NCBI GenBank assembly: GCA_002733105.1 | Contig: NVUI01000002.1 | Location: 148,465 to 182,899 of the forward strand | Reading direction: 5' to 3' | DNA from: Methylophaga sp. | GTDB lineage: Bacteria > Pseudomonadota > Gammaproteobacteria > Nitrosococcales > Methylophagaceae | Length of the DNA: 34,435 nucleotides | In this document: positions 1 to 34,435 of the stretch, piece after piece | Position numbering within the stretch: the first letter of the stretch is position 1 | How the letters are laid out: every line of letters begins with the position of its first letter | Notes under the pieces: generated by a model | Told to the model about the DNA's origin: nothing | The model's input: only the letters and a program-made list of their open reading frames with translations | Databases searched by the model: none | Program-made: the position numbers and the translations under genes

Positions 1-824
1 TGCTGATCAATTTGTCCTAACGATGACAACATACGCATTGCCAATGAATCTGCTGGCATTTCCATGCTGAACACGGCCACTGGTTGTTTACTTTTAATTG
101 CTGCATTCTCAGCGAGATTCATTGCAAAGGTTGTTTTACCCATCGATGGTCGTCCGGCTACAATGACTAAATCAGCTGGCTGTAACCCTGACGTTTGCAT
201 ATCAAAATCAGTAAACCCCGTGGATAAACCAGTGATTGGGCTATCTTGTTCAAACAACGTATCAATACGATCAACAACCCTGCTTAGTACTTCTTTAACC
301 TGAATAAAACCGCCGCCTCGTTTAGCACCTTGTTCTGCAATATCAAATACTTGTCGCTCAGCCAGATCCAACATCTCTTCACTGCTTCGACCTTCAGGAT
401 TAAAAGCAACATTAGAAATAGAGGTACCGATAGCAATTAATTGCCGTAAAACAGATCGCTCACGCACGATAGAGGCGTAAGCCACTATATTAGCCGCACT
501 TGGCGTATTATTAGCTAGCACACCTAAATAGGCTAATTCACCCACAGAACTAAGCTCATTACGCTTATCTAACCACTCAGCAAGGGTAATAACATCTACA
601 GGTTGTGATTGCTCAAACAGTTCGGAAATTGCTCGGAAGATCAGCTGGTGATTATGGCGATAAAAGTCATGCTCAACTAATAAGTCAGCCACTTTCTCCC
701 AACTACGATTATCAAGCATAAGACCGCCCAGCACAGATTGCTCGGCTTCAATAGAATGAGGAGGAACCTTCAATGCCTCTGTGGCTGTATCCTTGTAAGC
801 ATCAGGATATGTTAAATCTTCCAC
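1..824 (-). CDS. dnaB: Replicative DNA helicase DnaB, N-terminal part (runs off the left edge)
   Basis: Hexameric 5'-3' helicase that unwinds DNA at the replication fork and recruits primase. About 274 residues are visible. The N-terminal DnaB domain opens with VPPHSIEAEQSVLGGLMLDN, a hallmark of the family. The RecA-like ATPase domain follows, with Walker A GRPSMGKTT near positions 140-165 and then the FSMEMPADSL segment; the C-terminal third is outside the window. Two in-frame GTG codons could start it, at 833 and 824. The first follows directly on an in-frame TAG with no ribosome site. The second has AGGTGA about 6 nt upstream, so I chose 824. No ATG is available. It follows rplI, the usual gammaproteobacterial order, but a hairpin at 904-931 lies between them, so dnaB may be only partly co-transcribed. 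Identification is secure; the exact start is not. Confidence 0.96.
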   Translation of the reverse strand, partial: MEDLTYPDAYKDTATEALKVPPHSIEAEQSVLGGLMLDNRSWEKVADLLVEHDFYRHNHQLIFRAISELFEQSQPVDVITLAEWLDKRNELSSVGELAYLGVLANNTPSAANIVAYASIVRERSVLRQLIAIGTSISNVAFNPEGRSSEEMLDLAERQVFDIAEQGAKRGGGFIQVKEVLSRVVDRIDTLFEQDSPITGLSTGFTDFDMQTSGLQPADLVIVAGRPSMGKTTFAMNLAENAAIKSKQPVAVFSMEMPADSLAMRMLSSLGQIDQ

Positions 825-903
825 AGCAGTCACCTAAGTATTCAAACCCATTAATTAGACAGCTAAATCATTTTCACGACTTAGCTAAGTAGGGTAATAA
901 TAA

Positions 904-931
904 ATGGAGTCGCACTAAAATGCGACCCCAT
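904..931 (-). terminator. Hairpin between rplI and dnaB, possible terminator/attenuator
   Basis: The arms ATGG-A-GTCGCA (904-914) and TGCGAC-C-CCAT (921-931) form a 10-bp stem with one mismatch and a 6-nt loop. It starts 11 bases past the rplI stop. On the minus strand it is followed by TTTATTATTA, only moderately T-rich; on the plus strand by TATTTTT. It probably trims or attenuates the ribosomal-protein transcript before dnaB. Rho-independent activity is an inference. Confidence 0.55.
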
Positions 932-942
932 TATTTTTGTTT

Positions 943-1491
943 CTACGCTTCTTCTTGTTCTTTAGCAATAGCTTCAGCTTCTTCTAACGCTACTGCTTTT
1001 GCTTGTTGAGCTTCAGAAGCTTGTGCCTGCGCCTGAAGTTGAGCTTCAGAGGTGACATTGACTTTTACGCTAACAACTACATCTGAATGTAATTGAATAT
1101 CAATGTTATATTCACCCGTGTGGCGTAATGGACCACTAGGAAGTCGCACTTCATTGCGCTCAATATTGGCACCTGCTTCATTTAATAGATCAGCAATATC
1201 TGTCGCGCCAATTGAACCAAACAACTTACCTTCAATACCCGCGTTTGCCATGATGTTAACATCACCAGCAGCCACCAATTTTTCTTTACGTTGTTCAGCT
1301 TCCGCTTGCAACTTAGCTGCAGTTGCTTCAAGTTCTGCACGACGAGCCTCAAACACTTCTCTATTGTTTTTATTGGCAGGTAAAGCTTTACCTGTTGGTA
1401 CCAAGAAATTACGTCCAAAGCCAGATTTAACTGATACTTCATCACCTAAGTTGCCCAGTTTCTGTACTTTCTCTAGCAAAATTACTTGCAT
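943..1491 (-). CDS. rplI: 50S ribosomal protein L9, with a C-terminal extension
   Basis: Large-subunit protein that binds 23S rRNA near the L1 stalk. It begins [19 protein letters not shown] and continues with [13 protein letters not shown], both diagnostic of the N-terminal L9 domain. The long connecting helix (about residues 45-75) and the C-terminal domain ending near residue 150 follow. At 182 residues it is about 32 longer than the usual 148-150. The extra tail is rich in Ala, Gln and Glu, probably helical, and has no recognised domain. The start has GAGGAT 6-8 nt upstream. A small hairpin (GCAGT/ACTGC, 1508-1522) sits just before that ribosome site. Last of the rpsF-rpsR-DUF2232-rplI run. 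Confidence 0.97.
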
Positions 1492-1539
1492 CGTTCTATC
1501 CTCATTCGCAGTATAAAACTGCTTTTCAAGTCACTCGTC

Positions 1540-2448
1540 TCATTTCACTGAATGCCGACGAAAATTAAACCACTGTTCCAAAACACCTATCATTGCGAGT
1601 AAAACAACCATTTGCGGCATGACTACCACTAATAGTACATAAACGGCTACTAGCCAGAATTTATGTTTTTGTTGCTGCTTCACAATAGCATGTATCACTG
1701 ACAATCCTTGCAATGCAAAGATCACCAAAACTACGGGCAAACAATCCACCAGCACAGTAAGCCCTGCCTTTAATGGTGATATTTCTATCATCATCAATAC
1801 AATAGCTAACAATGCTGCAGCTTTACCAAGTCTCAATTGACAAAACTCGTCAGCAAAACCACCCGGATTAAATAATTTGGCTTGCCATGCTCTGCCAATC
1901 AATAATCCTAACAGCACATTAATACTGAGACTAGCAGCAAACAAGCCGGTCATCATGCCCGACAAACCAGATATTAGCGTTTGCATTTGCGTTTGATCCA
2001 ACTCCCAATTTTGCTGTTGAACCAACCTTTCCATAAAAGGCGCTAATATTTGTTGCCACCATGCTACTGGATCGGCCAATACCAAATGGGTGCCTAATAC
2101 TAACAATATGCCCAAACCGCCTACTGCTAATAAACTTGCAGCCAGTGACCGGGTATAACCTAATATTAACGCTGCACCTAACACAGGTAACCAGCTCAAT
2201 AACAAAAACAACCCAGAAATTAAATATTGTCCCAGCAACAACCCCGCTACTAATGTAAACAGGATTGTAATTGCCGCTACAACATTTATTCCTTCTTTTG
2301 GCCCCATACGCAATGTAGTGAGAGCAATTACACCACTGGCTAAATAGGTCAGTGGTGGCAACATTAAAGCTGCAATCGAAAGTAATGCTGCCGCAATGGC
2401 TGCTTGCCATCGGCCTTGTACCGCAAAATCTGCAATTCCACGTAACAT
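1540..2448 (-). CDS. DUF2232 integral membrane protein
   Basis: Polytopic inner-membrane protein of 302 residues with about eight hydrophobic segments, starting with one at residues 15-40 (AAIAAALLSIAALMLPPLTY). The pattern and the position between rpsR and rplI match the DUF2232/YybS-like family found there in many gammaproteobacteria, including pseudomonads. Biochemical function is unknown. A polar loop near residues 130-165 (LVQQQNWELDQTQMQTLISG) lies between membrane segments. It is 50 bp from rpsR and 48 bp from rplI on the same strand, so it is likely co-transcribed with the ribosomal genes. No catalytic motif is visible. Confidence 0.85.
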   Translation of the reverse strand: MLRGIADFAVQGRWQAAIAAALLSIAALMLPPLTYLASGVIALTTLRMGPKEGINVVAAITILFTLVAGLLLGQYLISGLFLLLSWLPVLGAALILGYTRSLAASLLAVGGLGILLVLGTHLVLADPVAWWQQILAPFMERLVQQQNWELDQTQMQTLISGLSGMMTGLFAASLSINVLLGLLIGRAWQAKLFNPGGFADEFCQLRLGKAAALLAIVLMMIEISPLKAGLTVLVDCLPVVLVIFALQGLSVIHAIVKQQQKHKFWLVAVYVLLVVVMPQMVVLLAMIGVLEQWFNFRRHSVK

Positions 2449-2498
2449 GCTTTCTTTACTTTATCTTTTCACAAGATGTTTTGAACAAAACCTATTAC

Positions 2499-2726
2499 TT
2501 ACTTATGCATATCACAGTAAGGGATCAAAGCTAAGAAACGCGCACGTTTCACACAAGTAGCAAGTTGACGCTGATAGCGTGCTTTAGTACCTGTAATACG
2601 GCTAGGAACAATTTTTCCTGTTTCAGTAATATAGTTTTTCAGTAAATTTACATCTTTATAATCAATTTGCTTAACACCTTCAGAGGTGAAGCGACAAAAT
2701 TTTCTACGTCTAAAAAAACGTGCCAT
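2499..2726 (-). CDS. rpsR: 30S ribosomal protein S18
   Basis: Small-subunit protein of the platform, where it binds 16S rRNA as a heterodimer with S6. Its 75 residues equal the E. coli length. The conserved blocks [31 protein letters not shown] and RYQRQLA are all present. The C-terminus reads YCDMHK where YTDRHQ is commoner, a small variation. It lies 18 bp downstream of rpsF with a clear AGGAG-type ribosome site, so the S6:S18 pair is co-translated. Confidence 0.98.
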
Positions 2727-2744
2727 TATTATCTCCTAAGGTGA

Positions 2745-3095
2745 TTAATCGCGAGAGCGACGAGGTCTTTCATCTTCGTCTTTACGCATCATGGGTGATG
2801 GCTCAGTCACAGCCTCATCACAACTAACAACAAGATGACGAATAACGGCATCATTGAAACGAAAAGCAGTTGTCAATTCATTCAATTGCTCTACGTCACA
2901 TTCAACGTTCATCAAAATATAGTGTGCTTTATGTATTTTATTGATTGGGTATGCCAATTGGCGACGACCCCAGTCTTCCATACGGTGTACTACACCCTCT
3001 TTGCTAGTAAAAATCTGCTGATATTTTTCAATCATCGCAGGCACTTGCTCGCTCTGGTCAGGGTGGACCAGAAACACAATTTCGTAATGTCTCAT
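2745..3095 (-). CDS. rpsF: 30S ribosomal protein S6
   Basis: Small-subunit protein that pairs with S18 on the central domain of 16S rRNA. The N-terminus [19 protein letters not shown], the [21 protein letters not shown] block and the acidic/basic tail ([19 protein letters not shown]) are typical. The length of 116 residues falls in the usual 95-135 range. The acidic tail resembles the C-terminus that RimK glutamylates in E. coli, but this one does not end in a glutamate. First gene of the ribosomal operon, with GAGGAG just upstream of the ATG and its own promoter and leader in the gap after rlmB. Confidence 0.98.
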
Positions 3096-3177
3096 TAGAG
3101 CTCCTCACGGTTTGAACAGCCTCGTCGTAATTATTACAAAAAGGCAAGGAGTATTACCTAATTCTCTCTAAGGTAAT
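3096..3177 (-). promoter_or_regulatory. rpsF leader: hairpin and possible S6:S18 autoregulatory site
   Basis: Two structures can be drawn in the untranslated leader on the minus strand. The first is a perfect 7-bp stem, ATTACCT/AGGTAAT (3153-3159 with 3171-3177), with an 11-nt loop. The second is GAG(G)CT pairing with AGCTC (3118-3123 with 3098-3102); its loop holds a CCG (3108-3110) and the GAGG ribosome site. Known rpsF leaders bind the S6:S18 dimer through a CCG-containing structure, so the second fold is a candidate autoregulatory site. I cannot score it against a covariance model here. Confidence 0.35.
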
Positions 3178-3182
3178 CCGAC

Positions 3183-3212
3183 ATTTTACGATACTTTATT
3201 GATAAATCACAA
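3183..3212 (-). promoter_or_regulatory. Candidate sigma-70 promoter of the rpsF operon
   Basis: On the minus strand TTGTGA (3207-3212) and TAAAAT (3183-3188) are separated by 18 bp. The -35 box overlaps the rlmB stop codon. This would place the transcription start about 80 bases before rpsF, upstream of both leader hairpins. Confidence 0.5.
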
Positions 3213-4028
3213 ATTACGTTGTCGACCAGCTTCAAATAAACATACGCCAGCAGCCACGGATACATTCAAACTCTCGGCCCCACCTTGCATGGGAATATAT
3301 ATCACTTGATCGCAGTGCTCTCTTGTTAAACGACGAATACCACGACCTTCAGCGCCCAAGATAATGGCTAAGGGCCCTTTTAAATCAGCAGCAAAAAGAG
3401 CGGTTTCACTCTCACCCGATGTGCCCACCAGCCAAATGCCTCTTTGCTGCAAATCGCGCAAAACACGCGCTAAATTAGTGACTTGAATAAAAGGTAATCG
3501 CTCCGCTGCACCGCTAGATACTTTTAAGGCAGTACCGGTTAAACTGGAAGCACGATCTTTAGGCGCAATCACTGCGTGTACTCCAGCAGCTTCTGCCGTT
3601 CTCATACATGCCCCTAAATTATGAGGGTCTTGGACACCATCTAAAATAAGTAAAAATGGCGATTCATTCAAATCATCAAGTAATTTATATAAATCAGCTT
3701 CATCCAGATTCGCTAAAGGCCGACAACGTGCAATGCTGCCTTGATGCCGGACATCAGGCATCAGCTCATCCAACTCATCTTTTGCCAGTTTTTTAGCTGT
3801 AATTCCATGCTGCTTAGCCGCCTTAACCAAGGCTGTGATGCGGGCATCTTCTCGTTCGTCAGCTAACCAAATTTCCAACACCCGCGTGACAGGCAACTCA
3901 AGTGCTGCCTGTATTGCATGCAAACCAAAAATCAAATCATCCCGACTTGAATTACTGGCTTCAGATTTGTTTGCTTTGCGGTGTTTGGTAGGCTTCGGCC
4001 TCTTGTCCTTCAATGACTGGTTTGACAT
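3207..4028 (-). CDS. rlmB: 23S rRNA (guanosine-2'-O-)-methyltransferase RlmB
   Basis: SPOUT-class (TrmH family) methyltransferase that modifies G2251 in the 23S rRNA P-loop. The N-terminal substrate-binding domain starts at DLIFGLHAIQAALE (about residue 31). The knotted catalytic domain carries all three SpoU motifs: DPHNLGACMRTAEAAG (about 133-150), ILGAEGRGIRRL (about 223-234) and IPMQGGAESLNVSVAAGVCL near the end. It is 273 residues, longer than the usual 243-250, because of a basic N-terminal stretch of about 30. The ATG at 4028 overlaps the 3' end of the upstream ompA-type gene by 68 nt and has only a weak ribosome site. The true start could be a later TTG or GTG, but no later ATG precedes the conserved domain. 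Confidence 0.95.
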   Translation of the reverse strand: MSNQSLKDKRPKPTKHRKANKSEASNSSRDDLIFGLHAIQAALELPVTRVLEIWLADEREDARITALVKAAKQHGITAKKLAKDELDELMPDVRHQGSIARCRPLANLDEADLYKLLDDLNESPFLLILDGVQDPHNLGACMRTAEAAGVHAVIAPKDRASSLTGTALKVSSGAAERLPFIQVTNLARVLRDLQQRGIWLVGTSGESETALFAADLKGPLAIILGAEGRGIRRLTREHCDQVIYIPMQGGAESLNVSVAAGVCLFEAGRQRNL

Positions 4029-4653
4029 AAATTTCTACTCGACGATTTAATTGGCGGCCAGCTTCTGTCTCATTGCTTGCTCTAGGTTCATGCTCACCTC
4101 GCCCAACGGTAACCAATCGACTTTGAGATATATCTTGTAATACAAAATAATTGATCACAGATTGAGCGCGATGGCGAGAAAGTTCCATATTATAACTCTC
4201 TGAGCCGACACTGTCGGTATGTCCTACCACATGTATGACTGTTCGTGGATAACGTACTAAAATATTAGCTACTTTTTGCAATGTAGGCATAAAAGCTGGT
4301 TTTAGTGCCGCACTGCCAAAATCAAATGATATTTCACTAGAGATATCAATTTTTAGTGTTTCATCTTCTAATCTTTGAATTTCTAAATCATGACGGTCTT
4401 GTTCTTCTGCTAGCGCTGCTTCCATTTCTTTTTGCTGATTATCCATATAATGACCAATACCAGCTCCTGCTGCTGCACCTACTGCAGCGCCGACAATGAT
4501 GCCGCCTTTATCATTTTCAACGGCATGTCCCAGTACAGCACCCACAACAGCACCTACAGCTGCACCTATTTTTGTTTTTTGGTTAGGATCATCCGTCGTC
4601 GCACAACCACTGATCAATGCAACCGTTACGGCAACTAATATTAATTTTTTCAC
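3961..4653 (-). CDS. OmpA-family outer-membrane lipoprotein with glycine-zipper region (YiaD-like)
   Basis: Predicted lipoprotein of 230 residues anchored in the outer membrane and binding peptidoglycan. A signal peptide ends in lipobox LISGC, with lipidated Cys17. Residues about 30-70 form a glycine-zipper (GAAVGAVVGAVLGHA, repeated as GAAVGAAAGAGIGHY). A charged, probably coiled segment follows (about 75-100). The C-terminal OmpA domain (about 105-215) carries HVVGHTDSVGSESYNMELS and LNRRVEIYV. The architecture matches E. coli YiaD. The start is GTG at 4653 with GGGAG 8 nt upstream. Its last 68 nt overlap rlmB in another frame. No partner gene beyond rlmB is evident. Confidence 0.9.
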   Translation of the reverse strand: MKKLILVAVTVALISGCATTDDPNQKTKIGAAVGAVVGAVLGHAVENDKGGIIVGAAVGAAAGAGIGHYMDNQQKEMEAALAEEQDRHDLEIQRLEDETLKIDISSEISFDFGSAALKPAFMPTLQKVANILVRYPRTVIHVVGHTDSVGSESYNMELSRHRAQSVINYFVLQDISQSRLVTVGRGEHEPRASNETEAGRQLNRRVEIYVKPVIEGQEAEAYQTPQSKQI

Positions 4654-4750
4654 TTCAAGTACTCCCGTTCTTGATAATTAAACTCAATGCTAGATCTAAG
4701 TCATTTTGCTGACTATACTGATCTTATAATATTTTACTGAGAAACACGTC

Positions 4751-5266
4751 ATGGAAACACAGTTTATTCCAGTCAACATTGCCCTACTGACTATTTCTGA
4801 TACACGTACTATAGAAAACGATACCTCTGGAAAAGTTCTCCGTGAGCGTATTTTAGCGGCAGGCCATCAACTAGCAGACCAACAAATCGTTATTGATGAT
4901 ATGTATCAGATAAGAGCGGTTACTTCACAGTGGATTGCAAAGGCGGAGGTTCAGGCCATCATCACCACAGGGGGGACGGGATTAACAGGCCGTGATGGCA
5001 CTCCAGAAGCGATAAAAGTTTTATTTGATAAAGAAATCGAAGGTTTTGGTGAATTATTTCGCCAAATTTCCTATCAAGATATTCGCACCTCTACTATTCA
5101 ATCGCGTGCTTTAGGGGGTGTAGCTAACGGTACCTTTATTTTCTGCCTGCCAGGATCTTCAGGTGCCTGCAAAACAGCTTGGGATGATATCTTGCAAGAG
5201 CAGCTTGATATTCGCCATCGTCCTTGTAATTTTGTTGAGCTGATGCCCAGATTATTGGAAAAATGA
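4751..5266 (+). CDS. moaB: Molybdenum cofactor biosynthesis protein MoaB/Mog family
   Basis: MogA/MoaB-fold protein of 171 residues, of the type that adenylylates molybdopterin before molybdate insertion. It has the ISDTRT opening (about 15-20), the TTGGTGLTGRDGTPE nucleotide-binding loop (about 72-86) and the FCLPGSSGACKTAW loop near residue 135. Whether it acts as MogA or as the inactive-type MoaB cannot be settled from sequence alone; length and N-terminus favour MoaB. Its stop overlaps the next ORF by ATGA, so the two are translationally coupled. A TATAAT box at 4725-4730 lies 20 bp upstream, without a good -35. No other molybdopterin gene is in the window. Confidence 0.9.
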   Translation: METQFIPVNIALLTISDTRTIENDTSGKVLRERILAAGHQLADQQIVIDDMYQIRAVTSQWIAKAEVQAIITTGGTGLTGRDGTPEAIKVLFDKEIEGFGELFRQISYQDIRTSTIQSRALGGVANGTFIFCLPGSSGACKTAWDDILQEQLDIRHRPCNFVELMPRLLEK

Positions 5267-5511
5267 TTTCAATTACGCTCTACACTACGGCAGGTTGTCA
5301 CCTTTGTGACCTAGCTGACAACCTGCTAAATGAAATATTAAACCACCATAAATTAACAATTAACCCAATAGAAATTGGCGATAATGATAACTTAGTCAGG
5401 CTATATGGCACGACAATTCCTGTCATAAAATTTGATGACAACAGCGAACTAAACTGGCCTTTTTCACAACAAGATATTGAAACAAAAATAGGACAGCTTC
5501 AATCTAGTTGA
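5263..5511 (+). CDS. Glutaredoxin-like thioredoxin-fold protein (DUF836 type)
   Basis: Small cytoplasmic thioredoxin-fold protein of 82 residues with the redox pair Cys12-His-Leu-Cys15 after the first beta strand (ITLYTTAGCHLC) and a cis-proline region TTIPVIKF (about 49-56). This is the usual form of the DUF836 glutaredoxin-like family. Substrate unknown. It overlaps moaB by 4 nt. A role in thiol redox or Mo-cofactor sulfur handling is only suggested by the coupling. Confidence 0.8.
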   Translation: MISITLYTTAGCHLCDLADNLLNEILNHHKLTINPIEIGDNDNLVRLYGTTIPVIKFDDNSELNWPFSQQDIETKIGQLQSS

Positions 5512-5515
5512 AACT

Positions 5516-5529
5516 TTCAAATATTTGAA
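5516..5529. repeat. 14-bp perfect palindrome TTCAAATATTTGAA
   Basis: Lies just past the glutaredoxin stop and 36 bp before the hydrolase start. It partly overlaps a second inverted pair, TTGAAA-CT-TTCAA, giving three TTGAA half-sites in a row. It could be an operator for the hydrolase or a small mRNA hairpin; there is no T-run to make it a terminator. Confidence 0.5.
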
Positions 5530-5565
5530 GCGTCAAAATACAAATACTAAATGTGGCGCCTATAG

Positions 5566-6456
5566 ATGAATCTGCCGGTAGTTTTGATTTCAATAATCGT
5601 TTTATGGGGAGGGGAAATAACCTTTTCGTCCGCTGCTGAAATGCCCCCAACACCAGGAGATAGATACGATATTGGTGGCTATCGACTCCATATTCAATGT
5701 ATGGGGGAAGGCAAACCTACGACTATCATTGATACCGGGCTAGGTGATGACTCCTCCGATTGGCAAATCATTCTTCAGCAATCATCTCAATTAACCCGAA
5801 CATGCCTATATGACCGGGCAGGTTATGGCTGGAGTGACTATGGCCCTAGGCCTCGCAATAGTAGGCGTATTGCCTATGAACTAGGCTTACTTCTTCAGGC
5901 GGCAAAAATCCCTCCGCCTTATATATTGGTAGGCCATTCATTTGGCGGTTTTAATCTTCGCTTATTTGCCGCATCACATCCCAATGATATTGCTGGCTTA
6001 ATACTTGTTGAGTCCTCTCATGAACGACAATATGAGCGATTAAATATAAAATTACCGCCCCCTTATAAAGGTCGCCGTAATATTGTTATTACCCCCATAC
6101 AAACACCTAATAGCTCAGACAAGAATAAGCACCAGCTATTACGTGATCATGCCTATAGAACGGCTGGTGAAGAAATTGCTGCTTTGTATGAGAGTTCACG
6201 TCAGGTGCAACGTTTTGGCCACATTCCAACCGTGCCATTGATCGTCATCAGTCGCGGAAAACCGGAATGGTCTGGCAATGCCAAAGCGCAACAACGGGAA
6301 AAAATCTGGATAGAATTACAACAAGATCTGACTCACTTATCACCTCTCAGTCAACATATTTTTGCTCATCACAGTGGACATGATATTCCTCAGCAGCAAC
6401 CTGAAATTATTATTGAAGCGATTAGTACAATGATTAATCTTGTCCAAAGGCGATGA
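5566..6456 (+). CDS. Secreted alpha/beta-fold hydrolase
   Basis: Predicted periplasmic or secreted hydrolase of 296 residues. A signal peptide spans about residues 1-24 (hydrophobic VVLISIIVLWGG, cut near SSAA). The nucleophile elbow is GHSFGG with Ser125, preceded by the YDRAGYGWSD strand-loop (about 82-91) typical of this superfamily. The likely catalytic histidine is His272 in HHSGHDIP. The acid residue is uncertain; the usual strand reads PLIVISRGKPEW. Substrate cannot be named; an esterase is the safest description. It is 54 bp downstream of the glutaredoxin gene and 53 bp upstream of rnd, so it may be separately expressed. An AT-rich palindrome lies in its upstream gap. Confidence 0.85.
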   Translation: MNLPVVLISIIVLWGGEITFSSAAEMPPTPGDRYDIGGYRLHIQCMGEGKPTTIIDTGLGDDSSDWQIILQQSSQLTRTCLYDRAGYGWSDYGPRPRNSRRIAYELGLLLQAAKIPPPYILVGHSFGGFNLRLFAASHPNDIAGLILVESSHERQYERLNIKLPPPYKGRRNIVITPIQTPNSSDKNKHQLLRDHAYRTAGEEIAALYESSRQVQRFGHIPTVPLIVISRGKPEWSGNAKAQQREKIWIELQQDLTHLSPLSQHIFAHHSGHDIPQQQPEIIIEAISTMINLVQRR

Positions 6457-6509
6457 GTTTCCATTAAAACCTCGTTATACTGTTTTCTTTAATTTTACAG
6501 ATAGCTAAA

Positions 6510-7658
6510 ATGACCATTGAATACATTGATACTAAAGCTGAATTAATTCGTTTTTGCCAGCTGATATCTGAGACGACATGGATAACAGTTGACACTGAAT
6601 TTTTACGCGAAAAAACCTACTATCCTCAGCTCTGCTTAATTCAAGTGGCAACAGACAATCATATTGCCTGCATTGATCCTATCGCTTTGTCTGACTTACA
6701 ACCTCTTTTAGATATTATTTATAATCCAAATATCACTATTGTTTTCCATGCAGCACGCCAAGATCTAGAATTATTTTATCTACTTTGTGGCGCCGTGCCG
6801 ACCAATGTATTTGACACCCAGTTAGCGGCAACAGTATTAGGCTATGGCGATCAAATTGGTTACGGTAATTTAGTCAAACAATGCATCAATGTTGATCTTG
6901 ATAAAGCGCACTCTCGAACCGACTGGACTAAACGTCCTCTAGAACAAGCACAAATTGACTATGCTGCTGATGATGTTCGATATTTACGTGATGTTTATAA
7001 ACTACTTTGCCAACAACTTTCCGAAAAAAATCGTACTCACTGGCTGAATGAAGATTTTGCTATTTTGACCAATACTGATACTTATAAACCTGAGCCCAAC
7101 AATATTTGGCGGAAAGTCAAAGGTGTTGGCCGCTTAAAAGGTGTTCAATTAGCCATACTGCAACGGCTTGCTGCATGGCGCGAACACCATGCAATAAAAG
7201 CTGATAAACCACGACGTTGGATACTAAAAGACGACATATTGATTGATCTTGCTAAACTGGCACCCGATTCTATTGATAAATTTAGCATTATCAGAGGGCT
7301 CGAACAACGCACAATTGAGCGTAATGGCCAAATCCTTCTAGACCAGATTAAACAAGCAAAAACATCTGATAAAGATCTCTGGCCAACCTTAACTAAACCA
7401 CAAGCTTTAAGTCGTCAACAAGATGCTGTTGTTGATGCATTGATGGCATTGCTAAGAAAATATTGTGAAGATCAATCTATTGCCCCTGCCGCCGTTGCCA
7501 CTCGTAAAGAGATAGAACGCATGGTCGGTGGTGAAACCAAATTAGCTATTTTGCAGGGATGGCGCAATGAAATAGTAGGTCATCATTTACAAGATTTTCT
7601 CAATGGCAAACTATCTATTACTGCCAATTCAATTCAATTAAATACACAAAGAGGATAA
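6510..7658 (+). CDS. rnd: Ribonuclease D
   Basis: 3'-5' exoribonuclease that trims tRNA precursors and small stable RNAs. The DEDDy catalytic set is complete: Asp28 and Glu30 in VDTEFLREKTYYPQL, Asp85 in FHAARQDLEL, and Tyr151/Asp155 in DYAADDVRYL. An HRDC domain occupies about residues 210-290 (LAAWREHHAIKADKPRRWIL). At 382 residues it is the normal length. It sits 4 bp ahead of the PfkB kinase, and the shared spacing implies one transcript. Confidence 0.96.
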   Translation: MTIEYIDTKAELIRFCQLISETTWITVDTEFLREKTYYPQLCLIQVATDNHIACIDPIALSDLQPLLDIIYNPNITIVFHAARQDLELFYLLCGAVPTNVFDTQLAATVLGYGDQIGYGNLVKQCINVDLDKAHSRTDWTKRPLEQAQIDYAADDVRYLRDVYKLLCQQLSEKNRTHWLNEDFAILTNTDTYKPEPNNIWRKVKGVGRLKGVQLAILQRLAAWREHHAIKADKPRRWILKDDILIDLAKLAPDSIDKFSIIRGLEQRTIERNGQILLDQIKQAKTSDKDLWPTLTKPQALSRQQDAVVDALMALLRKYCEDQSIAPAAVATRKEIERMVGGETKLAILQGWRNEIVGHHLQDFLNGKLSITANSIQLNTQRG

Positions 7659-7662
7659 CCCT

Positions 7663-8595
7663 ATGTCAGCTTTAATCTGTGGCTCTTTTGCATATGACAC
7701 CATTATGGTGTTTCCCGACCAATTTAAAAATCATATTTTGCCCGACAAAGTACACATGCTGAACGTCTCATTCTTGGTACCTAACTTACGCCGGGAATTT
7801 GGAGGTTGTGCTGGCAACATTGCTTATAATTTAAAACTACTAGGCGATAATCCTATCCCGATGGGAACCGTAGGTAGTGACTTTGCCAGCTATGCCACCT
7901 GGATGGACAAACATCACATTAACCGCCGCCATGTTCATACCAAAAAAGGTAATTATACTGCCCAAGCTTTTATTACTACAGACATGGATGATAACCAAAT
8001 CACAGCATTTCACCCAGGCGCAATGAACTTGGCCCACGAAACCCACATCAGTGAAGCCAATGATATAAAAGTTGCGATTGTGTCACCAGATGGTCGTGAT
8101 GGCATGATTCAACATGCTCAACAATTACACCAAGCAGGTATTCCTTTTATTTTCGACCCGGGTCAAGGCTTGCCTATGTTTGATGGCGATGATTTACTCA
8201 CTTTTGCCAAACAAGCCACTTATATCGCCTTAAATGATTATGAAGCGCAATTATTTCAAGATCGTACAGGCTTATCCCCTCATGAACTAGCGGAATACGT
8301 TGAAGCGCTAATTATCACCCGTGGTGGAGAAGGCTCACATATTTATACCGATGGAAAACGTATTGATATTCCATGTGTTAAAACAGAAACTTTAGCCGAC
8401 CCTACAGGTTGTGGTGATGCCTATCGTGCAGGATTACTGCACGGTATTTTGCATGGAAAAGACTGGGAAACCACGGGGCGAATTGCTTCATTACTAGGTG
8501 CGATAAAAATCGAACAACATGGCACACAAAATCATACTTTTACAATAGAGCAATTTAACGAGCGATTTGAAACAACCTTTGGTTTCAAGCCCTAA
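7663..8595 (+). CDS. PfkB/ribokinase-family sugar or nucleoside kinase (adenosine-kinase-like)
   Basis: ATP-dependent kinase of 310 residues. It has the N-terminal GG motif as REFGGCAGNIAYNLKLLG (about 45-62) and the C-terminal PfkB signature DPTGCGDAYRAG (246-257), with catalytic Asp252 and the anion hole in GCGD. The opening SALICGSFAYDTIMVFPDQF resembles proteobacterial enzymes annotated as adenosine kinase, but substrate specificity is not proven. The start has AGAGGATAACCC upstream. It is immediately downstream of rnd; nucleoside salvage after RNA turnover would make sense but is inference. Confidence 0.88.
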   Translation: MSALICGSFAYDTIMVFPDQFKNHILPDKVHMLNVSFLVPNLRREFGGCAGNIAYNLKLLGDNPIPMGTVGSDFASYATWMDKHHINRRHVHTKKGNYTAQAFITTDMDDNQITAFHPGAMNLAHETHISEANDIKVAIVSPDGRDGMIQHAQQLHQAGIPFIFDPGQGLPMFDGDDLLTFAKQATYIALNDYEAQLFQDRTGLSPHELAEYVEALIITRGGEGSHIYTDGKRIDIPCVKTETLADPTGCGDAYRAGLLHGILHGKDWETTGRIASLLGAIKIEQHGTQNHTFTIEQFNERFETTFGFKP

Positions 8596-8727
8596 GATAA
8601 ATAGCTAGCGTATTCACTACAAATAACAGAAGTGTGATACATATCATATTTATAGTCACCCTTCGCTTTACATAACATTACTAATAGATATACCCTCAAT
8701 GTGGAATACCTATAACTAGGCTAACGA

Positions 8728-9243
8728 ATGAATGATTTTGCACTAAAACACAAAGGTTTTACTATTATAGAGCTCATGATCACGCTAGTAATAGCAGGAG
8801 TTTTGGCTAGTATTGCTGCGCCTAGTTTTAGTAATATTATTAAAAATAATCGCATGACAACACAATATAATGAATTGCTCGCATCACTCAGCTTGGCTAG
8901 AAGTGAAGCCGTTAAGCAAAGCGAGAATGTCATTATTTTAAGCAATAATGGTGCTGTTTGGAATGATGGTTGGACGATATTCATTGATGCTGATAGTGAT
9001 ACTGTTCCTGATGCTAATGAAATTATTCGTGTGCACGGAGCATTATCCGGTGGCAATATCCTTAGATTTAATTCAGCCACTAATAAAATTACCTATATAG
9101 GTTCTGGTTTAACCAAAGGTGGCTCAAATGGTACATTTACACTATGCGATGACCGTGGAAATAGTGAACGGAAAGGTCTCATTATTTCCAATACTGGTCG
9201 CGCCAGACATGCTGTATCCTCTGACACATTAGCAGGATGTTAG
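8728..9243 (+). CDS. fimT: Type IV pilus minor pilin FimT/FimU (GspH family)
   Basis: Minor pilin that primes assembly of type IV pili. The leader MNDFALKHKG is cut by prepilin peptidase at Gly10/Phe11, and Glu15 is the +5 glutamate; the hydrophobic helix runs to about residue 35 (IIELMITLVIAGVLASIAAP). The GspH-type globular domain follows (NDGWTIFIDADSD), ending in a Cys pair (TLCDDRG and the final Cys). First gene of a six-gene pilus run. The 132-bp gap upstream should contain its promoter; a TATAAC at 8711-8716 is the best -10, without a convincing -35. Confidence 0.9.
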   Translation: MNDFALKHKGFTIIELMITLVIAGVLASIAAPSFSNIIKNNRMTTQYNELLASLSLARSEAVKQSENVIILSNNGAVWNDGWTIFIDADSDTVPDANEIIRVHGALSGGNILRFNSATNKITYIGSGLTKGGSNGTFTLCDDRGNSERKGLIISNTGRARHAVSSDTLAGC

Positions 9244-9245
9244 TG

Positions 9246-9728
9246 ATGAACTTCCCTCACTCATATACCTACCTAGCAAACAAACAGTCTGGTTTTACTT
9301 TATTAGAAGTATTGATAGCTCTAGTTGTGCTTGCTATTGGTTTACTTGGGCTTGCAGGCATGCAAGCTATTGGCATCAAAAATAATCATAGCGCCTACCA
9401 CAGAAGTCAGGCTACCCAAGTAGCTTATGATATTGCAGATAGAATGCGAGCGAATACAGTAGGAGTCGATAATTACTTAACCAGTTTTATGCTTCCTTCG
9501 GTTGCAACAAATCAAAATGGATGTACTGCAGGTGGGTGCTCATCCACACAAATGGCTGAGGATGACTTATATGAATGGAATCTTACCATCACTGACACTT
9601 TACCGAGTGGTGTTGGCACAATAACTATTTCCGGCTTAATATACACAATCTCAATAACTTGGGATGATAACCGTGATGGTGCAGTTGATGCTTCTGACCC
9701 AGACTTTCAAGTGAGCTTTCAACCATGA
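9246..9728 (+). CDS. pilV: Type IV pilus minor pilin PilV
   Basis: Minor pilin with prepilin cleavage at Gly16/Phe17 (SGFTLLEVLIALVVLAIGLL) and Glu21 at +5. The motif GLAGMQAIGIKNNHSAYHRSQA after the helix is characteristic of PilV. The acidic segment near the end (WDDNRDGAVDASDPDF) looks like a calcium-type loop. An ATG at 9237 also opens the frame and overlaps fimT, but AGCAGG lies 9 nt before the ATG at 9246, which I prefer. It overlaps pilW by 4 nt. Confidence 0.9.
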   Translation: MNFPHSYTYLANKQSGFTLLEVLIALVVLAIGLLGLAGMQAIGIKNNHSAYHRSQATQVAYDIADRMRANTVGVDNYLTSFMLPSVATNQNGCTAGGCSSTQMAEDDLYEWNLTITDTLPSGVGTITISGLIYTISITWDDNRDGAVDASDPDFQVSFQP

Positions 9729-10720
9729 TACAGCTTGCAAAAAAACAACAAGGGCTCACATTAATTGAATTAATGATAGCTGTGCTCTTAGGCATATTTA
9801 TCACTGGTGGCATGATTCAGCTATTTGCAAACAGCCACCAAAGTTATCGGATCCAAGAAAACTCTTCAAGATTGCAAGAAAATGGTCGTTTTGCAATGAA
9901 CTTTATTACTCGAGATATTCGAATGTCTAGCTATTGGGGATGTCTAAAAGATGGTGAAGATAACACCACTAATAACCTTGATCCTGCAGGGACAAATTAT
10001 AATGTAAACTTTCATGGTTTTGCTCAAGGAGTCTCTGGCTCTAACGGTGCAACTGACACCATTACCTTAAGAGGTGCATTTAGCAATGGGCTGAGTGTTG
10101 TAACACCTTATGCAGCTACCGTATCAGGAAATATTAAAGTTTCTGCTGGTAATAACCTTGCCGATGAAGACATAGTGATCGTTGCTGACTGTAGTCATGC
10201 AGATATTTTTCAAATAATCGGTGATCCCTCTACCGGAACAATCACTCATACAATTGATAATTCATATGAGCCAGGCAATGCAAATATTGCTGATCCATCG
10301 TGTACTGCTCCTGCACAATGCCTTTCAAGAATTTATAGAAGTGATGCTGCAATACATAAAGTATCAACGATTACTTATTCTATACAAAATGATGCCGCCA
10401 CAGGACAACCTACTTTATTCAGACGAATTGATACGACTTCTGAGCCTCTCATTGAAGGTATCGAAGATATGCAAATTATCTATGGCGAAGATACTGATGA
10501 CGATGGTGTACCAAATTATTACCTGCCAGCGGGTAGTGCAGGGTTGGATTTCGATAATGTTGTTAGTGTAAGAGTGAGTCTACTTGTTGCCACTCTAGAA
10601 GATAACTTAACAACTCAAGCGGTTCCCTATACCATTTTTGGTGTAACCACTACGCCAGCCGATCGAAAGCTCAGACGTGTTTTTACATCAACAATCGCTG
10701 TGCGTAATAGACTTCCATAA
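9725..10720 (+). CDS. pilW: Type IV pilus minor pilin PilW
   Basis: Large minor pilin of 331 residues. Prepilin cleavage is predicted at Gly10/Leu11 (QQGLTLIELMIAVLLGIFI) with Glu15 at +5. The segment SSRLQENGRFAMNFITRDIRMSSYWGC is the typical PilW continuation. The C-terminal part contains EDTDDDGVPNYYLP, an acidic loop likely to bind Ca2+. It interacts with PilV, PilX and PilY1 at the pilus tip in Pseudomonas. Start overlaps pilV as ATGA. Confidence 0.92.
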   Translation: MIQLAKKQQGLTLIELMIAVLLGIFITGGMIQLFANSHQSYRIQENSSRLQENGRFAMNFITRDIRMSSYWGCLKDGEDNTTNNLDPAGTNYNVNFHGFAQGVSGSNGATDTITLRGAFSNGLSVVTPYAATVSGNIKVSAGNNLADEDIVIVADCSHADIFQIIGDPSTGTITHTIDNSYEPGNANIADPSCTAPAQCLSRIYRSDAAIHKVSTITYSIQNDAATGQPTLFRRIDTTSEPLIEGIEDMQIIYGEDTDDDGVPNYYLPAGSAGLDFDNVVSVRVSLLVATLEDNLTTQAVPYTIFGVTTTPADRKLRRVFTSTIAVRNRLP

Positions 10721-10725
10721 AACTT

Positions 10726-11286
10726 ATGACTGATATGAACATGACTATTTATTATATTTCTCAAAAAAGACAATCTGGCGTTGTATTAATCATTAGCTTA
10801 ATTATGTTATTGCTGCTAACTATTATTGGTGTCACAGCCATGCAAGTAACTGGATTAGAAGAAAAAATGGCTGGTAACAATAAAGATATGAATGTCGCTT
10901 TTCAGGCTGCAGAAGTAAGTTTACGCGATACTGAAGCTTGGCTTGCAATCCAAGCAACTGAGCCCGAAGCAAATGCTACCGGATCAAATAGAGTCTGGAT
11001 TTTAAATAGTATGGATCCAACGGATGGTAACACCATTAACTGGTGGCAAGAACGAGATCAAGCTTGGTGGCAAGCTAATGCTGTCACGTATGGTTCAGCT
11101 TTATCTACCGTAGCAACGAGTCCCTATTCAGTGATTGAACGCAAACAATATATTTCAGACACATTAGTATTAGGCACAACTAATGTTCAGCAAGGAATCA
11201 CTTATTATCAAGTGACTTCCCGTGGAACAGGTGGCAGTGATTTATCAAAAACATTGCTGCAAAGTACAGTTATCAGGAGATATTGA
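10726..11286 (+). CDS. pilX: Type IV pilus assembly protein PilX
   Basis: GspK-like minor pilin of 186 residues. Gly18 precedes the hydrophobic helix VVLIISLIMLLLLTIIGVTA, and the +5 glutamate is missing, as is normal in the PilX/GspK group, whose members cap the fibre. The following QVTGLEEKMAGNNKDMNVAFQAAE is the PilX N-terminal family signature. Three ATGs (10726, 10735, 10741) are possible starts, none with a good ribosome site; translation is probably coupled to pilW, whose stop is 5 bp away. Confidence 0.9.
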   Translation: MTDMNMTIYYISQKRQSGVVLIISLIMLLLLTIIGVTAMQVTGLEEKMAGNNKDMNVAFQAAEVSLRDTEAWLAIQATEPEANATGSNRVWILNSMDPTDGNTINWWQERDQAWWQANAVTYGSALSTVATSPYSVIERKQYISDTLVLGTTNVQQGITYYQVTSRGTGGSDLSKTLLQSTVIRRY

Positions 11287-11287
11287 A

Positions 11288-14200
11288 ATGTTTAATTTTC
11301 ATTTCCGAGCTTTAGCTTTATCAAGTGTATTTATGGTGTTATCTACAGCACACGCAGCTAATTTAAGTTTAAGTCCAGTGCCATTATATTTGGGTGGTGC
11401 GGTTGAACCTAATATCATGTTTACAATGGATGACTCTGGTTCAATGCACTGGGAAAATATGCCTGATGATGGCTGGACATACTTTATATATCCACGAGCA
11501 AGCAATGTATATGGAACATCAAACTATAGTAATTATCTTCCTGTTTTTTCTGATATTTCATACAGTGTTCGAATAAGAAGCAGTAGTATAAATTCTGTCT
11601 ACTATAATCCAACTATTACCTACCAACCTTGGTCTACATCAACTGGAGTATCAATGGGAGATATCTCAATAACATGTGCTCCCCATAATCCAACTGATAC
11701 AGCAAAAGGTTGTAGAAATCTGACTGCATCAAATACTCAAACAGCAAATTGGGAGACTTATAATGGAGATGGGACAACCTTCCCAGGTGCTGTAACTACC
11801 GAAAGTGATGTCAGTAAAACATTCTGGCCCGCAGTTTATTATACCTACAATGGTGGGGATACTTGGACTGTTGCTAATTTTACAAAAGTCGAAATTAGAT
11901 CTACCACTGCAACATATACTACTAACGTATCACGATCTGATTGTGTTACAGCACCTATTTGTACTTATGTCGAAGAGATTCAGAATTTTGCTAACTGGTA
12001 TAGTTATTATCGTTCTCGAATACTTGCCGCTCGTGGTGGGATTGGTCGCGCATTTGGTAGACAAAGTACTAATATGCGAGTTGGCTATGCTACGATTAAT
12101 AAGGGAAATTCAACTATAGATGGTGTAAATACAGATTCTATCGTTAAGGGCGTTCGAACTTTTGATAATACCGATAGAGGTAGTTTTTTTGACCTGTTAT
12201 ACGATAGGGATATACCAACATCGGGGACTCCTCTTCGAACAGCTATCGAAGACGCAGGTAAGTACTTTGAACGCACTGATGACAAAGGCCCTTGGAGTGA
12301 AACTCCGGGGACAACAAATACAGCCGATCATTTATCATGTCGACAAAGCTATAATATTACTATGACCGATGGGTATTGGAATGGCGCCTCTCCGTCAGTT
12401 AACAACTCTGATAATACTGATGGCACAACTATCTCCGGCCCCAATGATGATGATTATAACTACACAGCAATTTCTCCCTATAGTGATGCTTGGTCTAATA
12501 CCTTAGCCGATGTGGGCATGCATTATTGGAAACGAGACCTACGAACTGATCTAGATAATGAAGTGCCAACTAACGCTCAAGATCCTGCTTTTTGGCAGCA
12601 TATGGTTAATTTTACTGTTGGGCTCGGTGTAAATGGTACTTTAGACACTACTGCTGATTTACCAGGTCTTACTGCGGGCACAACAGCATGGCCTGATCCA
12701 TCGGCTAGTAATGGTGCCAAAATTGACGATATGTGGCACACAGCTATTAATAGCAAGGGGGAATTCTTTAGTGCTTCAGATCCAGATACTTTTGCTGATT
12801 CTTTATCAGATATTTTATCAGCAATCTCTGACAGAACCTCTTCAGCTTCATCAGTAGCCTTAAACTCTGGCACAGTATCCGGTAGTAGTAAAGTTTATCA
12901 AGCTAGATTTGATAGTGGTGATTGGTCTGGCCAATTATTTGCTTATCCTGTCAACGCTGATGGAACTCTAGGTAGCCTTTTATGGGATGCAGCCAGCCTG
13001 ATACCTACCGCAAGTAGTCGTATTATTGTCACTTATGATGGCGCTGATGGACAACCCTTTGAATGGACAGATATTTCATCTTCCCAACAGACACTACTAG
13101 GTAGTGAATCAATACTAGACTACCTACGTGGCGATCAAAGCAATGAAGCAGTCAATGGTGGAACTTTTAGAAATCGCAATACACTATTGGGCGATATCAT
13201 TCATTCAAGCCCAACTTATGTCGGAACACCATCATTACAATACCCGGATGGACTCGGTACTTCCGACGTAACAAAACAATATTCTGATTTCAGAACAACA
13301 TACAATGCTAGACAACATCTAGTTTATGTTAATGCAAATGATGGCATGTTACATGCATTCAATGCCGATACTGGTGTTGAGGCTTTCGCCTATGTACCTA
13401 ACACAATAATGCACAAGCTATCAGATCTTGCCGATATTAATTACAATCATAAATATTATACAGATGCTAGCCCGACAGTGCTTGATGCCTTCTTTGGTGG
13501 TGATTGGCATACTGTTCTAATTTCTGGATTGCGTAGTGGTGGACAGGGAATTTTTGCTTTAGACGTGACCAACCCTACAACATTTAGCAGTCAATCAGCG
13601 GCAAAAGATAATGTTTTATGGGAATTTACAGATAGTGATGATCCTGACTTAGGTTACACCTTTGGCATCCCAAGTGTTGTCAAACTACAAAATGGCAAAT
13701 GGGCAGCTGTATTTAGCGGTGGCTACAATAATACCTTTGATGACGATAATGACAGTAGTACAACTGATGATAGTGTCACTGGGAATGCTGTTTTATTTAT
13801 TGTTGACATTGAAGATGGCAGTTTAATCAAAAAATTTGATACTCACGTAGGATCAGCGCAAGACCCAACGGGTAACAATAAACCAAATGGTTTATCAACA
13901 CCTTCAGTGGTTGATATTGATGGCGACTTCACTGCCGATACAATATATGCCGGTGATTTATTTGGTAACGTATGGAAATTTGATATTAGCGACCCTAATA
14001 TAGCTAATTGGAAAACGTCATATGGTACCGTGGCAAGTCCCATACCTCTTTATACAGCTTGTGCTGCATCCACATGCAATTCTACAAACCATCAGCCTAT
14101 TACAACCCAAATGCAAGTTATTCGTCATCCTTCTAGTGGCGGCTATCTGGTGCTATTCGGAACAGGGCAATATATTGAAGTCGGTGATAACTCAACAACA

Positions 14201-14851
14201 GGACAAATAACTCAAACTTATTACGCTATTTGGGATAAAGATCAAGGTAGCTTTACCGCATTTAACCGCAGCAATTTATTACAACAACAAATTCTTCAAG
14301 AACTGTCAGCATTCAGTTTTGACTTACGAGTCACATCTGATAATGCAATCTCATGGTATGATGGATCCAGCGGTCATAGAGGCTGGTATATTGATTTAGT
14401 AAACACTGAAGGTGGCAATACTAATAACTTTGGTGAACGTCAGGTCAGCAACTCTATTGTCAGAAATGGTCGCATTATATTCACTACATTATTACCATCT
14501 GATGACCCCTGTGACTTTGGTGGTTCTGGCTGGCTAATGGAATTAGATTTATACTCTGGTGCACGATTATCATTTACTCCATTTGACTTGGATAATGATG
14601 GCCTTTTTTCAACGACTGATTACGTGAATATAGGTGACATTGATGGTGATGGTGTTGATGACTACGTTCCCGTTAGCGGTAAGAAATCTAAAGTAGGCAT
14701 CATCCCGACACCAAGTATTACTAGTGAAGCTGGTGGTGCAAAAGAATTCAAATTTACTAGCGGCTCTACAGGTACCATCGAAGTCACTGTTGAAAATCCT
14801 GGGCCATCATATCAAGGTCGCCAATCATGGCGTCAGCTTGATTTTAATTAA
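11288..14851 (+). CDS. pilY1: Type IV pilus tip adhesin / biogenesis factor PilY1
   Basis: Secreted tip-associated protein of 1187 residues that promotes pilus extension and surface contact. A Sec signal peptide ends near AHA (about 23). The N-terminal half is a von Willebrand A-like domain with MIDAS motif DDSGSM (48-53). The C-terminal PilY1 beta-propeller begins around residue 560 (LNSGTVSGSSKVYQARFDSGDW), with HLVYVNANDGMLHAFNADTG and calcium-type acidic loops at 876 (DIDGDFTADTIYAGD) and 1117 (DIDGDGVDDY). An upstream ATG at 11222 lies inside pilX; I chose 11288 because AGGAGA stands 8 nt before it and the signal peptide starts there. It starts 1 nt past the pilX stop. Confidence 0.95.
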   Translation: MFNFHFRALALSSVFMVLSTAHAANLSLSPVPLYLGGAVEPNIMFTMDDSGSMHWENMPDDGWTYFIYPRASNVYGTSNYSNYLPVFSDISYSVRIRSSSINSVYYNPTITYQPWSTSTGVSMGDISITCAPHNPTDTAKGCRNLTASNTQTANWETYNGDGTTFPGAVTTESDVSKTFWPAVYYTYNGGDTWTVANFTKVEIRSTTATYTTNVSRSDCVTAPICTYVEEIQNFANWYSYYRSRILAARGGIGRAFGRQSTNMRVGYATINKGNSTIDGVNTDSIVKGVRTFDNTDRGSFFDLLYDRDIPTSGTPLRTAIEDAGKYFERTDDKGPWSETPGTTNTADHLSCRQSYNITMTDGYWNGASPSVNNSDNTDGTTISGPNDDDYNYTAISPYSDAWSNTLADVGMHYWKRDLRTDLDNEVPTNAQDPAFWQHMVNFTVGLGVNGTLDTTADLPGLTAGTTAWPDPSASNGAKIDDMWHTAINSKGEFFSASDPDTFADSLSDILSAISDRTSSASSVALNSGTVSGSSKVYQARFDSGDWSGQLFAYPVNADGTLGSLLWDAASLIPTASSRIIVTYDGADGQPFEWTDISSSQQTLLGSESILDYLRGDQSNEAVNGGTFRNRNTLLGDIIHSSPTYVGTPSLQYPDGLGTSDVTKQYSDFRTTYNARQHLVYVNANDGMLHAFNADTGVEAFAYVPNTIMHKLSDLADINYNHKYYTDASPTVLDAFFGGDWHTVLISGLRSGGQGIFALDVTNPTTFSSQSAAKDNVLWEFTDSDDPDLGYTFGIPSVVKLQNGKWAAVFSGGYNNTFDDDNDSSTTDDSVTGNAVLFIVDIEDGSLIKKFDTHVGSAQDPTGNNKPNGLSTPSVVDIDGDFTADTIYAGDLFGNVWKFDISDPNIANWKTSYGTVASPIPLYTACAASTCNSTNHQPITTQMQVIRHPSSGGYLVLFGTGQYIEVGDNSTTGQITQTYYAIWDKDQGSFTAFNRSNLLQQQILQELSAFSFDLRVTSDNAISWYDGSSGHRGWYIDLVNTEGGNTNNFGERQVSNSIVRNGRIIFTTLLPSDDPCDFGGSGWLMELDLYSGARLSFTPFDLDNDGLFSTTDYVNIGDIDGDGVDDYVPVSGKKSKVGIIPTPSITSEAGGAKEFKFTSGSTGTIEVTVENPGPSYQGRQSWRQLDFN

Positions 14852-14871
14852 CTCGTTAAGGTTTTAATATT

Positions 14872-15156
14872 ATGAAATTATTATTTTCACACTTAATCGC
14901 ATTGCTTTTTATCACCAATGCCAATGCTGCAGAACCTTATATTTATACTGGTTTAGTAAATGAACAAGCCGCTGATGCAGAGATGATTAAGATTGATCAT
15001 CAACAATATACTATTAATCTTGACACAATTGTCCATGGCCCATTTAAACGTGGAGAACTCGGGCCAATGATTGACGCGGGCCAAAGAGTTGGATTTAATC
15101 TTCAAATAAATTCTGCAGAACTATCACGTATTTCAGAAATATGGATATTAGAATAA
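14872..15156 (+). CDS. Small secreted protein in the pilus operon (PilY2-like position)
   Basis: 94 residues with a clear signal peptide (LLFSHLIALLFITNANA, cut near 19-20). The mature part, about 75 residues, contains YIYTGLVNEQAADAEMIKIDHQQY and ends ISEIWILE; it looks like a single small beta-rich domain. It occupies the place of pilY2, between pilY1 and pilE, but I cannot confirm homology by eye. An AAGG ribosome site lies about 10 nt upstream, and the gene is within 21 bp of its neighbours. Confidence 0.7.
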   Translation: MKLLFSHLIALLFITNANAAEPYIYTGLVNEQAADAEMIKIDHQQYTINLDTIVHGPFKRGELGPMIDAGQRVGFNLQINSAELSRISEIWILE

Positions 15157-15173
15157 GTTAAGGATCCTAAATA

Positions 15174-15566
15174 ATGGTACCTCAAAAACAAAAAATATCT
15201 GGTTTTACATTAATAGAACTCCTGATTGCTGTGGCTATTGTGGCTATTCTTGTAGCGATAGCTTTGCCAAGTTATCAAGATAGTGTACGTAAAGCTAACC
15301 GGGGTGATGCTCAGGGTAAATTGCTAGAAAATATGAATTTTATGGAACGGGTTTTTACGGAATCTAACACTTACGTTCTCGGTGCATCTCTAGCTTTACC
15401 CCATACAAGTGCTAAAAACTACAATTTAGGCTTTTCTGCTGGACCGGCAGCATCTACATATACCTTACAGGCGGCACCAAGTGGAGATCAAATGAATGAT
15501 CCTTGCGAAACGCTGACTCTTTCAAATACAGGGGCTAAAGGAGCTGCAACTGGCGGTTGCTGGTAA
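15174..15566 (+). CDS. pilE: Type IV pilin PilE
   Basis: Minor pilin of the PilE type, 130 residues. Prepilin cleavage at Gly10/Phe11 (SGFTLIELLIAVAIVAILVA) with Glu15 at +5, then the conserved ALPSYQDSVRKANRGDAQG. Cys111 and Cys129 bracket a C-terminal D-region. The DPCETLTLSNTGAKGAA pattern is typical of minor PilE rather than the major subunit. Start supported by AAGGA. Last gene of the pilus run; its stop is only 5 bp from the convergent pgpA stop, and no terminator hairpin is visible between them. Confidence 0.92.
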   Translation: MVPQKQKISGFTLIELLIAVAIVAILVAIALPSYQDSVRKANRGDAQGKLLENMNFMERVFTESNTYVLGASLALPHTSAKNYNLGFSAGPAASTYTLQAAPSGDQMNDPCETLTLSNTGAKGAATGGCW

Positions 15567-15571
15567 TAGAT

Positions 15572-16057
15572 TTAAAGAGTGTAGTAAACAAATATTTGTA
15601 GAATAATTCCCGCAAATATTCCGGCAATGACATCGTCAAGCATAATACCCAGCCCCCCATGTAGTGCTTTGTCTGCCCAGCTTATTGGCCATGGCTTCAA
15701 TATATCGAAGATACGAAATAAAACAAAGCCAAGCAGCAACCACTGCCAACCTGATGGTGCTGCGATCATAGTGATCAAATACCCTATTATTTCATCCCAG
15801 ACTACAGCGGATGGATCATCCTTGCCTAACCATTCAGCTGATTTCTGACAGATCCAAATCCCAACTATAAATCCTATTATTAGAATAGCTAGGTAAATAA
15901 CTAAAGATAGATCTTTCATTAACCAATAGATAGGTACTGCTGCTAATGTTCCAAATGTACCCGGTGCAACGGGGGCCAAGCCTGAGCCAAACCCTAAGCC
16001 TAAGAAACAAACCGGTCTTTTAACTAACTCACGGAAATTAATAAGCGAAGTGGTCAT
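15572..16057 (-). CDS. pgpA: Phosphatidylglycerophosphatase A
   Basis: Inner-membrane lipid phosphatase that removes phosphate from phosphatidylglycerophosphate to give phosphatidylglycerol. The block GFGSGLAPVAPGTFGTLAAVP (about 21-41), the acidic VVWDEIIGYLITM (about 84-96) and HGGLGIMLDDVIAGIFAG (about 133-150) are PgpA hallmarks, carrying the metal-binding acids. Length 161 is normal. The start overlaps the thiL end by 20 nt, the standard thiL-pgpA coupling. Confidence 0.95.
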   Translation of the reverse strand: MTTSLINFRELVKRPVCFLGLGFGSGLAPVAPGTFGTLAAVPIYWLMKDLSLVIYLAILIIGFIVGIWICQKSAEWLGKDDPSAVVWDEIIGYLITMIAAPSGWQWLLLGFVLFRIFDILKPWPISWADKALHGGLGIMLDDVIAGIFAGIILQIFVYYTL

Positions 16058-17009
16058 ATCCTATTCCTATCAATGGGGATAAATTATCATCTTTATCAAG
16101 ATAATAAATGCCTTTATCATCAGTGATCATGCCTATCCGTGTTACCTGCCCTTTTAAATCTTTTTCAACTTGAGAAAAATTTTGTGGTGGCACAATAAAA
16201 CATAATTCGTAATCATCGCCAGATTCTAAAGCAAACCCTTGTGCTATTTTTCGATCTATTTTTGACAGTGCTGAAGACAGAGGCAGCTTATCTAAATCTA
16301 TTCGTGCTCCCACACCACTTTTTTCAACAATATGACCCAAATCAGCTAATAATCCATCTGATATATCAATCGCAGCTGAGGCTAATTCTGATAAGCTTTG
16401 TCCTAAGGATAATCGTGGCGTAGGTCGCTCTAATCTCTGTTTTAAGTATTGTTTATCTTGATCAGTTAATTTAGCATCATCCCATTGATTTAGCTGATAC
16501 TGTAACGCGGCACCAGCATCACCTAAACAACCTGATACATAAATCATATCGCCAAGTTGTGCCCCACTACGCTGTAAAGCTTTCTTAGGATCTACAAAAC
16601 CATGCACTTGAATACTGATGGTTAAAGGACCTCGGGTAGTATCTCCACCCACTAGTTGAATATTATGTTCCTTTGCCAATGAGGCTAAACCCTGCGAAAA
16701 ACTTTTTAGCCAGTTGGTCTCTAATTCAGGCAAGGTAATTGCTAAGGTAAACCAGGCAGGCGTTGCACCCATAGCGGCCAAATCACTTAAACCAACGGCT
16801 AAGCTTTTATAACCCAAGCTTTGTGGATCAACATCAGCAAAAAAATGAACACCAGCCACTAAAGTATCAATGGATACAGCGACAACATGATCATGAGGGC
16901 ATTTCAATAAAGCACAATCATCGCCAATACCTAATAAAACATCTTCACGCTGTGGCGTTAATGTTTCAAAATAATGGTGGATTAATGAAAATTCGGACAG
17001 TGCAGACAA
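16038..17009 (-). CDS. thiL: Thiamine-monophosphate kinase
   Basis: ATP-dependent enzyme that phosphorylates thiamine monophosphate to thiamine pyrophosphate. The N-terminal LLGIGDDCALL (about 25-35), VAVGLSDLAAMGATPAWF (about 71-88), VGGDTTRGPL (about 119-128) and AIDISDGLLADLGHI (about 212-226) are the conserved metal/nucleotide sites. Length 323 is typical. The C-terminal GDDYELCF block is also present. It is 9 bp from nusB, within the ribH-nusB-thiL-pgpA run. Confidence 0.96.
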   Translation of the reverse strand: MSALSEFSLIHHYFETLTPQREDVLLGIGDDCALLKCPHDHVVAVSIDTLVAGVHFFADVDPQSLGYKSLAVGLSDLAAMGATPAWFTLAITLPELETNWLKSFSQGLASLAKEHNIQLVGGDTTRGPLTISIQVHGFVDPKKALQRSGAQLGDMIYVSGCLGDAGAALQYQLNQWDDAKLTDQDKQYLKQRLERPTPRLSLGQSLSELASAAIDISDGLLADLGHIVEKSGVGARIDLDKLPLSSALSKIDRKIAQGFALESGDDYELCFIVPPQNFSQVEKDLKGQVTRIGMITDDKGIYYLDKDDNLSPLIGIGYDHFAY

Positions 17010-17018
17010 GTGAAACCC

Positions 17019-17474
17019 TTACGATTTATGAGCGCGACGTGCCTTTGATGCTTGGTATTCAACCGTGCGTAGTTTAGAACCCATTTTATCCAATACGCCA
17101 TTGACATATTTATGACCTTTTTCACCACCAAAAGCTTTTGCCAATTCTACCGCTTCATTCAATACTACGCGATAAGGCACTTCCGGACGGTGAATAAATT
17201 CATACACTGCAAGTCGTAGTACTGAGCATTCAACTGGATCAATATCTGATAAATCACGATCTACTGCATAGGATAATTCAGCATCCAAAACCTCGATTTC
17301 TTTTGAAACGCCTTCCACCAAAGCAGTAAAATATTTCATGTCAATTTTGTCTGAGTTTTCTGCAGTCACAAAATCTAATGCATCTTTTGCTGGCGTTTGG
17401 CCGTTAACTAAAGCTTGATATAAAGCCTGAACCGCAGCACTCCGAGCATGTGATCTTGGCAAGGTACCCGCCAT
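17019..17474 (-). CDS. nusB: Transcription antitermination protein NusB
   Basis: RNA-binding factor that joins NusE/S10 on boxA of rRNA operons. The all-helical fold is recognisable from SHARSAAVQALYQALVNG, DLSDIDPVECSVLRLAVYE and VPYRVVLNEAVELAKAFGGEKGHKYVNGVLD. The frame is open upstream to 17597, but that part overlaps ribH. I place the start at the ATG at 17474 (MAGTLPRSHARS), one base past the ribH stop. This gives 151 residues, the normal length. Confidence 0.96.
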   Translation of the reverse strand: MAGTLPRSHARSAAVQALYQALVNGQTPAKDALDFVTAENSDKIDMKYFTALVEGVSKEIEVLDAELSYAVDRDLSDIDPVECSVLRLAVYEFIHRPEVPYRVVLNEAVELAKAFGGEKGHKYVNGVLDKMGSKLRTVEYQASKARRAHKS

Positions 17475-17475
17475 G

Positions 17476-17958
17476 CTATTTTGCACTCTCAATCTGACGA
17501 AGCACATTGACCATTTCAATAGTACCCATTGCAGCTTCTGCCCCTTTATTACCGGCTTTCGTTCCTGCACGCTCAATAGCTTGCTCAATCGTATCAACGG
17601 TCAACACACCAAATGACACGGGAATATCGAGCTGTAGTGTGAGTTGTCCCAAACCTTTGGCACACTCACCTGCAACATACTCAAAATGTGGCGTACCACC
17701 TCGAATCACTGCGCCTAAAGCAATAATGGCATCATATTTACCTGTCCGGCCCATACGTTGCACGGCTAGTGGAATTTCAACGGCACCAGGAACCCGAGCT
17801 AGGTCGATGTCATTTTCACTAGCACCATGGCGAACCAAGCAATCAATTGCGCCTGATATTAATTTATCAACAATAAAGTCATTAAAACGACCGGCAACAA
17901 TGCCAATGCGTAGTCCTTGTGCTGAAAAATTACCAGAAAATGTTGTGATATTACTCAT
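17476..17958 (-). CDS. ribH: 6,7-dimethyl-8-ribityllumazine synthase
   Basis: Penultimate enzyme of riboflavin synthesis; condenses a ribitylaminouracil with dihydroxybutanone phosphate and forms hollow capsids. The motifs [17 protein letters not shown] (about 17-33), [10 protein letters not shown] (about 56-65), [20 protein letters not shown] (about 81-100, with catalytic His) and [17 protein letters not shown] (about 116-132) are complete. 160 residues. The usual upstream partners ribD, ribE and ribBA are absent; apaH lies upstream instead, across a 101-bp gap. Confidence 0.97.
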
Positions 17959-18059
17959 GGTTAATTAAAAATTCCGATCTGTGAAAAATATGAATATTGT
18001 ACTGGGTTTAACTGCTTATGCCTAACAAGCTAATATTAAAAATACTAAGGCTGTATTAT

Positions 18060-18905
18060 TTACTTGTTCTTTGCGTAAGGCAAACCTATAGGATCGGCCT
18101 CTATAGTAAACCACTCATAAGGTGGTTGATCGATACGTACTGCTGTTAATTGTTCACCCCACACAGCACCACTATCCAATGAAAATACATTTCCGTATCG
18201 TCCAGTACCTAATGTTGACCAATGACCAAAAACTATCTTTTCCCTTCCTGTAGCTCGGTCTGGCATATCAAACCAAGGTACTTGGCCTGTAGGCTTATCT
18301 TTGGGTTCACCTTTGAATTTCAACGCTAAGCGACCATCTTCATGACAGTAGCGTAATCGGGTAAAGCAGTTAGTGATAAAACGTAATCTATCCCACCCTT
18401 TGAGTTTTTTTGACCATTCATCTGGATTGTTGCCATACATATGTTTAAAAAAATCTCGCCAATTGTCACCTTGTAAAACAGCTTCAACTTCTCTAGCTCT
18501 TTTTCTGACTTTCTTTAATGACCACTGTGGCGGTAACCCAGCATGTACCATGCTGAACCCTAAACTTTTATCGTGATGAAAAAGAGGTTGATGCCGTAAC
18601 CAAGTGAGCAACTGTTCACTATCTTCTGCCTCTAACACTGACGCCATAGTATCCATATAATGATGATGTTCATTCACACCAGCTGCAGTGGCTAATAAGT
18701 GTAAGTCATGATTCCCTAACACTACTTTAACGCTACTTTTATGTGCCATAGCAAAACGTAGCACTTCAGCTGATTTTGGGCCACGATTAACAAGATCTCC
18801 CGCTAACCAAAGTTGATCCGTTTGAAAGTCAAAATTAATTAGCCCTAGCAGTCTTAGCAATTCATCAAAACAGCCTTGGACATCACCTACTGCATAAACG
18901 GCCAT
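18060..18905 (-). CDS. apaH: Symmetrical bis(5'-nucleosyl)-tetraphosphatase (Ap4A hydrolase)
   Basis: Metallophosphoesterase that cleaves Ap4A, and 5'-NppN RNA caps, into two ADP units. The metal-binding blocks are GDVQGCFDE (7-15), GDLVNRGP (36-43) and GNHDLHLLA (64-72), with HAGLPPQW further on and FGHWSTLG near residue 226. Length 281 matches the family. It is not next to ksgA or apaG, its usual neighbours. 158 bp upstream and 101 bp downstream are gene-free, so it may be transcribed on its own or with ribH. Confidence 0.95.
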   Translation of the reverse strand: MAVYAVGDVQGCFDELLRLLGLINFDFQTDQLWLAGDLVNRGPKSAEVLRFAMAHKSSVKVVLGNHDLHLLATAAGVNEHHHYMDTMASVLEAEDSEQLLTWLRHQPLFHHDKSLGFSMVHAGLPPQWSLKKVRKRAREVEAVLQGDNWRDFFKHMYGNNPDEWSKKLKGWDRLRFITNCFTRLRYCHEDGRLALKFKGEPKDKPTGQVPWFDMPDRATGREKIVFGHWSTLGTGRYGNVFSLDSGAVWGEQLTAVRIDQPPYEWFTIEADPIGLPYAKNK

Positions 18906-19063
18906 GACTATAAACCTGTCTCTTTAATAGAGGCCTGCACGTGGGAAAGATCTTTCATCATGACAAAAGCAACCATATTCTAAAAGGTGCAGTTTACACC
19001 AAGTCAATCAGCATTTTTAGGCTATTTTAGTACTACAACCATAACGAAAACCTATCTTCTGTC

Positions 19064-19543
19064 TCACCGACGACGATATAGTGGTTCAGGCTTTAAAACG
19101 GTAGCTTGATAACTTTCACTAAAGTCATCAAAGGCAGACATCACCTCTGTTATATTACCTATATTAGCCATCTCAAAGCTATTGATCCCGCACTGTGTCA
19201 TGTAAAACAGCTGATCATATAGTATATCGCCTTGTGCTCTGATCTCACCTTCGTAACCATAGCGATCACGTAACAGTCTTGCAAATGAATAACATCGACC
19301 ATCAACAAAAACAGGGAAAATAAGCACAATCAAAGAAAAACTCGCTAAATCCGGGATAATTTCTTCTAAAGGATCACTACCACTTAAGCGTAAACCCAAT
19401 CCACCGTTATGCTTAACTAACGTTTCATGTTCAGCTTGCCAACGTGTTATCGAGACAGTCACATCACCGACAACTAATTCTGCTTCATCATCTAAATGCA
19501 GCCAATTATCTTCGACAATTTGACGATCTTTAATTATCTGCAT
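19064..19543 (-). CDS. DUF934 protein, partner of sulfite reductase
   Basis: 159-residue protein of the DUF934 family, almost always encoded directly after a ferredoxin-type sulfite/nitrite reductase. The core is LPDLASFSLIVLIFPVFVDGRCYSFARLLRDRYG-like, seen here as FPVFVDGRCYSFARLLRDRY and GEIRAQGDILYDQLFYMTQCG. Function is not established; it may help reductase assembly or electron supply. A GTG at 19549 opens the frame, but AAGGAG stands 7 nt before the ATG at 19543, which I chose. It overlaps cysI by 14 nt. Confidence 0.9.
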   Translation of the reverse strand: MQIIKDRQIVEDNWLHLDDEAELVVGDVTVSITRWQAEHETLVKHNGGLGLRLSGSDPLEEIIPDLASFSLIVLIFPVFVDGRCYSFARLLRDRYGYEGEIRAQGDILYDQLFYMTQCGINSFEMANIGNITEVMSAFDDFSESYQATVLKPEPLYRRR

Positions 19544-21182
19544 AAACACGCTCCTTAAATGGATCGATACCCACCCGACGTACGGTAGCTAAGAAGGCTT
19601 CATCATCCTGTCGACATTCTTTGAAAACATCTAGCAAGGTAGCGACTGTATTAACCACTTGATCCTTTGGGATGGCGCGGCCTAAACGTAGCCCTAAAGA
19701 AGCATCTGCTTCTGAGCTGCCTCCCAAGGTAAATTGATACCATTCCTCACCTTTCTTATCGACACCAAGAATACCAATATGACCAACACTTTGGTGTGCA
19801 CAACCATTCATACATCCGGACATCTTAATTTTGATATCCCCTAGGTCATACAGGTAATCCAAATCATCAAACCGTTCATTAATTTCTTTAGCTAATGGAA
19901 TTGATGTTGCATTAGCTAGACTACAAAAGTCTAAACCAGGGCAGCAAATCATATCTGTCAAGGTATTAATATTTGCCGTTGCCAAATTATCGGCTTCTAA
20001 GTGAAGCCATAAGGCATATAAATCACCCTGCTTCACATCAGTTAATACCAAATTTTGATCGTGAGTAGACCGTACCTCACCCAAACTAAATTCATCAGCT
20101 AAGTCAGCGATAATATCTAATTGCTCCGCTGACACGTCACCCGGAGGGCTTTGCGGTGACTTAAGTGAAATATAAGCTACTTTATAACCTGTAATTTTAT
20201 GATCAACGGTATTCTGTTTCACCCATCGGGAGAAAGTGGCATCTTCTACCTGCATTTGATCAAAACTTTTATCACTGACTGCTGCTAAGTCATAATCTGG
20301 TTCAGTAAAGCACTGTTTGACCCGATCAATTTCTTTTTCATCTAATTTAAGTTGCTCACGGATTTGCACCCATTCTGCTTCAACCAATTCACGGATATGG
20401 TCAATACCATGCTCACGAACTGTAATTTTAATCCGTGCTTTATATTTATTATCACGGCGACCTAAACGATTATAAACACGTAATATAGCTTCTAAATAAG
20501 ACAGTAAATCTTTTTTCTCAAGAAAAGGTCTAATCTGTTGACCAATAATTGGAGTACGGCCTAATCCACCACCGACTAACACTTCAAAACCAATTTCACC
20601 TTCGTGATTTTTCACTAGATGCAAACCAATATCATGTAGCTTGGTAGCAGCACGATCGTCATGATTACCAATCACTGCAATTTTAAATTTGCGCGGTAAA
20701 TAAGCAAACTCAGGATGAAATGTTGACCACTGACGGATAATCTCACACCAAGGACGTGGGTCTTCAATTTCACTGGCATTTACCCCCGCTAATTGATCGG
20801 AAGTTGTGTTGCGAATACAGTTGCCGCTACTTTGAATAGCATGCATTTGTACCGAAGCTAATTCAGCAAGAATATCAGGGACGGTCTCCAGCGCTGGCCA
20901 ATTCAATTGAAAATTTTGGCGGGTAGTGAAATGTACGTAGCCCTTATCATAACGACGAGAAATATCAGCAATTTTACGCACTTGCTTTGATGACATAAGC
21001 CCATAAGGAATAGCAACTCGCAACATTGGGGCATGGATCTGAATATACAGACCATTCATTAACCGTAAAGGACGAAACTGATCTGCGGTCAGTTCACCGG
21101 CTAAAAAACGACGTGTTTGATCGCGATATTGAGTGACGCGCTGATCAATCATTGTCTGATCATATTGATCGTATTGGTACAT
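19530..21182 (-). CDS. cysI: Assimilatory sulfite reductase hemoprotein (ferredoxin type)
   Basis: Siroheme and 4Fe-4S enzyme reducing sulfite to sulfide by six electrons. 550 residues with two ferrodoxin-like half-domains (LRLMNGLYIQIHAPMLRVAIP; VHFTTRQNFQLNW). Cluster cysteines are Cys414 and Cys420 (CPGLDFC) and Cys457 and Cys461 (CMNGC). The alternative name is nitrite/sulfite reductase, but DUF934 downstream and nearby cysN, cysD and cysH favour sulfite. No cysJ flavoprotein is present, so the electron donor is probably ferredoxin. Its upstream gap has a TATAAT (21215-21220, minus) and a box shared with the tauE promoter region. Confidence 0.93.
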   Translation of the reverse strand: MYQYDQYDQTMIDQRVTQYRDQTRRFLAGELTADQFRPLRLMNGLYIQIHAPMLRVAIPYGLMSSKQVRKIADISRRYDKGYVHFTTRQNFQLNWPALETVPDILAELASVQMHAIQSSGNCIRNTTSDQLAGVNASEIEDPRPWCEIIRQWSTFHPEFAYLPRKFKIAVIGNHDDRAATKLHDIGLHLVKNHEGEIGFEVLVGGGLGRTPIIGQQIRPFLEKKDLLSYLEAILRVYNRLGRRDNKYKARIKITVREHGIDHIRELVEAEWVQIREQLKLDEKEIDRVKQCFTEPDYDLAAVSDKSFDQMQVEDATFSRWVKQNTVDHKITGYKVAYISLKSPQSPPGDVSAEQLDIIADLADEFSLGEVRSTHDQNLVLTDVKQGDLYALWLHLEADNLATANINTLTDMICCPGLDFCSLANATSIPLAKEINERFDDLDYLYDLGDIKIKMSGCMNGCAHQSVGHIGILGVDKKGEEWYQFTLGGSSEADASLGLRLGRAIPKDQVVNTVATLLDVFKECRQDDEAFLATVRRVGIDPFKERVYADN

Positions 21183-21214
21183 CTAGATTCTCTAAACTCG
21201 ATAATTGGATGAAC

Positions 21215-21274
21215 ATTATATGCGATCAGTGCTTATAACAGTAAATTATAAATAGCTATATATTTATAATAATA
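21215..21274 (-). promoter_or_regulatory. cysI promoter region with candidate CysB-like operator
   Basis: On the minus strand TATAAT (21215-21220) lies 32 bp before cysI, and the -35 position (TACTGT) is poor, as expected of an activator-dependent promoter. A box that reads AGCTATATA on the plus strand, then an AT-rich tail (21254-21274), lies 33 nt upstream of the -10. The same box occurs in the tauE/LysR gap with equal spacing and orientation. CysB-family binding is inference. Confidence 0.45.
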
Positions 21275-21301
21275 CGCTATAAGTATATAGATGATTATCA
21301 G

Positions 21302-22003
21302 CTAAAACCAAAATCGGATGCCTGCTACCCATTTTGTATCAGAGGTGAACTCGCCATCTTCTCGTACCCAATCTGCCGTATTACCAAATTGCTTACCCCA
21401 CTCAACACCAATATAGGGGGCAAATTCACGTGTTATTTCATAACGTAACCGTAAACCTAAATTAATATCCGACAAACCACTACCCAAGCCTACCTGTCGA
21501 TCATTTTTACTGAAAAAATTAGCTTCAATTTCAGGGGTTAAAATCCATTTTTGGGTCAGCAATAACTCATATTCAAATTGAGTTCGTAAACCAACAATAC
21601 CATCTTCACCCATAAACAAGGCAATATCAGTTTCATAAAAATAGGGAGCTAAACCTTGAATACCAATTACAAACCAATCTCTTGTGGGTTTGGGTTTACT
21701 ATCATGCCGCCAGCCAATTTGTGCATCCCAATAGGGAGCAATTGCTCGGCTATAAAGCAACTGAAGTTCAATTTTTTCAATATCACTATCAACTATTTCA
21801 CCTTCTATTTTAACCCACAACTTGTCAAAATCTTGTCCAACCCAACCTTGAGCATCCCATGCCATATCATTATTACTACCAATATCCCTCACCTCCAGCT
21901 GATCGATTTTGATCATTGTCAGCACAGGATCATCCGTCATCTCAGTAGCATGGATTGATCTCACTATGAGTAAACTAATAATCAATAGACATAACCGTAT
22001 CAT
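21302..22003 (-). CDS. copB: CopB-type outer-membrane copper resistance protein
   Basis: Predicted outer-membrane beta-barrel of 233 residues with signal peptide (cut near HAT, about 20). It matches the CopB C-terminal region: GWVGQDFDKLWVKIEGE, YWDAQIGWRHDSKPKPTRDW, PYFYETDIALFMG and the terminal WVAGIRFWF ending in Phe, the usual barrel signature. It lacks the Met/His-rich N-terminal segment found in longer CopB proteins. It overlaps copA by one base (TGATG). With CopA it should form a periplasm/outer-membrane copper tolerance pair. Confidence 0.88.
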   Translation of the reverse strand: MIRLCLLIISLLIVRSIHATEMTDDPVLTMIKIDQLEVRDIGSNNDMAWDAQGWVGQDFDKLWVKIEGEIVDSDIEKIELQLLYSRAIAPYWDAQIGWRHDSKPKPTRDWFVIGIQGLAPYFYETDIALFMGEDGIVGLRTQFEYELLLTQKWILTPEIEANFFSKNDRQVGLGSGLSDINLGLRLRYEITREFAPYIGVEWGKQFGNTADWVREDGEFTSDTKWVAGIRFWF

Positions 22004-23796
22004 CAGGAAACATTAACCTCACGAAACATCGAAAACATATGAAAGCGTAAATGGCAGTGATAAGCCCAACGGCCTAGATTATCTGCAGTTACCAAATAAC
22101 TAATTTTAGAACCGGGCTGCACCATAACCGTATGTTTGCGTGGGATATGGTTTCCATCGCCGGTTTCCAACTCACTCCATAAACCATGTAAATGCATGGG
22201 ATGGTTCATCATCGTGTCATTAATTAAAGTAAACCTGACCCGTTCACCATATTTCAACGCTATCGGGTCTGCATCAGCATATTTGAGCCCATTAATTGAC
22301 CACATATAACGCAGCATATTGCCAGTAAGATGCAATTCAATTTCTCGCGTAGGTTCTCGCGGATCAGATGTGGAATATAAATTACGCAGATCGGCATATG
22401 TTAAAACTTTACGCCCATACAATTTAGCATGATCCCTTAAACCTATACCGGGATCATCTATCTTATTCATCGGTTGTTCTACTCGCATATCCACCTGTGG
22501 ACCAAACTCTGTATCTTGGTGAGTAATCGATAATGCACTACCATAACCCGCCACACCGGAGCCCATCTGAATTGCACTCTTCTCCATCATCATCTCAATG
22601 GAGTGATCCATTTGATGGCCACCATGTCCCGACATGTCCATCATCATGCCATCATGGGCCATCCCCATATCTGTCATCGTCAAAATAGGTGCAGGATCAA
22701 ACTCTGGTAGCTCAGCTTTAAAATTTAAATCCGGGGTTAATACACCATAGGCAAAGCCTGTTCTATCAATTGCCTGAGCAAATATCGTGTGTGCTTGATC
22801 CGCTTCAGGCTCAACAATCACATCGTACGTTTCCGCCACACCAATACGAAAATCATCCACGGTAACAGGCTCAACATTCTGGCCATCTGATGCCACCACC
22901 GTCATCTTCACGCCAGGAATACGGACATCAAACAAAGTCATTGCTGCAGCATTGATAAATCTTAAGCGGATTTTTTCACCTTTGTTAAATAAGCCAGTCC
23001 ACCCCTGCTCTGGCGTTTGCCCATTCATCAAAAAAGTGTAGGTCATTCCTGTGACATCTGAAATATCACGATCTGACATTCGCATCTCATTCCACATTTC
23101 GCGCTCACGCAAAGTTTGTGCGACACCTTTCTCTTTTATATCAGACCATACATCGCCAAATGTACGTTCTTTCATATTGTAATAGTGGCTTTGTTTTTTA
23201 AGCTTGGCATAAACATCTGCTGGATCTTCATCTGTCCAGTCTGAAAGGACCACAACATAATCTCGATCATATTCAACAGGATCTGATGCAGCTGGATCAA
23301 TGACTATCGCACCATATAAGCCCGTCTGTTCTTGGTATCCAGAATGACTATGGTACCAATAGGTACCACTTTGTTTGACATCAAATTGATATTCAAAGGT
23401 TTCGCCCGGCTTTATACCAGCATAACTTAGGCCCGGTACACCATCCATATTAGTCGGCAAAATCATGCCATGCCAATGAATTGAACTATCCTGAGCCAAA
23501 TGATTGGTCACCTTTAGAGTAACTCGTTCACCTTCTTTCCATCGCAAAGTAGGTGCAGGCAAAGAACCATTTACTACGGTTGCAGTTCGTTCTTTACCCG
23601 TAAAATTAACATTTTTATACGCAATATCAAGATTAAAATTCTGGCCTCGCAAGGTCTGAGATGAAGTAACAGGCTGATTATTTGCAAAGGTTAATTTTGA
23701 CCATGGTAATGCAGCAAAAGCTAAGGCAGACGAGGCGCCTAAAACAAACCGTCTACGTGTAGTTGAAGTTATTAAGCCATTTTGTTGTCTTTTCAT
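22003..23796 (-). CDS. copA: Multicopper oxidase CopA, Tat-exported copper resistance protein
   Basis: Periplasmic multicopper oxidase of 597 residues. A Tat signal (RRRFVLGASSALAF, 14-27) precedes three cupredoxin domains. The copper ligand motifs are all present: HWHG (107-110), WYHSHSGYQEQTGLYG, HPMHLHGLW and YHCHLRFHMFSMF near the C-terminus. A Met/His-rich insert (MGMAHDGMMMDMSGHGGHQ and following, about residues 385-410) is typical of CopA and probably binds Cu(I). The role is oxidation and sequestration of copper. It leads a two-gene operon with copB; a 123-bp divergent gap with a 14-bp palindrome separates it from the DUF3465 gene. Confidence 0.95.
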   Translation of the reverse strand: MKRQQNGLITSTTRRRFVLGASSALAFAALPWSKLTFANNQPVTSSQTLRGQNFNLDIAYKNVNFTGKERTATVVNGSLPAPTLRWKEGERVTLKVTNHLAQDSSIHWHGMILPTNMDGVPGLSYAGIKPGETFEYQFDVKQSGTYWYHSHSGYQEQTGLYGAIVIDPAASDPVEYDRDYVVVLSDWTDEDPADVYAKLKKQSHYYNMKERTFGDVWSDIKEKGVAQTLREREMWNEMRMSDRDISDVTGMTYTFLMNGQTPEQGWTGLFNKGEKIRLRFINAAAMTLFDVRIPGVKMTVVASDGQNVEPVTVDDFRIGVAETYDVIVEPEADQAHTIFAQAIDRTGFAYGVLTPDLNFKAELPEFDPAPILTMTDMGMAHDGMMMDMSGHGGHQMDHSIEMMMEKSAIQMGSGVAGYGSALSITHQDTEFGPQVDMRVEQPMNKIDDPGIGLRDHAKLYGRKVLTYADLRNLYSTSDPREPTREIELHLTGNMLRYMWSINGLKYADADPIALKYGERVRFTLINDTMMNHPMHLHGLWSELETGDGNHIPRKHTVMVQPGSKISYLVTADNLGRWAYHCHLRFHMFSMFREVNVS

Positions 23797-23869
23797 TACC
23801 CGTCTTTCGATACCCTTGCTTCTTAATCACAATAATTCATCCCACATTACTGCATCATTACAATATAGA

Positions 23870-23883
23870 CTATTAGCTAATAG
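23870..23883. promoter_or_regulatory. 14-bp palindrome CTATTAGCTAATAG between copA and DUF3465
   Basis: Perfect 14-bp palindrome in the 123-bp gap between the divergent copA and DUF3465 genes. It sits about 75 bp before copA and 37 bp before the DUF3465 start. It does not resemble the CueR or CopR boxes I know. It could be the operator of either gene. Confidence 0.4.
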
Positions 23884-23919
23884 ACACATTACAATACTAT
23901 AACGAGTAACATAACTATT

Positions 23920-24363
23920 ATGTCAAAAGCATCACGTCAAAAACACCGTATCTGGCTTATTATTGCATTTGTTATTGTTAGCTATTTTGCTAGTAAATAT
24001 TCACCCGAATCTGCAAACCCAGCATCTGCCCAACAAAGTAATATCGAACAGTTAATCCAGCAACACAAAAGTAATGTTCAAGTCAAAATAACCGCCCAAG
24101 TATTTAAGCTATTACGTGATGATTTAGACGGTAGTCGCCACCAACGTTTTCTAATTAAATTATCTGGGGGAGAAACGATATTAATTGCCCATAATATCGA
24201 TCTGGCTCCTAGGCTGGATGAGTTAGAAAAAGGAGATATCGTCACACTTCATGGTGAATATGAATGGAATGAAAAAGGGGGTGTGATACATTGGACTCAT
24301 CATGACCCTGCTGGGCGTCACATTGGTGGCTGGATAAAACATCAAGGCAAAACCTATCAGTAA
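23920..24363 (+). CDS. DUF3465 protein, membrane-anchored or exported
   Basis: 147 residues. A basic start and a hydrophobic stretch (IWLIIAFVIVSYFA, about 11-24) suggest a signal anchor. The C-terminal domain has the DUF3465 core: RHQRFLIKLSGGETILIAHNIDLAPRLD-like (about 74-100) and GEYEWNEKGGVIHWTHHDPAGRH (about 108-130), ending GWIKHQGKTYQ. The family is small, resembles an OB-type nucleic-acid or ligand fold, and has no known function. It lies 2 bp from the glycosylase gene, so the two are co-transcribed. Confidence 0.85.
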   Translation: MSKASRQKHRIWLIIAFVIVSYFASKYSPESANPASAQQSNIEQLIQQHKSNVQVKITAQVFKLLRDDLDGSRHQRFLIKLSGGETILIAHNIDLAPRLDELEKGDIVTLHGEYEWNEKGGVIHWTHHDPAGRHIGGWIKHQGKTYQ

Positions 24364-24365
24364 AC

Positions 24366-24887
24366 ATGAGTAAAGAAATACCACTGAGCGTGAGTTTTCC
24401 ACCGATTGAAAGTAAAGATGCAAAAACACTTATTCTCGGCTCCATGCCAGGAATAATATCATTACAACAGCAGCAATATTACGCTCATCCGCGTAATGCC
24501 TTTTGGTCGATTATGGCTAATTTATATGAGTTAGAAATCGATTGGGATTATCTTCAGCGTTGTAACTGTTTAATCAACAATAAAATAGCCGTATGGGATG
24601 TATTACAATCATGCCAACGGCAAGGCAGTCTAGACCAACATATTGATGTCAACAGCATGATCACCAATGATTTCAATTTATTTTTACAACAACATCCATA
24701 TATCAATAGAATATTTTTTAATGGCGCTAAAGCTGAACAAGTATTTAACCAACATGTTCTACCAACGCTGCTAGAAAAAGTTAATCCAATATCATTGCAA
24801 CGACTGCCTTCCACCAGCCCTGCTCATGCCGCGATGACGTTTGAGCAGAAATTTTCTATTTGGCAAACTAACATACTGACTGGATAA
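24366..24887 (+). CDS. DNA-deoxyinosine glycosylase (UDG superfamily, family 6)
   Basis: Predicted base-excision enzyme of 173 residues that removes hypoxanthine from deaminated adenine. The start is LILGSMPGIISLQQQQYYAHPRNAFW (motif 1 GSMPG, about 26-30, and the PRNAFW loop), and the C-terminal motif is LPSTSPAHAAM (about 148-158), the pattern of the hypoxanthine-DNA glycosylase group. Family and fold are clear; substrate preference is by family. It follows the DUF3465 gene with 2 bp spacing. Downstream, a short stem (CACT-ATTC-AGTG, 24909-24920) lies before the convergent cysN; it is too weak to call a terminator. Confidence 0.88.
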   Translation: MSKEIPLSVSFPPIESKDAKTLILGSMPGIISLQQQQYYAHPRNAFWSIMANLYELEIDWDYLQRCNCLINNKIAVWDVLQSCQRQGSLDQHIDVNSMITNDFNLFLQQHPYINRIFFNGAKAEQVFNQHVLPTLLEKVNPISLQRLPSTSPAHAAMTFEQKFSIWQTNILTG

Positions 24888-24930
24888 CCACTAAACTAAC
24901 CAAAGACTCACTATTCAGTGGTTCTATTTG

Positions 24931-26376
24931 TTATTTCAGCAGGCTATCCAAATCTTTAATATCCAATGCTGGAAAATGTTGTTTGATCAATGCCGTTAAT
25001 TCAGCTTCAAATTTTAATAATTGTTCGGAACTTATCTCTAATTGATCCGATGGTCCTGACACTGCCTCAGTGATCATGCCTGCACCAATAGTGACATTGC
25101 TCAATCGATCAATAATGATAAATGCACCCGTGCTACGGTTACGTTTATAACGATCAAATACCACCGGTTTATTTAGTGAAAATTCACATTGGCCAATTTC
25201 ATTTAGCTGCAATTCACTAGCCTCATTTTCAGCCAAGGTATTCACATCAATTTGGCTATCGATCTGAGTCAAAACACCCGTACTATCGCTGACACCCACT
25301 TTAAAATTGTATTGCTTACCACTTATTAATGGTTTATCCGTCATCCAAACTACTGTTGCTTTAAAATGGCTGGCGACATGTGGTAAGTGAGCACGATGGA
25401 CAATCATATCACCACGGCTAATATCAATTTCAGTTTCTAGTGTGACTGTCAGTGCTTCACCGGGAATAGCTTCATCTAAATCACCATCATAGGTTACTAA
25501 TGCTTTAACTCGGCTTTCTGCACCCGATGGCAACACAGTGATCTCATCGCCAGGACGCAAAACACCCGATGCTACGGTGCCACAATAACCACGGAAATTC
25601 AGGTTAGGACGATTAACATATTGCACAGGGAAACGAACATCATCGATATTAGTATCGGATGAAATTTCAATATTTTCCAACAAATACATTAAAGTTTCAC
25701 CTTGATACCAAGGCATATTCTCACTTTTGTTGACCACGTTATCACCCACTAATGCAGACAACGGTACAAAGTGCACATCATCCATACCCAGTTCTTTGGC
25801 AAAGGCACTGTATTCGTCACGAATATCGTTATAAACCTGCTCGCTATAATCTTTGATATCCATTTTATTAATAGCAACAACAATGTGTTTAATACCTAAC
25901 AAGGATGCAATATAACTATGACGGCGAGTCTGAGTTTGCACACCATAACGTGCATCAATCAAGATCACTGCTAACTGACAATTTGATGCCCCTGTTGCCA
26001 TATTACGGGTGTATTGCTCATGGCCAGGTGTATCGGCAATGATGAACTTACGTTTGGTGGTTGAGAAATAACGATACGCCACATCAATAGTAATGCCTTG
26101 CTCACGTTCAGCTTGTAAACCATCCACCAGCAAGGCTAAATCAACCGCTTCACCCGTTGTACCGGATTTAACACTATCTTTAGTGATGGCCTCTAATTGA
26201 TCTTCATAGATCATTTTTGAATCGTAAAGCAGACGACCGATTAAAGTACTTTTGCCATCATCGACATTACCGCAGGTCAGAAAACGTAAAATCTCTTTAT
26301 TTTCATGTTGTTTTAAATAGGCATCAATATCTGTGGCAATAAGATTGTCTGCTTGATAATTATTATCTGTGCTCAT
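24931..26376 (-). CDS. cysN: Sulfate adenylyltransferase subunit 1 (GTPase)
   Basis: GTP-hydrolysing subunit of ATP sulfurylase, which drives APS formation by CysD. EF-Tu-like GTPase with G1 GNVDDGKST (36-44), G3 DTPGHEQ (about 115-121) and G4 NKMD (about 169-172), then EF-Tu domain II. At 481 residues it is a stand-alone CysN without the fused CysC (APS kinase) seen in many bacteria. A 119-bp gap, not the usual overlap, separates it from cysD, and a 7-bp hairpin stands 1 nt before its start. Confidence 0.96.
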
Positions 26377-26377
26377 T

Positions 26378-26395
26378 ATGAATACCTATATTCAT
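26378..26395 (-). promoter_or_regulatory. Hairpin around the cysN ribosome-binding site
   Basis: ATGAATA (26378-26384) and TATTCAT (26389-26395) form a perfect 7-bp stem with a 4-nt loop. On the minus strand the TAGG that could serve as ribosome site lies in the loop, one base before the stem that abuts the ATG. It may modulate cysN translation. Confidence 0.4.
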
Positions 26396-26495
26396 TAGAA
26401 TGATTGACCGAAATCAAGGCGGATGTATTTCGAGAGTCGGAGAAAGATATCCAACGATAAAATCGGACAATAAGGCAATTAATATGGCCGTTCAT

Positions 26496-27395
26496 TTAGA
26501 AATAGCCCTCTTGTTTTTTCTTCTCCATCGAACCCGCTTCATCGTGATCAATAGCACGACCTTGTCGTTCTGATGTCGTGGTTAATAACATTTCTTGAAT
26601 GATCTCTGGCAATGTTTCAGCAGTTGATTCCACTGCACCCGTCAATGGATAACAACCCAATGTTCTAAAACGAACTTTTTCCATTTTGGGCACTTCACCC
26701 GGCTCTAATCGCATACGATCATCATCCACCATGATCTTCAAACCATTGCGCTCAACAATAGGTCTTTCGGCTGCGTAATAAAGCGGTACGATAGGGATGC
26801 CTTCTAAATGTATATATTGCCAAATATCCAGCTCTGTCCAGTTAGATAAAGGAAAGACTCGTATGCTCTCACCCTTATTCACCTTACTGTTATAAATATT
26901 CCATAACTCTGGTCGCTGCTGCTTCGGATCCCAGCGATGATTTTTATCACGGAATGAATATACCCGCTCTTTTGCTCGTGATTTTTCTTCATCACGACGG
27001 GCACCACCAAAGGCAGCATCAAACCCATATTTATTCAACGCCTGTTTCAGACCATCCGTTTTCATAATATCAGTGTATCGGGCATGATCAAAAGGATTAA
27101 TGCCATCGTCTATACCTTGTTGATTACTATGGACTAATAGCTCCAAACCTAACTCTTTCACCCGTTGATCACGAAAGGCAATCATTTCCTTAAATTTCCA
27201 TGTCGTATCAACATGAAGTAATGGAAACGGTGGTTTGCCAGGCGCAAAGGCTTTCATCGCTAGATGCAACATCACCGCTGAATCTTTACCTACCGAATAC
27301 AACATAACGGGATTGTCAAACTCCGCGGCTACTTCACGCATGATATGGATACTTTCCGCTTCCAGTTGTTGTAAATGTGTCAGTTTTTTAGTCAT
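26496..27395 (-). CDS. cysD: Sulfate adenylyltransferase subunit 2
   Basis: Catalytic subunit of ATP sulfurylase (adenosine 5'-phosphosulfate formation from ATP and sulfate). PP-loop [12 protein letters not shown] (34-45), [16 protein letters not shown] (about 81-96), [20 protein letters not shown] (about 144-163) and the C-terminal [12 protein letters not shown] are all typical. 299 residues, normal. It is 48 bp downstream of cysH on the same strand. Confidence 0.97.
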
Positions 27396-27443
27396 ATTAT
27401 TTCTCTATCATTTAAACTAGGGCAACACTCTAAAAAGACCATT

Positions 27444-28145
27444 TTAAGGTTGGCCTTTCACATGAAGCCCACATTCTTTTGACTCTGGATTTTCCCACCA
27501 CCAGCGACCAGCGCGTATATCTTCTCCTGCTGTAATCGCTCGAGTACAGGGTGCGCAGCCAATACTGGCATAACCTTCATCATGTAATTTGTTATAAGGC
27601 ACATCAAATGCACGGATATAAGCCCAAACATCACCATTTGACCAATCCGTTAATGGGCTAAATTTTTGCAAGCCATGATCATCATCATATTCTGAAACAG
27701 GCAATTCACTACGCGTTACAGCTTGCGAACGACGCATCCCCGTCAACCATGCTTTTTTATCAGACAAAGCACGTTTTAATGGTTTAACTTTACGCATGCC
27801 ACAGCATTGTTTGCGTAATTCCACACTGTCGTAAAAGGCATTGGGGCCTTGTTGGGTAATATAAGCTTCAACATCTGCTGCATTGGGAAAATAGACTTTA
27901 ACCTCTCGATGATAATGTGCTTTAGCCTGTTGCATTACCTCATAAGTTTCTTTTGGCAATCGCCCGGTATCGAGTGTAAAAATTTCTATCTCTGGCGTAA
28001 ATTTACAAATTAAATCCATCAACACCATATCTTCAGCACCATAACTTGATGCTAAAGTGGCAGGATTATAATCTGCTCCAATTTCAGTTAAAACCTGTTT
28101 TACGGCTTCGATTTTATCTACTAACTTTTGTTTCATATCTGTCAT
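27444..28145 (-). CDS. cysH: Adenylyl-sulfate (APS) reductase, 4Fe-4S type, assimilatory
   Basis: Reduces APS to sulfite and AMP with thioredoxin or glutathione as donor. 233 residues. The nucleotide loop is SSYGAEDM (33-40), and TLDTGRLPKETYEVM (about 58-72) binds the sulfate end. The cluster cysteines Cys114-Cys115 (KQCCGMRKV) and Cys197/Cys200 (GCAPCTRA) are present, and the catalytic Cys225 lies in ECGLHV. PAPS reductases such as E. coli CysH lack the first two pairs, so this is the APS-using form. That fits the absence of an APS kinase beside cysDN. The start at 28145 has a purine-rich stretch upstream. Confidence 0.94.
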   Translation of the reverse strand: MTDMKQKLVDKIEAVKQVLTEIGADYNPATLASSYGAEDMVLMDLICKFTPEIEIFTLDTGRLPKETYEVMQQAKAHYHREVKVYFPNAADVEAYITQQGPNAFYDSVELRKQCCGMRKVKPLKRALSDKKAWLTGMRRSQAVTRSELPVSEYDDDHGLQKFSPLTDWSNGDVWAYIRAFDVPYNKLHDEGYASIGCAPCTRAITAGEDIRAGRWWWENPESKECGLHVKGQP

Positions 28146-28194
28146 TTTTCTTCTTCACTTATATTAAGTGTTGTCAGCATGTTTCCTGTCTTAT

Positions 28195-28995
28195 TTACAA
28201 CAGACATTTTATACCCACCAATAACAATAATACTGCTAATAAATGTCGCATCACCTTGTCAGAAATTTTTACGCCTAAGTGGCTACCAATATAAATACCG
28301 GGTAAGGATCCCATCACCAAAAATGATAATAAACTCCAATCTACAGTGCCCACGGTTGCATGTCCTAGCCCAGCAATAGCTGTAAGTGGTACAGCATGAG
28401 CAATATCTGTTGCAACAATTTCTACCCCTTTCATATGAGGATAAAGGAATAATAGTGCCACCGCACCAAGTGCACCTGCTCCCACCGATGACAGCGTCAC
28501 CATCACACCGAGAAAGGCGCCTGTAGCGACTGTGGCCACAGCTTTATGTTGTTCATCCTGACGTACTCGATACAGTGCACTAACGATTGGATGACCCGCA
28601 CGAGCTTGTAATAATCCGCCAATAAAACCTTTCAATAACAACGCACTCGAGGTCAGGATCAGTGCCACACCCAAGGCTGAAGTAATTAAATCAGCATGCT
28701 GTCCATTCTCAACGCCCGTCGTACTTAATATCCACAGGGTTAAAACTGTGGTTGAAATACTCCCCATTGCTAAGCGTTTGACGACGGTCCAATCCACCAC
28801 GCCGTGACGCCAATAAGCCCAGACTCCACCGGCTTTTGTTATTGCCGCAAATAATAAATCTGTACCAACCGCTATCGCCGGCTGAACTGCAAATACAAAA
28901 ATCAATATAGGCGTCATTAATGATCCGCCACCCACACCAGTCATGCCGATCATGATGCCAACAAAGAGTCCAGCTAGTGTATATCCCCATTCCAT
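28195..28995 (-). CDS. TauE/SafE-family sulfite exporter-like membrane protein
   Basis: Inner-membrane transporter of 266 residues with about eight hydrophobic helices. The opening LAGLFVGIMIGMTGVGGGSLMTPILIF-like segment (about 8-34; the signature is MTGVGGGSLMTP) and its weaker repeat TLSSVGAGALGAVALLFLYP are the TauE/SafE family marks. Members move sulfite, sulfonate derivatives or organic sulfur compounds; in this operon it could export toxic sulfite made by CysH or import sulfate. First gene of the tauE-cysH-cysD-cysN run, 49 bp from cysH. Confidence 0.9.
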   Translation of the reverse strand: MEWGYTLAGLFVGIMIGMTGVGGGSLMTPILIFVFAVQPAIAVGTDLLFAAITKAGGVWAYWRHGVVDWTVVKRLAMGSISTTVLTLWILSTTGVENGQHADLITSALGVALILTSSALLLKGFIGGLLQARAGHPIVSALYRVRQDEQHKAVATVATGAFLGVMVTLSSVGAGALGAVALLFLYPHMKGVEIVATDIAHAVPLTAIAGLGHATVGTVDWSLLSFLVMGSLPGIYIGSHLGVKISDKVMRHLLAVLLLLVGIKCLL

Positions 28996-29051
28996 TTATA
29001 TATCGATCATTATTTCAAATTCAAAAGAGCAGTAATTCTACCATTCATCAT

Positions 29052-29113
29052 ATTCTATCAACAAATATTATTCACACTCTTTATAATCGTTAGCTATATA
29101 CCTAATTATTATA
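29052..29113 (-). promoter_or_regulatory. tauE-cysHDN promoter region with candidate CysB-like operator
   Basis: On the minus strand TAGAAT (29052-29057) is a candidate -10. An AGCTATATA box plus AT-rich tail (29092-29113, read on the plus strand) lies 34 nt upstream. The cysI region has the same box at 33 nt from its TATAAT and in the same orientation. The LysR-type gene starts 40 bp beyond, divergently. A shared site for that regulator is inferred. Confidence 0.4.
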
Positions 29114-29153
29114 TCCCTGTATGATTTAGATATATTTGAATCGGTATTTTGCT

Positions 29154-30080
29154 ATGCAGTTACATCAATTAAAGTATGTTCGTGAAATTACCCTTCGAGG
29201 TTTTAATGTTTCTGCAACGGCCAAAGCTTTAAACGTATCCCAACCTAATGTTAGTAATCAGGTGCAACAACTAGAGGAAGAACTCGGCCTAAAAATTTTT
29301 GAGCGTCATGGTAAACGCCTAACCAATTTAACCGACATCGGTAAGTCTATTGTTGAAATAGCCAATAGTGTATTAATCAACATAGATAATATTGGTCAAC
29401 TGGTAGCAGATAGCCACAATGATCAAATAGGCACCTTATCAATTGGCACAACACATACTCAAGCTCGATATGCTTTACCTCCCGCCATTAAAAACTTTTC
29501 TGAGCACTACCCAAATGTTCATTTAAATATGGTTCAAGGAACACCGTTAGAATTGGCCGAATTAGCCGCCATGGGGAAAATTGATATTGCCATTGCGACA
29601 GAAGCTATCGGACAACATTTATCCTTGTTTTCATTCCCTTGCTATGACTGGAATCGTACCATTGTCGTACCAGAAAACCATCCCCTACTCTCTGAGAAAA
29701 AACTTACCCTAGAAGCAATTGCTCAGTACCCTATTCTGACTTATATCCCCGATATCACTGGTCGTGCTCTTCAAGATAAAGCATTTAAAGATCATAATCT
29801 TAAGCCTAATATTATATTTACCGCTACAGATGCTGATGTAATAAAAACCTATGTAGAATTAGAAATTGAATTAGGCGTAGGTATCATCGCCAGTATGGCG
29901 TTTAACCCAACTAAAGATGCACCACTAATAGGCATAGATGCAAGTCACTTATTCTCACCAAGCACGACTGTACTTGGTTTCAGACGAAATAGTTATTTAC
30001 GTAAGTATACCTATGCTTTTATAGAATTTTTTGCCTCGCATCTGACTCGAAAAGTCATTGATGAGAGTATGAAGGCTTGA
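29154..30080 (+). CDS. cysB: LysR-family regulator, CysB/Cbl-like
   Basis: 308-residue transcription factor. The N-terminal winged helix-turn-helix (QLHQLKYVREITLRGFNVSA, KALNVSQPNVSNQVQQLEEE, about 2-45) and the effector domain (SIGTTHTQARYALPPAIKNF at about 100, THTQARY being a CysB signature) place it in the CysB group, which senses O-acetylserine/N-acetylserine. An in-frame TTG at 29136 extends it by six residues; the ATG at 29154 matches family starts. It is divergent from tauE-cysHDN, the usual place for a local activator. Confidence 0.9.
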   Translation: MQLHQLKYVREITLRGFNVSATAKALNVSQPNVSNQVQQLEEELGLKIFERHGKRLTNLTDIGKSIVEIANSVLINIDNIGQLVADSHNDQIGTLSIGTTHTQARYALPPAIKNFSEHYPNVHLNMVQGTPLELAELAAMGKIDIAIATEAIGQHLSLFSFPCYDWNRTIVVPENHPLLSEKKLTLEAIAQYPILTYIPDITGRALQDKAFKDHNLKPNIIFTATDADVIKTYVELEIELGVGIIASMAFNPTKDAPLIGIDASHLFSPSTTVLGFRRNSYLRKYTYAFIEFFASHLTRKVIDESMKA

Positions 30081-30654
30081 CCCTCTTTTAATTACTGAGA
30101 CCAAGTTATCCTTCTTCATTCAGGCTGTCATTTATTTAAATGAATGGATATAACATCTAATCTTAATATGATGCCTAATTGATGTTATACGGCCTACGTT
30201 TCAATTTAGGAAAAACTATCATCTTCCAGCAACATTTCCACGCGAAAATCTCAGTCTCTCCATCACCTTCTAATATATCTATCCTTTACCCATTCTACCT
30301 CCGCATTTCTGTTAATAGTCCTTAATATTTAAGGATCACCTAATTAAGCATGTTTTTTACATAAATACCTTAAATAAAATAAGCAATACTAAATTTTGGC
30401 TTGCAATCTATATAATTAATGATTATATTTATATATGTATTTCGAATATATGAGCGGAACATCGTTTTATATATCTGTTAGATACATAAGTTATTCGGTG
30501 GTTAACTATGAGTCAATACGTTCTAAACGCTAACCATATTAAAGGAATATAACCATTTACTTTATAACTAAATTAACAATTTTTGAAATTCTGTAAGAAA
30601 GACTAAATTAAGTCTGGTATTAGTAATTTAACTTTAATTCGAGGATATAATAAT
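30081..30654. other. 574-bp gene-free region before osmC, with repeats
   Basis: No convincing gene. It holds a 9-bp perfect inverted repeat TATAACATC/GATGTTATA (30149-30157 and 30181-30189) and a palindrome TCCTTAA-TAT-TTAAGGA (30319-30335). The osmC promoter block (30401-30452) is at the right side. Two tiny ORFs lie in the presumed leader, one of 27 codons (from 30451) and one of 13 (from 30509); neither has a ribosome site. The region is AT-rich. Confidence 0.6.
30401..30452 (+). promoter_or_regulatory. Candidate osmC promoter, same block as the fadL promoter
   Basis: TTGCAA (30401-30406) and TATATT (30424-30429) are 17 bp apart, a good sigma-70 pair. An imperfect palindrome TATTTCGAATA (30438-30448) lies over the predicted start. 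39 of 52 bases match 32516-32567 without a gap. A leader of about 215 bases would precede osmC. Confidence 0.6.
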
Positions 30655-31185
30655 ATGTCACAGGAAAATGTGAAAGCAGCCATGATGAAACTCATCGAAG
30701 GCATTCAAGCAAATCCAGCATCATCACAAGTTTTTTTTAAAGCCGACACTGAGTGGGTGGAAGACGTCCGTTGTACAGCACAAGTCCGTGATTTTCCAGT
30801 CATCACAATTGATGAACCTCCAGTATTAGGTGGTCAAGATGCCGGTGTAAATCCTGTTGAATTAGTACTCGTCGCGCTAGGAACATGCCAAGAGATTATG
30901 TATTCGGCCTATGCCTCAGTTATGGACATCCCACTTGATTCAGTAAAGGTCAGCGTTAAAGGTGATCTTGACCTAAAAGGCCTGTTTGGACTTGATGAAT
31001 CTGTACCTGCTGGTTACACACAAGTTACATTCCAAACCACCATTGAGAGCTCAGCTGACGACGCAACCTTAGTGAAATTGGTAGAAACGGCTGAGAGTCA
31101 TTGTCCTGTGTTGGATATTTTCACTCGAGCTGTTCCCGTCAATGGTAGCGTTACTATTAATGGTAAAGATATGAATAGTATATAA
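30655..31185 (+). CDS. OsmC/Ohr-family peroxiredoxin-like protein
   Basis: 176-residue cytoplasmic thiol peroxidase, reducing organic hydroperoxides in known members. The two reactive cysteines fit the family: Cys78 in VALGTCQEIM and Cys150 in ESHCPVLD (the HCP motif). The GGQDAGVNPVELVLVALGTC stretch is typical. A third cysteine, Cys40, is extra. It is longer at the N-terminus than Ohr. Its neighbours are sulfur genes; it may act on hydrogen peroxide, a product of methanethiol oxidation, or on organic peroxides. That link is inference. Good GAGGA site before the ATG. Confidence 0.9.
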   Translation: MSQENVKAAMMKLIEGIQANPASSQVFFKADTEWVEDVRCTAQVRDFPVITIDEPPVLGGQDAGVNPVELVLVALGTCQEIMYSAYASVMDIPLDSVKVSVKGDLDLKGLFGLDESVPAGYTQVTFQTTIESSADDATLVKLVETAESHCPVLDIFTRAVPVNGSVTINGKDMNSI

Positions 31186-31208
31186 ACAAAAATCTTTTAA
31201 CTGAAAGA

Positions 31209-31331
31209 CCACTATTTAGAAAGAGAATTAGCTCGATAGTGGCATTAGGTGCAACCCAAGCTACCACTGTTCTGAGAGATAAGATTAAAGAACGATCTAG
31301 ACAGATCTGTTAGTGTTGAGTTGCACCTAAT
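31209..31331. repeat. Nested inverted repeats between osmC and the MBL-fold gene
   Basis: A 7-bp pair CCACTAT/ATAGTGG (31209-31215, 31236-31242) is followed at once by a 12-bp perfect pair ATTAGGTGCAAC/GTTGCACCTAAT (31244-31255, 31320-31331). Inside are CACT/AGTG, GTTCT/AGAAC (31269-31273, 31289-31293) and the palindrome ACAGATCTGT (31301-31310). The RNA could fold into a branched structure of 88 nt. There is no T-run. It could be an RNA element, a processing site or a small palindromic mobile remnant. Confidence 0.65.
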
Positions 31332-31403
31332 ATCTTGAGCGATATATATTATCAAACTTATAGTTCAGAATCTCTCACCTATTTTTCACAAAAACAGCAT
31401 GTC

Positions 31404-32333
31404 ATGACAACAACAAAACAATTTTATTGGTCTGTCTGTTTATATCTACTACTATCGATCCATTTTGTTCATGCAAGTTATCTCGAAGTCACTTTATTAG
31501 GAACAGGCACCCCTAGGCCTGATATTTCACGCTTCGGTCCAGCTACAGTTATAAAAGCTAAAGGACGCTATTTTGTATTTGATAGTGGACGCGGTATCAC
31601 GATCCGCTTACAGCAAGCAGGGATCCCGCTATCACAAATAGACCAAGTATTTATAACCCATTTACACTCTGATCATCTCTCCGGCTTGCCAGATCTATGG
31701 CTAACTAGCTGGATATGGCAACGACAAAACAAGTTACACATTTATGGTCCTACTGGCATAGAGAACATGACCGCTCATCTTCAGCTTGCATACCAGGCTG
31801 ATGTTGCCCATCGTATAGAAAACTCGGGCTTAAATCCGTTAACCGCACAAATAAACACCACGGAAATATCAGAAGGTGTTATCTACAATAAAGATGGTGT
31901 ACAGATAACAGCATTTTTTGTGAACCACGGTTTAGTTAAGCCTGCTTTTGGTTATCGTCTGGATAGCGGAGATCAGTCAGTAGTCATTTCCGGCGATACC
32001 AGCTATTCAGAAAATTTAATCAAATTTGCTAAAGATACCGATCTCTTGATCCATGAAATTGCAGCAGCAGATGAAACTTTACTGCAGAACAACCGCCGTC
32101 TACAAAAGATTATTCGTTACCACACCAGCCCAGCTCAAGCAGCAATGATATTCAACAAAGTACAACCTAAGGCAGCAATTTATACCCATTTACTGTTATT
32201 TGGCATTAGTGAACAACAGCTATTAGAAAAAACGAAATCACTTTATCAGGGTACTGTTTATATTGGTAATGACTTACTAAAAATTGGCATTGGCAAAAAT
32301 ATTACTGTTTATCCCTCTGTCCCATCCCAATAA
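31404..32333 (+). CDS. Secreted metallo-beta-lactamase-fold hydrolase (type III sulfatase/RNase Z-like)
   Basis: 309 residues. A signal peptide (hydrophobic FYWSVCLYLLLSIHFVHA, cut near 24) sends it to the periplasm. The fold opens VTLLGTGTPRPDISRFGPAT, and the zinc-binding motif is HLHSDH (86-91) after FIT; SGDTSYSENL (Asp bridging) and IYTHLLLFG complete the site. The opening GTGTPRP and the DSGRGITIRL run resemble the AtsA arylsulfatase subgroup rather than tRNA-processing RNase Z, which has no signal peptide. The frame is open from a TTG at 31335; the ATG at 31404 starts the signal peptide. Substrate unknown, perhaps a sulfate ester. Confidence 0.82.
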   Translation: MTTTKQFYWSVCLYLLLSIHFVHASYLEVTLLGTGTPRPDISRFGPATVIKAKGRYFVFDSGRGITIRLQQAGIPLSQIDQVFITHLHSDHLSGLPDLWLTSWIWQRQNKLHIYGPTGIENMTAHLQLAYQADVAHRIENSGLNPLTAQINTTEISEGVIYNKDGVQITAFFVNHGLVKPAFGYRLDSGDQSVVISGDTSYSENLIKFAKDTDLLIHEIAAADETLLQNNRRLQKIIRYHTSPAQAAMIFNKVQPKAAIYTHLLLFGISEQQLLEKTKSLYQGTVYIGNDLLKIGIGKNITVYPSVPSQ

Positions 32334-32654
32334 TTTACCGGCCACCACCTGCTTGTCTATTTAACTAAAATAAAACGGCTTACACAGTATAAATCCAACT
32401 ATTCCAGCACTAAACCTTAAAATACGTACATCAGTGTCCATAAATTAACAACAGCTAAATCGCTCTATTTTTGGATGTAACAACACAACTAAAAGTGGTT
32501 AATAACAAATTATGGTTGCAATCCATATCATTCTTGATTATAACTATATAACTATACGGTATACATGTTAAGGATATGACACACATGTTTACCTATTGAA
32601 AAGATAAAAACTATTATAAATTCAGTCAATTACATTCTCAGAGAGAGGAATAGT
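32334..32654. other. 321-bp gene-free region before fadL
   Basis: Nothing coding is visible. The left half is unremarkable AT-rich DNA with no clear terminator for the MBL gene. The right half holds the fadL promoter block (32516-32567) and an untranslated leader of about 100 bases ending in a strong GAGAGAGG ribosome site. Confidence 0.6.
32516..32567 (+). promoter_or_regulatory. Candidate fadL-mtoX promoter, same block as osmC
   Basis: TTGCAA (32516-32521), 17-bp spacer, TATAAC (32539-32544). A perfect palindrome TATAC-G-GTATA (32553-32563) sits at the same offset (37 bases from the -35) as the imperfect one at osmC. It also contains CTATATA, reminiscent of the box at cysI and tauE. Confidence 0.6.
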
Positions 32655-33866
32655 ATGAAACAAAATGTTAAGAAATTTAACCGCATTATCAAGTTGTCCG
32701 CTTTTGGCATAACAGGTTTATTGATATCTACATCTTCAATAGCAACCACAATTGGTTCTGACTTCAATCTAAAATTCAACCCAACTTCGGCTGCAATGGG
32801 TGGTGTTGGTTATGTTGCACCACAAGATGCCGTGGCTTCTGTCTACGGTAACGCAGCAACACTAACACAATTAAAAGGTGATACCGATTTTACCTTCGGT
32901 GCTACGTATGCAAATGTAGACAATACGATTGAAACAGGTGGTGTTAAGGGCGACATCGAGTTTGAACATTATCTCCTACCTACAATTGCAGTGCGCCAAC
33001 GTATAACCGATAACTTGGTAATTGGTGGTGGTTTACAACTCGTTTCTGGCCTGGGTTCTGACTACAGAAGCTTACCTCTAGGTGATCCGACAGTCACATT
33101 TATGACCTTTGGGGCGAATATGGCTGCAGGTTATGCGCTTACACCCAAAACCTCTATTGGTGTTTCAATGACACTGGCATACAGCATACTTGAGATTGGT
33201 CTTGTTTCTAACACCGGTATACAAGAAACATTTGGTGTTCGAGGTGGACTAGGTATTACCCATGATATTGGCCCGGTGATGCTGTCTGCTAACTACAACT
33301 CTGAACTAAATCTGGATTTTGACAATGTAGTTCAGTCTGGACCCGATCAATATCAAAGTTTGACTCTTGAACAGCCACAAGAATTCATTATTGGTGTGGC
33401 AAGTACACCTGCAATGTGGACTGATCTTTTAGTCGAAGCCAATGTTATCTATAAAAACTGGGATAATTCTGAGTTATATAAAGATATTTGGAAAGATACC
33501 TACACATTCCAATTAGGTGGCCAGTATGCGCTTAACAATAAAATAAAACTAAGAGCGGGCTATAGTTACACCACTGACTTATTGAAAAAGAACGGCTTAG
33601 GTAACTCCGTAGGTAAATTGGACAGCCTGAATATCGGCGGTGCAGCTGTACCTATTAATCCAGCGCTAATTCAGTTTATTCAATCTACATTAGCTGACCC
33701 ATTCTGGAATAACAATATTACCGCTGGTGTGGGTTATGCATTTACTGATTCCATCAGTGCAGATTTACATGTCGGCTACGGTTGGGGTTCAGACCAAACT
33801 ATCGGCGCCAACAAAGTAGAAACTTCGGTTTATACTGCTGGTGGTGGCGTGACTTGGGCATTTTAA
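32655..33866 (+). CDS. OmpP1/FadL/TodX-family outer-membrane transporter
   Basis: Outer-membrane beta-barrel of 403 residues for hydrophobic compounds. Signal peptide 1-30 (cut near SSIA/TT). The mature N-terminus GSDFNLKFNPTSAAMGGVGYVAPQDAVASVYGNAATL corresponds to the FadL hatch, with the NPTSAAMGGVG and YGNAATLT family signatures, and the barrel closes with terminal Trp-Ala-Phe. It lies 72 bp before the methanethiol oxidase gene, probably in one transcript (a weak TTCGA/TCGAA hairpin at 33892-33909 between). Substrate could be a volatile thiol, sulfide or an alkane. Confidence 0.92.
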   Translation: MKQNVKKFNRIIKLSAFGITGLLISTSSIATTIGSDFNLKFNPTSAAMGGVGYVAPQDAVASVYGNAATLTQLKGDTDFTFGATYANVDNTIETGGVKGDIEFEHYLLPTIAVRQRITDNLVIGGGLQLVSGLGSDYRSLPLGDPTVTFMTFGANMAAGYALTPKTSIGVSMTLAYSILEIGLVSNTGIQETFGVRGGLGITHDIGPVMLSANYNSELNLDFDNVVQSGPDQYQSLTLEQPQEFIIGVASTPAMWTDLLVEANVIYKNWDNSELYKDIWKDTYTFQLGGQYALNNKIKLRAGYSYTTDLLKKNGLGNSVGKLDSLNIGGAAVPINPALIQFIQSTLADPFWNNNITAGVGYAFTDSISADLHVGYGWGSDQTIGANKVETSVYTAGGGVTWAF

Positions 33867-33938
33867 TTAGTTCAGCTTTAAGAAACTTAGATTCGATCAA
33901 ACAGTCGAAAAATTGTAATCAAAATATAGGATAGTAAT

Positions 33939-34435
33939 ATGAATATAAAAACTAAATTACGAAAAACTATGAAAGTAATGTTGCCAATGGCATTGGTCTC
34001 TGCATCAGTAATGATGGCTAACCCAGTGATAGCAGATGAGACCTGCATGTCACCGTATATGGCCAAAATTGTCGGTCAAGAAGATTTTGTTTATGTATGG
34101 ACTCTAGGTATGGAAGGCCTAGGTGATGGCCAAGATAAAATGGTGACCGTCGCTGTTAATCCGGACTCTGCCGATTATGGTAAGGTTATTTATACTGAAT
34201 CTGTAGGTGGGCGTAATGAAGCGCATCACTCTGGTTTTACCGATGATCGTAAATACCTTTGGGCAGGCGCATTAGATTCAAATAAAATCTTTATCTTTGA
34301 TGTTCACACTAACCCAGCAAAAGCGACATTAGTTAAAACTATTGATGACTTTGTAAGTAAAAGTGGTGGTGTAGTTGGTCCTCATACTACTTATGCATTA
34401 CCAGGTAGAATGATTGTCACAGGTTTATCTAACAA
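33939..34435 (+). CDS. mtoX: Methanethiol oxidase / selenium-binding protein SBP56 family, N-terminal part (runs off the right edge)
   Basis: Copper-dependent enzyme in characterised bacteria, oxidising methanethiol to formaldehyde, sulfide and hydrogen peroxide. 165 residues are visible. A signal peptide (KVMLPMALVSASVMMANPVIA, cut near 32) puts it in the periplasm, unlike the cytosolic animal SBP56. The mature start is DETCMSPYMAKIVGQEDFVY, followed by GGRNEAHHSGFTDDRKYLWAGALDSN-type sequence; NEAHHSG is shared with animal SBP56 and likely supplies metal-binding histidines. GPHTTYALPG near 148-157 is typical of the bacterial group. AGGA stands 6 nt before the ATG. The rest of the gene is outside the window, so catalytic completeness is unchecked. 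Confidence 0.9.
   Translation, partial: MNIKTKLRKTMKVMLPMALVSASVMMANPVIADETCMSPYMAKIVGQEDFVYVWTLGMEGLGDGQDKMVTVAVNPDSADYGKVIYTESVGGRNEAHHSGFTDDRKYLWAGALDSNKIFIFDVHTNPAKATLVKTIDDFVSKSGGVVGPHTTYALPGRMIVTGLSN

Follow-up and report, generated by a model that had tools for sequence, protein, structure and literature searches.

Genes in front of a methanethiol oxidase gene of Methylophaga sp.: a candidate uptake and stress module before a known mto cluster

Methanethiol and dimethylsulfide (DMS) are major sulfur volatiles in seawater. A stretch of 34,435 nucleotides of Methylophaga sp. DNA, here called the window, ends within a gene for a methanethiol oxidase, mtoX, which is preceded by genes for an OsmC-family protein, a metallo-hydrolase of the MBL fold and an outer-membrane channel. 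Do these genes belong with methanethiol oxidation, and what does the locus say about the first step in the use of DMS by Methylophaga?

The mto cluster at the edge of the window

The features considered are as follows.

28195 to 28995, minus strand: TauE/SafE sulfite-exporter-like membrane protein, a divergent neighbour (Pfam TauE 154.8 bits, cut-off 32.6)
29136 to 30080, plus strand: LysR-type regulator (Pfam HTH_1 and LysR_substrate)
30655 to 31185, plus strand: OsmC-family protein of 176 amino acids (Pfam OsmC 67 bits, cut-off 27.5)
31404 to 32333, plus strand: MBL-fold hydrolase, exported-looking (Pfam Lactamase_B_2 73.1, cut-off 27)
32655 to 33866, plus strand: FadL/TodX-type outer-membrane channel of 403 amino acids (Pfam Toluene_X/FadL 47.1, cut-off 29.7)
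33939 to 34435 (window edge), plus strand: 5' part of mtoX, SBP56-type methanethiol oxidase (Pfam SBP56 154.4, cut-off 34)

The last four open reading frames are all present on the plus strand in the order originally predicted. The MBL frame runs from 31335 to 32333 and opens with a TTG at 31335, with the ATG at 31404 as the likely start. In a six-frame search the channel was found in two Toluene_X pieces of 25.4 and 21.9, both under 29.7. The gaps between the genes are 218 bases (OsmC to MBL), 321 bases (MBL to FadL) and 72 bases (FadL to mtoX), so inside the window only FadL and mtoX look operon-tight. A near-twin genome keeps the gene order, with identities of 91% for OsmC, 87% for both MBL and FadL and 96% for MtoX, which speaks against an assembly artefact. 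A promoter scan did no better than shuffles (44 sites, against 43.5 in shuffled sequence) and the sole match in a riboswitch search was a TPP riboswitch before a downstream TonB receptor.

The stop codon of mtoX lies 889 bases beyond the window edge (whole gene L002:6404-7789). The full-length protein scores 731.4 bits against the NCBIfam model for methanethiol oxidase MtoX (MthilOxMtoX, NF052453; cut-off 650). His96, His97, His149 and His432, together with the cysteine of the motif T-C-x-S-P-Y-M, are invariant in all 11 aligned MtoX sequences, and by their spacing the histidines would fit the four proposed copper ligands of the Hyphomicrobium enzyme (H89, H90, H140 and H412; Eyice et al, PMC5739008), a sequence that stands outside the alignment. 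By the curated score and the ligand histidines, the predicted product is methanethiol oxidase MtoX.

A fused SCO1-MauG gene starts 21 bases after mtoX, outside the window, and is followed by tlpA, a ferredoxin-like gene, a persulfide dioxygenase-rhodanese gene (PDO-rhodanese), a sulfide:quinone reductase gene (SQR) and sulP (SCO1-MauG to sulP, L002:7811-14877). The genes from the fusion to the SQR-like gene are spaced 1 to 35 bases apart, with the SulP gene and a SAM methyltransferase gene after them. All of mtoX, the SCO1-MauG fusion, tlpA, pdo, sqr and sulP run in one direction, the names pdo and sqr being taken from domains and gene order with NCBIfam scores below cut-off. This is the mto cluster known from Methylophaga thiooxydans, as far as the excerpted text of PMC6548844 goes: clusters 1 and 2 of strain DMS010 (Kroeber and Schaefer 2019) have the identical downstream order of mtoX, SCO1-MauG fusion, TlpA-like, PDO, SqrB and SulP genes with a LysR gene nearby, and DMS induced the two mtoX genes together with the sco1-mauG gene of each. 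The cluster gene list in that text is without OsmC, MBL and FadL, and relative to it the ferredoxin-like gene and the SAM methyltransferase are additions here. Homologues of OsmC, MBL and FadL stand divergently beside cluster 1, whereas in the window they immediately precede mtoX and share its strand. In Hyphomicrobium sp. VS, too, the mtoX-SCO1-mauG operon (Eyice et al, PMC5739008) pairs MtoX with SCO1 and MauG maturation genes, although in Methylophaga sp. these two are fused and SQR, PDO and SulP are attached. The original prediction was right in calling this an organosulfur oxidation locus and wrong in holding that its arrangement looks different from described mtoX loci: the extension past the right edge, proposed there as a check, places SCO1 and MauG directly after mtoX, in a fusion known from M. 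thiooxydans. The idea of an unusual locus owing to partners beyond the edge was therefore rejected.

The SCO1/SenC domain of the fusion scores 46.6 (cut-off 22.8) and carries C-x5-C-P (CNDINGCP) rather than C-x3-C-P, the metal motif of SCO1/SenC copper chaperones. SCO1-MauG matches were found at 67 mtoX loci, with C-x5-C-P in 62 and C-x3-C-P in none; the remaining five are MauG-type only. The MauG part scores above the cut-off of Pfam CCP_MauG and below those of both the MauG (TTQ biosynthesis) equivalog (213.5 vs 443.85) and the MbnH-family model (241.9 vs 362.85). Its closest solved sequence is PDB 6e1c ('Di-heme enzyme', E 6.8e-42), which we take to be MbnH, ahead of MauG proper (1.9e-19); the di-heme MauG-type domain is common to both, here fused to an SCO1 domain.

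Linkage of the upstream genes with mtoX

We consider it probable that the locus is the 5' half of a Methylophagaceae-type methanethiol-to-sulfite operon with an uptake and stress module in front. Relatives of the channel occur in 12 of 369 Gammaproteobacteria, and 10 of these 12 hold mtoX, which is found in 33 of the 369 overall; among 143 relatives 12 genomes have the channel and 11 of them mtoX, all in counts that ignore shared ancestry and from samples that overlap (e.g. G000, G011, G013 and G105). One class genome, G182, was scored mtoX-negative: its MtoX is cut off at a contig end and was missed at the threshold used; counting the fragment gives 11 of 12. Close relatives of OsmC were found in 15 class genomes, 13 with mtoX, and in the relatives sample the figure is 10 of 10, while MBL, counted in the relatives sample only, is accompanied by mtoX in 13 of 16. 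The FadL-type channel and OsmC thus tend to share genomes with mtoX, in several bacterial families, and at 10/12 and 13/15 the upstream genes do not look like random neighbours. Not every genome with mtoX has the channel: this FadL is missing from six that carry mtoX (G017, G089, G100, G105, G116 and G123), and from 23 of the 33 class-sample genomes with mtoX.

Might the channel and OsmC instead act on inorganic or polymeric sulfur, such as elemental sulfur or polysulfide, rather than on methylated sulfur, with mtoX linked to them only as part of a general sulfur-oxidation island? SoxB directly precedes OsmC/MBL/mtoX or MBL/mtoX in seven congeneric genomes, with a further sox row and FadL upstream where the contig permits, and sulfide and persulfide are the substrates of SQR and PDO. 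The genome studied here also has SoxB and a sox cluster, elsewhere. However, FadL tracks mtoX far more closely than does SoxB, used as a control marker of general sulfur oxidisers (11/12 vs 11/36). The nearest solved sequences to the channel, CymD, TbuX and TodX (E 9.1e-9 to 1.3e-6), are also monoaromatic channels; these members of the FadL superfamily are linked to aromatic catabolism, whereas here the link is to methanethiol oxidation. On this evidence we regard a role in inorganic sulfur as unlikely.

Still less probable, in our judgement, is that osmC, MBL and fadL stand before a standard mto operon by chance, as genes of general stress response and lipid uptake. The two wide gaps would fit this, as would the dominance of one genus among the positives in the relatives and a genome (G007) with MBL and OsmC relatives side by side and no mtoX. 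So would the flanks of the best 80 of 516 mtoX loci, where FadL was found at 2, OsmC at 7 and MBL at 7, in a set in which only 37 loci have flanks of 9.5 kb in both directions and many contigs end early. (OxRed matches in L066 and L125, like weak SQR matches at 22-24% identity in some of these 80, were treated as unrelated.) Against it stand the co-occurrence across several families, a separate canonical FadL in most genomes tested, and physical linkage that recurs in Methylophagaceae, G145, G307 and Sedimenticola. The OsmC and FadL genes stand next to each other in G145, G215, G268, G307, G394 and Sedimenticola selenatireducens; FadL is distant from mtoX in G197 and 38 kb off in G394, the two are on separate contigs in G405, and one FadL copy of G012 is on a different contig from mtoX. 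Unlinked genes in relatives had been named in advance as grounds for giving up the association, and both co-occurrence and adjacency support linkage. The comparison of neighbourhoods across mtoX loci bears this out for some relatives, but not for most mtoX loci.

Further upstream, the window LysR shares 66-67% identity with the LysR proteins encoded close to mtoX in cluster 2 of M. thiooxydans and in a congeneric genome (G036), and 42% with that beside cluster 1, which makes it a possible regulator of the locus. The TauE/SafE-like protein is, judged by its position, a possible sulfite outlet.

Candidate roles of the channel, the hydrolase and OsmC

FadL/TodX channels are 14-stranded barrels with an N-terminal hatch. 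In a low-confidence model of the window's channel (mean pLDDT 49.6, from 3 input sequences), some 14 long strands are seen, with two short helices at the N terminus. A tree of 26 rows, a subset of the FadL homologues found, places the channel in a clade of 18 rows (support 100/99), separate from six canonical FadL of the same genus and family; the channel of G396, which has FadL and no mtoX, falls outside this clade. With CymD, TbuX and TodX as its nearest solved sequences, uptake of the substrate through the channel is plausible.

The metal-ligand set of the MBL protein is complete (HLHSDH, H175, D198 and H262, invariant in 8 of 8 aligned) and its N-terminus resembles a signal peptide; the predicted secretion is to that extent borne out, but by eye only. 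A further suggestion, that it hydrolyses esters, is unsupported, as the best folds are an arylsulfatase from Pseudoalteromonas atlantica (8gyg, E 6.5e-18, 23% identity), PNGM-1 and RNase Z. It is improbable that the protein is a sulfatase or thioester hydrolase supplying sulfur compounds to the pathway, as had been proposed, for although the arylsulfatase is the top fold and the ligands are in place, PNGM-1 and RNase Z score nearly as well, identity to all is low, and outside Methylophagaceae the tight link with mtoX is found only in G100 and G105, where the gene stands beside lepA and may be present for another reason. RNase Z itself was rejected (equivalog score 165.8 at best vs 363), the export-like N-terminus also speaking against it, and SoxH was dropped as presumably another MBL subtype. 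Any role for this protein is a guess.

Three cysteines of OsmC are conserved, C40 and C78 in 19 of 20 aligned homologues and C150 in 20 of 20. An OsmC domain with the pair C78 and C150 is what is expected of OsmC/Ohr, in which such a pair forms the reactive cysteines of the hydroperoxidase. As the scores fall below the curated peroxidase cut-offs (SACOL1771 peroxiredoxin model TIGR03563, 32.5 vs 166.15; OsmC-related (seleno)protein NF041052, 93.5 vs 95), the earlier label of thiol peroxidase is not established and we call it an OsmC-family protein. The MtoX of studied relatives converts methanethiol to formaldehyde and sulfur species, sulfide in the older account and sulfane sulfur in the newer; in the excerpted text of one study (PMC10936201) the products of three other methanethiol oxidases include sulfane sulfur and no H2O2. 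Clearance of peroxide by OsmC, also part of the original prediction, is thus unsupported, and a peroxidase role would be doubtful should MtoX yield no H2O2.

If the locus is indeed a methanethiol-to-sulfite operon with its own uptake and stress module, a hydrophobic volatile substrate (methanethiol, DMS or dimethyldisulfide) would cross the outer membrane via the FadL channel and MtoX would split methanethiol into formaldehyde and sulfur species, its copper/tryptophan-derived site presumably matured by SCO1-MauG and TlpA. The sulfur would pass to sulfite through SQR and PDO, and the sulfite may be exported by SulP or TauE or oxidised further by way of the sox cluster. Cytoplasmic OsmC may reduce reactive hydroperoxides or persulfides arising when formaldehyde, peroxide and sulfur species accumulate, and the LysR protein would regulate the locus.

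An AlkB-like island and the first step of DMS oxidation

According to the excerpted text of PMC6548844, no candidate gene was found for the DMS methyltransferase expected in Methylophaga. Five mtoX-bearing relatives have an AlkB-like monooxygenase within an island that often includes FadL. The island comprises the AlkB-like hydroxylase, a globin, a GST, a BenC/MmoC-like (XylA-type) reductase, FadL, a second globin, an SCO4226-like protein, an NMO-like flavoprotein, a 398-residue protein, a hydrolase, an acyl-CoA-dehydrogenase-like protein, a histidine kinase and a response regulator. The candidate hydroxylase-reductase pair would hydroxylate a methyl group of DMS to give formaldehyde, and methanethiol for MtoX. 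One tentative proposal, which we hold to be doubtful, is that FadL forms the outer-membrane entry to a complete DMS pathway, with a membrane di-iron monooxygenase of the AlkB/XylM type catalysing its first step. Two genes of the island were searched for in the window's own genome, which is incomplete, and were not found.

In M. thiooxydans DMS010 the AlkB-like hydroxylase lies 7.7 kb from the mtoX of cluster 2, and tag ranges suggest that MDMS009_906 is on one contig with this cluster, but the contig also bears an end fragment of the canonical FadL. Neither the hydroxylase nor its reductase has a homologue on the contig of mto cluster 1; provided that tags are numbered contig by contig, this argues against MDMS009_226 and MDMS009_61 as the genes for the pair. 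Specific genes to delete or express are the mtoX-associated channel and OsmC, and the AlkB-like island that M. thiooxydans and relatives have near mtoX.

The mto cluster beyond the window edge

The window locus is a known mto cluster, preceded by an accessory module that is testable and for which we found no earlier description in the open-access literature. The window covers bases 148465-182899 of a contig of 243,461 bases, from a genome of 2.06 Mb that is 82.5% complete. The four genes proposed from the sequence, for OsmC, an exported-looking metallo-beta-lactamase-fold hydrolase (MBL), a FadL/TodX-type outer-membrane channel (FadL) and methanethiol oxidase (MtoX), are all present where they were placed and belong to the families named. 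The 3′ end of mtoX lies 889 bases beyond the window edge.

Genes of the locus, extended past the window edge as L002
Window 30655-31185, + strand: OsmC
Window 31404-32333, + strand: MBL
Window 32655-33866, + strand: FadL
Window from 33939, + strand (L002:6404-7789): mtoX
L002:7811-9823, starting 21 bases after mtoX: SCO1/SenC and di-heme MauG protein, 670 aa, from its domains
1 base after the SCO1-MauG gene: TlpA/ResA-like thioredoxin
26 bases after the TlpA/ResA-like gene: ferredoxin-like protein, 63 aa, read by eye
26 bases after the ferredoxin-like gene: MBL-rhodanese protein of persulfide dioxygenase type
35 bases after the persulfide dioxygenase-type gene: protein most similar to type III sulfide:quinone reductase (SQR)
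172 bases after the SQR-like gene: SulP
L002:14933-15550, 55 bases after SulP, at the cluster end: small SAM-dependent methyltransferase

The original prediction held that this arrangement differs from described mtoX loci. That contrast was an effect of the window edge, since the extension shows an SCO1-MauG fusion after mtoX and the order published for M. thiooxydans. Both mto clusters of that organism are described with the identical downstream order, fusion included (Kroeber and Schaefer, PMC6548844), and the fusion is also named by Eyice et al (PMC5739008). A near-twin locus in a metagenome-assembled genome (JABSQO010000018.1, the twin genome below) has the same gene order, with proteins 87-96% identical to those of the window. 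Because the NCBIfam scores of the persulfide dioxygenase (118.5) and SQR (235.6) are below the curated cut-offs of 625 and 525, these names are taken from domain make-up and the M. thiooxydans order. Among the best 80 of 516 mtoX loci, a relative of the SAM-dependent methyltransferase was found in the twin genome only.

Downstream of the cluster a TPP riboswitch (L002:16127-16235) lies 5′ of a TonB-dependent receptor gene assigned by eye. Within the window, cysN, cysD, cysH and sulfite/nitrite-reductase-like genes were read by eye at 24931-28145 and 19530-21182, beside the sulfur-oxidation locus. Also assigned only by eye are minor pilin genes of a type IV pilus in a row at 8728-15566, together with a gene for a large PilY1-like protein.

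Linkage of the upstream genes to mtoX

The original prediction proved half right: its unusual maturation partners fell, while its linkage of the upstream genes to mtoX is supported in relatives by both co-occurrence and neighbourhoods. Two partly overlapping samples were used, 143 relatives (17 with mtoX) and 369 Gammaproteobacteria sampled evenly across the class (33 with mtoX). In the relatives, mtoX was present in 11 of 12 genomes with a match to the window FadL (E up to 1e-10), all 10 with an OsmC match (E below 1e-40) and 13 of 16 with an MBL match (E below 1e-50), but in only 11 of the 36 with the control, SoxB. In the class sample the figures were 10 of 12 for FadL and 13 of 15 for OsmC. 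One-sided Fisher tests, which ignore shared ancestry, gave 4.8e-10 and 1.8e-13 for these two, and 2.7e-4 for SoxB in the relatives. The FadL-bearing class genomes span nine families, seven of which hold a genome with both FadL and mtoX. The converse fails, as 23 of the 33 mtoX genomes of the class sample have no window-type FadL.

MBL is immediately 5′ of mtoX, with SoxB just upstream, in seven congeners (G002, G003, G011, G012, G013, G019 and G023; the G011 SoxB copy scores 859.6 bits vs 550), and FadL sits between MBL and mtoX in the window and the twin locus. OsmC is 5′ of MBL in these last two and in G003, G011, G012 and G013. A FadL-type gene occurs 10-12 kb before mtoX on one contig in G011, G013, G023 and G019; the sox-linked homologue of G019 is in three pieces (L158:4338-5595). 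The sox cluster of the window genome is on a contig other than that of mtoX. Cluster 1 of M. thiooxydans has LysR, OsmC, a dihydrolipoamide-dehydrogenase-like gene, MBL and FadL divergent from mtoX, with FadL ~5 kb away.

Adjacent OsmC and FadL genes also occur beyond the Methylophagaceae, in G145, G215, G268, G307, G394 and Sedimenticola selenatireducens, and a response regulator and PAS histidine kinase precede the pair in G145, G215, G307 and Sedimenticola. FadL is ~3 kb from mtoX in Sedimenticola, 6 kb in G307, 12 kb in G145 and 38 kb in G394. It is far from mtoX in G197 and on a different contig in G405; separate contigs in G215, G268 and G182 are compatible with linkage or none. MBL, beside lepA in both G105 and G100, is 7.5 and 2.8 kb from mtoX respectively. 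Counting against linkage, only 2 of the best 80 of 516 mtoX loci have FadL in their flanks, 7 have OsmC and 7 MBL, although 43 of these loci have flanks of <9.5 kb at one or both ends. We found no description of an OsmC-FadL-mtoX link, nor of methanethiol oxidase together with FadL, in the open-access literature.

Three methanotroph loci have a TetR-like regulator, by eye, 5′ of mtoX (L079:9054-9650, L096:8933-9535 and L131:355-951), and genes of matching size occupy this position in others.

MtoX maturation and the possible roles of OsmC and MBL

All 11 of 11 aligned MtoX sequences share the histidines matching the proposed copper ligands, as well as the cysteine at the position found essential in the Ruegeria enzyme. 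The TTQ site is less certain, because the window di-heme domain is nearer to the di-heme enzyme 6e1c, which we take to be MbnH, than to MauG, and the SCO1 motif is C-x5-C-P, the textbook motif being C-x3-C-P. Of 67 mtoX loci with an SCO1-MauG-type gene, 62 carry C-x5-C-P and none C-x3-C-P. An MbnH-type tryptophan change is a possible alternative to TTQ in MtoX.

The window OsmC keeps its cysteines and falls outside the curated peroxidase models. Three methanethiol oxidases are reported to produce sulfane sulfur and no H2O2 (PMC10936201); the older H2O2 account is followed in PMC6548844, which describes induction of catalase and peroxiredoxin on DMS. In sulfur-limited exponential-phase Pelagibacter an OsmC is given as the most upregulated gene (PMC5069961), hinting at a role for such proteins in organosulfur metabolism. 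Our preferred guess is that OsmC reduces hydroperoxides or persulfides, such as a formaldehyde-peroxide adduct. MBL keeps all metal ligands, and its predicted structure (pLDDT 77.3) is about equally similar to arylsulfatase 8gyg, PNGM-1 and RNase Z. In G007, a congener with no mtoX, homologues of MBL and OsmC (51 and 36% identical) also stand side by side (L045:9316-10824), so the two may serve processes other than methanethiol oxidation.

The FadL channel and an AlkB-like island

A tree of 26 proteins places the window channel in an 18-member clade (100/99) that is separate from six canonical FadL; the G396 protein and a second G007 protein lie in neither group. The nearest solved sequences to the window FadL are CymD, TbuX and TodX. 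FadL-family genes were sought in eight genomes. A canonical FadL (E 1.5e-118 to 5.2e-113) is present in six of them, G045, which we take to be M. thiooxydans DMS010, has one divided between two contigs, and in G002 only the divergent type was seen. A FadL-type porin transcript, MDMS009_906, is described as highly up on DMS (PMC6548844), though the tag may be any M. thiooxydans FadL-family gene.

An AlkB-like hydroxylase gene (Pfam FA_desaturase; solved relatives the alkane monooxygenases 8sbb and 8f6t, E 1e-28 and 7.7e-27) occurs in 5 of 17 mapped loci (G016, the twin; G045 C25; G036; G019; G182), and all five genomes have mtoX, G182 by a fragment.

AlkB-like island in the mapped loci (parts vary)
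L157:3497-16194
L044:1-13848
L042:1307-15234
L158:8388-9608
L141:9019-19696

The row in G045 and G036 reads hydroxylase, globin, GST, Fer2-FAD-NAD reductase, FadL, globin, SCO4226-like, NMO-like, a 398-aa protein, hydrolase, acyl-CoA-dehydrogenase-like, histidine kinase and response regulator. The twin has the same row without FadL, on a contig other than that of mtoX. Three congener rows (L047, L052 and L161) hold reductase, FadL, globin and the 398-aa protein, and the contig ends before the hydroxylase position. The island proteins presumably resemble XylM, XylA and XylN.

The enzyme that starts on DMS is described as unidentified in PMC6548844, where a methyltransferase is expected; the AlkB-like hydroxylase is a candidate for this first step. 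Counting against this candidate, work cited there failed to detect DMS monooxygenase activity in M. thiooxydans. A search of the open-access literature on alkane hydroxylase, alkB and Methylophagaceae gave no methanethiol oxidase among the matches listed. The 398-aa protein and the reductase were not found in the window genome, which at 82.5% completeness is weak evidence of absence, and G105 and G100 have no AlkB-like gene within 20 kb around the 398-aa protein. This unannotated protein occurs in 12 of the 143 genomes, and all 12 have mtoX.
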